Translations under genes and position numbers: made by a program
The notes under the pieces: generated by a model
Seen by the model: only the letters and a program-made list of their open reading frames with translations
Databases searched by the model: none
What the model was told of the DNA's origin: nothing
In this document: positions 1-64,000 of the stretch, piece after piece
How the letters are laid out: the number at the start of each line of letters is the position of its first letter
Numbering within the stretch: position 1 is the stretch's first letter
Assembly: GCF_003985155.1 (NCBI RefSeq)
Contig: NZ_ML133686.1
Coordinates: 404,001 to 468,000 of the forward strand
Direction of reading: 5' to 3'
DNA from: Rhizobium vallis
GTDB lineage: Bacteria; Pseudomonadota; Alphaproteobacteria; Rhizobiales; Rhizobiaceae
Length of the DNA stretch: 64,000 nt

Positions 1-2489
1 GGGATGGTGATCGCTGTATCCTCCCAGAATTCCGGACCGGCAAAGAGCACGCCGGGGTCCAGCCAGCCGAACATCAGCCGCGGCACAGCGGCGATGGCGA
101 AATCACCCTTGTGCACCCGGGCAAATGCTAGCGCGTGGTCCCGCCGGTTGCCCGTCACTTTCAGCGGCAGATAGTCGCCTTTGGCAAAGAGGGCCGGATG
201 CCGCTGGCGCAGCTGCAGGCCGATGCTGACGATGCGCTGCTTCAGTGCCGCCGCCTGCAGCTTCGCGATCGGTCCAGCTTCGGAAAGCCAGGCCATCAGC
301 CGTTGATGATCGACCGGTCGGCGGTTGTCGGGATCGACGAGGCTGAAATCGAAACCCTCCGCGCCCTGGTAGATGTCGGGAATGCCGGGGGCCGTCAGTT
401 TGAGGAGCGTCTGCGACAGGCTGTTGAGGTAGCCCGCGGCGATGAACGGTTGCAGCACCCTTTCAAAATCCTCGTGGAAGGCATCATTCTCAGGCGAAAC
501 CAGGCTCGCGGCATAGGTCGTCACCGCTTCCTCGTAAGCGGCCTCCTGTTCCGTCCAGTTGCTGCGCAGTTTCGCCTCGCGCACGGCCTTGACCGCGTAG
601 TCGGTGAAGCGGTCGCGGAGTTCTTCCGTCTGTCTTCCGTCGCGATCTTCCGGCCAGACGCCGGCCAATGCCTGGTAGAGCATCCATTCGACATTTGCCT
701 CCGGCGCTATGCCATCCGGCAGATCCTTGAGCCATGGCCGGTTCATCTCGCGCCAACGCTCTACCGCTTGGGCGAAAACATCCGCGCCCTCGCTCAGCGC
801 ATAAAGCCTGGCGCGCGCATCCTCGCCGCGTTTGGTGTCGTGGGTAGCGCTTGCCGAAAGTCCATGCGGCTGCAGCCGTGCCCGCTCGGCCATGCGACGG
901 TGAAATTCCTCCGTGCCGCCAGGCGCCTTGCCCGGTTCGCCGCCCACTTCGTTTGCGGCAAGCAGCCTGTTATAGCGGTAGAACAGCGTATCCTCCGTCG
1001 CCTTCGCCATCACCGGCCCGCTCAATTGCTGGAAGCGGATACGGAACTCGTGGGCGGCATCACCTTCGATCTTGCCTTCGAGAAGCTTGAGCACATGGTC
1101 TAGGGCACGCCGATCATCGAGCCTTGGCATGACTTGCGATGCGGTCCCGGCAAGGACCGCTGAATCCTGCCAGGAGAGCGGTCCGCCATCGCCATAGGTG
1201 CGGTAGACCGGAAAGGCGATCAGCAGTTCGCTGAGCGCGGTGGCAATCTCGTCTCTTTTTAGCTCGGGAAAGATGCCTGCCGCGATCGACGCCAGCCTGT
1301 CGGTCTCGCCGGCGAAATTACGGTCGACCATCAGTTGCTTGGCAATCCGCCGGCTTTCCTCGAGATGACCTGTCTCACCGGCGAGGCTGCGATAGGCTTC
1401 GTCCAATATGCGCAAGCCACCGCCGTCGGTAAACAGCTCGCTGAGCGCGGCGATGAATTCGTATCCCGTGGTGCCGGCGACCGGCCAGCTCTCCGGCAGG
1501 GTCTCAGCGGCCCCGAGGATCTTTTCGACGACGATATAGGTGTCCGGACCGGCCGCGTCGCGCAACCTGTGGAGATAGGCTTTGGGTTCGGCGAGCCCGT
1601 CGACATGGTCGATGCGCAGGCCCTGGATCTTGCCATGGCGCACCAGCTCGATCACCAGCCGGTGCATGTCCTCGAACACGGCGGGATCTTCGACGCGGGT
1701 GCCGACCAGTCCGGTCACTTCAAAGAAGCGGCGATAGCTCAGATGTCGCGCCGCCTTCTTCCAGTGGATCAGCCGCCAATGTTGTCCCTCATGCAGGCTT
1801 CCGAGGAAATCGCGATCACGGGAGATATCATCGAGCTTCTGCCGGAGGACCGCCCGATCGCCGCCCTCAAAGAGGATATCGCGCATCGCTCGGTTGAAGT
1901 TCTCGCCGGAAGTGACGGCCGCAGCCTCGGCCATTCTGGTGGCGACCGGATCGTCGAGCCGGTTTGCGATCGCTCCGTAACTTCTGGGGTTCAGCGGCAA
2001 CAGCGTCTCGAAATAACCGAGCGCTAGGTTTCCATGCGTTTCGTCGAGCGTGATGCGCAACTCGCCGTCGGCGAGCGCCCGATCGAAATCCTGACCAAGC
2101 TGCGGCAGGGTCAGCGGCTCGCTCCAGTCGATGTCGAAGTGGCTGGCATAGGCGCTCTGCCGGCCAAATGCCAGCACGTCGCGCCACCAGCCGTTTTCCG
2201 GCGAGGCGGCCATATGGTTTGGAACGATGTCGAGGATCAGCCCCATGCCTGCGGCGGCAAGGCTTTCCGTCAGACGCTCGAATCCCGCCCGGCCGCCGAG
2301 CGCGGGGTCGATTTCGTTGGCATCGGTGACATCATAACCGTGGGTGGAACCGGAGACGGCGGTGAAGATCGGAGAGGCGTAGAGGTGGCTGATGCCGAGT
2401 GTCTTGAGATAGGGGAGGAGGCCGCTGGCGCGATCGAAGGTCATGCCGTTGCGGAATTGTATCCGGTAGGTCGCTGTCGGAAGTGTCAT
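1..2489 (-). CDS. treY: Malto-oligosyltrehalose synthase TreY, 3' end cut by the window edge
   Basis: About 829 codons are read without a stop from an ATG at 2489 down to base 1, so the C-terminus is missing. The N-terminus shows the TreY pattern: TYRIQFR, then YLKTLGISHLYASPI, then GSTHGYDVTD, and a GH13 region I motif DIVPNHMA near residue 90. The last visible residues include DPGVLFAGPEFWEDT, fitting the C-terminal part of the family. TreY is a cytoplasmic intramolecular transglucosylase that converts the reducing end of maltodextrins to a trehalose unit, which TreZ then releases. Its usual treZ/glgX partners would lie beyond base 1. It follows pbpC by 60 bp on the same strand, but a functional link with pbpC is not apparent. 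Confidence 0.93.
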   Translation of the reverse strand, partial: MTLPTATYRIQFRNGMTFDRASGLLPYLKTLGISHLYASPIFTAVSGSTHGYDVTDANEIDPALGGRAGFERLTESLAAAGMGLILDIVPNHMAASPENGWWRDVLAFGRQSAYASHFDIDWSEPLTLPQLGQDFDRALADGELRITLDETHGNLALGYFETLLPLNPRSYGAIANRLDDPVATRMAEAAAVTSGENFNRAMRDILFEGGDRAVLRQKLDDISRDRDFLGSLHEGQHWRLIHWKKAARHLSYRRFFEVTGLVGTRVEDPAVFEDMHRLVIELVRHGKIQGLRIDHVDGLAEPKAYLHRLRDAAGPDTYIVVEKILGAAETLPESWPVAGTTGYEFIAALSELFTDGGGLRILDEAYRSLAGETGHLEESRRIAKQLMVDRNFAGETDRLASIAAGIFPELKRDEIATALSELLIAFPVYRTYGDGGPLSWQDSAVLAGTASQVMPRLDDRRALDHVLKLLEGKIEGDAAHEFRIRFQQLSGPVMAKATEDTLFYRYNRLLAANEVGGEPGKAPGGTEEFHRRMAERARLQPHGLSASATHDTKRGEDARARLYALSEGADVFAQAVERWREMNRPWLKDLPDGIAPEANVEWMLYQALAGVWPEDRDGRQTEELRDRFTDYAVKAVREAKLRSNWTEQEAAYEEAVTTYAASLVSPENDAFHEDFERVLQPFIAAGYLNSLSQTLLKLTAPGIPDIYQGAEGFDFSLVDPDNRRPVDHQRLMAWLSEAGPIAKLQAAALKQRIVSIGLQLRQRHPALFAKGDYLPLKVTGNRRDHALAFARVHKGDFAIAAVPRLMFGWLDPGVLFAGPEFWEDTAITI

Positions 2490-2549
2490 GAGGCCGTCTG
2501 ACGTTAGAGGGAGACTTTCCTCAACGGTTGTGGCCGGTTTTTTGTTCCC

Positions 2550-4631
2550 TCAGTCGATGAAGACCCCGACGCTTGCGGCGCGTCCGGCCGAATCGATGAC
2601 GGTGAGTTTCGAATAGCCGCCGCCATCGGGCAGCCATTGCTGGGTGCGCCGGCGGGAGAGATCGGGCAACGGCTTGCCATTGGCAAGCCAGCGGAAGGGC
2701 GCGCGGCCGCCCTGCAGCTTCAGCATCAGCGGCGAGAGATCGGCCCCTTTGGCGCCGAGATCGATATGCGCGCCCTCGGGCGGATAGACGATCGCAGGCG
2801 CTGGTTCACGGCCGGAGGCAACGAGCAGGCCGCTGGCATTGAGGGCGAAACGCCGCTGGCTGATCGGCAGTTCGGACTGGGCGATGCGGACGGCGCCGGC
2901 CGGAGGGCGGGGCAGCGGTGTTGTCGCGATGCCGGACTTGGCGAAACCTTCGAAGAGGATGGGCGCGGCGGTGCCATAGCCGGTCAGCCCCGGCACGGCG
3001 CTGTTATCGGGCCGTCCGACCCATACGCCGAGCACATATCGCCCGTCATAACCGACCGACCAGGCGTCGCGATAGCCGTAGCTCGTCCCGGTCTTGTAAG
3101 CGATGCCGCGTTGCGGCGCGCCGGCAGGCGGAATGACGCCGGAGAGAATGTCGGCGACGTTCCAGACTGCGACCGGCTCCAGCAGCGGTTCGCCGTCGAG
3201 CTTGCTTGGCTGGCCGGTGATGCCGTCGCCGAGCCTTGCCGGCTGGCCGCGATTGGCGAGCGCCGTATAGAGCTGCACCAGATCCTTCAATGTGAGACCG
3301 ACGCCGCCGAGACCGATTGCGAGCCCCGGCGTCTCGTTCGGCGGCAGAACCGGGCGCACCTCGGCGCGGCGGAAGCGCACCATCAGCCGCGACGGGCCGA
3401 CGGCGTCAAGCAGCTTGACGGCCGGCACGTTCAGCGAAAGCTGCAACGCCTCGCGCACGGTGACGTCGCCCTGGTAACTCATGTCGAAATTGCGTGGCCG
3501 GTAGCCGAAGAAATCGGCGGGTCGGTCCTCGATGATTGTCTCCTGGGAGACGAGGCCCTGCTCGAAGGCGAGCCCGTAGATGAAGGGTTTGAGCGTCGAG
3601 CCCGGCGAACGGTTGACGCGCGTCATATCGATCCAGCCGGAGCGGCTGGTGTCGAAATAATCGGCCGAGCCGACCTCGCCGACGATCGCGCCCGTTTGCG
3701 CATCGGCCATCACCATGGCAAGTGAAAGCTTCGGCCCAAGCTTCATGGTCGCTGCCCGCGCAACTGCCTCCAGCCCTTGTTGTACCTGCTTCTTCAAGGT
3801 CGTCTGGTGTTTGAGGACCGCCGGCTCCTTGCGAAGCGCGGCTTCGGCGACATGGGCGGCAAGTGCGGGCAATTGCATGCGCCGAGGCGGAACCGGAACG
3901 GCTTCTGCCCGCTCCGCCTCACCGTCGCCGACGGCTTCAGCCACCGCGACACGATCGAGCACCCGCTTGCGCGCGTCCTGCGCGGCCTTGAGATTGCGGT
4001 CTGGCCGTCGCCGTTCCGGCAATTGCGGTAGCGCGACGAGCAGGGCGGCCTCGGCGACCGTCAGCCGCCGCGGCTCCTTGCCGAAATAGGCGAGGCTTGC
4101 GGCGCGCACGCCTTCCAGATTGCCGCCATAGGGCGCATGGGTGAGATAGAGATCGAGGATCTGTTCCTTCGTGAGCCGCCGTTCGATCTGCACGGCGCGG
4201 GCGAGCTGCAGCAACTTTGCCGAAAGCGTGCGTTCCGGGCGCGGCTCGATCAGCCGCGCCACCTGCATCGAAAGCGTCGAAGCGCCGGAGACGATGCGGC
4301 CGTTGCTGACGAATTGCACCGCGGCACGCCCGAGCGCCCAGGGGTCGACGCCGCCATGGTCATAGAAGCGCTGGTCCTCATAGGCGATCAGCATGCGCAG
4401 GAATTGCGGGTCGACATCGGCGACCGCAGTCTTCAACCGCCAGCGGCCTTCCGATGTCGCAAAGGCGCGCAACAATTGCCCGTCGGCATCCAGAACCTCG
4501 GCGGAAACGACATCCGCCTTATCAAGTGGCGGCGGAAAGGCCCGGTCGGCGGCATCGAGCGCGAATAGAACCGCGCCGGCGAAAATGACGCCGGCGGCGG
4601 ATCCGATCGCAAACTTACGCCACAGCCTCAT
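2550..4631 (-). CDS. pbpC: Penicillin-binding protein 1C (bifunctional transglycosylase/transpeptidase)
   Basis: This 693-residue protein has an N-terminal membrane anchor (residues 8-25). A GT51 glycosyltransferase domain follows, with the catalytic Glu in AYEDQRFYDHGG (E85) and the GASTLSMQ motif near 117. The transpeptidase domain has SPGSTLKPF (nucleophile S345, K348), SLN (399-401) and KTGT (513-516). A C-terminal PBP1C-specific region follows (about 600-693). It polymerises and cross-links peptidoglycan in the periplasm. The start ATG overlaps the stop of the macroglobulin gene by 4 bp, so the two are translationally coupled, an arrangement known for bacterial alpha-2-macroglobulins with PBP1C. 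All catalytic motifs are intact. Confidence 0.95.
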   Translation of the reverse strand: MRLWRKFAIGSAAGVIFAGAVLFALDAADRAFPPPLDKADVVSAEVLDADGQLLRAFATSEGRWRLKTAVADVDPQFLRMLIAYEDQRFYDHGGVDPWALGRAAVQFVSNGRIVSGASTLSMQVARLIEPRPERTLSAKLLQLARAVQIERRLTKEQILDLYLTHAPYGGNLEGVRAASLAYFGKEPRRLTVAEAALLVALPQLPERRRPDRNLKAAQDARKRVLDRVAVAEAVGDGEAERAEAVPVPPRRMQLPALAAHVAEAALRKEPAVLKHQTTLKKQVQQGLEAVARAATMKLGPKLSLAMVMADAQTGAIVGEVGSADYFDTSRSGWIDMTRVNRSPGSTLKPFIYGLAFEQGLVSQETIIEDRPADFFGYRPRNFDMSYQGDVTVREALQLSLNVPAVKLLDAVGPSRLMVRFRRAEVRPVLPPNETPGLAIGLGGVGLTLKDLVQLYTALANRGQPARLGDGITGQPSKLDGEPLLEPVAVWNVADILSGVIPPAGAPQRGIAYKTGTSYGYRDAWSVGYDGRYVLGVWVGRPDNSAVPGLTGYGTAAPILFEGFAKSGIATTPLPRPPAGAVRIAQSELPISQRRFALNASGLLVASGREPAPAIVYPPEGAHIDLGAKGADLSPLMLKLQGGRAPFRWLANGKPLPDLSRRRTQQWLPDGGGYSKLTVIDSAGRAASVGVFID

Positions 4632-7600
4632 TGTTGTGCCGTCACGACCTCCATCTTGCCGGTCGCCGTGCGGGCCGAAAGCTCGGGCCTGTACATGTCC
4701 TCGACGCTTGCGGCCGGATGGTCGTAGGTGCCGGGAGTGACGGCGCGCACGACATAGGCGACGTTGAATTCGCGTTCATCGCCCTGAGCGCGGTTGAAGG
4801 CGGCGACGAAGCGGTCGTAGCGGAATTCGGTATGGGCCGCGGAAATTTCGCCGATCCAGTCGAAATTCGTCATCTGGGCGCTGTCGACAAGGTTCGGATT
4901 GTCGATCTCGAAGCCGCCGGGCAGAAGGTCGGTGATGACGATGCGCGAAGGCCAGTCGTTGTTTTCCCGCACATGGATGACGACGACGTAGCGTTCGTTC
5001 TGCGTCGCTTCGCTGACATTCGCCTCTTCGCCGTCGAGCGTGTAATAGCTGCGCTCGATGGTGAAGCCGTCACCGCCGGCCGGCAGCGGCACAGTGGGCG
5101 CAGCAACCGTGGTGACCACAGCCGAAACCGCGTCAGCCGTCTGGTTGGTCAGCGTCAGCGGATGATCGCTCAGCGCATCGCCGGTCATTTTTGCCATGTA
5201 GGCACCGGTGTGCGGCGCGCCGTTGACATCGACCTTGAGATCGTCGTCACCGCCCTGGATGGCGCGAGCGGCGAGCAGCATCCAGGCCTCTTCCTGTGTG
5301 CTCTTGTATTTGCTGCGGCCCCATTCCTTGGTGACGGCCTTGGCAAGCTCCGGGATGACGGGTGGCACCGGCCGGCTTTCGGCGGCAAGCGCCAGGATCG
5401 CAGCACCATCGCGCAGGATCGTGCCGTAGTCGGTGCGCGAGAGATTCACCCGCGACACCATCGACTGTTCCGACATCTGCAGCGCATCGAGGAAGATGTT
5501 CTTCGAACGCTGCGCATCGCCATAGAGTGCCAGTGCGGCGGCGATATGCGCCTTGGCGAGCGGTGTCGGGAAGTCGTTGATCATCGTATCGGCATAGTAA
5601 CGCAGATCGCTGATCGCGGCCTTCTTGTTGCGGGCAAGGACGTAGACGGCATAGGCGATCTGGTCGCCCTGGCCCTTGATGTCGGTGGTATAGGACAGCG
5701 TGTTCTGCAGGTTTTCGAGCGCTTGCACGAAAGCCCTTTCCGGCACGTCGTATTTCATTTCGCGGGCCCGCGTCAGGAAATCGGTGACGTAGGAATCCAG
5801 CCAGACATCTCCGGAATCCGGTCCCCAGAGGCCGAAGCTGCCGGCCGAGGCCTGATAGGAGAGTACGCGGTAGATCGCATCCTGCACGCGTTTGTGCACG
5901 TCATCGTCGTTTTCGATGCCGGCCTGCTTCGCCACTTCGGCAAGATAGAGCAGCGGCAGCGCCCGGCTGGTGGTCTGCTCGGCGCAGCCGAAAGGATAGC
6001 GGTCAAGCGTCATCAGCAGGGCAGGGATATCGAAAGCGGCCGAACGCGTGACGTTGACGCTGATCGAGGCGCCCGGCAGTACGCTGTCGGCCAGCAGGTT
6101 CTTGTCGACGGTGAGCTTTGCCCCGGGCTTCAGCGCCAGCACCCTGCGTTGGGTGATCGGCAAGGAGGAGGGGCGCACCGGCACGTCAACCGTCTGATCG
6201 AGCGACAGGCCGGACGCGCCGGAGAGATTGATCGAGACGCTGCCCGGTCCCGGCTGCTTGCCGACGAGCGAAAGCGTCAGTTCGGATTTTGCGCCGGCCT
6301 CGAGGCGGATCGTCTGCGAGGCGGAAGCCTGCTCGATGCCGACCGCGTCATTGCCGGTCAGCTGCAGCTTGTAGTCGCCTGCCGGCGCGTCGGTATTGGC
6401 GATGTCGAGGCGCAGATTGGCCTTGTCGCCTGGGGCGAGGAATTTCGGCAGGCTCGCGGTCACCACCACGGGATCGCGGATGATCACGTCCTTGACGCCG
6501 TGGCCGACGCCTGATTTCGACCAGGCGACCGCCATGACGCGCGCCGTGCCGTTGAACTGCGGAATGTCGAAGGAGACCTTGGCCTTGCCTTCCGCGTCGA
6601 GCTTCACTGGGCCGGAGAAGAAGGCGACGAGCTTCTGCGTCGGCGGGCTTGCCTGCAGTGCTACAGCACCCCCGTCGCCGCCGGTCCTGAGTTTGCCGGT
6701 CGCGCCCAGCGAGCCATCGATCAGGCGGCCGTAGAGGTCGCGGATTTCAAGGCCGAGCTGACGCTGGCCAAAATACCAGTCCTCTGGGTTAGGCGGTTCA
6801 TAGCGCGTCAGGTTGAGAATGCCGACATCGACGGCAGCGACCGTCACATAAGCATCCTCGTTGGCGCCGGCGCCTGCCACCTGCAGGCTGATATCAAGCG
6901 GTCCGCGCGGCAGCATCTTTTCGGGCGTGTCGAGCTTTACCTGCAGCGCCCGCTGTTCGGGATCGATCTTCAGCCATTTGATGCCGATCGAGCGCATCGG
7001 CATGTGGCTGTCCTGGGCGTCACCCGGGCGGAAGAGTGTCGCGGTCACGTAGGCGCCGGCACCCCAGTCCGATGTGACCGGGATGTCGACTTCACCGCCG
7101 GTCTCGCCGATCGTGGCGTTCTGCACCGCGACCAGCTTTTCGGTTCCGGCAGTCACCATCAGTTCGCCGCCGTAACGCGAGGTAACCTTCAGCTTCGCCG
7201 TATCGCCGACCTTGTAGCTATCCTTGTCGAGGGCGATCTCCAGCCCGTCGGGTGTTTCGGTCGAGGTCGAGGTCACGAACCAGCCGGCGTCGAATTCGAC
7301 GCTGGAGGTCGGGCCGTCGGCATCCGGGCTTTCCACTTCGAGGCGGTAGCGGCCCCAGGTCACCGGCACGGAGATTTTGCCGCCGTCCATCGCCGCGTCG
7401 ACGCTGCCGTTTGATTTCTGCTCGGCGGTATAGACCGGCTCGTATTTCCACGCCGTTCCCTCGCGATACCACTGGTATTCGCGATTGAGGCTGTAGAATT
7501 TCCAGCGCAGGCCCTTCGTCTCCTGCTTTTGGCCGTTGGCATTGACGCCGATCACCGTGAAATTGGCGATGGCGTTTTCAGGCAGGTCGTCGGAAAACTC

Positions 7601-10096
7601 CGGCTTGATGCCGATCGAAGGCCCCTGGTTCTTCACCGGGATCGACAGCGACCGTTCGATAGCGCGTCCGCCAGCCTCCTGCATTCTGATATAGACGGTA
7701 GCGTTGAGCAGTTGGGTCGTGGCCGGCAGGTCGCCGACGGTGAGGTCGGTCGAAGCCTCGCCGTTTTCGTCGAGTTCAGGCAGTCCGTCGATCGGCAAGC
7801 GCGAATCCTCGCTCGCCTCCTCATCGGCGAGCCCGAAGAGGAAGCCCTTGTAAGCAGCGCTTTCGCGCGTCGGCTTGACGACGACGTCGCCCTCGAGCGT
7901 CAAGCCCGCAGCCGGGGCGCCGTAGAGATACTTGCCTGATATGGTGATCGTCGCCGGCGTATCGGGACCAATTTCCTTGGCCTCGGTCTTGATTTCCATG
8001 TCGGTGCGATCCGGCACGAAATCATCGACGAGGAAGCTCTTGGTGGCGATCGCCGTACCCTTGGGATCGGTATAAATGTTCATCGTCCAGGTGCCACGCA
8101 TGGCATTTTCCTGGGTCGGGAAATCGACCGTGTAGCCGCCGAGATTGCTGGTCTGGCTGACGACCCGCCGGTCTTCGACGCCATCGGGGCGGCTGAAGAT
8201 GAAGGTGAGCGGCAGGTTCTCGATGGCGTTGCCGTCGGTGTCGCGGGCAAGCGCCTGAGCATGCACCGTCTCGCCGGCGCGGTAGATGCCGCGTTCGGTG
8301 AAGGGCAATACATCGATCGCGCCGGGTGCGGCGCGGCCCGTCACGCCGCGGTCGGAGAGATCGAAGCCGGCGCGCGTCATATCGAGGAAGACATAGTCCG
8401 ACGTGCCGTTCCTGGCGGTGATGACGGCGGGTGTGAGTGCCGCCGTGCCGCGGATCAGGCCGGCGGTGAAGGTGGCGCGGCCGTTTTCGTCGGTCGTCGC
8501 CGTGCCGAGTACTTCATTGTTCTTGGCAAGCAGCTGCAGCTCGACGCCTGCGATCGGCTTTGCCGAGGCGAGCGAACGGGTGAAGACGTTGAGGCCATCC
8601 GTGCCGGCATAGGTGGTGACACCGATATCGGAGACGAGGAACCATTGCGTCGCCTGCGAATCCCACTCCTGCGCCGGGCCGTTTGCCGGCGTTGCGACCA
8701 TCACATAGATGCCCGGCTTGCGCTCGGGCAGTGCCTCATCGACCGGGAAGCTGGTGACGATATCCTTGTTCAGCTCGTTGGCGATCTCGATCGAGCCCTG
8801 CCAGACGAGTTCGCCGCTCTGGTCCTGAATGTTCTGAGCGCTGTAGCCGTCGAGCTGGCTCAGGAACTGGGAATTGGTCAGCAGCGGCGCGATGCCGCGA
8901 TCGCCGATACGGTAGAGCTTCAGGTTCGCCGACGTCATATTGACGGACACGATCGGGATGCCGCGGCGCGCCGTCGAGGGCAGCACGAAGCTGTCGCCGG
9001 TGAAGCGCACCATCTGGCTGCGGTCCTTGATGTAAACTTCGATGCTGACAGGCGCCTCCAGAACTTCATCGACTGATGACGGCAGGCCGGTGCGGAAGGC
9101 GATCTTGTAGGTTTCGCCATGCGTCAGGCCCTCGACGCAGATCTGCTTGTCCTTGGTTTCGAGCGCCTTCGGTGCCGCACCGTTCAGCGTCACGAAAGGC
9201 GTGTAGTCGGTGGTCTTGACCAGTGCTTCGGAGAAGGTGACGCAGGCGCGGGGGGTAGCGCTGTCGGCATCGACCGTGTGTTCGGTGATGCGGAAGCCCT
9301 GCGTTGATTTCAGCTGCAGGTAGGCCGCCTGCACGTCCTTGGCGCCGACGAGCGCCAGGCTCGCCTTGTAAGCGTCGAGCGCCGGGCGGTAATTAGCGTT
9401 CCGCTCCAGCGCGCCGGCAAGCACCGCGAGCGCCTCGGCGCGCTTGGCCGTGGTGCGTGTCAGCTCGTAGCCGTTCAGCGCATCGAGCACGGCCTGTCCC
9501 GTCGTGCTGCTCTCCGTACTGCCGAGCGATGCTGCGGCGCGGGCGGTTTCGAGCCAGAGATCGGCATCATCAGGCGTGATCGACAGCGCGCCATGGAAGG
9601 ACTTCAGCGCATCAGTCAGGTTGTTGGCGGTAAGATCGATACGGGCGTTGGCCGTGAGGCTTTCGACGCCCTGGCCCTGCTGGTCGTCGGCGAGAGCGAG
9701 GCCGTCCTTGAAGTCGTGGGCCTGCTGGATGAGGTCGCTCGTCAGGAAGGTGAGGCGCGGCGCAGCGCCGATATCCGGCTCCTTCTGGGCTGATGTCTCG
9801 ACGATCTTGCCGGCGATCGCGCCGGGGAAGGCGTTCATCGTCTTGAAATCGGATTTCAGGAAGCACCACTTCACCTTGGGATTGTAGGTGAAGGCCTTGC
9901 AGCTCTTGTCGCCGATGCACGAGGTCTTGCACTGATCGAGAGAAACATTCTGCTCGGTGCGAAGATCGAAGCCGAAGAAATCGGCGTCCTTGATCGTCTG
10001 AATGTCGCGCTTCGTGTCCGCAGCGGCTGCGGGAAAGCTGACGGCGATCGTGGAAAATGCGATGACGGCAAAGGCAAGGAACGAGCGCACGGACAT
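4628..10096 (-). CDS. Bacterial alpha-2-macroglobulin with N-terminal PAN/apple-like domain
   Basis: This protein of about 1822 residues is a protease-trapping macroglobulin. The start at 10096 was chosen because a GGGGGAT ribosome site precedes it and a signal peptide (SFLAFAVIAFSTIAVSFPAAAA) follows; a 15-codon upstream extension is less likely. After the signal peptide comes a Cys-rich PAN/apple-like segment (four or more Cys, about residues 30-90), then a helical TPR-like stretch, then long macroglobulin beta domains. The thioester motif CAEQ sits at about residues 1371-1374 inside YPFGCAEQTTSR, followed by an alpha-helical toroid domain, so the covalent-trapping type is intact. It probably acts in the periplasm beside PBP1C, which repairs peptidoglycan when the envelope is breached. 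The PAN-like call is by eye. Confidence 0.9.
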   Translation of the reverse strand: MSVRSFLAFAVIAFSTIAVSFPAAAADTKRDIQTIKDADFFGFDLRTEQNVSLDQCKTSCIGDKSCKAFTYNPKVKWCFLKSDFKTMNAFPGAIAGKIVETSAQKEPDIGAAPRLTFLTSDLIQQAHDFKDGLALADDQQGQGVESLTANARIDLTANNLTDALKSFHGALSITPDDADLWLETARAAASLGSTESSTTGQAVLDALNGYELTRTTAKRAEALAVLAGALERNANYRPALDAYKASLALVGAKDVQAAYLQLKSTQGFRITEHTVDADSATPRACVTFSEALVKTTDYTPFVTLNGAAPKALETKDKQICVEGLTHGETYKIAFRTGLPSSVDEVLEAPVSIEVYIKDRSQMVRFTGDSFVLPSTARRGIPIVSVNMTSANLKLYRIGDRGIAPLLTNSQFLSQLDGYSAQNIQDQSGELVWQGSIEIANELNKDIVTSFPVDEALPERKPGIYVMVATPANGPAQEWDSQATQWFLVSDIGVTTYAGTDGLNVFTRSLASAKPIAGVELQLLAKNNEVLGTATTDENGRATFTAGLIRGTAALTPAVITARNGTSDYVFLDMTRAGFDLSDRGVTGRAAPGAIDVLPFTERGIYRAGETVHAQALARDTDGNAIENLPLTFIFSRPDGVEDRRVVSQTSNLGGYTVDFPTQENAMRGTWTMNIYTDPKGTAIATKSFLVDDFVPDRTDMEIKTEAKEIGPDTPATITISGKYLYGAPAAGLTLEGDVVVKPTRESAAYKGFLFGLADEEASEDSRLPIDGLPELDENGEASTDLTVGDLPATTQLLNATVYIRMQEAGGRAIERSLSIPVKNQGPSIGIKPEFSDDLPENAIANFTVIGVNANGQKQETKGLRWKFYSLNREYQWYREGTAWKYEPVYTAEQKSNGSVDAAMDGGKISVPVTWGRYRLEVESPDADGPTSSVEFDAGWFVTSTSTETPDGLEIALDKDSYKVGDTAKLKVTSRYGGELMVTAGTEKLVAVQNATIGETGGEVDIPVTSDWGAGAYVTATLFRPGDAQDSHMPMRSIGIKWLKIDPEQRALQVKLDTPEKMLPRGPLDISLQVAGAGANEDAYVTVAAVDVGILNLTRYEPPNPEDWYFGQRQLGLEIRDLYGRLIDGSLGATGKLRTGGDGGAVALQASPPTQKLVAFFSGPVKLDAEGKAKVSFDIPQFNGTARVMAVAWSKSGVGHGVKDVIIRDPVVVTASLPKFLAPGDKANLRLDIANTDAPAGDYKLQLTGNDAVGIEQASASQTIRLEAGAKSELTLSLVGKQPGPGSVSINLSGASGLSLDQTVDVPVRPSSLPITQRRVLALKPGAKLTVDKNLLADSVLPGASISVNVTRSAAFDIPALLMTLDRYPFGCAEQTTSRALPLLYLAEVAKQAGIENDDDVHKRVQDAIYRVLSYQASAGSFGLWGPDSGDVWLDSYVTDFLTRAREMKYDVPERAFVQALENLQNTLSYTTDIKGQGDQIAYAVYVLARNKKAAISDLRYYADTMINDFPTPLAKAHIAAALALYGDAQRSKNIFLDALQMSEQSMVSRVNLSRTDYGTILRDGAAILALAAESRPVPPVIPELAKAVTKEWGRSKYKSTQEEAWMLLAARAIQGGDDDLKVDVNGAPHTGAYMAKMTGDALSDHPLTLTNQTADAVSAVVTTVAAPTVPLPAGGDGFTIERSYYTLDGEEANVSEATQNERYVVVIHVRENNDWPSRIVITDLLPGGFEIDNPNLVDSAQMTNFDWIGEISAAHTEFRYDRFVAAFNRAQGDEREFNVAYVVRAVTPGTYDHPAASVEDMYRPELSARTATGKMEVVTAQQ

Positions 10097-10292
10097 AATA
10101 TCCCCCAGGATGCTGGCTCTGACCGGCGGCACTCTCCTCACTCCTCACAGGATTGTCAACTCAACCCAGGCGTTGTTTCATCTCTGCACAACACCTTTCG
10201 TCCGGTTGTCACATCGGCGTGAGTGATCGCCTTGTGATTTGCGGCTTTTGCGAGGATGAGCAAGGATTTGGACGATCGCTGGAGGTAGCCCA

Positions 10293-10997
10293 ATGTCCAT
10301 GTCTTTCCGCCGCAGGAGCCTTGCCGCACTCCTCGCAGCCACCGTTCTCTCGCTCGGCCTGGGTGCTGCAAGTGCCGCAGAAGATGCCGTCATCGTCCCG
10401 CCGCCGGCCGTTGACGAGGCCGCAGGCTCAGGCACAGAGACCGCCATTTTCGCCGGAGGCTGTTTCTGGGGCGTCCAAGGCGTTTTCCAGCATGTGAAGG
10501 GTGTGGAGAGCGCCGTTTCCGGTTATGCCGGTGGCGATGCTGGAACGGCGCAGTATGAAACCGTCAGCACCGGTTCGACAGGTCACGCCGAATCCGTCCA
10601 GGTGCGGTTCGATCCGAAACAGGTGAGTTACGGCAAGTTGCTGCAGATCTTCTTCTCGGTGGCGCACAATCCGACGCAGCTGAATTTCCAGGGCCCGGAC
10701 CAGGGAACACAGTATCGTTCGGCGCTGTTCGTCGCCGATCCAGAGCAGCGTAAGGTTGCCGAGAACTATATCCGCCAGCTCGACAAGGCCCATGTCTTCC
10801 CGCAGCCGATCGTCACCAGGGTGAGCGATGCAACCGGCTTCTATCCCGCCGAAGCCTATCATCAGGATTTCCTGACGCTCAATCCGAACTATCCCTATAT
10901 CGTCTACAACGATCTGCCGAAAATCGAGAACCTGAAGTCGCTGTTCCCGGCCGACTACCGCAGCCAGCCGGTCCTCGTCAGGAAGGCCAAGGGTTGA
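10293..10997 (+). CDS. msrA: Exported peptide-methionine (S)-S-oxide reductase MsrA
   Basis: A 234-residue protein with a good ribosome site (GGAGGT, 6 nt before the ATG). It starts with an Arg-rich signal peptide ending near AAS-A-A (residues 1-29), so the enzyme is probably periplasmic. The catalytic motif AGGCFWG places the sulfenic-acid-forming Cys at residue 57; GYAGG and the GHAESVQV block also fit MsrA. It repairs oxidised methionine using a thiol reductant. Cys57 is the only cysteine in the whole protein, so the usual C-terminal resolving cysteines are absent. It is divergent from the macroglobulin gene. Confidence 0.95.
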   Translation: MSMSFRRRSLAALLAATVLSLGLGAASAAEDAVIVPPPAVDEAAGSGTETAIFAGGCFWGVQGVFQHVKGVESAVSGYAGGDAGTAQYETVSTGSTGHAESVQVRFDPKQVSYGKLLQIFFSVAHNPTQLNFQGPDQGTQYRSALFVADPEQRKVAENYIRQLDKAHVFPQPIVTRVSDATGFYPAEAYHQDFLTLNPNYPYIVYNDLPKIENLKSLFPADYRSQPVLVRKAKG

Positions 10998-11023
10998 TTA
11001 ATCCTTGGATCCCCGAGGTTTCA

Positions 11024-11050
11024 AGGGCGGCCACGGCGCCGCCCTTTTTG
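11024..11050 (+). terminator. Rho-independent terminator of msrA
   Basis: A perfect 9-bp stem, AAGGGCGGC (11024-11032) with GCCGCCCTT (11039-11047), encloses a 6-nt loop and runs into a T tract, 26 bp after the msrA stop. Confidence 0.85.
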
Positions 11051-11225
11051 TAGCGCTTCTTCCGGGTTAAGAATTGATCAACGTTAACAACATCTTAATT
11101 TGAGAAAATCGCGTTCCAACGCGGAACATATCATCAGGTTGCCCGTTACGATCATGAGTTTCGAGCAGGGAGGCTGCCGGAGCGGATCCCTCTTTCGAAG
11201 TATGTGCATAACAAGGGGACGTATC

Positions 11226-11666
11226 ATGGCCACCAATGTCGTGCGGCGCTGGCAACGAGATGATCTGATGAAACAGAGAGTATTGATCGTCGAAGATGAA
11301 TTCCTGATCGCTCTCGATCTCGGGGCGACGGTGGAAGGCATGGGGATGCAGGTCGCAGGCCTTGCGCATGATCGCGAGCAGGCGCTGCGGCTGGCGCCGC
11401 TTGCCGATATTGCCTTCGTCGACGTCAATCTCGCCGATGGCCCGACCGGGCCTGACATCGGCCGGCAATTGGCTGAACAGCACGGCATTGCCGTCGTCTT
11501 CATGACCGGCAATCCGGAGGTCGTCGCACATGGTGTCAAAGGCGCCGTCGGCGTGGTTCAGAAGCCGGTCATGCCGTCGGTCGTCGAACAGCTGGTGAAA
11601 TATCTTGCCGCGCGCCGCGTCGGCATGTTCGCAGTCGTTCCCAAACAGATGACGGTTTTTGCCTGA
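11226..11666 (+). CDS. Single-domain response regulator (CheY-like receiver)
   Basis: About 146 residues consisting almost only of a receiver domain. The acidic pair is in IVEDEF, the phospho-acceptor Asp in FVDVNLADG, the conserved Thr in VFMTGNP, and the Lys in VQKPV. No output domain follows. The ATG at 11226 is preferred because of an AAGGGG ribosome site just upstream; an internal ATG at 11268 (KQRVLIVEDE) would also give a complete receiver. Such stand-alone receivers usually act by protein-protein contact or as phosphate sinks. No histidine kinase is adjacent; the nearest starts at 25214. The partner cannot be named from the sequence. Confidence 0.85.
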   Translation: MATNVVRRWQRDDLMKQRVLIVEDEFLIALDLGATVEGMGMQVAGLAHDREQALRLAPLADIAFVDVNLADGPTGPDIGRQLAEQHGIAVVFMTGNPEVVAHGVKGAVGVVQKPVMPSVVEQLVKYLAARRVGMFAVVPKQMTVFA

Positions 11667-11680
11667 TTGGCGGGCTTGGA

Positions 11681-12385
11681 TCAGCTGGAAACGGCGGCAA
11701 GCTGTAGTTGAGGGTCGGTCTTTTCCGCTCCCGGCCCGCCATAGGCCTTGAGAAAGGTGCGGACGGCGTTTCGCGCCGCCCTTTCCAGTTCCTCATCGGT
11801 CGGCACGCCGCCGAAAAGGACGGTCATTTGCAGGTCGGCATTGCCGAGCGCCACGAACTGCCGGGCGGCGACGTCGAAATCGTCGATGACGAGTGCGCCC
11901 TTGTGGGCAAGCCGCGCGAGAAGTGCCGATAATGCCGTGGTCAGCTTGCCCGGTCCATGCTGGCGCCAGCTTTCGAAGAGATGCGGATACCGCTCGCCCT
12001 CGGTCTGCACCAGTTTGCGCAGGAATTTTCCGTCGTGGTTGCAGATGCAGTTCTTGTTGAGACGCACGACGAAAGCCGTCAGCTCGTCCTCCAGATTGTC
12101 GGCGCTGTCGGGGAAGGTCGACAGCATGGAGAAGAGCATGGTGTTGGCGCGGTTCATGACGTCCTCGACGACGGCGATGAACAGCGTTTCTTTCTCGCGG
12201 TAGTGATTATAGATCGTCTGGCGCGAAACGCAGGCGACGGCGGCGATCTCGTCGATGCTGGCTCCGGCAAAACCTTCGCGGCAGAAGACGTCGGCGGCGG
12301 CATCGAGGATCGACATACGCTTGGCGCATTGCCCACGCTGCGTATGCCCCGTCATCCTAGCTGCGGCCGTCATGCGATCTTTCAT
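11681..12385 (-). CDS. TetR-family transcriptional repressor
   Basis: About 234 residues. The N-terminal helix-turn-helix reads ILDAAADVFCREGFAGAS, then IAAVACVSRQTIYNHYREKE, the standard TetR DNA-binding pattern. The C-terminal half is a divergent ligand-binding domain. The ATG at 12385 is preferred over a TTG at 12421, which would put a likely operator inside the gene; an ATG at 12373 is also possible. It is divergent from a Bcr/CflA-type drug exporter with about 207 bp between the starts. That is the classic layout of a repressor controlling an efflux pump and itself. Confidence 0.9.
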   Translation of the reverse strand: MKDRMTAAARMTGHTQRGQCAKRMSILDAAADVFCREGFAGASIDEIAAVACVSRQTIYNHYREKETLFIAVVEDVMNRANTMLFSMLSTFPDSADNLEDELTAFVVRLNKNCICNHDGKFLRKLVQTEGERYPHLFESWRQHGPGKLTTALSALLARLAHKGALVIDDFDVAARQFVALGNADLQMTVLFGGVPTDEELERAARNAVRTFLKAYGGPGAEKTDPQLQLAAVSS

Positions 12386-12397
12386 GAGAGCGAGGAT

Positions 12398-12430
12398 AAG
12401 ACGTCTTGACGTTTTAGACAATGGCGTCTA
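12398..12430. promoter_or_regulatory. Candidate TetR operators between tetR-like gene and efflux gene
   Basis: Two inverted repeats sit close together: AAGACGTCTT, a perfect palindrome (12398-12407), and TAGAC-AATGGC-GTCTA (12415-12430). Both carry AGAC/GTCT half sites just upstream of the TetR start, where an autoregulatory operator is expected. Confidence 0.45.
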
Positions 12431-12454
12431 GTTTTACATCTGTGTCCAAATTTC

Positions 12455-12484
12455 TTGACACTCTGGTTCCGCAGCTGAAGATAT
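12455..12484 (+). promoter_or_regulatory. Candidate sigma-70 promoter for the efflux gene
   Basis: A perfect TTGACA (12455-12460) is followed after 18 bp by AGATAT (12479-12484), about 109 bp before the efflux start. It lies next to the candidate TetR operators, so repression is plausible. Confidence 0.4.
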
Positions 12485-12592
12485 GAGCTCCCAACTTCGT
12501 CTTCGCGCGAACGATCATCATTGAACCCCGAGAGCAATGCGGCGGAGCGACCATGCGCCGCCTCCGCTGCGCTTTTATGAAAGATCACCATT

Positions 12593-13792
12593 ATGACGGC
12601 TTCCTTCTTTCGCATTGCCCTCATTCTCGGCCTTCTCTCGGCCATCGGGCCTTTCGCCATCGACATGTATCTGCCTGCGCTGCCGTCTATCGGCCAGGAC
12701 CTGCATGCCGATAACAGCGTCACCCAGCTTACCCTTCTCGCCTTCTTCATTTCCTTTGCGCTCGCCCAGCTCGTCTACGGTCCGCTGTCAGATATGTGGG
12801 GCCGCAAGCTGCCGCTCTATCTCGGCATCGGCCTCTTCGCGGTCGCTTCGGTTGGCTGCGCGCTGGCGACCGATATCGAGACGCTGATTGCCTTCCGTTT
12901 CGTCCAGGGTATCGGCGGCGCGGCCGGCATGGTCATTCCGCGCGCCATCGTCCGCGATATGCACACCGGCGTGCAGGCCGCCCGCCTGATGTCGCTGCTG
13001 ATGCTGGTCTTCTCGATCTCGCCGATCCTTGCGCCGCTGACAGGCAGCGCGGTCATCGAGTTTTACGGCTGGCGCGGCGTGTTCTGGGCGGTCACCACCG
13101 CCGCCTTGATCGGCCTCGTCCTGCTCGCCACACAGCTCGACGAGACCCGGCCAGCCAAGGAGCGCAGTGGCAGCGGTCTCGGAAGCGCCATGACCGCCTA
13201 CCGGCGCCTGCTTGGCGACCGCAACTTCCTGACGCTAACCTTCATCGGCGGTCTCGGCATTTCGAGCTTCCTCGTCTATCTCGCCAACTCGCCCTTCGTG
13301 CTCATCCAGCATTATGGGCTGACGCCGACTGAATACAGCTTCGCCTTCTCGATCAATGCCGTGTCCTTCTTCGCGGTCTCGCAGGCGACGGGTTGGCTCG
13401 GCGAGCGTTTCGGCCTGGTGCGCGTCATGCGGATTGCGGTCAGCGCCTTTGCGCTTGCCATGATCGTCATGGCGGTGGTGATGGCCGCTGGTTTCAACCA
13501 GCTGCCTGTGATGGCGACCTTCCTCTTCATCGGCTACGGCTTCCTCGGCCTCGTCATTCCGACGAGCGCGGTGCTTGCGCTGGAGGATCATGGTGAGATC
13601 GCCGGCACGGCCTCGTCGCTGATGGGCACGCTGCATTTCGTGATCGCCGCGGCCGCCATGGTCATATCGAGCATCTTCTTCGACGGAACGGCCGTTCCGA
13701 TGGCCGCCGGCATCGCGCTTTGCGCCTTCTGCGCCTTCGTGCTGACGCAGGCAACGATCGGCCGCCGCGCCACCGTTGCCGCCGCCGAATGA
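12593..13792 (+). CDS. Bcr/CflA-family MFS multidrug efflux transporter
   Basis: A 399-residue MFS protein with about 12 hydrophobic segments. The N-terminus LLSAIGPFAIDMYLPALPSI is the hallmark of the drug:H+ antiporter-1 Bcr/CflA group. The loop 2-3 motif appears as GPLSDMWGRKLPL, and RFVQGIGGAAGMVIPRAIVRD is the conserved TM4-TM5 region. It is an inner-membrane proton-driven exporter; the substrate is unknown. Regulation by the divergent TetR protein is likely. Its length is normal for the family. Confidence 0.92.
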   Translation: MTASFFRIALILGLLSAIGPFAIDMYLPALPSIGQDLHADNSVTQLTLLAFFISFALAQLVYGPLSDMWGRKLPLYLGIGLFAVASVGCALATDIETLIAFRFVQGIGGAAGMVIPRAIVRDMHTGVQAARLMSLLMLVFSISPILAPLTGSAVIEFYGWRGVFWAVTTAALIGLVLLATQLDETRPAKERSGSGLGSAMTAYRRLLGDRNFLTLTFIGGLGISSFLVYLANSPFVLIQHYGLTPTEYSFAFSINAVSFFAVSQATGWLGERFGLVRVMRIAVSAFALAMIVMAVVMAAGFNQLPVMATFLFIGYGFLGLVIPTSAVLALEDHGEIAGTASSLMGTLHFVIAAAAMVISSIFFDGTAVPMAAGIALCAFCAFVLTQATIGRRATVAAAE

Positions 13793-13801
13793 TCAAGACA
13801 G

Positions 13802-13826
13802 GCCGCACCCGGTCTCCGGGTGCGGC
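13802..13826. terminator. Strong hairpin between convergent genes
   Basis: A perfect 11-bp stem GCCGCACCCGG / CCGGGTGCGGC with a 3-nt loop lies in the 76-bp gap between the efflux gene and the convergent LacI gene. No T tract follows on either strand, so a bidirectional terminator role is only likely from its position. Confidence 0.5.
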
Positions 13827-13868
13827 ACCTCATCCCATCGCGTGCTGCGAGCCGGGTCTGAGAGAGGC

Positions 13869-14906
13869 TCAGCGTGTGAGGGTGAAAGCGTCGCTTTCGC
13901 CGGGAACGAGTTCCATCGGCCAGATTCTGTTGCGGGCGCCCTGCGGGTAGTGCTCGGCATAGGCCGGCATGGTGGCGAGCAGGGTTTCGCCGAGCTGGGC
14001 GCCGAGATCGCGCAGCGACATGCGGAACGATGTCAGCGTCGGCTGCAGGAAATGGGTGCGCGGTTCGTCGCGGAAGCCGACGACGGCGAGGTCGCGGCCC
14101 GGCACGATTCCGGCTTCCGCAAGCCGCCGGTAAAGCCCGATCGCCATCAGTTCGTGGATCAGGATGATCGCGGTCGGCCGCTCTTCGATCATCAGAAGTT
14201 CGTGGCCGGCCTGATAGCCGCCCTGTTCGCTCGACTTGACGCGGATGACGAGAGCCGGATCGAAGGGAATATCGTGGCGTTTCAGCGCCTGGCGGTAACT
14301 GTCGAGGAAGATGTAGCCGAGGTTGATGTCGGAGGAGGGGGCGGCCACCGCGATCCGCCGATGGCCTTTTGCGACCAGCCGGTCGACACCGCGCGCTGCC
14401 ACGCCCTCGAAATCGAGATCCATCCAGGTGTAGCTGCCGCCGGACGCGCTGCGGCCAAGCGCCACGAAGGGAATGCGGGCCTTTTCCAGAAGCTCGATGC
14501 GCCGGTCGGTACGTCGCGTCGCCGAGATGATCATCGCGTCGACGAGGCGGCGCGCCACCATGCGCTTCAGATATTCATGCGGATCCTCGTCATCGGGGCA
14601 GGGCAGCATGACCAGATCGAGCTTGTGACGGGAAAAGACGCTCTGCAGCCCGTCGGTGACGCCGAGGAAGAAGTCGTCACTGTTTTCGACCGTCTCGCGG
14701 CTCACTTCGAGCATCAGACCGATGACGTTGGTCATGCCCTGACGAAGGCTGCGGCCTGACTGGTTGGCGACATAACCGAACTCTTCGGCGGCGGCGAGCA
14801 CGCGTCGGCGCGTTTCGTCGTTGACGTCAGGCTTGCCGTTCAGCGCACGGGACACGGTCCCGATCGAAATGTCGAGATGCTCGGCGAGCTGGCGGATTCC
14901 CTTCAT
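13869..14906 (-). CDS. LacI-family transcriptional regulator
   Basis: 345 residues. The N-terminal LacI helix-turn-helix reads IRQLAEHLDISIGTVSRALNGKPDV, followed by the hinge helix region (GRSLRQGMTNVIGLML). A periplasmic-binding-protein-like sensor domain follows, with ALGRSASGGSYTWMDLDFEG and a C-terminal VVGFRDEPRTHFLQPTLTSFRM block. Such proteins repress sugar or polyol uptake genes until a sugar binds. No sugar transporter or catabolic operon lies next to it, so its target is unknown. A second, only distantly similar LacI gene lies 81 bp upstream on the same strand. Confidence 0.93.
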   Translation of the reverse strand: MKGIRQLAEHLDISIGTVSRALNGKPDVNDETRRRVLAAAEEFGYVANQSGRSLRQGMTNVIGLMLEVSRETVENSDDFFLGVTDGLQSVFSRHKLDLVMLPCPDDEDPHEYLKRMVARRLVDAMIISATRRTDRRIELLEKARIPFVALGRSASGGSYTWMDLDFEGVAARGVDRLVAKGHRRIAVAAPSSDINLGYIFLDSYRQALKRHDIPFDPALVIRVKSSEQGGYQAGHELLMIEERPTAIILIHELMAIGLYRRLAEAGIVPGRDLAVVGFRDEPRTHFLQPTLTSFRMSLRDLGAQLGETLLATMPAYAEHYPQGARNRIWPMELVPGESDAFTLTR

Positions 14907-14987
14907 CTGCGACGATTTTCCTCCCTATCGGATCGCATCTGCTCCTTCTTGCCACAGGTTTGCGTCCGCGAAAAGCCGGGGAGGGGG

Positions 14988-16028
14988 TTACGGTTTGAAG
15001 CTCTGGCGGATAATGAGTTCCGGAATAACGCGTTCGTAACCCGCAGGCGCGTCCGGATTTTCAAGGCGCCGCTCCATCAGCTCGACGGCGCGTTGGGCCA
15101 TGGTCATCGGATCCTGGCGGAAGGTGGTCAACTGATAGCTCAGCCAGGAGGATTCCGGAACGTCGTCGAAGCCGATGACGGCGACATCCTCGGGGATGCG
15201 CAGCCGCGCTTCCTGGCGCGCGACGTCCATCAGTCCGAAGGCGATCAGGTCGTTGGCGCAGAAGATGGCGTCGGGCTTTATTCTCTCCGACAAGAGTGCG
15301 CGTCCGGCGGTGACGCCGCCCTCATAATCGGAATCTCCGCCGCGTGCGACGATAACGGATGCGCCGAGCGACTCGGCCGTCGAAAGGAAGGCGTTTTCGC
15401 GCTCGACGATAGCTGGCGTTCCCGAGTTGGAGCCGATGACCGCCAGGCGCCGTCTGCCGCTCTCGTAAAAGGCGGTTGCGGCCTTGCGCGAGGCTTCGGA
15501 GTTGCCGGCGCGCACATGGTCGGCGTCGGGCTCCGAGCGGCCGATGACGACGAGCGGCTGACCGTTTCGCTGCGCAAGCTCGAGGAAACTCGCCGGAGGC
15601 GAGCCGGACAGGATGATGATCGCCTCGGCACGGTGGCCGATCAGCATCTTCTGGGCGGCGAGCAGTTCGTCTTCCGTCTGGCCGGTGTTGATGAGGATCG
15701 GAATGCTGCCGCGCCGGATCAGCGATTTGGCAAGTGCGGCCGCCAGATGGGCGCGAAAACCCACTTCCGGCCGGGTGGCGACGATACCGACAAGGCGGCT
15801 CTGGTTGGCAAGCACGCCGCGCGCCAGGTCGTTGACGTGGTAGCCGAGTTCTTGGGCCGCCCGCAGCACCTTTTCGCGCGTCGCCGGGGCAACGCTTGCG
15901 CCCGGTGTGAAGGTGCGCGAAACGGCGGAGCGCGAAACGCCCGCCAATTGCGCCACCTGCTCGGCGCTGACGAAGCGCATGCGCTCCTTTTTCGAAGGCT
16001 TGCCGTTCTTCACCGGACCATCATTCAT
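14988..16028 (-). CDS. LacI-family transcriptional regulator
   Basis: 346 residues. A short Lys-rich leader precedes the LacI helix-turn-helix FVSAEQVAQLAGVSRSAVSRTF. The hinge region (LARGVLANQSRLVGIVATRP) and a sugar-binding-protein-like domain follow, ending with DVAVIGFDDVPESSWLSYQLTTFRQ. A GAGGGAAA ribosome site supports the ATG at 16028. It is the first gene of a tandem LacI pair. No carbohydrate operon is adjacent, so it either acts elsewhere or its target was rearranged away. The effector is unknown. Confidence 0.93.
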   Translation of the reverse strand: MNDGPVKNGKPSKKERMRFVSAEQVAQLAGVSRSAVSRTFTPGASVAPATREKVLRAAQELGYHVNDLARGVLANQSRLVGIVATRPEVGFRAHLAAALAKSLIRRGSIPILINTGQTEDELLAAQKMLIGHRAEAIIILSGSPPASFLELAQRNGQPLVVIGRSEPDADHVRAGNSEASRKAATAFYESGRRRLAVIGSNSGTPAIVERENAFLSTAESLGASVIVARGGDSDYEGGVTAGRALLSERIKPDAIFCANDLIAFGLMDVARQEARLRIPEDVAVIGFDDVPESSWLSYQLTTFRQDPMTMAQRAVELMERRLENPDAPAGYERVIPELIIRQSFKP

Positions 16029-16225
16029 CGGCTTTCCCTCAATGCTCCATTGCGCGGCAGATGCCTGCCTTCAGGAATGCTCGACGATCAGCATGAAAAG
16101 CGCAACGGAACAAGCACTGAAGAACGGTGATTGGCACGATTTGGCAATTCCGCCGGCTCCAACCGTATAAAGGAGCGATGGCAGTCAGTTGACACCAGGT
16201 GCGGGCAATTCTCATTGCGAGGGAG

Positions 16226-16254
16226 AACCGAGGCTGCCGCAGGCAACCTCGGTT
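16226..16254 (-). terminator. Hairpin downstream of the small secreted-protein gene
   Basis: AACCGAGG (16226-16233) pairs with CCTCGGTT (16247-16254), with an inner TGCC/GGCA stem. It sits 47 bp past the stop of the 16301-16615 gene. There is no clear T tract, so it is a weak terminator call. Confidence 0.45.
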
Positions 16255-16300
16255 TGGGGGCGAAAGTCAGCCGCGAAACGAGTGAGGGTCTTCTGACCGG

Positions 16301-16615
16301 TTACTCGCAGACGCGTACCGTTTCGGTATGATAACCGCCGTCATAGCGGTTGCGGACGTCGCGGTCCTCATACCAGCATCTCGGCGCGGGTTCGACATAG
16401 CGCGGACCATCAACATAACGGGGGCCGTCGACGTAGCGAGGGCCGTTATTGACGAGGGCGCCTCCAATCAGGCCGCCGACAACACCTGCAGCAACCCCGC
16501 CAGCGATGATGCGGCCGGTATTGTTGTGGTGATGATGGTCACGCGCGGCAGCGGGCTGAATGGCCGATCCAACAAGGGCCGTCGCGATCAACAGGCTGCT
16601 AATAATTCTCTTCAT
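16301..16615 (-). CDS. Small exported protein with glycine-zipper segment and GPRYVD repeats
   Basis: About 104 residues from an ATG at 16615 with a strong GAGGAG ribosome site. It has a signal peptide (MKRIISSLLIATALVGSAIQPAAA), a His-rich patch (RDHHHHNN) and a Gly-rich membrane-like stretch (IIAGGVAAGVVGGLIGGALV) like the glycine zippers of small outer-membrane lipoproteins. Three tandem copies of GPRYVD/E follow, then a C-terminal part with two Cys (RCWYEDRDVRN and VRVCE). There is no lipobox. It is probably a periplasmic or surface protein; the function is unknown. The repeat is also visible in the DNA as three 15-bp units near 16395-16445. Confidence 0.8.
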   Translation of the reverse strand: MKRIISSLLIATALVGSAIQPAAARDHHHHNNTGRIIAGGVAAGVVGGLIGGALVNNGPRYVDGPRYVDGPRYVEPAPRCWYEDRDVRNRYDGGYHTETVRVCE

Positions 16616-16817
16616 AACATTCTCCTCAGTGGCTGGCACCTCACCCCCTATAGAGGAGAAATGCCGCAGCACGGCGTTTGTTCGTTCAAATTTTGCGCCT
16701 TTTAAGGCAAATCGACCGCCGCTGTTGCCAAAAATACATAAAACGACGCAACAGACATCGGTTTTTTGCGCTTCGTACCGAAGGCCCGTAGCGACGTCGC
16801 TGCGCCGATATCCGGGA

Positions 16818-18716
16818 TCAGGTGGCCGATTCGGTCGCGGTCGTTTCTTCCAGCACCTCCTCGGGAATGTCGTCGAAGGATGCGTAGTTGAGGTTATAAA
16901 GCTTCGAATAGAGCTTGCCGTTCTTCATCAACTGCTGGTGGTTGCCGCTCTCGACGATCTCCCCATTCTGCAGCACGATGATGCGGTCGGCTTCGCGGAT
17001 CGTCGCCAGACGGTGGGCGATGACGAGGCCGGTACGGTTTTCGAGCAGCTTCACCAGCGCCTTCTGGATCAGCATCTCGGTATAGCTGTCGATATTGGCC
17101 GTCGCCTCGTCGAGCACGAGGATCTTGGCGTCGGCCACCAGCGCGCGGGCGAAGGAGAGGAGCTGGCGCTGGCCGAGCGAAAGATTGCCGCCGCGCTCGC
17201 CGAGCATGCCGTCATAGCCTTCCGGCAGGCGCATGATGAAGTCGTGTGCGCCGACAGCCTTGGCGGCTTCGATCACCTGTTCGCGGGTGGCTTCCGACTT
17301 GTGGTAGCGGATATTTTCGAAGACGGTGCCGGTGAACAGAAAAGGCTCCTGCAGCACCATGGCGATCTGCTGGCCGAGTGAGTCCTGTGTCAGCTCCCGT
17401 ACGTCATGCCCGCCGACCAGCACCTGCCCCTGCTGCACCTCATAGAAGCGGTGGATCAGCGACATGCAGCTCGACTTGCCCGATCCCGTCGGGCCGACGA
17501 GAGCGACCGTCTCGCCCGGGTTTACCTTGAAGCTCACATGTTTCAACACCGGATGCTTGGGATTGTAGCCGAAAACGACATCGCGGAATTGCACCGAGCC
17601 GTCCATCTCGGCCGACAGCACCTTGGCGTCGGGCGCATCCTTGATGTCGACCGGCACGTCGAGCACATCGGTCAGACGCTGGCCAGATGCCATGGCGCGT
17701 TGCATGACCGAATATTGCAGGGTCAGCGAACGGATCGGGTCGAAGAAGCGCTGGATGTAGAAGAGGAAGGCGACGAGCACGCCGACGTCGAGCGCCTGGT
17801 TCAGGACGCGCGCGCCACCGACGACGATGACGAGCGCCATGGCGATACCGGTCAGCGAATCGACGATCGGCACCATGATCTGGGCATAACGCGCCGCCGT
17901 GAGGTGCGTCAGCAGATTGGCACGCGCCTTGTCGTCATAGAGCATGAAGTTGACGTCCTGCCGATCCATGCTCTGGACGGCGCGAACACCATGGATTGCT
18001 TCGGCAAGCGCGCCGTTCGCAACCGAATTCGTCTCATGCGCGGCCATGAAGGATTTGCGCGCCAGCGGCAGCCAGAACAGGCGCACGACAAAGAGCACCG
18101 GCAGCACGGAAAGGGTCAGCAGACCGAGCTTGAAATCGAGATAGAGCATCACGAAGACGATGCCGAAGAGCAGGAAGATATCGCCGACCGACAGTACGCA
18201 AGTTTCGAGAAATTCCTGCATCGAGTTGACGTCGCCCTGCAGGCGCGACATCAGCCGACCGACCTCGGTTTTGTCCATGAAGGAGAGCGACACGCGCTGG
18301 AGATGCGAGAACATCGCCTTGCGGATATCGAAGAGCACGTTTTCCGCGACGCCGCCGACCAGCATTTCCTGCCAATAGCTGGCGCCATAGTTGATGAGAA
18401 TGGCGATGAGGAAGGCGACGATCGCCAAGGTCAGCGCCGAATGACTGCCGCCGGGCTGCATGCCGTGGTCGATCGCGTAGCGGATGATCAGCGGGATGAG
18501 GAGCTGCATGCTGGTGAAAACAAGCACCGAAATGACTGACAGGAGGACATCGCGGCGATAGGGATGCACATAGGCCCAGATGCGCTTGACGATGTTGGAA
18601 TCGAAGACCTTGCCGAAGATCTCCTCTTCCACGCGCTGCGAGCCGACGACCGCCCGTGGCGGACGCCTGCCATCCTCGCGAACATCAGCACGCTCGGTTT
18701 CCAGTTCCTCGGCCAT
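16818..18716 (-). CDS. ABC exporter half-transporter with consensus Walker B (subunit of a heterodimer)
   Basis: 632 residues: a cytoplasmic leader (1-50), six membrane segments (about 55-330) and a nucleotide-binding domain. Walker A is GPTGSGKSS (408-416), the Q-loop VLQEPFLFTG, Walker B ILVLDEATANID with the catalytic Glu present (E537), and the switch His in IAHRL. The signature is LSLGQ (512-516) rather than LSGGQ. It starts 24 bp after the next ABC gene stops, with a GGAGGAATT ribosome site, so both are co-transcribed. The altered signature fits the altered Walker B of the partner: together they would form one degenerate and one active ATP site. The substrate is unknown (lipid, drug or peptide). 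Confidence 0.93.
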   Translation of the reverse strand: MAEELETERADVREDGRRPPRAVVGSQRVEEEIFGKVFDSNIVKRIWAYVHPYRRDVLLSVISVLVFTSMQLLIPLIIRYAIDHGMQPGGSHSALTLAIVAFLIAILINYGASYWQEMLVGGVAENVLFDIRKAMFSHLQRVSLSFMDKTEVGRLMSRLQGDVNSMQEFLETCVLSVGDIFLLFGIVFVMLYLDFKLGLLTLSVLPVLFVVRLFWLPLARKSFMAAHETNSVANGALAEAIHGVRAVQSMDRQDVNFMLYDDKARANLLTHLTAARYAQIMVPIVDSLTGIAMALVIVVGGARVLNQALDVGVLVAFLFYIQRFFDPIRSLTLQYSVMQRAMASGQRLTDVLDVPVDIKDAPDAKVLSAEMDGSVQFRDVVFGYNPKHPVLKHVSFKVNPGETVALVGPTGSGKSSCMSLIHRFYEVQQGQVLVGGHDVRELTQDSLGQQIAMVLQEPFLFTGTVFENIRYHKSEATREQVIEAAKAVGAHDFIMRLPEGYDGMLGERGGNLSLGQRQLLSFARALVADAKILVLDEATANIDSYTEMLIQKALVKLLENRTGLVIAHRLATIREADRIIVLQNGEIVESGNHQQLMKNGKLYSKLYNLNYASFDDIPEEVLEETTATESAT

Positions 18717-18740
18717 CTCAATTCCTCCAGCGCCGGTTTC

Positions 18741-20594
18741 TCACGCGCTCAAAGCGTCGTCGCCCGGTCGCACCTGCAAATCGTAAAGCGCCTTGTATCG
18801 TCCGCCGAGCAAAAGCAGCTCGTCATGTGTGCCCTGTTCGACGATGCGGCCGTCCTCGATGAAGAAGATCTTGTCGGCATGCATCAGCGAGCTCAGGCGG
18901 TGGGCGACGATGATCGTCACCCGATCGGCGGCATAACGGCGCATGGCGCTGCGGATGCGCTGCTCGGTGGCAGCGTCGATCGCCGCCGTCGAATCGTCGA
19001 ACACCATCACGGCCGGCTTCAGCATGAGCGCGCGGGCGATCGACAGCCTCTGCCGCTGGCCGCCGGAAAGCGATACGCCGCGTTCGCCGACGACCGTGCC
19101 GTAGCCTGTGGGCAGCCCGAGCACGTAGTTATGGAGCTGCGCGCTTTCGCTGGCGCGTTCGATGCGGCCTTCCTTCGCCCAGGGATCGCCGTAGGCGATG
19201 TTGTTTTCAATCGTCGTCGTGAAGAGGAAGGAATCCTGTTGCACGACGGCGACCGAGCGGCGCAGTGACTGCAGCGTCGCCTTGCGAATATCCTGCCCGT
19301 CGATGGTGATCTTGCCGCCGGTCGTGTCGTAGAAGCGAGGGATCAGATGTGCGAGCGTCGTCTTGCCACTGCCGGGCGGGCCGACGATGCCGATCGTTTC
19401 GCCGCGCTTGGCCTCGAAGCTGACGTCGTGCAACACCGGCTGCATGGGCGCGCTCGGATAGGCGAAGCTGACATTCTCGAAGCGCAGCGTGCCGTCCGTC
19501 ACTTTCAATTCCTTGGCATCAGGCGCATCGCGCACGGCAATTTCGAGATCCAGCAACTCGAAGAGGCGCGTGCCGCAGGTCGAGGCGCGGGCAAAGGCAT
19601 TGACCATCAGGCCGAGCTGACGCACCGGCATCTGCAGGATGGTCATGAAGGTGAGGAAGGAGGCGAGCGTGCCGACGGTGATCTCGCCGGACATGACCTT
19701 GCCTCCGCCGACCCACAGCACCAGGCCCATGGCGACGAAGAAGGAGAAGGTCATGGCGCTGGTATTGACGACGCGGATGCCGACGCGCTGATGGGCGAGC
19801 TCCAAAGCGTTCTTCGACGCTTTCTCGAATTTCGAGAGCTCGTGCTCCTGCGCCGCGAAGGCGCGCACGACACGGATGCCGCCGAGGTTTTCTTCCATGA
19901 TACGGGTAAGCACTGAAAGCCGCTGTTGAAGATCCAGCCAGGTGGCGCGCAGGCGAAGCTGGGTGACGGATGAGCGCCAGCCGACGAAAGGCACGAAGGA
20001 GAGCGCCAGCAGGCCGAGCACGACGTCGGTCGAAAGCAGCATGTAGGCGCCGATGCCGATCAGCATGGAAAGCAGGAAGACGCGCACGAGAGCCGTCGAG
20101 AAATACATGCGCACGCCTTCCAGGTCGAGCAGGCCGACGGTGATCAGGTCGCCGGAATGCACGGTGTCATGAAAGCTGAAGGAGAGGCGCTGGATCTTCT
20201 CGTAGCAGGCCAGCCGCAGCTCGTAGCCCATGTGGTGGCCGACGGATTCGCTGAAGTAGTTCTGCACCATGGTGAAGATGCCGCGAAGCACGCTGGCGCC
20301 GAGCAGAAGCAGCGCAGTCGTCAGCAGCGCGTCCTGCGCCTGCTGCCCGATCGTGCCGCCGTGAAGCGCCACCTGGGTGTGGTCGACGGCCTGGCCGAGA
20401 AGGCGGGGGATCAGAAGCTGGAAGGTGGAGGCGATCAGGGTGGCGCCGATGGCAAGGCCCGCCTGCCATGGGTGTCGGAAGGCCATCACGGTGATGCGCA
20501 CCAGTGTGTAGAGGCCTTGGCCCCAGCCTGCCGCAGTTGCAAGCGCCATCGAAGCCGAAGGCTTCGTCGCGCGTGTTAACGCTTCGCTGCTCAC
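18741..20594 (-). CDS. ABC exporter half-transporter with degenerate Walker B (partner subunit)
   Basis: 617 residues with six membrane segments (about 40-330) and a nucleotide-binding domain. Walker A is GPPGSGKTT (405-413), the signature canonical LSGGQ (509-513), and the H-loop VAHRLSSL. Walker B is VMVFDDSTAAID: the catalytic Glu is replaced by Asp (D534). In type IV heterodimeric exporters such as TM287/288 or BmrCD, the Asp for Glu change marks the degenerate site, which is completed by the altered signature of the partner. This is exactly what the downstream gene offers. The start codon is GTG. It is the first gene of the pair. Confidence 0.93.
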   Translation of the reverse strand: MSSEALTRATKPSASMALATAAGWGQGLYTLVRITVMAFRHPWQAGLAIGATLIASTFQLLIPRLLGQAVDHTQVALHGGTIGQQAQDALLTTALLLLGASVLRGIFTMVQNYFSESVGHHMGYELRLACYEKIQRLSFSFHDTVHSGDLITVGLLDLEGVRMYFSTALVRVFLLSMLIGIGAYMLLSTDVVLGLLALSFVPFVGWRSSVTQLRLRATWLDLQQRLSVLTRIMEENLGGIRVVRAFAAQEHELSKFEKASKNALELAHQRVGIRVVNTSAMTFSFFVAMGLVLWVGGGKVMSGEITVGTLASFLTFMTILQMPVRQLGLMVNAFARASTCGTRLFELLDLEIAVRDAPDAKELKVTDGTLRFENVSFAYPSAPMQPVLHDVSFEAKRGETIGIVGPPGSGKTTLAHLIPRFYDTTGGKITIDGQDIRKATLQSLRRSVAVVQQDSFLFTTTIENNIAYGDPWAKEGRIERASESAQLHNYVLGLPTGYGTVVGERGVSLSGGQRQRLSIARALMLKPAVMVFDDSTAAIDAATEQRIRSAMRRYAADRVTIIVAHRLSSLMHADKIFFIEDGRIVEQGTHDELLLLGGRYKALYDLQVRPGDDALSA

Positions 20595-20857
20595 GGTATT
20601 TTTTCCAATAGATGTGGTGCTCGGACGCTGGCCCGAAAAGACGGCAAATCCATGAAGGGATTGATAGCACCGTCACTTTTGCCGATTCGACCAGGGGGTT
20701 CAAGTAAACAATTCACCAACTGGTTATTTTTACGTGAGGTCTCCTCGCATCCTGATGGGAGCGATCGGCGCACGCAGGGTTGCGATCGGTAATCCTTCAA
20801 AGAACCGCCGCAGAAGCAAACGATGCGGCTGAAAGAGCTGATCTTCCCAAGTGGTCG

Positions 20858-21877
20858 TCAACCAGCCGGCATGGCTTTTGGAAAAGTCCATTTCCCATCG
20901 AGAATGGCGGCGGAAGGACGATAGAGGCGCACCGTGTAGTTCCAGCCGTTGGTGATTGGGAGGCAGTTGACGGTCTTGCCGTCGCAGCCTCCGAACTGGA
21001 TTTTCACCGTTCCGTCGGCATCCTTGCGGGCGGTGAGGTTGTTCAGTGTGTAGGCGTTCAACGTATTTGCCTCGTAATAGCCCTTCGCGTTGTAGACGCT
21101 GATCGACCAGAACCCCTCGACCGGCACCTCTCCGACATCGAGCGTATAGACGGTCTTGCCGTCATTCTTCTCCGGCGTGACGGTGAGATAGGTCGCATCC
21201 TTCTGTGGATTGCCGCCCCAGGCGTAGGCCGAACCGATCAGGCGGCGGACGGGATCGACCTCGTCCTTCCTGCCGAACATCCCGTTGGTATCAGGCAGCG
21301 TCGCGGCAAGCTCGATCAACGCCGCTCTCACCTTCTTCTGGCTCTCCGGATCCCAATTGGGAACTTCGAACCTGCCGGGTACCTTCTGCTCTACTTTGAT
21401 CGCGTCCTGCAGGGCGTGCACCTGCTTGATATCGTCGGGGTCGTTGGGATCAACGAGCGTCCTGACCGCTGCCAACACGTAGCGCGTGCCGATCTTCTCC
21501 TTGGACAGAGTATAGTTTCCAGGCTTGTAGATAACCTCAGGGGTGTACTGGTCCTCGTCGATGAGCTGCATGGACATGAATCGTTTGCTCGCATCGGGCA
21601 AGGTGATCGTCACCGGCCCCGCATCGAGATCGAAGAGCGCTGCCGAGTAGAGCGTGTCCCGGTTCGTCCTGATGACGAGTTGATTGTCGATCGGGCTCAG
21701 CTCGCGATGATGCTTGAATTTTCCGAAGCCGTCGTCCTTGACGATGTTACCGAAATAAAGGTCGGATTCGGCACGGGGGAAGTTGTCCGGCGTCACGGGG
21801 ACGGCTTGCTGGGCGAGTGCAACAGTGCCTGAGACCAATGCCAGCACGGTGGCTGCGGTGACGAGTCTGCCTGTCAT
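20858..21877 (-). CDS. Exported DUF1254/DUF1214 protein (short paralogue)
   Basis: About 339 residues from an ATG at 21877 with a GGGAGGAG ribosome site. The signal peptide is MTGRLVTAATVLALVSGTVALAQQ. The body shows the family blocks: NRDTLYSAALFDLDAGPVTITLPD (start of the beta-sandwich), RFMSMQLIDEDQY, and the C-terminal DUF1214 part with PVEGFWSISVYNAKGYYE and NGWNYTVRLYRPSAAILDGKWTFP. The molecular function of the family is not established. It begins 17 bp after the stop of a longer paralogue, so the two form an operon. Confidence 0.88.
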   Translation of the reverse strand: MTGRLVTAATVLALVSGTVALAQQAVPVTPDNFPRAESDLYFGNIVKDDGFGKFKHHRELSPIDNQLVIRTNRDTLYSAALFDLDAGPVTITLPDASKRFMSMQLIDEDQYTPEVIYKPGNYTLSKEKIGTRYVLAAVRTLVDPNDPDDIKQVHALQDAIKVEQKVPGRFEVPNWDPESQKKVRAALIELAATLPDTNGMFGRKDEVDPVRRLIGSAYAWGGNPQKDATYLTVTPEKNDGKTVYTLDVGEVPVEGFWSISVYNAKGYYEANTLNAYTLNNLTARKDADGTVKIQFGGCDGKTVNCLPITNGWNYTVRLYRPSAAILDGKWTFPKAMPAG

Positions 21878-21894
21878 GTCGATCTCCTCCCTTG

Positions 21895-23325
21895 TCAGTT
21901 CACGCGTTCGAGCGCAGGAGCTTTCCATCTCCCGTCGAGAGCTTCGGCCTTGGGCCAATAGAGCCGCATGACAAGAAAAAAAGGCCCGGCGGGTGCCGGC
22001 AGCCAGTTGGCTTGCCTGTCTGCGGCGGGCATCTCGTGCTGGATCTCGAGTGTGATGCCGCCATCGGCATCCCGCTTGAGATCCGGGAGCATCGGCGAAT
22101 TGATGAGGTAGCGATGCAGCGAGTTGGCGCTCAGCAGACTGGACGGAAGCTCGTAAAGGGTAAGCGACCAGAAGGCGTTGACAGGCGGTAGCGCATCCTG
22201 CGCAAAGCGGATCCTATATCGATGACCGGCGCCGTCGATGCTCTCGCCTTTGGAGTCGATGAAATATACGGGATAGATCGCCTCTTCCTTCGAATTCCCG
22301 TAAATCCCAAGCACGGCACCCGACATCCGGTCGAGATAATTGCCGTTCAGGAAGGCGCGTGTGCCGAAACTGTCGGCGCTTGAACGCTTGCCGGTGTCGA
22401 GTTCAGTTTCCTTATGCTCTTTGAAGGCTGCCCAGGCGTCCGCCATGCCGGCCTCGACGGCTTCCAGCAGTTCCGGCGGCAGGGCCTGCGGATCGAAGGT
22501 CTTGCCGGCGCCGATGCCCAATTTGGCGAAGCGGGCCATCATCTCCGTTTCCAAGGGGTTGACCGGGCAGAATTGCAAGATGAAGTCGAGCAGGCTGAAG
22601 AATTGTGGCGACGTGCGTTCTTCGTCGACGCTCAGCGGCTTGATGAAATCGATTTTGGCCGGCGCGGCGGGGGCAGGCTGGCCGAGAAATGCCGATAGAG
22701 GCTCGACACGGTATCCCGCCTGTATCTTCTTGACGTTGTCGATATCGGCGGGATCGAAGAGCTGTGTGCGGAAAAGCAGGAATGCCAATTCCGTCTCCGA
22801 ACGGACCACGGCACTGACGCCGGAGGGAGGCTTCCCCTTCCAGTTGGGGCCGGCGAGCAGGAACGTGCCGGAACTGTTTCCCGTAGCACGGCTGCCGACA
22901 TAGGCAAAATTGAAGGTGTACATGTCGACGAACTGGATCGAATAGTACCGGCCGTTCTCCACCTCGGGCACGCTGATCACCAGCGGTTCCGCTCTGAGGT
23001 CGGCGCCGACCGAGGAATAGGGCGTGTCGGAGTTGGGCGTCTGGATGGCCTTGTCGTCGGGTGTATAGACCCGCGCGGTGTTGGTGAGAGTGTTCCATTC
23101 GCCTTTGTATTCCGGGTCATTCCGGTCGACGAAATAGGAATATTGCACGCGATAGCTGTCGACCAAGGGGAAGCCGTAGATATAGGCTTCCCTGGCGATG
23201 GCGCGCGCCTCCTCAGGAGATGGCAAGGATGCCGTACCGTTCGCGCGCGCGGTCGTTGGTATCGGCATGCGGGGTAACAGCGCGACAGCAGCGCCGGCTG
23301 CGATAAGGGTTCGTCTCCGAAGCAT
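21895..23325 (-). CDS. Exported DUF1254/DUF1214 protein (long paralogue)
   Basis: About 476 residues from an ATG at 23325 preceded by GGAGG. The N-terminus MLRRRTLIAAGAAVALLP is a possible twin-arginine signal. The DUF1254 domain comprises REAYIYGFPLVDSYRVQYSY, TPNSDTPYSSVGADLRAEP and GRYYSIQFVDMYTFNFAYVG. The C-terminal DUF1214 domain includes VNAFWSLTLYELPSSLLSAN and PFFLVMRLYWPKAEALDGRW. It is the first gene of a two-gene operon with a shorter paralogue that lacks most of the DUF1254 half. Function unknown; export to the periplasm is well supported. Confidence 0.88.
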   Translation of the reverse strand: MLRRRTLIAAGAAVALLPRMPIPTTARANGTASLPSPEEARAIAREAYIYGFPLVDSYRVQYSYFVDRNDPEYKGEWNTLTNTARVYTPDDKAIQTPNSDTPYSSVGADLRAEPLVISVPEVENGRYYSIQFVDMYTFNFAYVGSRATGNSSGTFLLAGPNWKGKPPSGVSAVVRSETELAFLLFRTQLFDPADIDNVKKIQAGYRVEPLSAFLGQPAPAAPAKIDFIKPLSVDEERTSPQFFSLLDFILQFCPVNPLETEMMARFAKLGIGAGKTFDPQALPPELLEAVEAGMADAWAAFKEHKETELDTGKRSSADSFGTRAFLNGNYLDRMSGAVLGIYGNSKEEAIYPVYFIDSKGESIDGAGHRYRIRFAQDALPPVNAFWSLTLYELPSSLLSANSLHRYLINSPMLPDLKRDADGGITLEIQHEMPAADRQANWLPAPAGPFFLVMRLYWPKAEALDGRWKAPALERVN

Positions 23326-23737
23326 GGCAAGCCTCCAAAACCACACATCCCGTCGACCTGGGCCATCGACCTCGTGTCAACGCAACCTAGGATGACAGGG
23401 CTGCAAGAAGAAGTACGTTACGGTAAATGACGGCGTAACGAACTGGTCGAGGGCCGCCCAAGATCGAAAAATATGCCGCCTTCCCAACGGCTTACTACGC
23501 CGCCGCAACAAAGCCCTTGCCACCTGTGGATTTTAGCGCTTTCATACACGACTAGTTTAATAGACTATGGACGAGCGGAATTGCTCCCCTAGATCCCTTG
23601 CGGGGCGACCGGTTCGGACCCCAATGCTGCGGCAGATGTTGTGAATGGCTGCATAAACCTCAACAACGCATGACCGGCTTTTATGCGTTGAAACCTCGAT
23701 CGACACACGGTGCGGATGAACCCGCAAAGGAGTTGCG
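23326..23737. other. Divergent intergenic region with one inverted repeat
   Basis: This 412-bp region between the divergent DUF1254 operon and the FAD-protein gene has no supported reading frame. A perfect 7-bp inverted repeat, CGTTACG (23416-23422) and CGTAACG (23434-23440), is spaced by 11 bp and lies 91-115 bp upstream of the DUF1254 start. It is a candidate operator. Nothing else stands out. Confidence 0.5.
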
Positions 23738-25144
23738 ATGACGGTTCAGGGACTTTTTTCCGCGAGAGCCAATGCGGCGGCGCAGATATCGGCCGTGCCG
23801 CGCATTGCGATCGTCGGGCGCGGCTTTTCCGGCATGATGACTGCGATCGCGTTGATGAAGACGGTGCGTGCACCCTTCCACCTGCAGCTTTTCGATCCGA
23901 ACTCGTCGGTCAGCGGCGGTCAGGCGCTGTCTTCGGTCCGCGCCTCGACGATCCTCAACACCCGCGTGCGCGATCTCTCGGTTTCGCTCGGCGACAACGA
24001 CGATTTCAATGACTGGCTCTGTAGCAACGCCGCCTTCCGTGCCGCCGTACCGGCCGCCATCCCAGGTTTTCGGCAGATCTTCGTGCCGAAGGAAATTTTC
24101 AGCGACTATGTCTATCAGCGCTTCTCGGAGGCGCTCGCCGCCCGCCGGGACATCACCGTCCAGGTCTGCAATGATCCCGTCGTGGCGATCCGCAGGAGCC
24201 ACGGCAACCGTTTCCTGCTCGAAAGCGCCAATCCCGCCAATCCGCTCTTCGATACCGTGATCCTCGCCACCGGCTACGGTTTGACGGAGCCGGATGCCGG
24301 CGGACCGGACGTTTCATCGGTGAGGGCCCAGCGTCTCGTCGCCCGGCCGCATGCGGTGCTGCTCGGCAGCGGCATCCGCGTAGTCGATCAGTTGCTGCAG
24401 CTGCGCGATTCCGGTTATGCCGGCCAGATCACGATCATTTCCAGACGCGGCTTCCTACCCCAGAGCCATACGCCGAATTCCGCCGATCCGGTCTTCCCGG
24501 CCGAAGCGTTGCCGCAGAGCCTGCCTGATATCGTGCGCTTCATCCGTCAGGCCTGTCGCGAGGCCGAGGAAGAGGGCCGAAGCTGGCAATCGGTGATGAA
24601 CGGCCTGAGGAAACACGCCCGCTTGCTTTGGCGCTCGCTGCCGGCGCGCGACAAACATCAGTTCAACCGGCACCTCAGGGCAATCTACGACAGCCACCGC
24701 AACCGTCTGCCCGAGGCCATGCATCTGCGGCTGAAACGCGAGCTTGCCGAAGGCCGCACCGTGCTGCGCCGCGGCCGTGCCGGCCGCCAGGGGCTGAGCG
24801 GTCTGTTCTTCACGCCGGCCGGTTCCTCTGTCGAGGAGGTCATCCATGCCGAGCGCATCATCGATTGCCGCTGTCAGGCGCCGGATCTTTCAGCCCCGCT
24901 GATGCAGAGCCTGCTTTCGGCCGGCCTTGCCATGCCGGACGAGCTATCCCTCGGGCTTGCGGTCAATGCGCGCGGCGAGCCCTTCCTGAAGGATGGCTCG
25001 ACTGTCGCCGGGCTCTTCGCGGTCGGACCGCTCGGCCTTGGCAGCCTGCCCGATATCGATCTCGTGCCCGAAATCGTCACGCAGGCCTATGCCGCCGCTG
25101 AGCGGGTCGGAGAGCGGTTTTACCCACAGGTCAAGGCCGTCTGA
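23738..25144 (+). CDS. FAD/NAD(P)-binding protein (NAD_binding_9-like)
   Basis: 468 residues with an AAGGAG ribosome site. The N-terminal Rossmann fold reads IAIVGRGFSGMMTAIALM (GxGxxG variant, about residues 23-40), and a second nucleotide-binding ATGYG motif is in VILATGYGLTEP. The C-terminal VAGLFAVGPLGLGSLPDIDLVPEI resembles the FAD-contacting end of uncharacterised NAD_binding_9 oxidoreductases. It is likely cytosolic, and no substrate can be assigned. It is divergent from the DUF1254 pair; a functional link is not shown. Confidence 0.85.
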   Translation: MTVQGLFSARANAAAQISAVPRIAIVGRGFSGMMTAIALMKTVRAPFHLQLFDPNSSVSGGQALSSVRASTILNTRVRDLSVSLGDNDDFNDWLCSNAAFRAAVPAAIPGFRQIFVPKEIFSDYVYQRFSEALAARRDITVQVCNDPVVAIRRSHGNRFLLESANPANPLFDTVILATGYGLTEPDAGGPDVSSVRAQRLVARPHAVLLGSGIRVVDQLLQLRDSGYAGQITIISRRGFLPQSHTPNSADPVFPAEALPQSLPDIVRFIRQACREAEEEGRSWQSVMNGLRKHARLLWRSLPARDKHQFNRHLRAIYDSHRNRLPEAMHLRLKRELAEGRTVLRRGRAGRQGLSGLFFTPAGSSVEEVIHAERIIDCRCQAPDLSAPLMQSLLSAGLAMPDELSLGLAVNARGEPFLKDGSTVAGLFAVGPLGLGSLPDIDLVPEIVTQAYAAAERVGERFYPQVKAV

Positions 25145-25186
25145 AAAGCGAGGCCGCTCCGGAACCATCGGCCCGCCGCCGCGTTA

Positions 25187-25204
25187 TTAAGCGCTGCTGC
25201 TTAA
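25187..25204. repeat. Inverted repeat at the kinase gene's 5' end
   Basis: TTAAGC (25187-25192) and GCTTAA (25199-25204) are separated by 6 bp and end 9 bp before the kinase ATG, overlapping the ribosome-site region. It could be an operator or a small mRNA hairpin. Confidence 0.35.
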
Positions 25205-25213
25205 GAGGGGCCG

Positions 25214-27142
25214 ATGGAAGTGCTGAATCGACATGATACCTCTCTTACCGAAGAGGGACGCTTTCGCCTTCTGGTCGATGCCATCACCGACTACGCCATC
25301 TATATGCTGAGCCCTGAAGGCATCATAACCAGCTGGAATACCGGCGCGCAGCGCTTCAAGGGCTACAAGCCTTCCGAAATTCTGGGTGAGCATTTTTCCC
25401 GTTTCTATCTGGAAGAGGACCGTGCGGCGGGAATTCCGGAGCGGGCTCTCGCGACGGCCGCGGAGACCGGCCGATTCGAGGGCGAGGGCTGGCGCCAGCG
25501 CAAGGACGGCAGCCGCTTCTGGGCTCATGTGATCATCGACCCGATCCGCCGTCCTTCCGGCGAACTCATCGGCTTTGCCAAAATCACCCGCGACCTGACC
25601 GAACGCAGGGCGGCAGAGAACGCAATCCGCGAGAGCGAGGAGCAGTTTCGTCGCCTCATCCAGGGCGTTTCCGACTATGCGATCTACATGCTCGACCCAA
25701 AGGGTAATGTCAGCAGCTGGAATTTCGGCGCCGAGCGCATCAAAGGCTACCGGCCGGAAGAGATCATCGGCCGGCATTTTTCGACCTTCTATACGCCAGA
25801 GGACCGGGAAGCCGGTGTGCCGGAGACAGCCCTCACCGTTGCGCGGGCCGAAGGCCGCTTCGAACGGGAAGGGTGGCGCGTGCGCAAGGACGGCACCCGT
25901 TTCTGGGCTAGCGTCGTCATCGACGTCATCCGCGACGACGACGGCGATGTGCTTGGTTTTGCAAAGATCACCCGTGATATCACCGAGAAGATGGAGACCC
26001 AGAGGGCGCTGGAGCAAGCTCGCGAAGAACTCTTCCAGTCGCAGAAGATGGAGGCGATCGGTCAATTGACCGGCGGCATCGCTCATGATTTCAACAATCT
26101 GCTGATGGCCGTGCTCGGCAGTCTCGAGATCCTGAAGAAACGCATGCCGCAGGATCTCTCGCTGACGTCGCTGGTCGACAACGCGATGCAGGGCGCCCAG
26201 CGGGGTGCTGCCTTGACGCAGCGCATGCTTGCCTTTTCCCGCCGGCAGGAACTGCATGTGGAGCCGATCGACGTCTCAGGCCTGGTCCGCGGCATGATGG
26301 ATATGCTCAGCCGATCGCTCGGTCCCCTCACCGTGATCGATACGTTTTTCCCGGTCAGGCTGCCGACCATCCTGACAGATCCGAACCAGCTGGAGATGGC
26401 CATCCTGAACCTCGTCGTCAACGCCCGCGATGCCATGCCATCAGGCGGCCGGATCGTGCTTCGCGCTTCCGAGGAATCGGCGCCTCCAGCCAAGAGCCCG
26501 CTGTCGCCCGGCCGCTACGTCCGCATCGCAGTGACGGATGAAGGCGAGGGCATGGATGCAAAGACGCTCGAGCAGGCGGTCTCCCCGTTCTTCACCACCA
26601 AGGGTGTCGGCAAGGGCACCGGCCTCGGCCTTTCCATGGTGCAGGGCCTGACGACCCAGTCCGGCGGCCGCCTCTTCTTGAAGAGCAAACCCGGCGAGGG
26701 CACGACCGCCGAATTGTGGTTCCCGGTCGTCGTTGCCGAACGGGCGACGGAAACAGCCGCCGATCTGCCGCAGCGTGAGCAAATCGCGCCGGACGGCCTG
26801 CGCGTCCTCGCTGTCGATGATGACGGGCTCGTCCTGATGAATACGACGCTGATGCTCGAGGATCTCGGCCATACCGTGTTCGAGGCGATGGCGGGCTCCG
26901 AGGCTCTCGACATCCTGCACAGGCAGCCGGTCGACCTGGTGATTTGCGACCACGCCATGCCGCGCATGACGGGCGCGCAACTGGCACAGGCGATCCGCGA
27001 CGAATGGCCTGAGATGCCGATCCTTCTCGCAACCGGTTACGCGGAGCTTCCGGAAGGCGCCGGCATGATAAACCTGCCTCGTCTCGGCAAGCCTTTCTCG
27101 CAGGCGCAGCTCGCCGATGCGATCAGCCGGGTCGTCTCATGA
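25214..27142 (+). CDS. Hybrid sensor histidine kinase: PAS-PAS-HisKA-HATPase-REC
   Basis: 642 residues, no membrane segment, so a soluble sensor. Two PAS domains (about 15-130 and 143-258) are strongly alike: both carry DYAIYML, SWN.GA.R.KGY, F..FY..EDR and GFAKITRD, indicating a recent tandem duplication. The H-box GGIAHDFNNLL puts the phospho-His at H291. The ATP domain has N403 in LNLVVNARDAM plus DEGEGM and GTGLGLSMV. A C-terminal receiver has acidic DDD near 535 and the phospho-acceptor D579 in VICDHAMP. It belongs to the HisKA/REC hybrid class common in rhizobia. The 3' end overlaps the convergent SURF1 gene by 6 bp. The signal is unknown; there is no cognate regulator beside it. Confidence 0.93.
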   Translation: MEVLNRHDTSLTEEGRFRLLVDAITDYAIYMLSPEGIITSWNTGAQRFKGYKPSEILGEHFSRFYLEEDRAAGIPERALATAAETGRFEGEGWRQRKDGSRFWAHVIIDPIRRPSGELIGFAKITRDLTERRAAENAIRESEEQFRRLIQGVSDYAIYMLDPKGNVSSWNFGAERIKGYRPEEIIGRHFSTFYTPEDREAGVPETALTVARAEGRFEREGWRVRKDGTRFWASVVIDVIRDDDGDVLGFAKITRDITEKMETQRALEQAREELFQSQKMEAIGQLTGGIAHDFNNLLMAVLGSLEILKKRMPQDLSLTSLVDNAMQGAQRGAALTQRMLAFSRRQELHVEPIDVSGLVRGMMDMLSRSLGPLTVIDTFFPVRLPTILTDPNQLEMAILNLVVNARDAMPSGGRIVLRASEESAPPAKSPLSPGRYVRIAVTDEGEGMDAKTLEQAVSPFFTTKGVGKGTGLGLSMVQGLTTQSGGRLFLKSKPGEGTTAELWFPVVVAERATETAADLPQREQIAPDGLRVLAVDDDGLVLMNTTLMLEDLGHTVFEAMAGSEALDILHRQPVDLVICDHAMPRMTGAQLAQAIRDEWPEMPILLATGYAELPEGAGMINLPRLGKPFSQAQLADAISRVVS

Positions 27143-27952
27143 GGATGGGCGACGCGGGGAGCGTTTCGCCTGATCTCGGCTATTCCTCTCGCCGCGAAGA
27201 ATGAGCACCAGCAATACCAGCGCCATCGCCGCCAGTCCGTACCAGGTGACGGCATAGACGAGATGGTTGTTCGGAAAATGGACCACGGTCAGGCCGCCGA
27301 TCGGCAGGCCGCCCGGGTTGGGAGTGGCATCCGCATCGATGAAATAGGGCGCGACCGTACTGACACCGCGCTTTTCAGCGATCGCGGCGACATCGCGCGA
27401 ATACCATCGGTCGGCGGCGAGGTCGTTGGATTGCAGCAGGGATCCCTTCGGCTCCGTCATCCGCAACAGTCCGGTGATCTCGACCGCTCCAGACCTTTGG
27501 CCTTCGCGGCGTAAGGTGGGGTCACGCCGGTTGGTCGGCACGAAGCCGCGATTGACGAGGATGGATGTACCGTCGGCAAGCCTCAGCGGCGTCATCACCC
27601 AGTAACCCGGGCCGAGCGCGGTCGAAGCATAGACCAGCGTCTCATTATCGTTCGCGAGTGTGCCGGTTGCGGTCACCCGCCGATATTCGTCGTCGGCCGC
27701 ATTGACCTTGCTCCAATCGGCACGTGCCGGCGCCGGTACGGGTTCCGCATGCAGACGCTGGTCGACGCGGGCGATGAGGTCGCGTTTCCAGGCCAGGCGT
27801 TGCACCTGCCAGGTGCCGAGCGCCGCGAGTGCTGCGGCCAGCAGCGCCAGGCATGCGGCTGAGATCACCAGTGTTGCCGGAGAACGCCGTCTTTCCGATT
27901 TTTCCGAGGGAACTTCGCTCATGGGCTGATCCGCGATGGGCGGCGCTGTCAC
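27137..27952 (-). CDS. SURF1-family oxidase assembly protein
   Basis: 271 residues with a GTG start 17 bp after cyoD. The layout is the SURF1 one: an N-terminal membrane helix (about 28-47) running into LGTWQVQRLAWK, a periplasmic domain with YRRVTATG, GYWVMTPLRLADGTSILVNRGFVP and a late NNHLVYAVTWYGLAAMALVLL second helix. SURF1 proteins help haem insertion into haem-copper oxidases. Its place as the last gene of the cyo operon suggests it serves this quinol oxidase. Confidence 0.92.
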   Translation of the reverse strand: MTAPPIADQPMSEVPSEKSERRRSPATLVISAACLALLAAALAALGTWQVQRLAWKRDLIARVDQRLHAEPVPAPARADWSKVNAADDEYRRVTATGTLANDNETLVYASTALGPGYWVMTPLRLADGTSILVNRGFVPTNRRDPTLRREGQRSGAVEITGLLRMTEPKGSLLQSNDLAADRWYSRDVAAIAEKRGVSTVAPYFIDADATPNPGGLPIGGLTVVHFPNNHLVYAVTWYGLAAMALVLLVLILRGERNSRDQAKRSPRRPSS

Positions 27953-27968
27953 CGCCCTTTCGCTACAG

Positions 27969-28370
27969 TCACGGCATGTTCTTCATCATCTCGGGGCTCA
28001 TCGGCATCATGTTGGTGTTGAGATGATGCATGACCCAGAGCGAGCCGGAGAGCGCGATTGCGACGATGACGATGGTGAAGATCAGCGCCATCATCGTCCA
28101 GCCGCCCTCGCTCCTGGGGTTCATGTGCAGGAAGAAGACCATATGGACGACGATCTGGATCGCGCCGAGGCCCATCACCAGCACCGCCGTCAGGGCTGGG
28201 CTGGCGATCACGCCCGACATCACAAGCCAGAAGGGAATGGCGGTCAGGATGACAGAGAGTACGAAGCCCGTCATATAGCTCTTGAACGTGCCATGGCCGG
28301 CCTGATGGCCGTGGCTGTGGCCGTGATGAGCCTCGTGGGCATCCTCATGTGCAGGTGCTTGCGAACTCAT
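27969..28370 (-). CDS. cyoD: Cytochrome o ubiquinol oxidase subunit IV
   Basis: About 133 residues from an ATG at 28370 that overlaps the cyoC stop by 4 bp. A longer upstream reading frame is ignored because it runs inside cyoC. A His-rich N-terminus ([19 protein letters not shown]) precedes three membrane helices; [14 protein letters not shown] is the family motif. Subunit IV stabilises the CyoB core. The His-rich leader is longer than in many homologues and might bind metal. Confidence 0.93.
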
Positions 28371-28993
28371 CCGAGAACTCCCAGCAGATAGACGAAGGAA
28401 AAGACGCCGATCCAGACGACGTCGAGGAAGTGCCAAAACATTGAAAGGCACATCAGCCGGCGGCGGTTGGCCTCGACCAACCCGTGCATCGACACCTGCA
28501 CCATCAGCGTGATGATCCAGATAATGCCGAAGGTAACGTGCAGTCCGTGCGTGCCGACCAGCGTGAAGAAGGAAGACAGGAAGGCGCTGCGCGTCGGCCC
28601 GGCGCCTTCATGGATCAGGTGGATGAACTCATAGAGTTCGAGCCCGATGAAGGCGGCGCCGAACAGGCCGGTGACGGCGAGCCAGAACAGCGTTTCCGCC
28701 TTTGCGTTCCGCTCCATCTGCAGCATGGCAAAGCCGTAGGTGATCGAGGAGAAGAGCAGCATCGAGGTGTTGAGGGCAACGATCGGCAGATCGAAGAGAT
28801 CGGCCGGCGACGGACCGGCGGCATAGTTACGGCCGAGCACGCCGTGCGTCGCAAACAGCACCGCGAAGATCAGGCAGTCGCTCATCAGGTAGAGCCAGAA
28901 GCCGAGATTGGTGCTGCCTTCGGGATGATGGTCTTCCGTCAGGTAGAATTCAGGCTTTTCGGCCGTGTCGATGGTTTGATCGCTCATGGTCAT
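28367..28993 (-). CDS. cyoC: Cytochrome o ubiquinol oxidase subunit III
   Basis: About 208 residues from an ATG at 28993 that shares one base with the cyoB stop (TAATG). Five membrane helices are visible: [24 protein letters not shown] at the start, then [34 protein letters not shown] and [23 protein letters not shown] at the end. It is a structural subunit of the inner-membrane bo3-type oxidase. An in-frame ATG at 28987 is the alternative start. Confidence 0.94.
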
Positions 28994-30996
28994 TACACCT
29001 GCTCGGCAAGCAGCGCGGTGCGCTTGCCTTCCGTTTCGGTCACGTCTTCGGCGGGGATGTAGAAGTCGCGTCCGTAGTTGAAGGTATGGCCGATCGCCAC
29101 GACGAGCAGGGCGACGAAGGACACGACGACCAGCCACCACATGTACCAGATCAGGCCGAAGGCGAGCGCGACGCTGATGGCGGACAGGATCGCGCCGGTG
29201 CCGGTGTTTTTCGGCATGTGGATCGGCTTGAAACCGCCGAGCGGGCGCTCGTAGCCACGGTTCTTCATATCGTACCAGCTGTCATGATCGTGCACGACGG
29301 GCGTCAAGGCGAAATTGTACTCCGGCGGCGGCGAAGAAGTCGACCATTCCAGCGTACGGCCGTCCCAGGGATCGCCGCTGTCGTCGCGCAATTCCTCGCG
29401 CTTCATGAAGCTGACGACGATCTGGATCAGGAAGGCGGCGATGCCAAGTGCGATCAGGCCGACGCCGAAGGCGGCGATGATGAACCAGATCTGCAGCGAC
29501 GGGTCATCGAACTGGCTCATGCGGCGGGTGACGCCCATCAGGCCGAGCACATAGAGCGGCATGAAGGCGAACCAGAAACCGATCTGCCAGAACCAGAAGC
29601 TCATCTTGCCCCAGAAGGGATCGAGCTTGAAGCCGAAAGCCTTCGGAAACCAGTAGTTCACGCCGGCGAACATGCCGAAGAGAACGCCGCCGATGATGAC
29701 GTTATGGAAGTGGGCGATGAGGAACAATGAATTGTGCAGCACGAAGTCGGCCGGCGGCACGGCCAGCATGACGCCGGTCATGCCGCCGATGACGAAGGTC
29801 ACCATGAAGCCGACGGTCCACAGCATCGGCACTTCATAGCGGATGCGGCCCCGATACATGGTGAAGAGCCAGTTGAATATCTTCGCCCCCGTCGGGATGG
29901 AGATAATCATCGTGGTGATGCCGAAGAAGGAGTTGACGCTGGCGCCCGAGCCCATCGTGAAGAAGTGGTGCAGCCAGACGATATAGGACAGGATCATGAT
30001 CACGCAGGTCGCATAGACCATGGAGGCGTAGCCGAAGAGGCGTTTGCCGGAGAAGGTGGCAACCACTTCCGAGAAGATGCCGAAGGCCGGCAGCACGAGA
30101 ATGTAGACCTCCGGATGACCCCAGATCCAGATGAGGTTGATGTACATCATCGGGTTGCCGCCGAGGTCATTGGTGAAGAAGTTCGTTCCCGCATAACGGT
30201 CGAGCGACAGCAGCGCGAGCGTGGCCGTTAGGATCGGGAAAGAGGCGACGATCAGCACGTTGGTGCAGAGCGCCGTCCAGGTGAAGACCGGCATCTTCAT
30301 GAAGGTCATGCCCGGCGCCCTCATCTTGACGATGGTGGCGATCAGGTTGATGCCCGAAAGCGTCGTTCCGACACCGGCCACCTGCAGACCCCAGATATAA
30401 TAGTCGACGCCCACACCCGGACTGTAGGCAGCGCCCGACAGTGGCGGGTAGGCAAGCCAGCCCGTCTGGGCGAATTCGCCGATGAAGAGCGACAACATGA
30501 TGATGATCGCGCCGGCGGTGGTCATCCAGAAAGAGAAATTGTTGAGGAAGGGGAAGGAGACGTCGCGCGCGCCAATCTGCAGCGGCACCACGAAGTTCAT
30601 GAGGCCGGTGACGAAGGGCATCGCCACGAAGAAGATCATGATGACGCCGTGGGCGGTGAAGACCTGATCGTAATGATGCGGCGGCAGGTAGCCCTCCGAA
30701 CCGTTGAAGGCGAGCGCCTGCTGGATGCGCATCAGGATCGCGTCGGAAAAGCCGCGCAACAGCATGATGACGGCCAGGATCACATACATGATGCCGATCT
30801 TCTTGTGATCGACGCTGCAGATCCAGTCGTGCCAGAGCGGACCCCAGAACCTGAAATAGGTGATGGCGCCAAGCACGGCGATGCCGCCGATGACGACGCC
30901 GATGAACGTCACGACCAGGATCGGCTCGTGATAGGGGATGGCATCGAGGGTCAACCGGCCGAAGATGAACTTCAGGAGGTCAGGATTGGAAAACAT
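28993..30996 (-). CDS. cyoB: Cytochrome o ubiquinol oxidase subunit I
   Basis: 667 residues with about 14-15 membrane helices. Haem-copper oxidase hallmarks are present: [15 protein letters not shown] (haem ligand His), [17 protein letters not shown] (CuB His and cross-linked Tyr), [10 protein letters not shown] (two CuB His), and [17 protein letters not shown] (haem ligands). The enzyme oxidises ubiquinol and reduces oxygen while pumping protons. It lies 42 bp downstream of cyoA. All key residues that can be read are intact. Confidence 0.96.
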
Positions 30997-31038
30997 GGAA
31001 CAACCCGTTCATTATGTCTTGCGACGCAAAGCGCCAGG

Positions 31039-32175
31039 TTAATTGTTATTGTTGAGCTGCGCCGGCGCGGGATCGGCGCCATTGCTCATGCCGGGCATGG
31101 AATGGCCCTCATGCTGCATGTCCATTCCGGGCGTGCTCTGCATGCCGGGCATGTCGTGCTGCATGCTGTTGCCATCGGTGGCGGCGGGCGCCACGATGCC
31201 TTGGTCGGCATGGCGATTGTCGTATTGAAGCTTCTCGCGATTTTCTGCGCTTTCCTTGCCGCCACCGCCGGTCATGTCGATGTGCATCATCTCGTTCATG
31301 CACATCTTGCCCGGCTTGGCGCACATATTGAGGATGGCGCCGTAGAGATCGGCATCGGCGCCGGCATAGTAGCGCACGGGCTCCTTCTCGCTCGGCTTCT
31401 CAAGCTTCAGATAGGCGTCGCGGTTGAGCATCGTGCCCTGCTGCTTGACCTGCGCCACCCAGGCGTCAAACCCCTCTCGGGGAAGGCCGTGGAACTTGAA
31501 GCGCATGTGCGAGAAGCCCGCGCCGCTGTAGTTGGCGGAGAAGCCCTCGTACTCGCCTTCTTTGTTGATGACGGCGTGCAGCTTCGTCTCCATGCCCGGC
31601 ATGGCATAGATCTGGCCGGCGAGGGCGGGGATGTAGAAGGAATTCATCACCGAGGAGGCGGTGATCTTGAAATTGATCGGCATGTCGACAGGGGCTGCGA
31701 GTTCGTTGACTGTGGCAATGCCGAGTTCGGGATAGAAGAACAGCCACTTCCAGTCGAGCGCCACGACCTCGACGGTCAGCGGCTTGGTATCGGCCGGAAT
31801 GGCGCGCTCCGCGTCGAGACGGTCGAGGGGGCGATAAGGATCGAGCTTATGCGTGGAAATCCAGGTGACGGCGCCGAGCGCGATGATGATGGCGAGCGGA
31901 GCCGCCCAGATCACGATTTCAAGCCGGGTCGAATGGTGCCATTCCGGATCGTAAGTCGCAGCCGTGTTGGAGCGGCGGTAGCGCCATGCGAAGAACAGCG
32001 TCAGGAAAATCACCGGAACGATGATCAGCAGCATGAGCACCGTCGAGATGACGATGAGATCGCGCTGTTGCATGGCGATGTCGCCGGAAGGCGCCATGAC
32101 CACCATGTTGCATCCTGCCAGGAAAAGCAGCGGCAAGACGGATAGAAGGCGGGAAAACTTCACGAGTTTTGGCAC
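31039..32175 (-). CDS. cyoA: Cytochrome o ubiquinol oxidase subunit II with Met/His-rich C-terminal tail
   Basis: 378 residues with a GTG start. The lipobox LFLAGC gives a lipidated Cys22. Two membrane helices (about 40-62 and 85-105) precede a periplasmic cupredoxin domain (VEVVALDWKWLFFYPE, then MNSFYIPALAGQIYAMPGM) that lacks the CuA Cys ligands, as usual for quinol oxidases. After about residue 320 an unusual tail runs in which MQHDMPGM, TPGMDMQHEGHSMPGM and similar Met/His clusters recur, like copper-binding motifs. It is the first gene of the cyoABCD-SURF1 operon. Confidence 0.95.
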   Translation of the reverse strand: MPKLVKFSRLLSVLPLLFLAGCNMVVMAPSGDIAMQQRDLIVISTVLMLLIIVPVIFLTLFFAWRYRRSNTAATYDPEWHHSTRLEIVIWAAPLAIIIALGAVTWISTHKLDPYRPLDRLDAERAIPADTKPLTVEVVALDWKWLFFYPELGIATVNELAAPVDMPINFKITASSVMNSFYIPALAGQIYAMPGMETKLHAVINKEGEYEGFSANYSGAGFSHMRFKFHGLPREGFDAWVAQVKQQGTMLNRDAYLKLEKPSEKEPVRYYAGADADLYGAILNMCAKPGKMCMNEMMHIDMTGGGGKESAENREKLQYDNRHADQGIVAPAATDGNSMQHDMPGMQSTPGMDMQHEGHSMPGMSNGADPAPAQLNNNN

Positions 32176-32555
32176 GTCTCTAAGCTCTTGTTGTTTCGTT
32201 TATTCCGCGACTAAAGCACTGAACCTGATAGCGACATGAGGTGTTTGGTCGCAGTGCAGCAAGCATGCCGCACTGCGGCACAAATCGTGTTGCACTACAG
32301 CTTTGAAATCCTGATGAAATCAAGAAGGATTCTGTCGCGAGCGCATGTTTCAACCAGTATATCCGCAAGAACCGGGCAGGCCAGCATTCCCGTGGGAAAA
32401 TCCCGATCCTGATCACGCTATTTTTCCCAACTACGCCTCATTTTGAGCCGCGATGATGAACTATTTACGTCTTACGGACTTGATAAGCCTGCAGGTTTGA
32501 TCAAGATCAAGCTGAGGCGCCTTGCCGAAAGCGCTTCAACGAGGGAGGCGTTTTA
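32176..32555. other. Divergent intergenic region between cyoA and the MFS gene
   Basis: 380 bp, more A/T-rich than its surroundings and without a supported gene. It must contain promoters for both directions. The one recognisable element is an FNR/FixK-type box at 32497-32510. TGAT-GAA-ATCA near 32312 has only a 3-bp spacer and is not counted as a second box. Confidence 0.6.
32497..32510. promoter_or_regulatory. FNR/FixK-type box (TTGAT-N4-ATCAA)
   Basis: The sequence TTGATCAAGATCAA matches the FNR/FixK consensus TTGAT-N4-ATCAA at all ten defined positions. Its centre is 52 bp before the MFS start and about 328 bp before cyoA. A class II position (-41.5) would give an MFS leader of only about 11 nt, so repression, or action on cyoA, is also possible. 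No fnr/fixK gene is in the window. Confidence 0.6.
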
Positions 32556-33887
32556 ATGGCTACAACATCGCATTATGGACCGTCATCGTCGTCGCTTGAA
32601 CGCGACGCGCGGCGTATTCACGACGACAAACCGGTTTCGCCGGGCAGCATTGCTGTCGGCGTGGTGATCGGCCGCATGTCGGAATTCTTCGATTTCTTCG
32701 TCTACGGCCTCGCCTCGGTCCTGGTCTTTCCACAGCTGATTTTTCCGTTCGCGCCGGACAGGCTGACGGCCACGCTCTATTCTTTTGCCATCTTCTCGCT
32801 CGCCTTCCTGGCCCGCCCGGTCGGCTCCGTCGTCTTCATGACGATCGACCGTATGTATGGCCGTGGCACCAAGCTGACGATCGCGCTCTTCTTGCTCGGC
32901 GGCTCCACGGCCTCAATCGCCTTCCTGCCGGGTTACGACGAGATCGGCGTCTGGTCGATCGCGTTGCTGGCGCTCTTCCGTCTCGGCCAGGGCTTTGCAC
33001 TCGGTGGTGCGTGGGACGGTCTTGCTTCGCTGCTCGCGCTCAACGCGCCGGCCAATCACCGCGGCTGGTACGCGATGATCCCGCAGCTCGGCGCGCCGAT
33101 CGGTTTTGCGCTGGCAAGCATCCTGTTCGGGTATTTCGTCGCCAATCTTTCCAGTGAGGATTTCCTCTCGTGGGGTTGGCGCTACCCCTTCTTCGTCGCC
33201 TTTGCGATCAATGTCGTCGCTCTCTTTGCGCGCTTGCGCCTCGTCATGACCAAGGAATTCGGCACGCTGCTGGAGCAGCACGAGCTCGAAGCAGCACCGA
33301 TCCTCGACGTGTTGCGCGTGCATGGCCGCGACATCCTGATCGGCGCCTTCGTGCCGCTCGCGAGTTTTGCCATGTTCCATCTCGTCACCATCTTCCCGCT
33401 CGGCTGGATGAGCCTTTACGGCAACCAGCCGATTGGCGCCTTCATGGTGGTGCAGGTGATCGGCGCCATGGTCGGCATCCTCGCCATTATTGCCTCGGGC
33501 CTCATCGCCGACCGAATCGGCCGGCGTGCCCAGCTCGCCATCTGCGCCGTCATCATCGCTGTCTTCAGCTTTGTTGGGCCGATCCTGATCGCGTCGGGTA
33601 ACAATGGCCATGACGCGTTCGTCATCATCGGCTTCGGCGTGCTCGGCCTGTCCTTTGGCCAGGCGACCGGCTCGATCTCGTCCCGTTTCGGCCGTGGTTA
33701 TCGCTATACGGGTGCTGCCTTCACCTCGGATCTCGCCTGGCTCGTCGGCGCCGGCTTTGCGCCGCTGGTGGCGCTCAGCCTCTCCAGCCGCTTCGGGCTG
33801 ACCTTTGTGGGCTACTACCTGCTGTCAGGCGCCATCTGCACGCTGGCGGCGCTTGCCTTCAGCAGGGCGCTGGAACAGCGCGAATAG
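32556..33887 (+). CDS. MFS transporter, metabolite:H+ symporter (MHS)-like
   Basis: 443 residues, about 12 membrane helices, with a strong GAGGGAGG ribosome site. The N-terminal helix VVIGRMSEFFDFFVYGLASVLVFPQLIFP and the loop 2-3 motif RPVGSVVFMTIDRMYGRGTKL, then RLGQGFALGGAWDG, are typical of the MHS group (ShiA, ProP, citrate and dicarboxylate carriers). It is an inner-membrane proton-coupled importer. The substrate is undetermined; GAWDG replaces the usual GGEWGG, so this is a divergent member. A candidate FNR-type box lies upstream. Confidence 0.9.
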   Translation: MATTSHYGPSSSSLERDARRIHDDKPVSPGSIAVGVVIGRMSEFFDFFVYGLASVLVFPQLIFPFAPDRLTATLYSFAIFSLAFLARPVGSVVFMTIDRMYGRGTKLTIALFLLGGSTASIAFLPGYDEIGVWSIALLALFRLGQGFALGGAWDGLASLLALNAPANHRGWYAMIPQLGAPIGFALASILFGYFVANLSSEDFLSWGWRYPFFVAFAINVVALFARLRLVMTKEFGTLLEQHELEAAPILDVLRVHGRDILIGAFVPLASFAMFHLVTIFPLGWMSLYGNQPIGAFMVVQVIGAMVGILAIIASGLIADRIGRRAQLAICAVIIAVFSFVGPILIASGNNGHDAFVIIGFGVLGLSFGQATGSISSRFGRGYRYTGAAFTSDLAWLVGAGFAPLVALSLSSRFGLTFVGYYLLSGAICTLAALAFSRALEQRE

Positions 33888-33904
33888 ATGGACTTGAACA
33901 CACG

Positions 33905-33930
33905 AGCCTGCATGGGAAACCATGCAGGCT
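33905..33930 (+). terminator. Hairpin terminator after the MFS gene
   Basis: A perfect 11-bp stem AGCCTGCATGG / CCATGCAGGCT with a GAAA tetraloop, followed by GTTCTTT, 18 bp past the stop. Confidence 0.75.
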
Positions 33931-33977
33931 GTTCTTTCCGGAGCTGTGACATTCCAATTATTGAATGCATTGCAATC

Positions 33978-33983
33978 TATAAT
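33978..33983 (+). promoter_or_regulatory. Candidate -10 box of the toxin-antitoxin operon
   Basis: A perfect TATAAT lies 38 bp before the antitoxin ATG in a strongly A/T-rich stretch (33955-34010). The stretch also holds the palindrome ATTGCAAT (33969-33976), which could be part of an autoregulatory operator. No good -35 box at standard spacing was found. Confidence 0.4.
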
Positions 33984-34021
33984 TAATTGCATATGATGCT
34001 CGCGATCAGCGAGGATATGCC

Positions 34022-34483
34022 ATGACCGCGGAAACCATCGATCATTCGACCCTTTCCCGCCTTGTTGAAGCTGGAGCGGTCAATGCCGCTCATGTCGTCG
34101 GCAAAACCGGCGGCTGGTCCGTCGTCATCCGTTATGGCAAGGCCGAGCGACCGCTTGCCGCCCAACGCAGCCGGCAGGTGCGCGTCTTCAAGCGCATGGA
34201 TACCTTGGTTTCCTATCTCAAGGATGTCGGCATCTCGCAGTTCGATGTCGATGCGGCCGATTACGCGCCTGAGACGGCATCGCGGCCGGACCGGGCCGCC
34301 GCTCTGCGCCGTACCCATGAGGCGGCGGAATACGACAAGTGGTTTCGCGAACAGGTCGAGGAAGCGGTCCGGGAAGCCGATGATCCGAACGCGGTGTGGA
34401 TCAGCGCGCAGGATGCCGACGAGCGGATGGACAAGCTTCGGGCTGAGCTGCTCGCGCAGCTGGGATCCGGAGATAAAGCTTGA
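34022..34483 (+). CDS. Putative antitoxin of a type II toxin-antitoxin pair
   Basis: 153 residues with a GAGGA ribosome site. The N-terminal part (GGWSVVIRYGKAERPLAAQR) looks like a small beta domain followed by a region predicted to bind targets or DNA. The C-terminal half is charged and helical (EYDKWFREQVEEAVREADDP, then DERMDKLRAELLAQL), as in antitoxins that wrap ParE toxins. It overlaps the toxin start by 4 bp, which supports the pairing more than its own sequence does. It is longer than a minimal ParD antitoxin. Confidence 0.72.
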   Translation: MTAETIDHSTLSRLVEAGAVNAAHVVGKTGGWSVVIRYGKAERPLAAQRSRQVRVFKRMDTLVSYLKDVGISQFDVDAADYAPETASRPDRAAALRRTHEAAEYDKWFREQVEEAVREADDPNAVWISAQDADERMDKLRAELLAQLGSGDKA

Positions 34484-34770
34484 TCGTCAGGTGGTTGCAG
34501 CAGGCTCTTCTGGATCGAGAAGGTCAGATCCGGCACGTCTTCGCCCAAAATCCCAAGGCTGCAATTGCATTGGATGACATCATCCGACATCAGGCCAAAA
34601 TGCTCGCTGATTACCCTGAAGCGGGACGCGGCGGCCGTGTTCATGGAACGCGGGAATTGGCCGTGCCGCGCACGGCATTTTTGCTGGTCTATCGTATCGA
34701 GAGAAAAGCACAGAGGGTCGAGATATTGCGCCTTCTTCATGGCGCCCAGCAATGGCCGCCGCAACGTTGA
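34480..34770 (+). CDS. RelE/ParE-family toxin
   Basis: 96 residues from a TTG start inside the antitoxin stop (TTGA overlap). The family pattern is clear: an N-terminal helix with DDIIRHQAKMLADYPEAGRGGRV, then GTRELAVPRTAFLLVYRI, and the C-terminal VEILRLLHGAQQWP. ParE toxins poison gyrase; RelE toxins cut mRNA on the ribosome. The GR.GRV.GTREL pattern is closer to ParE. The rare TTG start is in keeping with low toxin expression. Confidence 0.88.
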   Translation: MIVRWLQQALLDREGQIRHVFAQNPKAAIALDDIIRHQAKMLADYPEAGRGGRVHGTRELAVPRTAFLLVYRIERKAQRVEILRLLHGAQQWPPQR

Positions 34771-34776
34771 AGCGCT

Positions 34777-35244
34777 TTATTGTGCCATTTGCGGCTGCTT
34801 TGCCGCCCGGGCCGCGGTCAGCTCCGCGGTCGTATGGTTCAGGCGGTCGGCGAGCACGCGCATGATTTCCACGGCCATTTCAGGGAAATCGCTGAGCAGC
34901 TTCAGGAAGTGCTCCTTGCTGATGCGCAGCACCTCAAGCGGTGAGGTGGCGCGCACCGTCGCCGTGCGCGAGACGTCGCAGAGGATGGCGATCTCGCCGA
35001 CGATGGAATTGAGCTCGACATCGGCGACTTTGATCTCGCCTGCCGGCGAGGAGACGATGATATCGGCAGTACCCGAGAGGATGACATAGGCGGCGTCGCC
35101 AACATCGCCCTGATGAAAGAGGTTCTGCCCGGCTTTGTAGGTCATGCGGTCGGAGGTGAAGGCCAAAAGCTTGAGCTTTGCTGGCGCAATCCTTGAAAAG
35201 ATCGGCACCCGTCGTAGCATTTCGACTTCGTCTCTCAACAGCAT
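34777..35244 (-). CDS. Stand-alone cyclic-nucleotide-binding domain protein
   Basis: About 155 residues from an ATG at 35244. It is a single Crp-like cNMP domain: VPIFSRIAPAKLKLLAF, then AGQNLFHQGDVGDAAYVILSG, then VGEIAILCDVSRTATVRA, whose GE and R..T positions form the phosphate-binding cassette, and a helical end. No DNA-binding HTH or membrane part follows, so it must act on a partner protein. It lies 102 bp downstream of the ABC-like gene on the same strand and may be co-transcribed. Class III cyclase genes at 48-49 kb and 61-62 kb could supply the ligand. Confidence 0.85.
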   Translation of the reverse strand: MLLRDEVEMLRRVPIFSRIAPAKLKLLAFTSDRMTYKAGQNLFHQGDVGDAAYVILSGTADIIVSSPAGEIKVADVELNSIVGEIAILCDVSRTATVRATSPLEVLRISKEHFLKLLSDFPEMAVEIMRVLADRLNHTTAELTAARAAKQPQMAQ

Positions 35245-35346
35245 GAGCGTTTTCAACCCCCTGACGCAGGGTCCGCGAGACCAGGCGCCTTTACAATTCC
35301 TGGGCGTTCCGCCGGGAACGCCTACCACCGCCGCCTCAATAGAATA

Positions 35347-38061
35347 TTACGATAACAGTTCCTTGAACATCCCGTTTTTCTCTGAAAGTTCCGGATAGTT
35401 TCCGGCTTCCGCCAATCCGCCGCGGTCGAAGAGCAGTATCCGGTCGAACATCTCGGCCAGCCGGGCATTGGAGAGCACCCAGATGATCGCCGGTCGATGG
35501 CCTTCCTCGTGCAGATCCTCGATGATGTTGCGGGTAATCTGATCCTGAACACGCTGGTCGAGCGCCGATAGTGGCCGGTTGAAGATGAAATAGTCCGAAC
35601 GCTTCAAAAGCGCGCGGGCAAGATTGAGCTTCTGCCGCTGCACCATGGTCAGCCGCTTGCCGCCGGAGCCGACGTCGAATTCGAGGCCGATCGACAGCAC
35701 GTCGTCAAAAAGGTCGAGCGCATCGAAGAGCTCGCCCATGATCGCGCGGATGCGGTCGGAGGCGTCGGCCTGCTGATAGGCGATGCGGCCGAACAGCACA
35801 TTGTCCATCAGGCTCGCCGAAGGGGTGAAACGCTCGGCGTCGTAGCGCTCGATCAACTCGGCGAGATCGGCCGGAATATGCTCGTGGAACTGCTTGCGGG
35901 CGCTGACGATCTTGTTCATCAGTTCGTCCGTCAGCAAACCGAAGCGGTGGCGCGGTTCGATATAGGCGAAGCTCAGCCGGATGATGGCCGAGCGTTCCTC
36001 GGGTGTCGCATCCTCGAAGCGGCGGCTCTGTAGCTTCTGCAGCAGCGCCTGGTAGGTCGGAATGTCGTCCGCCGTCATGAAGGTCAGCTGCTGGAAGAAG
36101 GGATGGTCCGGCGGCAGATCGTGGAAGAGTTCCACCGCGTTCTCGGCGATCTCGAGGCCCATCGCGTAGAGGTCGGTGCTGAGGCCGGTCTCACGGAACA
36201 GCTGCTGGAAGTAGGGGTGGGCGGCAAGCCTGCGATTGGTCATCAACGGCCGCTTCATCGTGCCGAAGAGCAGGTTCTCGCCAACCGTCGCCTGAGCGTT
36301 GTAGGCGTCGAAATCAAAAGGCACGACGATGCCGTCAAGCCCTTCGTCCCGCAGCCGGTCCCTCAGCGAGGTGCGCAATGCGACGACGTGGTCGCTGACG
36401 GCCACATGCACGTCGGTATTAACAGTCGAGCGCAGTGCCAGATCGAGGATGTCCTGCGAGATCAGGACGGCGTCGAGCACCGGGCGAATCGCCTTCAGCA
36501 GATCATCAGGCCCGTTGGCGCCGGCAGCCTTGTAGTCCACCCAGTCGCTGTTGAGGTCGAGCGTCGGATTGCCGGCCTTCACCGCTTCGGCGGAATGCCA
36601 TTTATATTCGAGCGCTTCCCTCTCGTCGTAAACAGGCTCGATCATCGGCGCGTGCTTGAGGCCGTAGAGCAGATTGCTGGCGAGCGTGCCATGAAAGAAG
36701 AACGTGTCGGCCGAAGCATAGGAAATGCGCCGGCCAGTGATCGATTCCGGCAGCTCCAGGAGATCGCGCCCGTCGATGGTGATGCGGCCGGAATCCGGCC
36801 AGATCATGCGTCCGAGCGCTTCGGCGAAGGCTTCGGCGCCACTGCCGTTCGGGCCGACGATCGCAACCGTCTCGTTCGGCTTGATTTCGACGGAGACGTG
36901 GTCGACGAGGCGGGCGCCGCTGTCGTCGGAGAGCGTCAGGTTGGTGACGACCAGTGCGCTCGTCAGCGCGCCGACCGGGGCAACCGCCAGTTCCTGGATG
37001 CGGCTGTCGATCAGCGGCTCGACGTTGAACTGCTCATAGACCTGCTGGTATTTCACCTGGACGTCCTGGCGCATCTGGTCCCAGTCGATCAGTTCCTTCA
37101 GCGGGCCCGGCAGGTCCTTGTAGGCTGATATGACGGCGACGAGCTGGCCGATGTCGAGCCTGCCCTGCAGCGCCAGGTAGCCGCCGATCGCGTAGAACAG
37201 GAAAGGCGTGACCTGGGCGAGGAAGTTGTTGATGAACTTTACCAGGAACTTCCACTGGTAAAGGTCATAGCGGATCGAGAAGATGCGGCCGAGCCGCGAG
37301 GCGATGTCGGCGCGTTCGAGGTTTGATGTGTCGTTGCCGTGGATCGTGCCGATACCGTCGACGATCTCACCGACGCGGCCGGAAAGCTCGCGTGCCGTCA
37401 GCTGCCGCTGGCGGCCGAGGTCCAGCAGGCGCTTGCGCATGCGGGGGATGACGACCGCCTGCACGCCGACGATGCCGGCGGCGATCATGCCGAGCCAGAA
37501 ATTCTGCACGATGATGAAGGCGAGCGCGGTGATCGCCTGGCCGCCGAGAAGGGCGGGCGAGACGAAGGCGTCGCCGGTGAAGCCGCCCATCGGCTCCACC
37601 TCGTCCTTGATCATGGTGGCGATCTCGGCCGATTTCACCCGCTTGAAATGGATGGGCGGAAAACGCAGCACCCGGTCGATCAGCTCGAAACGGATGCGGC
37701 GCAGCATGCGCTCGCCGAGCCGGCCCTTATAGGTGTTGATGTAGAACTTGAAGAGACCGTTCAGCACCACCAGTGCCAGAAACACCAGGCTGAGGGCCAT
37801 CAGCATCTGGAAGCGGTTGAGCTGCAGTCCTTGAAAGAACTCGACATGGCCGATCAGCGGAATGTCATAGGCGATGTGCATGAAGGTCTGCCGGGCGCCC
37901 GGGCCTTCGAAGCCGTCGCCCTGAATCGGTCCGTTGACGATCTGCTTCGGCAGATCGAAGGACAGGAAATAGGGCACCATCGAGGCGGCAACGATGGCCA
38001 GAATCCACAGCTGCTGCAGCCGCGTGTTCTTCCAGATGTAGCGGGCGAGGCTTTTTTCCAT
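35347..38061 (-). CDS. ABC-transporter-like membrane protein with pseudo-ATPase domain
   Basis: 904 residues. An exporter-type membrane domain (about 1-345; helices near 18-35, 85-108, 170-205, 280-300) with the GRLGERMLRRIRFELIDRVLRFP helix is followed by an NBD-like domain that starts near 368. Every ATP-handling motif is altered. Walker A is GPNGSGAEAF (403-412), with Ala for Lys and Glu for Ser/Thr. The Q-loop Gln is missing (YASADTFFFHG). The signature is LTMVQRQK (804-811). Walker B is YFIFNRPLSALD (824-835), without Asp-Glu. The switch His is replaced (LSNARL). About 330 residues separate the Q-loop from the signature, versus roughly 60 normally. Three copies of an NLL(Y/F)G-type motif lie in this stretch. 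It probably does not hydrolyse ATP; the role is unknown. Confidence 0.88.
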   Translation of the reverse strand: MEKSLARYIWKNTRLQQLWILAIVAASMVPYFLSFDLPKQIVNGPIQGDGFEGPGARQTFMHIAYDIPLIGHVEFFQGLQLNRFQMLMALSLVFLALVVLNGLFKFYINTYKGRLGERMLRRIRFELIDRVLRFPPIHFKRVKSAEIATMIKDEVEPMGGFTGDAFVSPALLGGQAITALAFIIVQNFWLGMIAAGIVGVQAVVIPRMRKRLLDLGRQRQLTARELSGRVGEIVDGIGTIHGNDTSNLERADIASRLGRIFSIRYDLYQWKFLVKFINNFLAQVTPFLFYAIGGYLALQGRLDIGQLVAVISAYKDLPGPLKELIDWDQMRQDVQVKYQQVYEQFNVEPLIDSRIQELAVAPVGALTSALVVTNLTLSDDSGARLVDHVSVEIKPNETVAIVGPNGSGAEAFAEALGRMIWPDSGRITIDGRDLLELPESITGRRISYASADTFFFHGTLASNLLYGLKHAPMIEPVYDEREALEYKWHSAEAVKAGNPTLDLNSDWVDYKAAGANGPDDLLKAIRPVLDAVLISQDILDLALRSTVNTDVHVAVSDHVVALRTSLRDRLRDEGLDGIVVPFDFDAYNAQATVGENLLFGTMKRPLMTNRRLAAHPYFQQLFRETGLSTDLYAMGLEIAENAVELFHDLPPDHPFFQQLTFMTADDIPTYQALLQKLQSRRFEDATPEERSAIIRLSFAYIEPRHRFGLLTDELMNKIVSARKQFHEHIPADLAELIERYDAERFTPSASLMDNVLFGRIAYQQADASDRIRAIMGELFDALDLFDDVLSIGLEFDVGSGGKRLTMVQRQKLNLARALLKRSDYFIFNRPLSALDQRVQDQITRNIIEDLHEEGHRPAIIWVLSNARLAEMFDRILLFDRGGLAEAGNYPELSEKNGMFKELLS

Positions 38062-38241
38062 GGCTAACCGTCAGCTTGCTGGGAAATTCCGGGGGTGCCG
38101 GCCGGGTGCCTGGATGGGGGGAATTCTGAGAACAGGACCATGCAGCGGACCGCCGATATCGCAATGAAAACAAGGCGAAGCGACCGGCTGCAAAAATGCC
38201 GATTCTCGCCGGAACATTGCTTATATCACAGGAATTTTGGA

Positions 38242-39387
38242 TTAGGCGAGCGATTCGGCAATCATGGAGCGAATGATGGCAGCCGTTGCCTCCGCCCCAT
38301 CGAGATCGAGCAATACTGGTTCCGGTCGCGGTGCCGCGAGCGCCTTTTCGACGGCTTCTTTTACATGGCCAGGCGTCAGCCCGGTTTCCGGCAGGATGTC
38401 AGCGAGGCCGAGCGCCTGCAGCCGCTCGGCGCGCACCGTCTGCTCTGTCTCACCGCCAGCGACGAAGGGGACGAGGATTGCCCGGCAGTCGGTGCGCAGC
38501 AGATCGCCGACCGTGTTGTAGCCCGCCTGCGAGATCGAAACCCGGGCACCGCGCAACAGCGAGGGAAAATCCTTGCGGAAGCGCACCAGAGTCACGTTCC
38601 GGGCCGCATCGCGCGACAGCGCGGCAAAATCGGCCTCCGGCAGGTTCGGTCCTGATATCAGCAGCCAGCGAAGATCGGCGGGCAGCATTGCCGCCGCTTC
38701 CTTTGCCGCGCCGATCAGCTCGGCACCGACCGCGCCGCCACCGGCCGAGGCGATGATATCGAATGTCTCGGTCGGCTCCGGCGCCGGCGGAGCTGCGACG
38801 AGGCCGGTATAACGCAGCCTGTCTGAGATTTCGGGTGTTAGCGGGAAGGTATCCTCGAGCCGCACGAACTCAGGATCGCCGTGAACGAGCACGGCATCGA
38901 AATGCTCCTTGACCAGCGTGACCGTCTCCGCATCGCGCCCGGCCTTGCGGTTTTCCTGCAGGATGTCGCGCACCGAGCTCAAGAGTTTCGGCCGGGGTTC
39001 GGCCTTTTCGATCGCCGCAAGCAATGGCAGCAGTTCGAAGCGCATCTGCCGCCGGCCGAAGGGGAAGGCTTCGATGATGACGACATCAGGCCTTGCGGCA
39101 TGAAAGGCGTCGAGCAGCAGTTCGCGGCGGGCATCGAGGAAAGTTTGGTCCGCCGGTCGGCCGTCGGCATCGGCGAGGCCCGAGAAGCCGGCATTGCTGG
39201 CAACAACCGCAGGCAAGGCCACGGTCTTCATGCCGTCGCCTGGAAAACCCGGCACCGGCAGGCCGCCGGTCACGACGGTCACGTCGAAACCGTCCTTCAC
39301 CAATGCATTGGCGATGCGGCTGGCGCGGGCAATGTGGCCGATGCCTAGCAGATGCTGGACATAGAAGAAGATACGCGGTGCCGTCAT
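38242..39387 (-). CDS. GT-B glycosyltransferase, MurG/GT28-like
   Basis: About 381 residues. The true start is the ATG at 39387 (MTAPRIFFYVQHLLGIGHIA), which overlaps the stop of the upstream glycosyltransferase by 4 bp; a longer frame upstream is antisense coding noise. GIGHIARASRIANAL with DGFDVTVVTGG is the N-terminal GT-B Rossmann fold of MurG-like enzymes. SQAGYNTVGDLLRTDCRAILVPF and ETEQTVRAERL match the C-terminal donor-binding region. It is likely a cytoplasmic or membrane-associated transferase; donor and acceptor are unknown. It is the last of three consecutive transferases, 180 bp upstream of the ABC-like gene. Confidence 0.88.
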   Translation of the reverse strand: MTAPRIFFYVQHLLGIGHIARASRIANALVKDGFDVTVVTGGLPVPGFPGDGMKTVALPAVVASNAGFSGLADADGRPADQTFLDARRELLLDAFHAARPDVVIIEAFPFGRRQMRFELLPLLAAIEKAEPRPKLLSSVRDILQENRKAGRDAETVTLVKEHFDAVLVHGDPEFVRLEDTFPLTPEISDRLRYTGLVAAPPAPEPTETFDIIASAGGGAVGAELIGAAKEAAAMLPADLRWLLISGPNLPEADFAALSRDAARNVTLVRFRKDFPSLLRGARVSISQAGYNTVGDLLRTDCRAILVPFVAGGETEQTVRAERLQALGLADILPETGLTPGHVKEAVEKALAAPRPEPVLLDLDGAEATAAIIRSMIAESLA

Positions 39388-40631
39388 GACGCCTTCTGCC
39401 ATTCGGCCTCGAACAGACCGGTGAGCTGTCTGATGCTGGAGTGATAGTCGAAATGCGCGCGCACTTGGCTTTCGGCCGCGTCGCCGAGCCGCTTGCGCAA
39501 TGCCGGGTCGCGGATTGCCGTTTCCAGCGCCCGGGCAAGCAGCGCCGGGTCCTCCGGCGGCACGACAAGACCGTTTTCGCCGTTTTTCAACAGTTCCGGT
39601 ACGCCGGATACGTCGGTGGAGAGGCAGACGAGCCGCTGGCTCGACGCTTCGACGAGAACGTTCGGCAGGCCGTCGCGGTCGCCGTTGGCCGCGATCCGGC
39701 AGGCAAGCGCGAAGAGGTCGGCCCGGCGGTAATGATCGAGCACGTCTTCCTGCGCCATGGCGCCCTTCCAGACGATGCGGCCGGACAGTCCGAGTTCGGA
39801 GGCAAGCGCCTTCAGTTTCGAAAGTTCCTCGCCGCCGCCGATATGGTCCATACGCCAGTGGAGTTCGGCCGGCAGAAGTGCCAACGCACGCAGCAGCACG
39901 TCGTAGCCCTTCTTCTCGACGGCGCGGCCGACGCTGAGGATGAAGGCCGGATCGTTGGGATCGCCGCCGGTGCGATCCGAACGCTCGCCGGCAAAATGGC
40001 CGAAGCGGGCGAGATCGAGGCCGTGGTAACTCAGATGCACGGCGTCCCTGCGTGATGTCAGCGTCCGCATGTGCTCGTAGCCCGTCCTGGTGCAGGTAAC
40101 CGCCCAGCGGGCGCTGCCGAGCTTTTCCTGCAGTTCCCAGTCGGGTGAGGTCCATATGTCCTTGGCATGCGCCGAGCAGGTCCAGGGCGTGCCCGTCAGG
40201 ATGCTCGCATATTCCGTCACCGAGGCCGGTGTGTGGATGAAATGGGCATGCAGCCATTCGCCTTCATCAGGCCATTCGCGCCCAAGCACCAGCGCCTGGC
40301 CGAGGCGGCGGAAGCGGTTGCGGGAAATGTCGCGCTGGAGGTCGGCGAGGAAGCGCTTCATCAGCGCCTTGAAGCCGGGCTTCGAAAAACCGGCGAACAG
40401 GCCTTTCAGCACGCGGATCGGCTCCTCGTGCAGATATTCCGGGAGATAGACGACACGCGCCTTGATCTCGTCATGCACGGGATGACGTTTCTTGTCGGTC
40501 GGCCGGCGCATCGAAATCAGCGTCAGGTCGAAGCCGGCCTTTTCCAAGCCGAGCAGCTCCTGGGCAATGAAGGTTTCCGAAAGGCGGGGATAGCCTTTCA
40601 GCACGACGAGGATCTTGCGGCGTGGCGGCAA
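39384..40631 (-). CDS. Glycosyltransferase family 4 (GT1-domain) protein
   Basis: 415 residues, GT-B fold. The N-terminus ILVVLKGYPRLSETFIAQELLGLEKAG is typical of GT4 enzymes, with a HAHFIHTP motif near 130. The C-terminal half has FILSVGRAVEKKGYDVLLRAL, then RRADLFALACR, and EASSQRLVCLSTDVSGVPELL with NGLVVPPEDP, containing the conserved EX7E-like block. It transfers a sugar from a nucleotide donor, probably in surface polysaccharide synthesis. It follows the first transferase by 9 bp and overlaps the third by 4 bp. Confidence 0.92.
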   Translation of the reverse strand: MPPRRKILVVLKGYPRLSETFIAQELLGLEKAGFDLTLISMRRPTDKKRHPVHDEIKARVVYLPEYLHEEPIRVLKGLFAGFSKPGFKALMKRFLADLQRDISRNRFRRLGQALVLGREWPDEGEWLHAHFIHTPASVTEYASILTGTPWTCSAHAKDIWTSPDWELQEKLGSARWAVTCTRTGYEHMRTLTSRRDAVHLSYHGLDLARFGHFAGERSDRTGGDPNDPAFILSVGRAVEKKGYDVLLRALALLPAELHWRMDHIGGGEELSKLKALASELGLSGRIVWKGAMAQEDVLDHYRRADLFALACRIAANGDRDGLPNVLVEASSQRLVCLSTDVSGVPELLKNGENGLVVPPEDPALLARALETAIRDPALRKRLGDAAESQVRAHFDYHSSIRQLTGLFEAEWQKAS

Positions 40632-40640
40632 GGCTGTGCC

Positions 40641-41849
40641 CTATTCTGCGCCGACGAGGGCAAGGTGGCTGCTGCGGCCGTCGATCCACCGGCCGACGGT
40701 CTGCGAGATATGGTCCAGCCCTTCGAGACGCATGTTGCTGCCGGTCTTCGACGGCGGCAGGCGGGAGGGCAGGCGCTTCAGCGCCTCGGCCATGACAGTC
40801 GGATCGGCCGATTGCTCCGGCAGCAGCATGTCGACGAGGCCGAGTTCGCTCGCGCGCTGGGCACGCAGCAGCTGCTCCTCGCGCGGTGCAACACGCGGCA
40901 CGATGAGCGCCGGCTTGTCGAAGGAGAGGATTTCGCAATAGGTGTTGTAGCCGCCCATGGCGACGACACCGGTGGCGCCATCGATCAGCTCTTCCATGTG
41001 ATTGTCGAACTCGATTACCTCGATATAGGGGATGGCTTCCCCTTTCTGCACCAGCTTGGCCCGTTCGGCAGCCGGCATATAGGGGCCGAGCACGACGAGC
41101 GCCTTCTGCGTCAAGGTCGGATCGGCCTCGTAGGCGTTCATGACGTCGTGGACGAGATCGGAGCCGTCGCCGCCGCCGCCTGTGGTGACGAGGAGGTAGT
41201 TGTCCTTGCGGGCATTGATCGAGGTCTTGCCCTTGGAGACGCTGCGCTGCAGGAAGCCGACGAAATCCATTTTCCGGCGCAGGCTCGCCGGCACGTCGAG
41301 ACCAACAAGCGGGTCATAGAAGTCAGGCGGACCATAGACCCAGACGCTGTCGTAATATTGGTCGATCTTCTGCATGATGCTGTTCTTCTTCCACTCGGCC
41401 TCGAGCAGATGCGGCGCATCCATGATCTCGCGCAGGCCGAGCACCAGGACGGTGCCTTGGGCCTTGAGATAGGCGAGCGTATCCTCGACCTCGCCCTTCA
41501 GCCCCATCGGCTCCTTGTCGACGATGAAGATATCGGGCTGGAAGGTCTCGGCGGTGTGGCGAATGCTCGATTCGCGCATCTTCAGCGTCTCGTGCAGGTC
41601 GATATGGCTCGCTAGCGACGTATATTCGCCGTTGCGGAGCTTGATGACACTCGGGATCTTCACGAAGTCGACGCGGGCGCGGTAGTCGAAGGCGCCAGCG
41701 ATCGTCGCACCCGAAATGATCAGGATGTTGAGGCCGCGATAATCCTCGACCAGCGCATGGGCGATGGCGCGACAGCGGCGCAGGTGGCCGAGACCGAAGG
41801 TGTCGTGACTGTACATGAGGATGCGTGCATCTTCGAGACGTCTGGACAT
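40641..41849 (-). CDS. GT-B glycosyltransferase, MurG-like, first of the cluster
   Basis: About 402 residues. The ATG at 41849 is preferred because an AGAGGGA ribosome site lies 7 nt upstream; two earlier in-frame ATGs have poorer sites. ILMYSHDTFGLGHLRRCRAIAHAL is a GT-B N-terminus similar to the third transferase, so the two outer genes are probably paralogues. VTTGGGGDGSDLV and GVVAMGGYNTYCEILSFDKPALIVPR with REEQLLRAQRA form the donor-binding half. Start of a minus-strand cluster of three transferases; 97 bp downstream of a peptide importer. Confidence 0.88.
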   Translation of the reverse strand: MSRRLEDARILMYSHDTFGLGHLRRCRAIAHALVEDYRGLNILIISGATIAGAFDYRARVDFVKIPSVIKLRNGEYTSLASHIDLHETLKMRESSIRHTAETFQPDIFIVDKEPMGLKGEVEDTLAYLKAQGTVLVLGLREIMDAPHLLEAEWKKNSIMQKIDQYYDSVWVYGPPDFYDPLVGLDVPASLRRKMDFVGFLQRSVSKGKTSINARKDNYLLVTTGGGGDGSDLVHDVMNAYEADPTLTQKALVVLGPYMPAAERAKLVQKGEAIPYIEVIEFDNHMEELIDGATGVVAMGGYNTYCEILSFDKPALIVPRVAPREEQLLRAQRASELGLVDMLLPEQSADPTVMAEALKRLPSRLPPSKTGSNMRLEGLDHISQTVGRWIDGRSSHLALVGAE

Positions 41850-41945
41850 GGGCATTCCCTCTGGGGTGAGCAACATATTTAGCACCCCCACCGTCCGGAG
41901 GCCACGCGGCGGGGGCGGTGCCGTAAGGCGCCGCCGAGCTTTCTG

Positions 41946-43118
41946 CTATTTGTAGGGATCTGCCGCATCACGCAAGCCGTCTCCCAGAAAGTTGAACGCC
42001 AAAATGACAAGAACAACAGGAATGATCGGATAGAGCAGCCATGGATAGAAGGCGATGACGCTGACGCTTTTTGCCTCGGTCAGCAGGATGCCCCAGCTGG
42101 TGATCGGCGGACGAAGGCCGAGACCGAGGAAAGAGAGCGCGGTTTCGCCGAGGATCATGCCGGGGATCGAAATCGTTGCCGAGGCAATGAGATGCGACAT
42201 GAAGCCCGGTACCAGATGCCGGCCGATGACGCGCGGCGTGCTGGCGCCCATCAGCTGCGCGGCCTGCACGTAATCCTCCTCGCGCAACGCGAGCAGCTTG
42301 GAGCGCACGGCGCGCGCAAGGCCCGTCCAGTCGATGATGCCGAGGATGACCGTTATGCCGAAATAGATGACGATCGGGCTCCATGTCACCGGCATGATGG
42401 CCGCCAGCGCCATCCATAGCGGCAGACTGGGCAGCGATTGCAGCACCTCGATCAGACGCTGGACGATGAGGTCGAAAACGCCGCCCCAATAACCGGCAAG
42501 GCCGCCGATGACGATACCGAGCACGAAGCTGATCGAAATGCCGATCAGGCCGATCGTCAGCGAAATCCGCGCGCCGTAGAGGATGCGCGAGAGAACGTCA
42601 CGGCCGAGCCGGTCAGTGCCGAGCAGGAACATCTGGCCGCCGATCGCCGGGCAGACGAGATGATAGTCCGAGGCAGCAATGCCCCAGAACTTGTAGGAAT
42701 CGCCGCGGCAGAAGAAACGGATCGGCTGGACGTCGTTCGTCTTGTCGGTATAGACGCGGTGCAGCGTGTCGATGTCGAGCGTCATGCTGCGGCCGTAGAC
42801 GAAGGGTCCAACGAAATTGCCCTTGTCAAAGAAGTGGACGCGCTGCGGCGGCGCATGGATGAAATCGACATTGCGCGTGTGCAGCCCGTAAGGCGCCAGG
42901 AACTCGACGATCAGGATCATCAGGTAGACGGCAGCGAGAAAGATGCCGGAGATCAAGGCCAGCCGGTGCTGCTTGAACTTCCACCACATCAGCTGCTTTT
43001 GCGAGGCGAGATGGATGCGCGATTGCGCCGCCGTCATCGTCTCGGTCGCGTGCGGATCGAAAGGAGCAGTCGAGACGTAATGCGGAAGCGGCGCGCCGGG
43101 TGCGGGAAGGGGCGACAT
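41946..43118 (-). CDS. Opp/Dpp-type ABC transporter permease (OppC/YejE-like)
   Basis: 390 residues. A long cytoplasmic leader precedes TM1 (about 52-72), followed by a periplasmic insert (about 75-165) and five further helices. The BPD_transp_1 signature is in EEDYVQAAQLMGASTPRVIGRHLVPG (EAA loop). The late block GLGLRPPITSWGILLTEAKS is typical of OppC-type permeases. The ATG overlaps the stop of the partner permease by one base. It is the last gene of a four-gene importer operon. Confidence 0.93.
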   Translation of the reverse strand: MSPLPAPGAPLPHYVSTAPFDPHATETMTAAQSRIHLASQKQLMWWKFKQHRLALISGIFLAAVYLMILIVEFLAPYGLHTRNVDFIHAPPQRVHFFDKGNFVGPFVYGRSMTLDIDTLHRVYTDKTNDVQPIRFFCRGDSYKFWGIAASDYHLVCPAIGGQMFLLGTDRLGRDVLSRILYGARISLTIGLIGISISFVLGIVIGGLAGYWGGVFDLIVQRLIEVLQSLPSLPLWMALAAIMPVTWSPIVIYFGITVILGIIDWTGLARAVRSKLLALREEDYVQAAQLMGASTPRVIGRHLVPGFMSHLIASATISIPGMILGETALSFLGLGLRPPITSWGILLTEAKSVSVIAFYPWLLYPIIPVVLVILAFNFLGDGLRDAADPYK

Positions 43119-44116
43119 TATTTGGTGCTCCTGCCTTGCAGACGGATGCGGGGATCGAGGAAGCCGAGCGCGATGTCCGAGATCAGCACCCCGATGACGT
43201 TGAGGAAGGCCAGGAACATCAGGAAGGAGCCGGCGAGATACATATCCTGGCTCTGCAGCGCCTTGATGAGCATCGGTCCCGTCGTCTCCAGCGACAGCAC
43301 GATCGCTACGATCTCGGCGCCCGAGATGATCGACGGCAGGATCGAGCCGATATCGGCGATGAAGAAGTTGAGCGCCATGCGCAGCGGATATTTGACCAGC
43401 GCCCGCAACGGCGGCAGGCCCTTGGCGCGGGCGGTCACGACATACTGCTTCTGCATCTCGTCGAGCAAGTTGGCGCGCAGCCGCCGGATCATGCCGGCCG
43501 TTCCCGCCGTTCCGACGATAATGACGGGGATCCAGAGATGGGCGAGGATCGATTTCGCCTTTTCCCAGCTCATCGGCGCGTTGAGATATTCCTGGTCCAT
43601 CAGGTGGCCGATCGACAGCCCGAACCAGACATTGGCGAAATACATCAGGATCAGCGCCAGCATGAAGTTCGGGATGGCGATGCCGAGCAGACCGAAGAAG
43701 GTCAGCCCGTAGTCGCCCCAGCTATATTGATGGGTGGCCGAATAGATGCCGATCGGAAAGGCAATCAGCCAGGTGAGCAGGATCGTGGTGAAGGAGACGA
43801 GGATCGTTAGCCAAAGGCGGTCGCCGACCACGTCCGAGACTGGCAGCTGATATTCGAAGGAATAGCCGAAATCGCCGTGCAGCATGCCGCCGACCCAGTA
43901 GAAATAGCGCACGACCTCCGGCTTGTCGAAGCCGTATTGCTGGCGCATCTCCTCGATTTCCTGGAGATTGGCGGTCTCGCCCGAGGCGCGCAACTCGGCG
44001 ATCTGGCTCTCGAAGAAGTCACCCGGCGGCAGCTCGATGATGGTGAAAACAAGCGCCGAAATGACGAAGAGTGTTGGGACCATGGCGGCGATGCGCCAGA
44101 GAATGTATCTGAGCAC
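43118..44116 (-). CDS. Opp/Dpp-type ABC transporter permease (OppB/YejB-like)
   Basis: 332 residues, six membrane helices. The N-terminus MLRYILWRIAAMVPTLFVIS and the block GDFGYSFEYQLPVSDVVGDRL are hallmarks of OppB permeases. The EAA loop is YVVTARAKGLPPLRALVKYPLR, and the end SGAEIVAIVLSLETTGPMLIKALQSQDM is conserved. It pairs with the OppC-like permease that overlaps its stop codon. It lies 3 bp downstream of the binding-protein gene. Confidence 0.94.
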   Translation of the reverse strand: MLRYILWRIAAMVPTLFVISALVFTIIELPPGDFFESQIAELRASGETANLQEIEEMRQQYGFDKPEVVRYFYWVGGMLHGDFGYSFEYQLPVSDVVGDRLWLTILVSFTTILLTWLIAFPIGIYSATHQYSWGDYGLTFFGLLGIAIPNFMLALILMYFANVWFGLSIGHLMDQEYLNAPMSWEKAKSILAHLWIPVIIVGTAGTAGMIRRLRANLLDEMQKQYVVTARAKGLPPLRALVKYPLRMALNFFIADIGSILPSIISGAEIVAIVLSLETTGPMLIKALQSQDMYLAGSFLMFLAFLNVIGVLISDIALGFLDPRIRLQGRSTK

Positions 44117-44119
44117 GCC

Positions 44120-46026
44120 TCAGGCCTCCTTGTACCAGAATGCATCCGGCATGTAGACGCCGAGATAGGAGGTGGGATCGAAGCCGTAGAGCGCTTTCTC
44201 AGGCAGGTTCTGCAGCTTGGCGGCTCGAAGGATCGGCTGCAGCGTGCTGTTGATGAGGCCGATCGAGAAGACCTGTTGCGTATAGAGCGACAGCATCTTG
44301 TGCCAGATCACCTCGCGCTCCTCGAATTTCGCCGTCGAACCCCACTGGCCGAGCAGATCGACCAACTCGGCCGCCTCCGGCAGGTCGGGTGCGGCGCCTT
44401 CCTGGCCGGCGGAGAGGTAGTGCATGCCCCAGAGCGGCCATTGCAGCTGATCGTCGAGCGTCGGCGCAAGTCCGGAGGGCGACATGTCGGCCGTCGGCAC
44501 GCCATTGTCCAGGCCGTACCAGATCGACATCATGATCGTGCCGCTCATGGCGCGGTTGCGGAAGACGTCGCGCTGCGAGGTGCGGGTATAGAGCGCAAGG
44601 CCGATATTGGCCCAGTGGTCATGCACCAGCTCCAGCACGTCGGTATCGAGGTTGCTCTCGCCGGCGGTCTCGACGGTGATCTCGGCGCGTCGTCCATCCG
44701 GCAGCAACCGGATGCCGTCATCGCCGCGCTTGGCCAGGCCAAGCTCGTCGAGCAGGCGGTTGGCCTCGTCGGGATCGAATTTCACGTAGGCGTCGGCATA
44801 TTCCTGCTTGAAGAGCGGGCTGTCGGGCAGGACGGTATCGGCACTCGGCGTGCCGAGGCCGTAGAAGGCGACCATGTTGACCTCGTGCCGGTCGATCGCC
44901 AACGAGAGCGCCCGGCGCAGGCGCACGTCGCGGAACAGGCCGCGCCACGCCTCGTCGGCGCAGTTGAGATTGGGCAGCAGCGTGATGCGCGAGCCGCGCG
45001 CGACCTTCCAGAGATCGACCTTTACCGGGAAACGCTTCTCGGCCTCCTTCAGGAAGGTGTAGTCGTTGAAATCGATGCCGGTCGCCTGCAGGTCGGCTTC
45101 GCCGGCACCGGCCTTGGCGGCAATGATCGACGAGGAGGAGACGTTGAGGATGAAGCGGTCGAGATAGGGAAGCTGTCTGCCGGTCTCGTCGACGCGGTGG
45201 AAGAACGGGTTTCGATCGAAGACGAATTGCTCGGCCGGCAGCGGCGTCGTATTGCGCCAGGGATCGAGCGTCGGCAGGTTCGGGTTTTCCGGGCGGTAGG
45301 ACCGCGCCATCTTGATATGCAGATCCTGCCATTTCTTGACGCGGTTGGCCTGCATCATCTGTTCCATCTTCGCCTGGTCCGGCTGGAACTTCTTGTGGAA
45401 CTGCTTGAGGTAATGCGCCGGGCCGAAGATGACGAGCGGTATGGGGCCCGCCAAAGTCGGCAGGAACATCGGGTTGGGTTTTTCCCAGGTGTAGCGCACG
45501 GTCAGCGGATCGAGCATCTCGAAGCGCGGCAGATTGCCATGCGGGCGAAGCTCCAGCGCGCCGCCGCCAGGCGTCAGCTTGTCGTTCAGGATGACGTCTT
45601 CCCACCAATAGCGGAAATCGTCGGCGGTGAAGGGCTCACCGTCGGACCATTTATGGCCCTCGCGCAGCGTGAAGGTGAAGACCGTGTCGTCCTCGGAACG
45701 GAAATCGGCCAGGATATCCGGCTGGAACTGCAGGTGCTTGTTGTAACCGACCAGGCGGGAATAGCCGTAGATCGTCATGAAGCGGATGTCGCGCTGGCCG
45801 CCGATGATGGTGCGCACGGTGCCGCCATAGGCGCCGGGTTCGAGCCCCATCTCCTTCAGATTGACGATGCGCGGGCGGGCGGGAATGCGCTCGGCCATCG
45901 GCGGCAGGCTGCCGGCGGCGAGCCGCTCCTTGAGGAATTCCGGCTCGACGGCCTGTTCAGCCCGAAGCACTGCTGGCGCGATCGCCGCGCCGACGAGACC
46001 GCCGAGGAAAATGCGACGCGTCACCA

Positions 46027-46027
<1 letters not shown>
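44120..46027 (-). CDS. ABC transporter substrate-binding protein, family 5
   Basis: 635 residues. The N-terminus VTRRIFLGGLVGAAIAPAVLRA fits a twin-arginine signal peptide (T-R-R-x-F-L), so it is probably exported folded. The SBP_bac_5 domain includes FTLREGHKWSDGEPFTADDFRYWWED and DVRLRRALSLAIDRHEVNMVAFYG. The length is above the 520-550 residues of typical OppA and resembles YejA-like proteins. Ligand class peptides or related compounds, not resolved. Its start shares one base with the stop of the ATPase gene. Confidence 0.92.
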
Positions 46028-47916
<1,889 letters not shown>

Positions 47917-48072
47917 ACCAATGAAATTCCCCAGTCTTCTATGTTCCCGTTAAGGCACACTATCGTACCGCAAACGGGGTGTCTAGTTGATGACAATCGC
48001 AGGGGAAATCCCCGCGTCCCGCCCGAATTTCCTCCGGCGAAACACTTGGGATTGATGGCGGAAGCTTGGGGT

Positions 48073-49416
48073 TTACTGGATGAATTTCTCCATGCTTGTC
48101 TGCTTGACCTGTTTCTTGGCGTCGCGATGCAGGAGAATGACCTGCTCGGCCTCGGAGATCCCGTTCTGCGCGTTGTCGTGGAAGCTTTCGTCGACATGGA
48201 TATCAGGCGCCGGCGCGCGCGGCTGCAGCACCGTCACCTTCTGGCGGATGCCGCGCAGCTTCTCCTCGCCGAGCCGCGTCCATTCGCCGCCGCAATAGCC
48301 GGCGAAGGCCTGGCTGGCGACGACCTCGCGACCGTATTTCTTGGTGAGGATCTGCAGTCGCTGCACCTCGTTGACCGCCGATCCGAAGGCGGAGAAGGTC
48401 AGGCGGTCCTTGAGGCCGACATTGCCGAACATGACGTTGCCGACATGCAGGCCGATGCCGTAGCCGATCTTGCTGAGGCGCTTCTGCTCGCGGTCGTTGT
48501 TGAGTTCGGCAACCCGCGCCTGCGCCTGATGGACCGCCGAAAGAGCCGCCTCGCAGGCAATTTTCGAGGGGTCCTTGTGGCGTCCGCAGGGATAGACCGC
48601 GAGGAAGCCGTCGCCGAGGAAGCTCAGGATTTCGCCGCCATTGCGGTTGAAGGGCGCGGCGATCGCGTCGAAGAACTCGTTCAGCGTGTCGATATAGGCC
48701 TGCCGGCCTTCCTTTTCGGCATACATCGTGGATTCGCGCATGTCGCCCATCACGAGCGCCGCACGGATCGTTTCGCCGTCACCCCGGCGGATCTGGCCGT
48801 TCAGCACCCGCTTGCCGGCATCGCCGCCGAGATAGGTGGTCAGCATGTTGTTGGCGAGCTTGCCGAGCACTGCCATCTTGGCGGCGACCGCGAGATGGTT
48901 CTGCATGCGCAGCAGGGCGTCGATCATGTCGTCGGAAAAGCCGTTGTGATGGTCCGTCGACCAGGAGCCCATCATGCCCTGCACGGAGCCATCGCCGAAG
49001 GGCTGCACGAAGGCCAGGTAGTCGGTGAAATTGTCCTTGCGCAAATCCTCGAAGATCGGGAATTCGTTCGGCCCTTCCTGCGTCAGCCGGCGGCGGATGT
49101 GCTGCAGATTGTTGTCGAGCAGGTAGTAATAAGGGCTTTGCAGGAAACGGTCCGGCTTTTGGCCGGCCGGCATGCGGAAGCCTTCGATGGTGACGCCGCT
49201 GGCCCGCCGCCAGGTGAAGCTGAGCGCATCGTAGAGCGGATGCAGCATCGAAAACGTCAGATGCACGCGCGCGATCGGCAGGCCTGCGGAAGCAATCCTT
49301 TCGCAGAAACCACGCACGATGTTTTCAAGATCGTCTCCTGCCAGCGAAGAGTTCGTCAGCCATTCGGCGACCCGGTCCAACAGGATGGAGGACACGCTGG
49401 ATTCGATCGTGCTCAT
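48073..49416 (-). CDS. Class III adenylate/guanylate cyclase, soluble
   Basis: About 447 residues from an ATG at 49416 (ATG at 49434 is an alternative). There is no membrane segment. The N-terminal half (about 1-215) is a sensory region rich in helices. The catalytic domain has metal-binding Asp residues in VMGDMRESTMY and SFLGDGFLAVYP, and the transition-state Asn and Arg in FGSAVNEVQRLQ. These residues suggest an active enzyme making cyclic nucleotide. It stands alone, convergent to nothing and 155 bp upstream of the importer ATPase on the same strand. Whether it makes cAMP or cGMP cannot be read with certainty. Confidence 0.92.
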   Translation of the reverse strand: MSTIESSVSSILLDRVAEWLTNSSLAGDDLENIVRGFCERIASAGLPIARVHLTFSMLHPLYDALSFTWRRASGVTIEGFRMPAGQKPDRFLQSPYYYLLDNNLQHIRRRLTQEGPNEFPIFEDLRKDNFTDYLAFVQPFGDGSVQGMMGSWSTDHHNGFSDDMIDALLRMQNHLAVAAKMAVLGKLANNMLTTYLGGDAGKRVLNGQIRRGDGETIRAALVMGDMRESTMYAEKEGRQAYIDTLNEFFDAIAAPFNRNGGEILSFLGDGFLAVYPCGRHKDPSKIACEAALSAVHQAQARVAELNNDREQKRLSKIGYGIGLHVGNVMFGNVGLKDRLTFSAFGSAVNEVQRLQILTKKYGREVVASQAFAGYCGGEWTRLGEEKLRGIRQKVTVLQPRAPAPDIHVDESFHDNAQNGISEAEQVILLHRDAKKQVKQTSMEKFIQ

Positions 49417-49860
49417 TCTCGGTATGATCCTCATAAGGCACGCCATCCCCAAGAACCAAAAATCCTTCCGCCGGCACATTTTCATGCGCAGGACACAAGG
49501 AAATCAGGATGTACGAGCGGTATTATTGTGTCAACGATCTGCCGAGAGCCCGGCAGCGGCACCCCTCAGCTCTCCTGTCGGAGACCGGACGGGCAGTCCT
49601 TTCACGGCGGTTCATTATCAAAAGTCAAAATAGGGATGCTGCAATTGCGAAACAATGGGATCGGCATTTTTTTGTGCTCCGGCGTTGCAGCAAACGCGGC
49701 GGCCGAGTCATTTCCGCCACACCCGGCTAAACATCATAAGGCTGACGCTGTGCCGCTTTCTGCTCTCCCGCGCGGATAGGGTCCGCGCCCGGGTTTAATT
49801 TGTTGCGATCATGCACTAGATCAGCTTCCTGAAATTTCCCCGTTTTGAAAGATCCCGCCC
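49417..49860. other. Divergent intergenic region upstream of the UDP-sugar dehydrogenase
   Basis: 444 bp between the cyclase and dehydrogenase starts; no supported gene. It holds an A/T-rich stretch (about 49615-49680, with a run of T near 49668) and a hairpin GCGCGGA/TCCGCGC (49770-49788) about 72 bp before the dehydrogenase start, which might affect its expression. Confidence 0.5.
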
Positions 49861-51198
49861 TTGGCCAGCCCTTCCTTCGATACGCTCTCTAAGAAGATCG
49901 AAACCCGCACGGCGCGTGCCGGCGTCATCGGGCTCGGCTACGTCGGTCTGCCGTTGGCGATTGCGGTGGCGCGTAGCGGCTTTGCGGTCACCGGCTTCGA
50001 CATCGATCCCGGCAAGATGGTGGCTCTCGATGGCCGCCGTTCCTATATCGACGCGGTGAGTGATGAGGCGCTTTCCGCCGAGATCGATGCGGGCCGCTTC
50101 GAGGCAACGACCGATTTCGCCGGCCTTGCCGATTGCGATGTCATCATCATCTGCGTGCCGACGCCGCTCACCAAGCATCGCGATCCCGATCTTTCCTTCG
50201 TCGAAGCGACGTCACGCTCGATTGCCGCGCACTTGCGCCCCGGTCAGCTCGTCGTGCTGGAATCGACCACCTATCCCGGCACGACCGACGACGTGGTCAA
50301 GGTCATTCTCGAAGGCACCGGGCTGAGGTCCGGCTCGGATTTCTTCGTCGGTTTCTCGCCGGAGCGCGAAGATCCGGGTAATCAGCACTATCATACCGCC
50401 ACCATCCCGAAGGTCGTCGCAGGCGACGGCGCGGCGGCGCTGGCGCTGATGAAGGCCTTCTATGGCGCGGCGGTATCGACGGTCGTTCCGGTATCCTCCA
50501 ATGCGACGGCCGAAGCGGTGAAGCTGACGGAAAACATCTTCCGCTCGGTCAATATCGCGCTCGTCAACGAGCTGAAGACCGTCTACGCGGCGATGGGCAT
50601 CGACGTCTGGGAAGTGATCGATGCGGCCAAGACCAAGCCCTTCGGCTACATGCCCTTCTATCCCGGCCCTGGCCTCGGCGGCCATTGCATCCCGATCGAC
50701 CCCTTCTACCTCACCTGGAAATCGCGCGAATATGAGCTGCCCACCCGCTTCATCGAGTTGGCGGGCGAGATCAATTCGGCGATGCCGCGTTATGTCGTCG
50801 GCAAGCTCGCCGAGGCGCTCGATATCCGCGCCGGCAAGGCGCTAAGCCGCAGCCGGGTGCTGGTGCTCGGGCTTGCCTACAAGAAGAACGTCGCCGATAT
50901 AAGAGAGAGCCCGTCGCTGCGGCTGATCGAGATCATCGAGGAGCGCGGCGGGCGGGCGGATTATCATGATCCCTTCGTCGCCGAGATCCCGCCGACGCGC
51001 GAATACCAGGCGCTGAGGGGGCGCAAATCGGTGGCGCTGACGCCTGATGCCATTGCCGGCTACGATGCGGTGCTGGTCGCGACCGACCATGACAGCGTGG
51101 ATTATGCGGCGCTTGCGAAAAGCGCCGCGCTGATCGTCGACACGCGCAACGTTTTCAACCGGCTCGGTCTTTCGGCCGGTCACGTCATCAAGGCGTGA
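49861..51198 (+). CDS. Nucleotide-sugar dehydrogenase, UDP-GlcNAc 6-dehydrogenase (WbpA)-like
   Basis: 445 residues from a TTG start, which is the only credible start near the Rossmann fold GVIGLGYVGLPLAIAV. CVPTPLTKHRDPDLS and VLESTTYPGTTDDVV are the WbpA/WecC-type blocks. PGPGLGGHCIPIDPFYL carries the catalytic Cys. The C-terminal domain ends with VLVATDHDSVDYAAL. It performs two NAD+-dependent oxidations of the C6 hydroxyl of a UDP-N-acetylhexosamine or UDP-hexose, feeding surface polysaccharide synthesis. Its 3' end overlaps the convergent gene by 11 bp. The substrate assignment is by motif only. Confidence 0.9.
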   Translation: MASPSFDTLSKKIETRTARAGVIGLGYVGLPLAIAVARSGFAVTGFDIDPGKMVALDGRRSYIDAVSDEALSAEIDAGRFEATTDFAGLADCDVIIICVPTPLTKHRDPDLSFVEATSRSIAAHLRPGQLVVLESTTYPGTTDDVVKVILEGTGLRSGSDFFVGFSPEREDPGNQHYHTATIPKVVAGDGAAALALMKAFYGAAVSTVVPVSSNATAEAVKLTENIFRSVNIALVNELKTVYAAMGIDVWEVIDAAKTKPFGYMPFYPGPGLGGHCIPIDPFYLTWKSREYELPTRFIELAGEINSAMPRYVVGKLAEALDIRAGKALSRSRVLVLGLAYKKNVADIRESPSLRLIEIIEERGGRADYHDPFVAEIPPTREYQALRGRKSVALTPDAIAGYDAVLVATDHDSVDYAALAKSAALIVDTRNVFNRLGLSAGHVIKA

Positions 51199-52363
51199 CA
51201 GAAACAGCCGAAAGCGATTTGCCGGTCATCCGGCTTGCCGCCACGGCATAACCGCCTGAAGCACCGTCGATGAAATGCATATGGTCGCGCGAAATCGGCG
51301 TCGGCACGAAGCAGGTCATCAGCGCCGAGGCCTGCCGGTGCAGGCCGTAGCGAGCGATGCCCCTGGCGCGTGCCCCTTCCAGCAGCGTCTCGATCCGTTT
51401 CAGATGTTCGGCGTCGACGTCGACCGTCATCTTCAGCCCGTCGTCGAACTTGCGGAAATCGGAATTGCCGGCGACGTCGCGTTTATAGCGGCGGGCGTCG
51501 AACTTGCCGAGCGGAATGCCGAGCTTGTGGAGCAGGACCGTGAGGCCGAGCTGCAGGAAGATGAAGAGCTTCTGCCGCAATCGCCGGCCTGCCGGCGCGG
51601 TGGCTTTGGCCTCGCGGTTGATTCCGTGCAGCGAGAAGGCAAGGTTCGGACCGTCAGCCGGCACCGGATGGCTGTCCCGGTTCTGCTCGGTGGTGATGGC
51701 GACGATGCCATTGACGAGGTCGCGGAATTCTTCGCCCGGCCGGCCTTCGCCGGGAACGGCGATGATCGAGACGATCTCGCCGTTACGCGCCTCGATCGGG
51801 CTCCAGCGGCAGGAGAGGCCGGTGAGATCAGGACGCGTGCCAGCCGGCGCGCGGGCAACGCCGTAATGGCCGAGCTTCATCTGCCTTTCGGCCCAACTGG
51901 TGCCGCCGCCCCAGAACATCGCATAGGTGACATAGGGGCTGGCGGAGTAACGTGCAACACGGACGTCGAGGCCTTCGGCGCGAGTGTCGGCGACCGGTAC
52001 GATGGCGATGCGCAACGTCAGGTTCAGATCTTCCTCGACCCAGACTTGCACGGCCGCAAGCGCATCACGCGCTGCCTTCTCCAGCGAACCGGGAAGCGCG
52101 ATCAGCGCGCCGTCGCCGCCGAAGACGAAGGGATAGTCGCCCTTGCCGACGGCATTCAAGACAGCTGATATGACGCTGGCCCCCGCCATGTTGACGTCCT
52201 TGTAGCGGCCACTGGCGATCGCCGGCGTCGAGCCGACGATATCGGCAAGTGCCAGCACCCATCCGTCAGGGAGCGGCCGATAGTTGGCGGCATCGGTCAC
52301 GCCCTCGAATGCGCTGAACAGCGGCACGGCGGCAAAGAACTCTTCGTCGGTCACGGTTTCCAT
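51188..52363 (-). CDS. DUF3095 protein related to class III cyclases
   Basis: About 391 residues from an ATG at 52363. The N-terminal half looks like a cyclase fold: LALADIVGSTPAIASGRYKDVNMAG resembles the first metal-binding motif, and FVFGGDGALIALP the second, with both Asp kept. The pattern continues with an unusual YVTYAMFWGGGTSWAERQMK block and a long C-terminal region including a hydrophobic RLRQKLFIFLQLGLTVLLHKLG segment. DUF3095 has no established function. It might be a cyclase or a cyclase-derived binding protein; the transition-state Asn/Arg pair was not recognised. Confidence 0.8.
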   Translation of the reverse strand: METVTDEEFFAAVPLFSAFEGVTDAANYRPLPDGWVLALADIVGSTPAIASGRYKDVNMAGASVISAVLNAVGKGDYPFVFGGDGALIALPGSLEKAARDALAAVQVWVEEDLNLTLRIAIVPVADTRAEGLDVRVARYSASPYVTYAMFWGGGTSWAERQMKLGHYGVARAPAGTRPDLTGLSCRWSPIEARNGEIVSIIAVPGEGRPGEEFRDLVNGIVAITTEQNRDSHPVPADGPNLAFSLHGINREAKATAPAGRRLRQKLFIFLQLGLTVLLHKLGIPLGKFDARRYKRDVAGNSDFRKFDDGLKMTVDVDAEHLKRIETLLEGARARGIARYGLHRQASALMTCFVPTPISRDHMHFIDGASGGYAVAASRMTGKSLSAVSVTP

Positions 52364-52485
52364 GTCATCCAGCTTAGCACAGACCCATGTTGCTACTGCA
52401 ACGCCATTTCCCATTTACGGCAATCGACTTGGCAAGGTTTCATGTGTTAGCACCGCCTCACGATTTCATGACGGATACGGAATAG

Positions 52486-52965
52486 ATGAGCCGCCTCGAC
52501 AGCTTCATTCGCCGGTTGACGGCCCAACGTGACATTCTGAACTCGATCGTCGATCTGGTTGAAGAAATCGAGGGCCCGGTGCTGGAGTTCGGCCTTGGCA
52601 ACGGCCGCACCTACGATCACCTGCGCGAACAGTTTCCTGGTCGGCGCATCGTCGCCTTCGACTGGGAGGTCCGCTCCTATTCAGCCTCGACACCGGAGGC
52701 ACAGGACATGGTGACCGGCAACATCCGCGAATCCGGCCAGGCCTTCCTCGGCATCGGCGCAGCCCTTGCCCATGCCGATATCGGCACCGGCCACGATGAG
52801 ATCGACGCGGTGACGCTGACCTGGCTGCCGCAACTGATGGCGGGCGTGCTCGCCCACAACGGCATCGCCGTCAGCGGCCTGCCGCTGGAGCATGCCGAGC
52901 TGGTGGCGCTACCGCTGCCGGAAGGGATCAAGGAAGGGCGTTATTTCCTCTATCGGAGGAAATAA
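52486..52965 (+). CDS. Small class I SAM-dependent methyltransferase-like protein
   Basis: 159 residues. The motif I segment PVLEFGLGNGRTYDHLREQFPGR fits a SAM-binding Rossmann fold, with the acidic residue at the end of strand 2 in IVAFDWEV. No obvious catalytic motif IV was identified, and the second half is short, so it may be a minimal methyltransferase. The substrate is unknown. It is divergent from the DUF3095 gene. Confidence 0.75.
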   Translation: MSRLDSFIRRLTAQRDILNSIVDLVEEIEGPVLEFGLGNGRTYDHLREQFPGRRIVAFDWEVRSYSASTPEAQDMVTGNIRESGQAFLGIGAALAHADIGTGHDEIDAVTLTWLPQLMAGVLAHNGIAVSGLPLEHAELVALPLPEGIKEGRYFLYRRK

Positions 52966-53200
52966 GCGTCCACTCCTATCGTCGGGAGACTTATCAGTTA
53001 TGTCCGGAAGAACCCCGGACCCTAAGCCTCGCCTGCGCACTGATGGGCGCTACCGTCGGCTCGATTGGATCGAGCTTTTGAAGTGGCGGCTTATTGCAAT
53101 TTATGCGTTTGAATTGTAGCTGTTTTTCAACGAAGTAACTATCGTGGCAAGGCGATGTTGAGTCCGCCGTGCTGCAGCAAGCAGAAATGAGGGGATTGAT

Positions 53201-53650
53201 ATGGGGTTTACTGAAGCGGTTCGAACAGTTCTAACGAAGAAATATGCAACCTTTTCCGGGAGGGCCTCCCGCTCGGAGTATTGGTGGTTTCAGCTATTCT
53301 ATCTGTCTATAGCGATCATACTTGCAATTTTGGCCGCTTTGAGCGGCGCTTTTTCCGTTAATCAGGATGAATCTTCGCCGGTGATTTTTATTTTCGGGGG
53401 CATCGGCGGATTGTTGGCGCTTGCATTGGCTTTGCCGATCCTATCCCTTCAGGTTCGCCGCTTTCATGATCGCAACATGTCCGGTTGGTGGTATCTCGCA
53501 GTGATCATTTTGGGGGGCGCGATTCCCTATATCGGTCGCGCTACGGGCATCGCAGTTGCGGTTCTTTCCACGATGAAGGGCACGGAAGGTCCGAACAAGT
53601 TCGGCCCGGATCCGCTGCGTCCCGAAGCAAGAGCAGAGGTCTTTGCCTAG
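53201..53650 (+). CDS. DUF805 membrane protein
   Basis: 149 residues with a GAGGGG ribosome site. The DUF805 signature is complete: FSGRASRSEYWWFQLFYL near the N-terminus, RRFHDRNMSGWWYL after two helices, and a last helix followed by GTEGPNKFGPDPL. Four membrane helices are predicted by eye. The function of the family is unknown. It ends 3 bp before the next gene, so it probably leads the MoxR operon here. The base composition is more A/T-rich than the downstream genes. Confidence 0.9.
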   Translation: MGFTEAVRTVLTKKYATFSGRASRSEYWWFQLFYLSIAIILAILAALSGAFSVNQDESSPVIFIFGGIGGLLALALALPILSLQVRRFHDRNMSGWWYLAVIILGGAIPYIGRATGIAVAVLSTMKGTEGPNKFGPDPLRPEARAEVFA

Positions 53651-53653
53651 AGC

Positions 53654-54424
53654 ATGACCGTCCGCAATCTCGGCCTGCTGGCGGCTCTGTTGCTTGCTGC
53701 CTCGGCTCAAGCCCCGCTTGCGCAGGCGCAGGACAGTGATACCAGACAGGTCGAGGGCGGCGGGTATCAAAAGAGCGCCGCCGGGGTCGATTATTCCGCA
53801 CAATGCCTGCAGAACGGATTGCGCTGTACGCTCGTCTATGGCGACGCCTCGGCAAAAGCCGAACCGGCCTCGAATACATCGAATACGACGTCTTCGTCAT
53901 CGCCCCAGCGCGAGCCGCTGACGATCCCGCGGGAAGCGGTCATCTCCGGCCCCCTGGCGGTCGTCATCGTATTTGTCGGCCTCATCCTCGCCGTCGCAGC
54001 GTGGTTGCACTTCGGAAACAGCGGTGTTCTGCTCTCATCGGCTCCGCGCGACATCAAGCGGCGCCACGGAGAGGCGCCGGAAAGCTGGCGCACGTCGGCA
54101 GCCGAGGGCGAGGAGAAGCCCAGCGATTTCCTGCAGCGCATTGCCGCCATGGCGGATCGAAGGCAGGCGCTTGTGCTGCTGCTGAGGCACTGCCTGCTGC
54201 ACGCCGCCGACATTACGGGAACGCGCCTTTACCGTTCGGATACGGAGCGCGCCGTTTTTGCCCGCCTGCCGGAAACCATGCCCGACCGCGATCGCCTCGA
54301 AAATCTGTTGGCCGCAGTGGAACTCGTTCACTACGGCGGCCGAACGGTGACGGATAGCCATTTCGGCGTCATTCTCGGGGCGGCGCGCAACGTGCTGTCT
54401 GTAGGCAGGTTGGCCCATGCGTAG
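53654..54424 (+). CDS. DUF4129-like membrane protein of the MoxR operon
   Basis: 256 residues. A signal peptide (LGLLAALLLAASAQAPLAQAQ) and a Ser/Thr-rich periplasmic part lead to one membrane helix (about 97-115). A cytoplasmic domain has QALVLLLRHCLLHAADITGTRLYRSDTERAVFARLP, resembling DUF4129. No function has been shown for the family. It overlaps the next gene by 8 bp. Its place in front of DUF4350-MoxR-DUF58 is typical. Confidence 0.72.
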   Translation: MTVRNLGLLAALLLAASAQAPLAQAQDSDTRQVEGGGYQKSAAGVDYSAQCLQNGLRCTLVYGDASAKAEPASNTSNTTSSSSPQREPLTIPREAVISGPLAVVIVFVGLILAVAAWLHFGNSGVLLSSAPRDIKRRHGEAPESWRTSAAEGEEKPSDFLQRIAAMADRRQALVLLLRHCLLHAADITGTRLYRSDTERAVFARLPETMPDRDRLENLLAAVELVHYGGRTVTDSHFGVILGAARNVLSVGRLAHA

Positions 54425-55691
54425 CTCCCCTCCGCTTCTGTTTCTGGGGCTGCTGCTCGTGCTGGCGGCGCTGGCAATCTTTGCGCTGTCGCGTGGCAGC
54501 GACTACGATCGCTCGCCCCTCGGCAACAAGGGGTTGGAGTTGTGGCTGCAAGCCAAGGGTATCCCTGTCGTCCGATCGGACCCCCATATCGCTCGAGCGC
54601 GTTCGGAAATCTCGCTGCGCATCATTCCCTTGTCGATCCGCCAAGGCGAGGCTGCCGCACCTGGTGCAAACAAGGAAACGGGTGAAATAGGCCCGGAAAG
54701 CCCGGTCCGGGAGTCAAACCGCTATGCGCTGCCGACACTGATCATTTTGCCGAAATGGCGCGGCAGCGTGTCAACGGAGGGTGTTGCCAGCAAATCGGGA
54801 CTGGTTGATCTCAGCGATATCAGTGGCGAACTCGGCAGAATCGGCTATTCGGATTTTGGCTTCGCCCGTAGCGAGGCGGGTTTTGAAGAGGCTGAGATGC
54901 GCGTGAAAACGGGCCAGCCAATCAAGATCGCCCTCTATCAGGCACAAACTTTCGAGCGGTCGAGCCTCCCAGGCCGCTGGGAGGAACTCGCAGGCACGCC
55001 ATTGGGAGCGCTGCTTCTGCGTAGCCAGGACGACCCCAACGTCTATCTGCTGTCGGATCCCGACCTGTTGAACAATCATGGGCTGGCTCTCGCCGATAAC
55101 GCCTCCTTTGCGGTGTCGCTCGTCACACTGTTGCGCAAGGCGGGCGAAACCCGGCCGGTCTATCTGGATACATCAGGGGAGCCTCTGGATGGCAAGAAAT
55201 CGATTGACGAGGGCCGCAGCTATGAGCGCTCCGCCTCCGATCTGAAGCGGTTCTTCGCCTATCCCCTATCAGTTATCTGGGGAACGCTCATCCTCGTCGC
55301 GGCGATCTGCTTCTGGCGCGGCGCCTATCGCTTCGGCCCGCCCAGGCGTGAGGCATCCGCAAACATCGAAATGTCGAAGACCGCTGCGATCGAAGCCACG
55401 GCGCGTCTGCTGCGCCTGTCGGGCAATGATGGCCGGATGACGGGGCAGTTCGTGCTCCATCTGCTCGCCGACAAAGCGCAACTTTTTTTCGGCCCCGGAG
55501 GCGGAAACGAGGCAGGTATAGAGCGGCTGTTCAAACGCCTGGCGCGCCGTGATCAGGCGGCAGCGCAGGCATTGCATTCGTCGGCGCAGGCGCTGATCGA
55601 TCGTGGACATCTGATGACGCGGGCGGATCTGCACCGCAATCTTGAAATATTTAGAAAGTCGCTCGGGAGCGTTGACCTTGGATCTAGGTGA
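54417..55691 (+). CDS. DUF4350 membrane protein of the MoxR operon
   Basis: 424 residues. TM1 (about 6-25) is followed by SRGSDYDRSPLGNKGLELWLQAKG, the DUF4350 start, a periplasmic GATase-like domain (VYLLSDPDLLNNHGLALADNASF), and a second helix near 285-305 (YPLSVIWGTLILVAAICFW). The C-terminal part is cytoplasmic and helical. Function not established; the family co-occurs with MoxR ATPases and may sense or assemble envelope components. It overlaps both neighbours. Confidence 0.82.
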   Translation: MRSSPPLLFLGLLLVLAALAIFALSRGSDYDRSPLGNKGLELWLQAKGIPVVRSDPHIARARSEISLRIIPLSIRQGEAAAPGANKETGEIGPESPVRESNRYALPTLIILPKWRGSVSTEGVASKSGLVDLSDISGELGRIGYSDFGFARSEAGFEEAEMRVKTGQPIKIALYQAQTFERSSLPGRWEELAGTPLGALLLRSQDDPNVYLLSDPDLLNNHGLALADNASFAVSLVTLLRKAGETRPVYLDTSGEPLDGKKSIDEGRSYERSASDLKRFFAYPLSVIWGTLILVAAICFWRGAYRFGPPRREASANIEMSKTAAIEATARLLRLSGNDGRMTGQFVLHLLADKAQLFFGPGGGNEAGIERLFKRLARRDQAAAQALHSSAQALIDRGHLMTRADLHRNLEIFRKSLGSVDLGSR

Positions 55692-56634
55692 ATTTCGCAA
55701 TCTTATTGCCACTGTTCGTGGCGAGATCGGCAAAGCGGTGCAGGGGCAGGATGCGATCATCGATCTCGTCCTGATCTCGATCTTTGCCGGCGGGCACTGC
55801 CTCGTCGAAGGTCCTCCGGGCACGGCAAAGACCTTGCTCGCCCGCTCGGTTTCCGCTGCCATGGCGCTGGAATATCGTCGCATTCAGTTCACCCCCGATC
55901 TGATGCCCGGCGATGTCCTGGGCGTCAATCTCTTCAATTTCCAGAACAATCAGTTCCACCTGACCAAGGGCCCAGTCTTTACCGATATTCTTCTTGCCGA
56001 CGAGATCAACCGAGCCCCGCCGAAGACGCAATCGGCTCTGCTGCAGGCCATGAACGAGCGGATGGTGACGATCGACGGAACCGATTATTCGCTCGGGTCG
56101 AATTTCTTCGTGCTCGCCACGCAGAACCCGATCGAGCAGCAGGGCACCTATCCCTTGCCGGAAGCACAGCTCGATCGCTTTCTGTTCAAGCTCATCGTTG
56201 ATTTTCCCGACCGCGATACGGAAATCGCCATTCTCTCCAGGCATGCCAGCCAGGCGCTGAAATCGGATGCCCGCAATGCCGGCATACGGCCGCTCGTCAC
56301 CAGCGCCACGCTCGCCGCCGGACGCGCTTTGATCGATGCGATCCATCTTGATGAAACAATCTTGACCTATATCGTCGATCTCGTTCGCGCCACGCGCTCC
56401 GATCCCGATATTCTCTATGGCGCGTCGACGCGCGCTGCCGACGCTCTTGCCTCGGCAGTGCGCGTAAGGGCGGCGTTCGAGGGCCGGGATTACGGTTTGC
56501 CTGACGATGTCCAGGCATTGCTGGTGCCTGCCCTCCGTCATCGCATCGTTCTTTCGCCGTCGGCCGAAATCGACGGCCGCACGCCGGACGAGGTGCTCCG
56601 CAACATCAAGAACCGCGTGGATGCGCCCCGTTAA
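55678..56634 (+). CDS. MoxR-family AAA+ ATPase
   Basis: About 318 residues from a TTG at 55678, chosen for a GGGAG ribosome site 8 nt upstream; TTG codons at 55672 and 55642 are alternatives. Walker A is EGPPGTAKT, Walker B ILLADEINRAPPKTQSALLQAM, with sensor 1 in VLATQNPIEQQGTYPLPEAQLDRF. The GVNLFNFQNNQFHLTKGPVF insert is typical of MoxR. MoxR ATPases act as chaperones that activate DUF58 or vWA partner complexes. Overlaps the DUF4350 gene; the stop abuts the DUF58 start with no gap. Confidence 0.94.
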   Translation: MDLGEFRNLIATVRGEIGKAVQGQDAIIDLVLISIFAGGHCLVEGPPGTAKTLLARSVSAAMALEYRRIQFTPDLMPGDVLGVNLFNFQNNQFHLTKGPVFTDILLADEINRAPPKTQSALLQAMNERMVTIDGTDYSLGSNFFVLATQNPIEQQGTYPLPEAQLDRFLFKLIVDFPDRDTEIAILSRHASQALKSDARNAGIRPLVTSATLAAGRALIDAIHLDETILTYIVDLVRATRSDPDILYGASTRAADALASAVRVRAAFEGRDYGLPDDVQALLVPALRHRIVLSPSAEIDGRTPDEVLRNIKNRVDAPR

Positions 56635-57954
56635 ATGCGGCCATCCTCATATCTGATCGCGCTCGTTCTGATTTCGGCTGCGGTGACGGTCTTCGTCAGC
56701 GTGTGGTGGCGCGACGTGAGCTATGTCCTGCTTCTCATGTGGCTTGCGCTCGCAGCGCTGACGGTCGCCGATCTGGTCATTTCCCGACTGTCGGGCCGGA
56801 TGACGCTCGAATTCGATCTGCCGCCGCAAGGTTTCGTCGGCCACACCGCCGCCTTCACCGTCGGCATGTGGCCACAGAAGAACGCGCTGCCTGACAAGAT
56901 CGACATCCGGCTCGATTGCTCGCCCGAACTCGTCGTCGGCGAAATCAGATGGCTGAACCAGGCATCGGACGCCGAGGGAAAACAGGCCAAGTCCTCTCTG
57001 GACCTTCACCTGACACGACGGGGGCAATTTGCGGTCAATGAACTGTGGCTGAAGTGGCCATCGCGATTGAAGTTGCTCGACATCATTGCCCGCATGCAAG
57101 TGGGAAAAGAGATCGCCGTTCAGCCCGACATATCGCCGGTGCTGTCAGGGGCGATAAGAACCCAAATCCTGCCGCTCGAAGCCGGCCAGAAGGATTTGCG
57201 GCTGCGCGGCGAGGGATCGGAATTCCATCAGCTCAGGGAATTTGCCAGCGGCATGGATCCGCGCAGCATCGATTGGAAACGGTCGGCGCGAATGCGCAGT
57301 CTTGTCGTGCGCGAGATGCGGGCCGAACGAAACCACCAGGTCATCCTATGCATCGATTCCGGACGGCTGATGGCCGAGCAGCTCGCCGGCTTCACCAAGC
57401 TCGACCGCGCGATCAACGCGGCGCTCGCCATGTGCTGGGGTGCGGGGCTTGCTGGCGATCTCGTCGGCTTCTACAGTTTCGACAGCCGCCCACGCCTGTT
57501 CGTGCCGGCCCTGCCTGGCCGATCGGCCTTTCCGCGACTGCAGACGGTGTGCGCCGGCTTGCGCTATGAAACCCAGGAGACCAACCATACGCTGGGGCTG
57601 ACGCATCTGTCGGGACGCCTGAAGCGGCGTTCGCTGATCGTGATATTCTCCGATTTCGTCGACACCATTACGGCGGAGCTGATGATCGAGAACATACAGG
57701 TGCTCGCCCGGCATCATTTCATCGTCTACGTCGCCTTGCGCGATCCCATGCTGGCGAAGTTTGTGGAACCCGAAGAGACGACGCTCGACGCCGTTGCTCG
57801 CTCCGTTGCAGCCCGTCAGATCCTTCATGAGCGGCGCGCCGTCATGGAAAAGCTCGCGCGCCTCGGCGTACTTTGTCTCGACAGCACACCGGAAGCGCTG
57901 ACCTCGGATCTCATTGCACGCTACATCGAAATCAAATCCCGTGAGATGATATGA
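56635..57954 (+). CDS. DUF58 (vWA-like) protein
   Basis: 439 residues. Two N-terminal membrane helices (about 5-45), then a beta domain, then the DUF58 core with EFHQLREFASGMDPRSIDWK and REMRAERNHQVILCIDSGRLM, where the IDSGR segment occupies the place of a MIDAS loop. The C-terminal part has RRSLIVIFSDFVDTITAEL. DUF58 proteins are thought to be MoxR clients. ATG is directly after the MoxR stop; 4-bp overlap with the next gene. Confidence 0.92.
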   Translation: MRPSSYLIALVLISAAVTVFVSVWWRDVSYVLLLMWLALAALTVADLVISRLSGRMTLEFDLPPQGFVGHTAAFTVGMWPQKNALPDKIDIRLDCSPELVVGEIRWLNQASDAEGKQAKSSLDLHLTRRGQFAVNELWLKWPSRLKLLDIIARMQVGKEIAVQPDISPVLSGAIRTQILPLEAGQKDLRLRGEGSEFHQLREFASGMDPRSIDWKRSARMRSLVVREMRAERNHQVILCIDSGRLMAEQLAGFTKLDRAINAALAMCWGAGLAGDLVGFYSFDSRPRLFVPALPGRSAFPRLQTVCAGLRYETQETNHTLGLTHLSGRLKRRSLIVIFSDFVDTITAELMIENIQVLARHHFIVYVALRDPMLAKFVEPEETTLDAVARSVAARQILHERRAVMEKLARLGVLCLDSTPEALTSDLIARYIEIKSREMI

Positions 57955-59033
57955 TGGATATCGGTATCGACGGCAGGATAGATCGGGGCGCGACGGCCAA
58001 TGCCGGCGCTGTCCAGAATGATATGCTGCGTTCGGCGCGCTTCCGGGTGGAGCGCGAGGCGCACTGGCGCCAGCTGGACATACTCGTGACGCGTGCCGAG
58101 CGAGGCGGCACTGCTGCGCTTGGCTATGATGAGGTCCGCAATCTCGCCAGCGGCTACAGGCAGGCGATGAATTCGCTGAGCGTGGCGCGCGACATTTCTC
58201 TCGATCGCGCCCTGATCGCCTATCTGGAAAGCCTGTGCGCCCGGGCTTATCTCGTCGTCTATGCCCCGCAGGAAAGTCTGGGCGGGCTGACGACCCGCCT
58301 GCTGACCCGAGGTATTCCGCAGGCGGTGCGCCGCTCGGCCCTGCCTCTATTCATCGGCTTCCTGGCGCTCATCCTCGGGGCGGCCGCCGGATACAGGCTC
58401 TACGAAAACGACCCGAGCTGGTTCTATACGTTTGTGCCCCCAGAAATGGCCGATCAGCGCACGCCGGACGCGTCGGCCGATTACCTGCGCTCGACCATCT
58501 ATGGCGACGAAGGGCAACATGACAGCGACCAGCTGGCCGCATTTTCCGCGTTCCTCTTTTCCCACAATACCAGCATCGTCGTGCTGATCTTCACGCTCGG
58601 CGTTTTCGTGTCGGTGCCGAGCTTCATTCTGACCTTTTACAACGGTCTGATCCTCGGCGCATTTTTCGCGATGTTTGCTCGCAAGGGGCTCGGTTACGAC
58701 GTCTTCGCCTGGCTCTCGATCCACGGTGTCACCGAACTTGCGGCAATCGCCATCGCTTGCGCCGGCGGCGCAAGGCTCGGACTTGCCGTTCTGCTTCCGG
58801 GTGCGCGGACGCGAAAGGAAGCCTTGCGCCACCAGGCCCATGATGCCGTCAAGCTCGCGATCCTCGCAGCACTCATGCTCGTCGTCGCAGCCTTCATCGA
58901 AGGGTTCCTTCGCCAGCTGATACAGGATCCAACCTCGCGCCTGATCATCGGCTGGGGCGTCGGTCTCTTCTGGATCGCCTGGCTGACGCTTGGCGGCCGC
59001 GAAAGCAAAGCGTCACGTGAGGCCGTGCGATGA
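57951..59033 (+). CDS. Stage II sporulation protein M-like (DUF95) membrane protein
   Basis: 360 residues. The soluble N-terminus (1-125) precedes multiple helices: PLFIGFLALILGAAAGYRLYE, then a loop with two NTSIVVLIFTLGVFVSVPSF helices and ILTFYNGLILGAFFAMFARKG, and LSIHGVTELAAIAIACAGGARLG. These are the SpoIIM/DUF95 hallmarks. This organism does not sporulate; the family is common in MoxR operons as a putative membrane partner. An ATG at 57954 is an alternative start. It overlaps neighbours by 4 bp on both sides. Confidence 0.9.
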   Translation: MMDIGIDGRIDRGATANAGAVQNDMLRSARFRVEREAHWRQLDILVTRAERGGTAALGYDEVRNLASGYRQAMNSLSVARDISLDRALIAYLESLCARAYLVVYAPQESLGGLTTRLLTRGIPQAVRRSALPLFIGFLALILGAAAGYRLYENDPSWFYTFVPPEMADQRTPDASADYLRSTIYGDEGQHDSDQLAAFSAFLFSHNTSIVVLIFTLGVFVSVPSFILTFYNGLILGAFFAMFARKGLGYDVFAWLSIHGVTELAAIAIACAGGARLGLAVLLPGARTRKEALRHQAHDAVKLAILAALMLVVAAFIEGFLRQLIQDPTSRLIIGWGVGLFWIAWLTLGGRESKASREAVR

Positions 59034-59929
59034 ACCAGTCGGCCAAGGACGGCAAGCGCGCCGGGGAGTTCATCCCGCCGGAAGGCGTCCCGATCACTTT
59101 CGCCATTGCTTCGCTCGGAACACGTTTCGGCGCGCAATTCCTCGACATCCTCTTCACGACGATCGCCATCTTCATCATTGCCTTCGCAATCGTCTTTACC
59201 GGTGTGCTGCCTGCGAGCGCCCAGGGGATGCTGATGGTGCTGATTGGTTTTCTGGTGCAGACCCCTTATTACATTCTCTCGGAGCTCATCTGGAACGGCC
59301 GCACGCCCGGAAAGAGGATCACGGGCATCCGCGTCATCAACATGGACGGACGACGGCTCACGCCGCACCAGGTGACCGCGCGCAACCTGATGAAGGAGGT
59401 GGAGATTTTCGCCCCGATGAGCCTTTTGGCTTCGGTCGGCGCTCAATCGGCCTGGGAAAACGGTCTGACAAGCCTCTGGCTCCTGGTGGTCGTGGTCGTT
59501 CCCTTCACCAACCGGCGCCGGCAACGGCTTGGCGACATCATCGCCGGCACCCTTGTCGTCGACAATCCGCGCTCCGTGCTGCTCTCCGACCTCGCTCTGT
59601 CTGCGCCTGCCGCCGCATCTGCGCAGCCCGCCTTCGATTTCCTGCCGGAACATCTCGATGTCTACGGCAAATATGAGCTGCAGACGCTGGAAGACGTGCT
59701 GCGTGACTCCACGAAGAAGTTCAACAACGAAGAAATCGTCAAGATCGTGCGGACGATCACCAAAAAGATCCGCTACGAAGATGCCGTGAAATCAGGCCAG
59801 GAGATGGTCTTCCTCAACGAATTCTACCGCGCCCAGCGCGAGCATCTGGAGAGCCTCAAGCTTTTCGGCACGCTGCGCGAGAACAAGTATCATGAGTATG
59901 CGCGGACGGACGCGAAGAGGCTGATTTGA
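59030..59929 (+). CDS. RDD-family membrane protein
   Basis: 299 residues. The RDD domain starts near residue 20 with SLGTRFGAQFLDILFTTIAIF (the Arg and two Asp pattern appears as R-F-G-A-Q-F-L-D), has ELIWNGRTPGKRITGIRVINMDG, and ends with RRRQRLGDIIAGTLVV. A charged cytoplasmic tail of about 110 residues follows (KKFNNEEIVKIVRTITKKIRYE). It is the last conserved gene of the MoxR operon. The molecular function of RDD proteins is generally unknown. Confidence 0.92.
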   Translation: MNQSAKDGKRAGEFIPPEGVPITFAIASLGTRFGAQFLDILFTTIAIFIIAFAIVFTGVLPASAQGMLMVLIGFLVQTPYYILSELIWNGRTPGKRITGIRVINMDGRRLTPHQVTARNLMKEVEIFAPMSLLASVGAQSAWENGLTSLWLLVVVVVPFTNRRRQRLGDIIAGTLVVDNPRSVLLSDLALSAPAAASAQPAFDFLPEHLDVYGKYELQTLEDVLRDSTKKFNNEEIVKIVRTITKKIRYEDAVKSGQEMVFLNEFYRAQREHLESLKLFGTLRENKYHEYARTDAKRLI

Positions 59930-59940
59930 GGCGGAGTGAA

Positions 59941-60183
59941 TTGCCCACGATTGGCCGCCTCATCGCTCTGAGCATTCTGTATCCTGCTGCGATATATGCG
60001 GTATACGCCTATTTCGTCTTCGGTGATCTATGCGCTCAAGGAGATACTTCATGCGTATGGGTCTACGGAATTGCTTGGATGATCACATTGGTGGTTCTCG
60101 CGTGCCTCACGGCCGCTACCTGGGTGAAGCTGCTTGCTGCCTGGTTTTTCCGACTTTCAGAGTGGCTGTCTTCAGATCGATAA
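59941..60183 (+). CDS. Small two-helix membrane protein, unknown
   Basis: About 80 residues from a TTG at 59941 with GGAG just upstream; a TTG at 59926 that overlaps the RDD stop would add five residues. Two membrane helices are visible (LIALSILYPAAIYAVYAYFVFG and GIAWMITLVVLACLTAATWVKLL), with two Cys in the short loop between (CAQGDTSC). No family recognised. Base composition is more A/T-rich than the operon it follows. Probably real given the hydrophobic pattern, but not proven. Confidence 0.6.
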   Translation: MPTIGRLIALSILYPAAIYAVYAYFVFGDLCAQGDTSCVWVYGIAWMITLVVLACLTAATWVKLLAAWFFRLSEWLSSDR

Positions 60184-60215
60184 CGCGCAGACTATAGACA
60201 ACGTGAGGGAACGTA

Positions 60216-60428
60216 ATGAAGCGTAAGACGCTGTTTATATTATCTTTGTCTGCGCTAGCCGGTTGCGGCCTCTCTGTCGTTGATAAGGTGCCGAATAAGG
60301 GCGAGCTCAGGCCAGGACAACAGGTCATTGTCGGAGATGGCTCCTGCCCAATGTTGGAGATGAAGCTCGTTACAGGAGGTCGCTCTGGTCAGCCTGATGA
60401 AGTAGAATGCGTGCCGAAGTTTCATTAA
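60216..60428 (+). CDS. Small putative lipoprotein
   Basis: 70 residues with a GAGGGAA ribosome site. A short signal ends in a lipobox LSALAGC (lipidated Cys17). The mature part of about 54 residues has two Cys (GDGSCPMLEMKLVTGGRSG and EVECVPKFH) that could form a disulfide. No family recognised. It follows the small membrane protein by 32 bp. Confidence 0.68.
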   Translation: MKRKTLFILSLSALAGCGLSVVDKVPNKGELRPGQQVIVGDGSCPMLEMKLVTGGRSGQPDEVECVPKFH

Positions 60429-60476
60429 CCGCGTGACTCAGGCTGCTACGATCATTTGATAGAAATGGGTTAGGGG

Positions 60477-60670
60477 GTGAGTGCGCGAAGGGAGTTCGGC
60501 GCTCACGCTCCTGTGCTTGTCACGTGAATCCAGCTACCGCGCGTCTGCGCGGTAATTGACTCACCCGCCATCAGGGGGATGCAAAAAATCTTTACTGCCC
60601 AAGGACTTGGGTAGTCTGGATCTCTTTGACAAGCACAGAGATGAGGGTAGAAAAGTCGGAGGCTCCGACT
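60477..60670. other. Intergenic region with nested inverted repeats, possible structured RNA
   Basis: In the 343-bp gap 60429-60771 several complementary segments nest. GTGAGTGC (60477-60484) pairs with GCGCTCAC (60499-60506). CTGTGCTTGTCA (60511-60522) pairs perfectly with TGACAAGCACAG (60627-60638). Inside that pair lie a stem TACCGCGC/GCGCGGTA (60535-60554, tetraloop) and ACTGCCCAAG/CTTGGGTAGT (60594-60615, one G-T). AGTCGGAG/CTCCGACT follows (60654-60670). This could be a noncoding RNA of either strand. On the minus strand the 60594-60615 stem is followed by a T run (60588-60583), so part may also terminate the cyclase transcript. No known RNA family was recognised. Confidence 0.5.
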
Positions 60671-60771
60671 GATCGCTATGATGACCAAGGGGGATCAGGG
60701 ACTACGGCTATCACAGTGTCTATGTCTGGCTCGCCACAGCGATTCACTTACGTCGAAATTGCGGAATAACG

Positions 60772-62685
60772 CTAACAACCGGCCTCCCCAATCAACTCCC
60801 AAATATCCACCTGTTCAGCCCGCCCTTTGACCTGTACGAGGCCCAGCGGCCGAAACCCGAACCGATCTCCCACCGCATCATGAACGGCCGCACTCACCAG
60901 GATCGACGTCCCAAACTCCTTGTTCAATCCCTCCAGTCGTGACGCGACATTGATCGTATCGCCCATGGCCGTGTACTGCTGTCGCGAAATCGCGCCGAAA
61001 CTGCCGACGACCGCCGGGCCGGTATGCAAACCAAATCGGGTGATGAGCGCGGGGCGGCTGTTCTTACAGTTCAATTCGTTCAAGTCGTCGATCGCCGCTT
61101 TCATCGCCAGCGCGCATCGGCAGCCGTGCTCGACATGCCCGATATCCGGAACCGGAGCGTTCCACATGACGAAAATGGAGTCGCCGAGATACTGGACGAC
61201 GGTTCCGCCATTCTGCTCGGCGATGGTGTTCAGCCGTTCGAAATAGGCCGACAGCGTATCGACCACGTCCTCAGGCGAATTGAGCTCGGATATGGTTGTG
61301 AAATCTCTGATATCGGTGAACAGCACGGTCACATCCTGCCGCTTCGCCTTGACGACCGTTCGCCCCTCAGGACTGACGATCCGCCGCACCACTTCTCGGG
61401 GCACATAAAGGGCAAACTGGCCGATGGCATGACGGCTTGCCGAGAGCGCGCTTGCGAGTGTGTTGATCTCCGATATCCAGGAATGCGCCAAGGCTTTCTC
61501 GCCGACATCGAGATCGCCGATCCTGCGCGCCTCGTCCGCGAGCCTATAGAGAGAGCGGCTGACCATGCGGGAAAGCACCACCGATGCAGCTACACCCACG
61601 ATCAAGAGGACGCTGGCAATCAGGAGATTGCGCACGAGCAGCCGGTTGGCCTCGGCCACGAGGTCGTCCAGCGGCACGACGATTGCGGCCGTGCTTCCCT
61701 GGAACAGGCCGGACACACTGACGGGGGCCATCTGTACCAGGTAGCTTGCGCCATCGAGATCGAATCGTGCCGCGCCACCGCTTGCGAAGGCGGGGTCGCG
61801 CCGCAGCCTGGCCACGGTTTCAAGGCTCGTGTCGAAACTGTTTGCCGTCGCGGCGAATGCGCCTGATGTTCTCGCCCACAACCCGATGATCCTGCTCATG
61901 ATCTGAGAGTTGGAATGGGCGACGAGATTGCCGCCTTCATCGATGATGTAGGCGCGGGCATGCTGCGAAATTCCCTGCGCATCCAGCAGGCGGCCGATCG
62001 TCTGCAGGTGAATGTTGATGCCGATGACCACCTGGCTGTCACCCTTCATCGGAGCTGCAATGGTCAGCGTGGGAACATTGAGCGTTCCGGTCACATAGGG
62101 TCCGACGGAGACTGGAACGCCATCCTGAACGACGGATTGATACCAGGGGCGTTGCCGCGGATCGAAGGAAGCGTATTCAACGTTCCGCTCGCCGATCGGT
62201 CTTGCCTGGCCGTCGAGAAAACGAAGTGTCGAGATGACATCTGCGCTTTCTCTCCTGGCGATTGTCCTGACCGCGAAAGCCGAACCAACGGGCGCGGAGA
62301 GGGTCTGGCGAACATCCTCTCTCACGAGGTTGATGACCTGCAGATAAGAACCGTCAGGATATCCGGTGTAGATACTTGTCGCCTCGGGGACGTTTCGCAG
62401 AACTTCCAGAAAGAATTCCTGTTTTGCCTCGATATCCTGAGGCGGCGCAGAAACGAGCTGAGGCGCGGTCGATGCCAGTGCGACCGCTTCGGTGCCTCCC
62501 TGCAGTGTATTGCGGTATCCCTCGATCAGCCGCAGGCTCATCTCGCGCATCTGCTGCGCGCCGGCATTCACTGCAGCATCGCTTCCCTGCCTGAATGCCA
62601 TCCAGATGATCGGCATCGACGTGCAGAGCAGCGAGGCTACGACCAGGACGCCGAGATGCACTCTGAGCGGTTTAGACCAGCGCAC
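60772..62685 (-). CDS. Membrane-anchored class III cyclase: dCache-HAMP-cyclase
   Basis: 637 residues. TM1 (about 8-30) and TM2 (about 352-375) bracket a periplasmic dCache-like sensor with IYTGYPDGSYLQVINL, FDPRQRPWYQSVV and ARAYIIDEGGNLVAHS. A HAMP-like linker (RMVSRSLYRLADEARRIGDLD) follows, then the cyclase domain: VTVLFTDIRDFTTIS and VQYLGDSIFVMWNAP carry the two metal-binding Asp, and MGDTINVASRLEGLNK the Asn/Arg pair, so it is likely active. It resembles rhizobial CyaA-type sensors. The ligand is unknown. The nearest gene on the other side is a broken MFS-like gene, 357 bp away. Confidence 0.94.
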   Translation of the reverse strand: MRWSKPLRVHLGVLVVASLLCTSMPIIWMAFRQGSDAAVNAGAQQMREMSLRLIEGYRNTLQGGTEAVALASTAPQLVSAPPQDIEAKQEFFLEVLRNVPEATSIYTGYPDGSYLQVINLVREDVRQTLSAPVGSAFAVRTIARRESADVISTLRFLDGQARPIGERNVEYASFDPRQRPWYQSVVQDGVPVSVGPYVTGTLNVPTLTIAAPMKGDSQVVIGINIHLQTIGRLLDAQGISQHARAYIIDEGGNLVAHSNSQIMSRIIGLWARTSGAFAATANSFDTSLETVARLRRDPAFASGGAARFDLDGASYLVQMAPVSVSGLFQGSTAAIVVPLDDLVAEANRLLVRNLLIASVLLIVGVAASVVLSRMVSRSLYRLADEARRIGDLDVGEKALAHSWISEINTLASALSASRHAIGQFALYVPREVVRRIVSPEGRTVVKAKRQDVTVLFTDIRDFTTISELNSPEDVVDTLSAYFERLNTIAEQNGGTVVQYLGDSIFVMWNAPVPDIGHVEHGCRCALAMKAAIDDLNELNCKNSRPALITRFGLHTGPAVVGSFGAISRQQYTAMGDTINVASRLEGLNKEFGTSILVSAAVHDAVGDRFGFRPLGLVQVKGRAEQVDIWELIGEAGC

Positions 62686-63042
62686 GAGATTTCCCTCGAA
62701 ATGCGGACCGCCTCAGCGCACCTATCGTTTCATGATCGTTGATTGTGCAGGAATGAGCGTCCCCAACGGCGGTAGCTAACCGCTTTTTTCAAACTTGCAC
62801 AAGGCGTCGATGCGGGTACTCCGCCGGCTAGCCGGACCGGCTGCTCGGCAGAAGATGTCCGTTCGTGGTCCTCTCCTCTTGTCGGCATCCGCCTTGTTGG
62901 GGCGCGAATGAAGAGCCCGCGATTGATTGGCCTCCAAGCCTCTCGAAAATCGTCGCCGCGCTTCTATTTGCGTCATGGCCAGTATTTCACCGGTTCGCCA
63001 TTGGGGCGACGAGTGATGATTTCGAACGGAGCCGTCTCATTG
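62686..63042. other. Divergent intergenic region
   Basis: 357 bp between the cyclase and the frameshifted MFS-like gene. No supported gene. A perfect 12-bp palindrome CCGGCTAGCCGG lies at 62824-62835. Nothing else was recognised. Confidence 0.45.
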
Positions 63043-64000
63043 ATGGAAAACACCTCTCAGCCTTCCAGCGAGGCCGAATGGACGCTGGCCGATTTCCTCA
63101 GCACTTATCGTTATTGGGCCTTGTTTCTTGCCTCGCTGCTTGTCGCAGTCGGCGGGCAAGGGCTCACTACGGTCTTTCCGCTGATTGCGCGGGAGACCGG
63201 GAGCGATTATCAGACTGTCGCGATCTTCTATCTCGGCTCCAATGCCGGCTGGATCACCGGCGCCTTCCTGGCTTCGTCGTTGCCAGCCGCCACGGTCGGC
63301 CGGCGCTGATCCTGCCGCTGATCGCCTGCGCCCTTGTCGCCGTCAGCGTCGTGCCGGCGCCGACGCTCTGGGCCTCGCCGGTCTTTCTGTTTCTGTTCGG
63401 ATTATTATTCGGCACAGTCCGGGCCGTTTTTCCGCTGGCGATCTTTATATTCCTGGTCGGCGGGCGGCCCGGTAAGATCGATTTCGGCTGCGCGTTCACG
63501 CTGATGTCGACAACGATCCTGACCTCGGCCCTCGCACCCAGCGGCGTCTCCTGGTTATATCAGGCCGACCAGAGCGGGCTGCCTGTCATCCTGGGGTTCC
63601 TCTTCTGTCTGGTGATTGCCATCATCCTGTTGCTGCCGGCGCAGCATTTGGCTTTCGACGACACACCGCGTCAGCGCCACAGGCCGATCGCGCCGCAAAA
63701 GCGATCGCCGCTCATGGTCGCCGCGATCCTGACCACGCCACCCGTGCTGATCTTCCTCCTTACTCTTGGCGTCTATGGTTTTCAGGTCGATGGTCTCCAA
63801 GCGAACGGCTACTTCGAGATCACGCTGCTTCTCGCCTTCCTGGTGCTCGTCATCACGATCGCCGCCGTCATCTATCTTGCCTATTGGTCCTATCGCATCC
63901 ATGGCGAACTCGCGGGAGCTGCACCCTCGCAGCGCCTGCTCACCCCGCTTGCCGCCATGCTGATCGCGATCTTCGTGCCGCTCGGTCTGCCGGTTCTCCT
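63043..64000 (+). pseudogene. MFS-like membrane transporter with an apparent frameshift, cut by the window edge
   Basis: From an ATG at 63043 (or 63016) a frame encodes YRYWALFLASLLVAVGGQGL and SNAGWITGAFLASSLPAATV, two MFS-like helices, then meets a TGA at 63307-63309. In the frame one base earlier, starting near 63300, LILPLIACALVAVSVVP and about 220 further hydrophobic residues run without a stop to base 64000. The two parts read as one continuous transporter broken by loss of one base (or gain of two) between about 63285 and 63309. This may be a true pseudogene or a sequencing error. The family beyond MFS-like membrane protein is not resolved; the 3' end lies outside the window. Confidence 0.7.

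Follow-up and report, generated by a model that had tools for sequence, protein, structure and literature searches.

Exporters of the B-family (type IV), such as MsbA, NdvA, TM287/288 and PCAT1, join a membrane domain to a nucleotide-binding domain (NBD) with a complete ATP site (Walker A GxxGxGK[ST], LSGGQ signature, Walker B DE and H-loop His). In TAP, TM287/288, CFTR and SUR, an NBD with altered catalytic residues serves regulation, and at least one ATP-binding site is kept per dimer. No NBD is known in the SLiPTs. Two of them, SbmA and BacA, are described in the available part of one source as proton-driven peptide transporters that have an ABC-exporter-type membrane domain and use no ATP (PMC13316013). 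The window examined here, a stretch of 64,000 nucleotides of Rhizobium vallis DNA, encodes a degenerate ABC-exporter-like protein of 904 amino acids (35347..38061, minus strand) that shares its membrane domain and NBD core fold with the B-family exporters, but has no complete ATP site, carries about 300 extra residues between the Q-loop and the signature, and is paired with a cyclic-nucleotide-binding partner. It resembles TAP, TM287/288, CFTR and SUR in the altered catalytic residues of its NBD, but its own ATP site is gone, and 56 of 58 loci show no intact half in linkage; unlike SbmA and BacA, the protein retains and enlarges an NBD, a domain not known in SLiPTs.

The reading frame is unbroken and lies where the preliminary description had placed it. 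Two Pfam domains were found in the protein, PF00664 at residues 87-312 (57.2 bits, cut-off 28), within an exporter-type membrane domain (residues 1-350; 37012..38061, minus strand), and PF00005 at residues 387-480 (51.3 bits, cut-off 25), which indicates an NBD fold. An AlphaFold2 model was obtained with pLDDT 83.3 and pTM 0.77, in which the predicted NBD core fits the NBD of ComA (3vx4_A; Z 30.4, rmsd 2.0, 239 of 239 residues aligned), as expected from the earlier proposal that the fold is kept; structural matches likewise point to a membrane domain of exporter type. The best NCBIfam match is MsbA, with 182 bits where the cut-off is 602, and sequence matches include ABCB4 (E 5.5e-33) and NdvA (E 1.7e-29). 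Two other exporter halves are also present in the window, at 16818-20594.

The motifs of the ATP site were compared among 30 sequences of the genus, namely the window protein and its counterparts at 29 same-genus loci (L009-L037); all coordinates within the protein refer to the minus strand. The Walker A remnant, GPNGSGAE (residues 403-410; 36832..36855), has Ala for Lys at position 409 and Glu for Ser/Thr at position 410, and these two positions are A/E in 22 sequences and G/E in 8. The Q-loop Gln is replaced by Ala at position 451 (36709..36711; A in 17 sequences, S in 13), the Walker B Asp-Glu by Asn-Arg at positions 828 and 829 of YFIFNR (residues 824-829; 35575..35592; N/R in 30 of 30), and the H-loop His by Ser at position 864 (35470..35472; S in 28, T in 1, P in 1). 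Thus the replacements listed in the preliminary description at these four motifs were all recovered, and Lys, Ser/Thr, Asp, Glu, His and the Q-loop Gln are absent throughout the 30 sequences. Its statement that the LSGGQ signature had been replaced needs qualification, for the remnant LTMVQ (residues 804-808; 35638..35652) has lost Ser, Gly and Gly but keeps the final Gln (Q808), the one position retained of the ten scored for the ATP site; the D-loop Asp835 is also retained. The long spacing from Q-loop to signature, put at about 330 residues, is real, but measures 353 (451 to 804). As no P-loop pattern ([AG]xxxxGK[ST]) was found across the whole 904-residue protein, no other segment provides a P-loop, and the idea of a second, hidden ATP site was dropped. 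Judged from these residues, the Rhizobium protein would have no ATPase activity.

The stretch between the Q-loop and the signature (residues 468-800; 35662..36660) consists of the normal helical segment and apparent extra copies of it; in the window protein Pfam matches nothing in this stretch, which folds alone at pLDDT 88.8. Comparison by hhalign identified an internal repeat, R2 (residues 560-637; 36151..36384), that matches a copy running into the signature, R3 (residues 719-794; 35680..35907), with probability 98.5 and E 2.6e-15, while a weaker repeat directly after the Q-loop, R1, matches R2 with probability 82.8 and R3 with probability 58.4, the latter over 29 columns only. By these profile comparisons, the long stretch holds tandem copies of the helical segment. 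A Pfam search of the insert in 55 members gave two weak matches, each in a single member and neither in the window protein; no match was found by Foldseek of the insert alone against the PDB at E 0.001 or better (best 0.75), nor by phmmer of the insert (320 aa) against the PDB at E 1. Structural comparison gave a Z of no more than 5.0 (67 residues), a value in the range under Z 8 that carries a warning of common arrangements. Each of the 17 top-ranked rows (Z 3.6-5.0) is an exporter-fold ABC chain aligned to insert residues 116-264, and the matching stretches of these chains are presumably the NBD helical subdomain, by the residue numbering of the chains. Such matches, weak when taken alone, appear to agree with the repeats.

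Relatives of the protein are found mainly in Alphaproteobacteria; some members of the family sit in metagenome-assembled genomes labelled as Betaproteobacteria. Orthologues with intact Walker A and Walker B motifs were sought among 90 non-redundant members, of which 3 have GK[ST] and 3 have Asp-Glu; a single member (L077) has both, with neither signature nor His, and a complete ATP site occurs in none, the best member keeping 7 of the 10 scored positions. The Walker A Lys is kept in 46 members, the Walker B Glu in 31 and the H-loop His in 13, and all three in 9, while L065, L067 and L100 combine GKT with Glu and His. The Mg-binding Ser/Thr has become Glu or Asp in 65, and mostly kept are Gly403 (80), Gly408 (80), the signature Gln (69) and the D-loop Asp (79). 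Since so many members have Lys, and some have Lys, Glu and His together, the family need not be inactive throughout, and parts of it may still bind or hydrolyse ATP. The state of position 409 switched between Lys and non-Lys at least 12 times on the family tree, whose root is unreliable because the outgroup branches are saturated, and one-way loss of the ATP site is therefore not claimed. Literature on the family itself, on ABC transporters combined with cyclic-nucleotide domains and on inactive exporters was searched, and no description of the family was found. The frame of L082 has 506 additional residues at its N-terminus, but these are only open frame ahead of the point where the family begins, and a fusion there was rejected.

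The next gene (34777..35328, minus strand) encodes a cyclic-nucleotide-binding protein with PF00027 (70.2 bits, cut-off 27.5) and no other Pfam domain found; its true start is probably further inside the open reading frame, and the homologue in strain WSM2304 has 468 bases. Among 113 loci (L038-L045 and L075-L179, the short-flank loci L001, L009-L037 and L046-L074 being left out), a cyclic-nucleotide domain is adjacent to the ABC protein or fused to its C-terminus in 110, of which 109 were counted by match positions and one, L077, is fused but lies farther from the match end; a count of adjacency by stop-to-stop frames (97 of 111) was too strict. Fusion was assigned at 11 of the 113 loci; frame length alone gives 13, including L082 and L109, which are absent from the stricter list. 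At the other three loci (L083, L086 and L100) no cyclic-nucleotide domain was found in the DNA examined. In the phosphate-binding cassette, Arg is present in 111 of 111 partner domains and Glu in 105 of 111; thus, the site of the presumed regulator has been preserved, whereas the ATP site is degrading. This association suggests that the ABC protein may be controlled by a cyclic nucleotide, and that the two proteins may interact physically.

Upstream of the ABC gene, and likewise on the minus strand, Pfam matches identify three glycosyltransferases, GTc (GT28-type C-terminal domain, 38242..39414), GTb (GT group 1, Glycos_transf_1, 39384..40631) and GTa (GT28-type C-terminal domain, 40641..41891), followed by an Opp-type system of permeases OppC (41946..43118) and OppB (43118..44116), a substrate-binding protein SBP_bac_5 (44120..46027) and a double ATPase OppDF with two P-loops (46027..47916), and by a protein with an adenylate/guanylate cyclase domain (48073..49485; PF00211, E 4.6e-7). 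Glycosyltransferases are present at 48 of 50 wide loci and Opp-type genes at 45 of 50, many of these loci being from close rhizobial relatives. The same gene order surrounds the ABC counterpart in Sinorhizobium meliloti, apart from one added gene each for a polysaccharide lyase and for a methyltransferase, and this counterpart appears to lie within the published PPP cluster, by a numbering that we infer. Two anchors match the gene order of CP130050, the LacI regulator SM_b21272 and the glycosyltransferase SMb21265, of which GTa would be the positional counterpart; the ABC gene is SMb21269 only by counting from SMb21272, with SMb21265 as second anchor, and SMb21252 was not placed. In the available part of PMC10128002, which does not name the ABC gene, genes smb21252 to smb21271 are proposed to produce a surface polysaccharide and the cluster contributes to phazolicin resistance, mutants of smb21252 and smb21265 have raised sensitivity to phazolicin, and the adenylate cyclase gene cyaA was strongly depleted in a transposon screen, yet an independent mutant barely altered sensitivity.

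The conservation of an ABC protein, a cyclic-nucleotide sensor and sugar-coat genes together, in rhizobia and in many of their relatives, suggests that a pump body has been reused under signal control in surface-polysaccharide assembly. The explanation that we favour, with about an even chance of being correct, is an ATP-independent, cyclic-nucleotide-controlled protein of ABC-exporter fold that serves surface-glycan assembly. The members that keep Lys, Glu and His, the three loci at which no cyclic-nucleotide domain was found and the small effect of the cyaA mutant count against it. The membrane domain would be of B-family type. The NBD joined to it would retain its fold, and probably also the way in which it dimerises, yet would be unable to run an ATP cycle in the Rhizobium branch; the helical subdomain, enlarged by tandem copying, would offer a docking or lever surface. 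The adjacent cyclic-nucleotide-binding protein, C-terminally fused in other lineages, would bind the ABC protein and, in place of ATP, drive its change of conformation. Together the two proteins would assist in building a surface polysaccharide, the product of the linked glycosyltransferases. Their most likely task would be to pass a lipid-linked glycan or a lipid through the inner membrane, or to gate its passage, with no use of ATP; the alternative task would be to hold the glycosyltransferases. The substrate and its translocation by the ABC protein are presumed.

A decaying or misassembled gene might be supposed from the broken reading frame in the deposited sequence of S. meliloti Sm1021 and from matches in two pieces in some Sinorhizobium records. 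This has almost no probability and was rejected, because the gene is present in 118 of 120 genomes of the genus and in 113 of 113 good ones, frames are open genus-wide, the protein is conserved across the family, and dN/dS ranges from 0.01 to 0.28 and exceeds 0.28 in none of the 18 comparisons, with all three regions under purifying selection; the gene is thus full-length and maintained, as had been surmised in the preliminary description. That ATP is still bound or hydrolysed through a non-canonical site would accord with the 9 members that have Lys, Glu and His and with the retention of Gly403, Gly408, the signature Gln and the D-loop Asp, but is very improbable given the complete loss of six critical residues in the genus and the lack of a P-loop pattern elsewhere in the protein.

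The degenerate half of a heterodimeric exporter usually completes the opposite site with a sound Walker A or signature of its own. The 904-residue protein might be such an inactive half, like those of TM287/288 or TAP but more extreme, its active partner being encoded elsewhere; degenerate sites are common in heterodimers and full transporters, according to the available part of PMC7756269, and the window itself contains two exporter halves. It has, however, lost both Walker A and signature, and among the 58 loci with at least 5 kb of flank on each side a second exporter half was linked in 2, at a distance of about 14 kb in L095 and 9 kb in L175, by queries (six exporters of the same genome and the two halves in the window) that a distant type could escape. 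We consider this reading distinctly unlikely. A scaffold without transport, in which the membrane domain anchors glycosyltransferases that dock on the insert under cyclic-nucleotide control, is encouraged by the frequent glycosyltransferase linkage and the large conserved insert. In all 6 comparisons, however, dN/dS is lower in the membrane domain than in the other two regions, and this domain has numerous near-invariant charged and polar residues in the family alignment, which suggests that it is more than an anchor, and we regard the scaffold as rather unlikely. In a broader and equally speculative proposal, the whole family would comprise cyclic-nucleotide-gated channels, scramblases or flippases derived from an ATP pump, the ATP site having been repeatedly abandoned and the helical subdomain multiplied for a new input from a cAMP-type sensor, in trans or fused; if true, bacteria would have a counterpart of CFTR or SUR that responds to another second messenger.

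The name "ABC transporter ATP-binding protein", under which plasmid records mostly annotate this protein, stands against the lack of a complete ATP site in all 90 aligned members. The frame break in Sm1021, if real, would argue against a need for the ABC gene in polysaccharide production in that strain. If the protein is ATP-independent, it would offer a natural test, in a symbiont that is simple to handle, of the role left to an NBD that has ceased to be a motor. It is also a candidate switch through which a second messenger could act on a surface polysaccharide tied to antibiotic-peptide tolerance in rhizobia.

The ABC exporter-like open reading frame at 35347-38061 (minus strand), read from the sequence, encodes 904 amino acids, with an exporter-type membrane domain in residues 1-350 and a nucleotide-binding domain (NBD) in the remainder. 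Within the NBD, 353 residues separate the Q-loop from the signature (about 330 in the preliminary description), and the key ATPase residues are altered apart from the signature Gln and D-loop Asp. The AlphaFold2 model of the whole protein (pLDDT 83.3, pTM 0.77) is weak at residues 173-187 and 312-321; in this predicted structure, the NBD core aligns with the reference NBD of ComA over the whole length of the latter.

Profiles from alignment A2 were compared by hhalign for three segments in the region of the insert between Q-loop and signature (residues 468-800): R1 (440-560), R2 (560-690) and R3 (715-800). R2 matched R3 with probability 98.5 (E 2.6e-15, score 84, 75 columns; at most 19.7 in 50 column shuffles), R1 matched R2 with probability 82.8 (score 36, 53 columns; shuffles at most 17.6), and R1 matched R3 with probability 58.4 (score 29, 29 columns; shuffles at most 15.1), while six stretches taken from the membrane domain and linker (residues 1-401) all scored below 18. 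Thus, the long spacing contains copies of the stretch that runs from Q-loop to signature in normal exporters. An Asn-hydrophobic-Leu-aromatic-Gly motif occurs three times, at 463, 596 and 754, and its Asn is conserved in 45, 48 and 48, respectively, of 48 diverse members. Folded alone, residues 468-800 gave an AlphaFold2 pLDDT of 88.8 and pTM of 0.79; the insert has no confident match in the PDB, and its best weak structural matches are exporter-fold ABC chains (Z 3.6-5.0).

The ATP site was scored in 173 aligned sequences, reduced to 90 at 80% identity, with other ABC proteins (loci L002-L008) excluded. The Walker A Lys is kept in 46 of the 90 and the Ser/Thr in 11, with Glu or Asp at the latter position in 65; the Q-loop Gln is kept in 16, the signature Ser in 44 and Gln in 69, the Walker B Asp in 22 (Asn in 51) and Glu in 31, and the H-loop His in 13. 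No member (0/90) has a complete Ser-Gly-Gly in the signature, and GK[ST] and Asp-Glu are each found in 3/90. Of 10 scored positions, the best member retains 7 and the window protein 1. Lys, Glu and His occur together in 9/90, which counts against uniform loss; three loci (L065, L067, L100) have GKT plus Glu and His. On a tree built from membrane-domain columns, at least 12 changes between Lys and non-Lys and 13 at the Walker B Glu are needed, and Lys is absent from all 14 rows of the clade that includes the window protein (SH-aLRT 93). In our reading, the ATP site, no longer selected for hydrolysis, would have eroded repeatedly, and an acidic residue appears to be favoured at the would-be Mg position; the order of these events is one that we infer.

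The ABC gene is a conserved gene. Matches of 97-98% occur in plasmid records from R. leguminosarum, R. phaseoli and their relatives. The source genome has one full-length copy, the 45 other matches there all having at most 39% identity, and the gene is present in 36/36 sampled genomes of the genus (as two pieces on separate contigs in G003). The insert profile was matched in 118/120 same-genus genomes, the two exceptions being 73% and 82% complete. Among the same-genus matches listed, open frames are at least 905 amino acids; the exceptions are a frame of 523 in G003 and, among three in G035, one of 234. In G035 the gene is spread over three contigs (C14, C57, C70), with one complete copy, one nearly complete copy and one fragment. 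Compared with six orthologues from the genus, the window protein has a dN/dS (Nei-Gojobori method, own script) of 0.01-0.14 in its membrane domain, 0.05-0.28 in the NBD core and 0.04-0.26 in the insert. Outside the genus, the gene is found in 8/24 other genomes of the order; 129/385 genomes of the class sample (source genome included) are positive at a threshold of E 1e-60. In the phylum sample, 31 of 398 genomes are positive, and all 31 belong to the class. The search for named loci kept the best 80 of at least 585 confirmed loci; among the matches listed, the 85 named loci comprise 65 of Alphaproteobacteria, 9 of Betaproteobacteria and 11 with no class. In an eight-row clade of the tree (SH-aLRT 100), seven rows carry the label Beta and the eighth only Proteobacteria, through either transfer or binning error. 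The gene is also in ten loci from metagenome-assembled genomes (L101-L106, L109-L112; nine labelled Betaproteobacteria, one Proteobacteria), with a cyclic-nucleotide gene alongside and Opp-type genes in 8/10; here too, either transfer or binning error may be responsible.

A cyclic-nucleotide-binding domain directly follows the ABC gene or is fused to it in 110 of 113 examined loci with a member, including 11 fusions; in L083, L086 and L100 none was found within about 2.0-2.5 kb downstream. The window partner (34777-35328, minus strand) had no domain beyond PF00027 in a domain search. Among partner homologues, identified through their similarity to the protein in the window, the phosphate-binding cassette has Arg in 111/111 and Glu in 105/111 (otherwise Asp in 5 and Met in 1). 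Of 50 wide loci, many of which are from close rhizobial relatives and not independent, 48 contain window-related glycosyltransferases and 45 contain Opp-type genes; these genes are co-directional or divergent there. The linked Opp-type double ATPase OppDF retains two P-loops, so this nearby ATPase looks intact. Of 58 loci that extend 5 kb or more to each side, two contain a further half-exporter, at about 14 kb and 9 kb. Two adjacent half-exporters are encoded at 16818-20594 (minus strand) of the window; in a simple motif scan the first lacked LSGG[QME] and the second a Walker B DE/EE match, so that the pair may form an asymmetric heterodimer. The last glycosyltransferase gene is less than 200 bases from the ABC gene in the window, and in R. 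leguminosarum WSM2304 this gap contains three additional genes (YafY, VOC and EVE domain; L095, 14034-15626). A DUF3095 protein (51188-52414, minus strand) is encoded near the cyclase gene, with homologues near the ABC gene in L040, L095, L155 and L176. Cytochrome oxidase subunits I and II are encoded at 28993-32175 (minus strand), annotated as cyoB and cyoA in WSM2304.

Sinorhizobium meliloti strain R28 keeps the window gene order, plus a polysaccharide lyase and a methyltransferase; after the ordered genes come an FkbM methyltransferase and a LacI regulator. Counting back from SM_b21272, described as a LacI regulator (PMC11387232), the ABC protein would be SMb21269, the cyclic-nucleotide protein SMb21270 and the glycosyltransferase GTa SMb21265. 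The last is listed as a glycosyltransferase family protein (PMC10128002), an anchor that fits two genes because GTc and GTa share a product name. That paper, citing the pSymB sequence paper, states that a surface polysaccharide not yet characterised, which it names PPP, requires nine genes in the interval from smb21252 to smb21271 (PMC10128002). The same source reports raised phazolicin sensitivity in smb21252 and smb21265 mutants, and depletion of the adenylate cyclase gene cyaA in a screen, with little change in a separate cyaA mutant; 7/9 PPP genes are reported to go up under Myxococcus attack (PMC10315480). The frame of the counterpart ABC gene is broken in the deposited Sm1021 pSymB record (L180, 35724-38433), Sm2011 and many other strains match it over 2709 bases, and a few other records also differ from this length by some bases. 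If the Sm1021 break is real, the gene may be dispensable for PPP in that strain.

The presumed regulator retains its ligand site even as the ATP site erodes, which favours control by cyclic nucleotide rather than by ATP. SbmA, powered by the proton gradient, illustrates that a membrane domain of the ABC-exporter type can function without ATP (PMC13316013). The main rival explanation is that the window protein is a scaffold; the kept regulator site together with the SbmA precedent leads us to favour ATP-independent passage or gating, in which a glycan or lipid would be passed or gated under cyclic-nucleotide control. Degenerate sites are well known in non-homodimeric exporters (PMC7756269), and a literature search, poor in subscription journals, found no description of an exporter family that combines the lack of a complete site in all 90 aligned members with multiplication of the helical subdomain and a cyclic-nucleotide partner.
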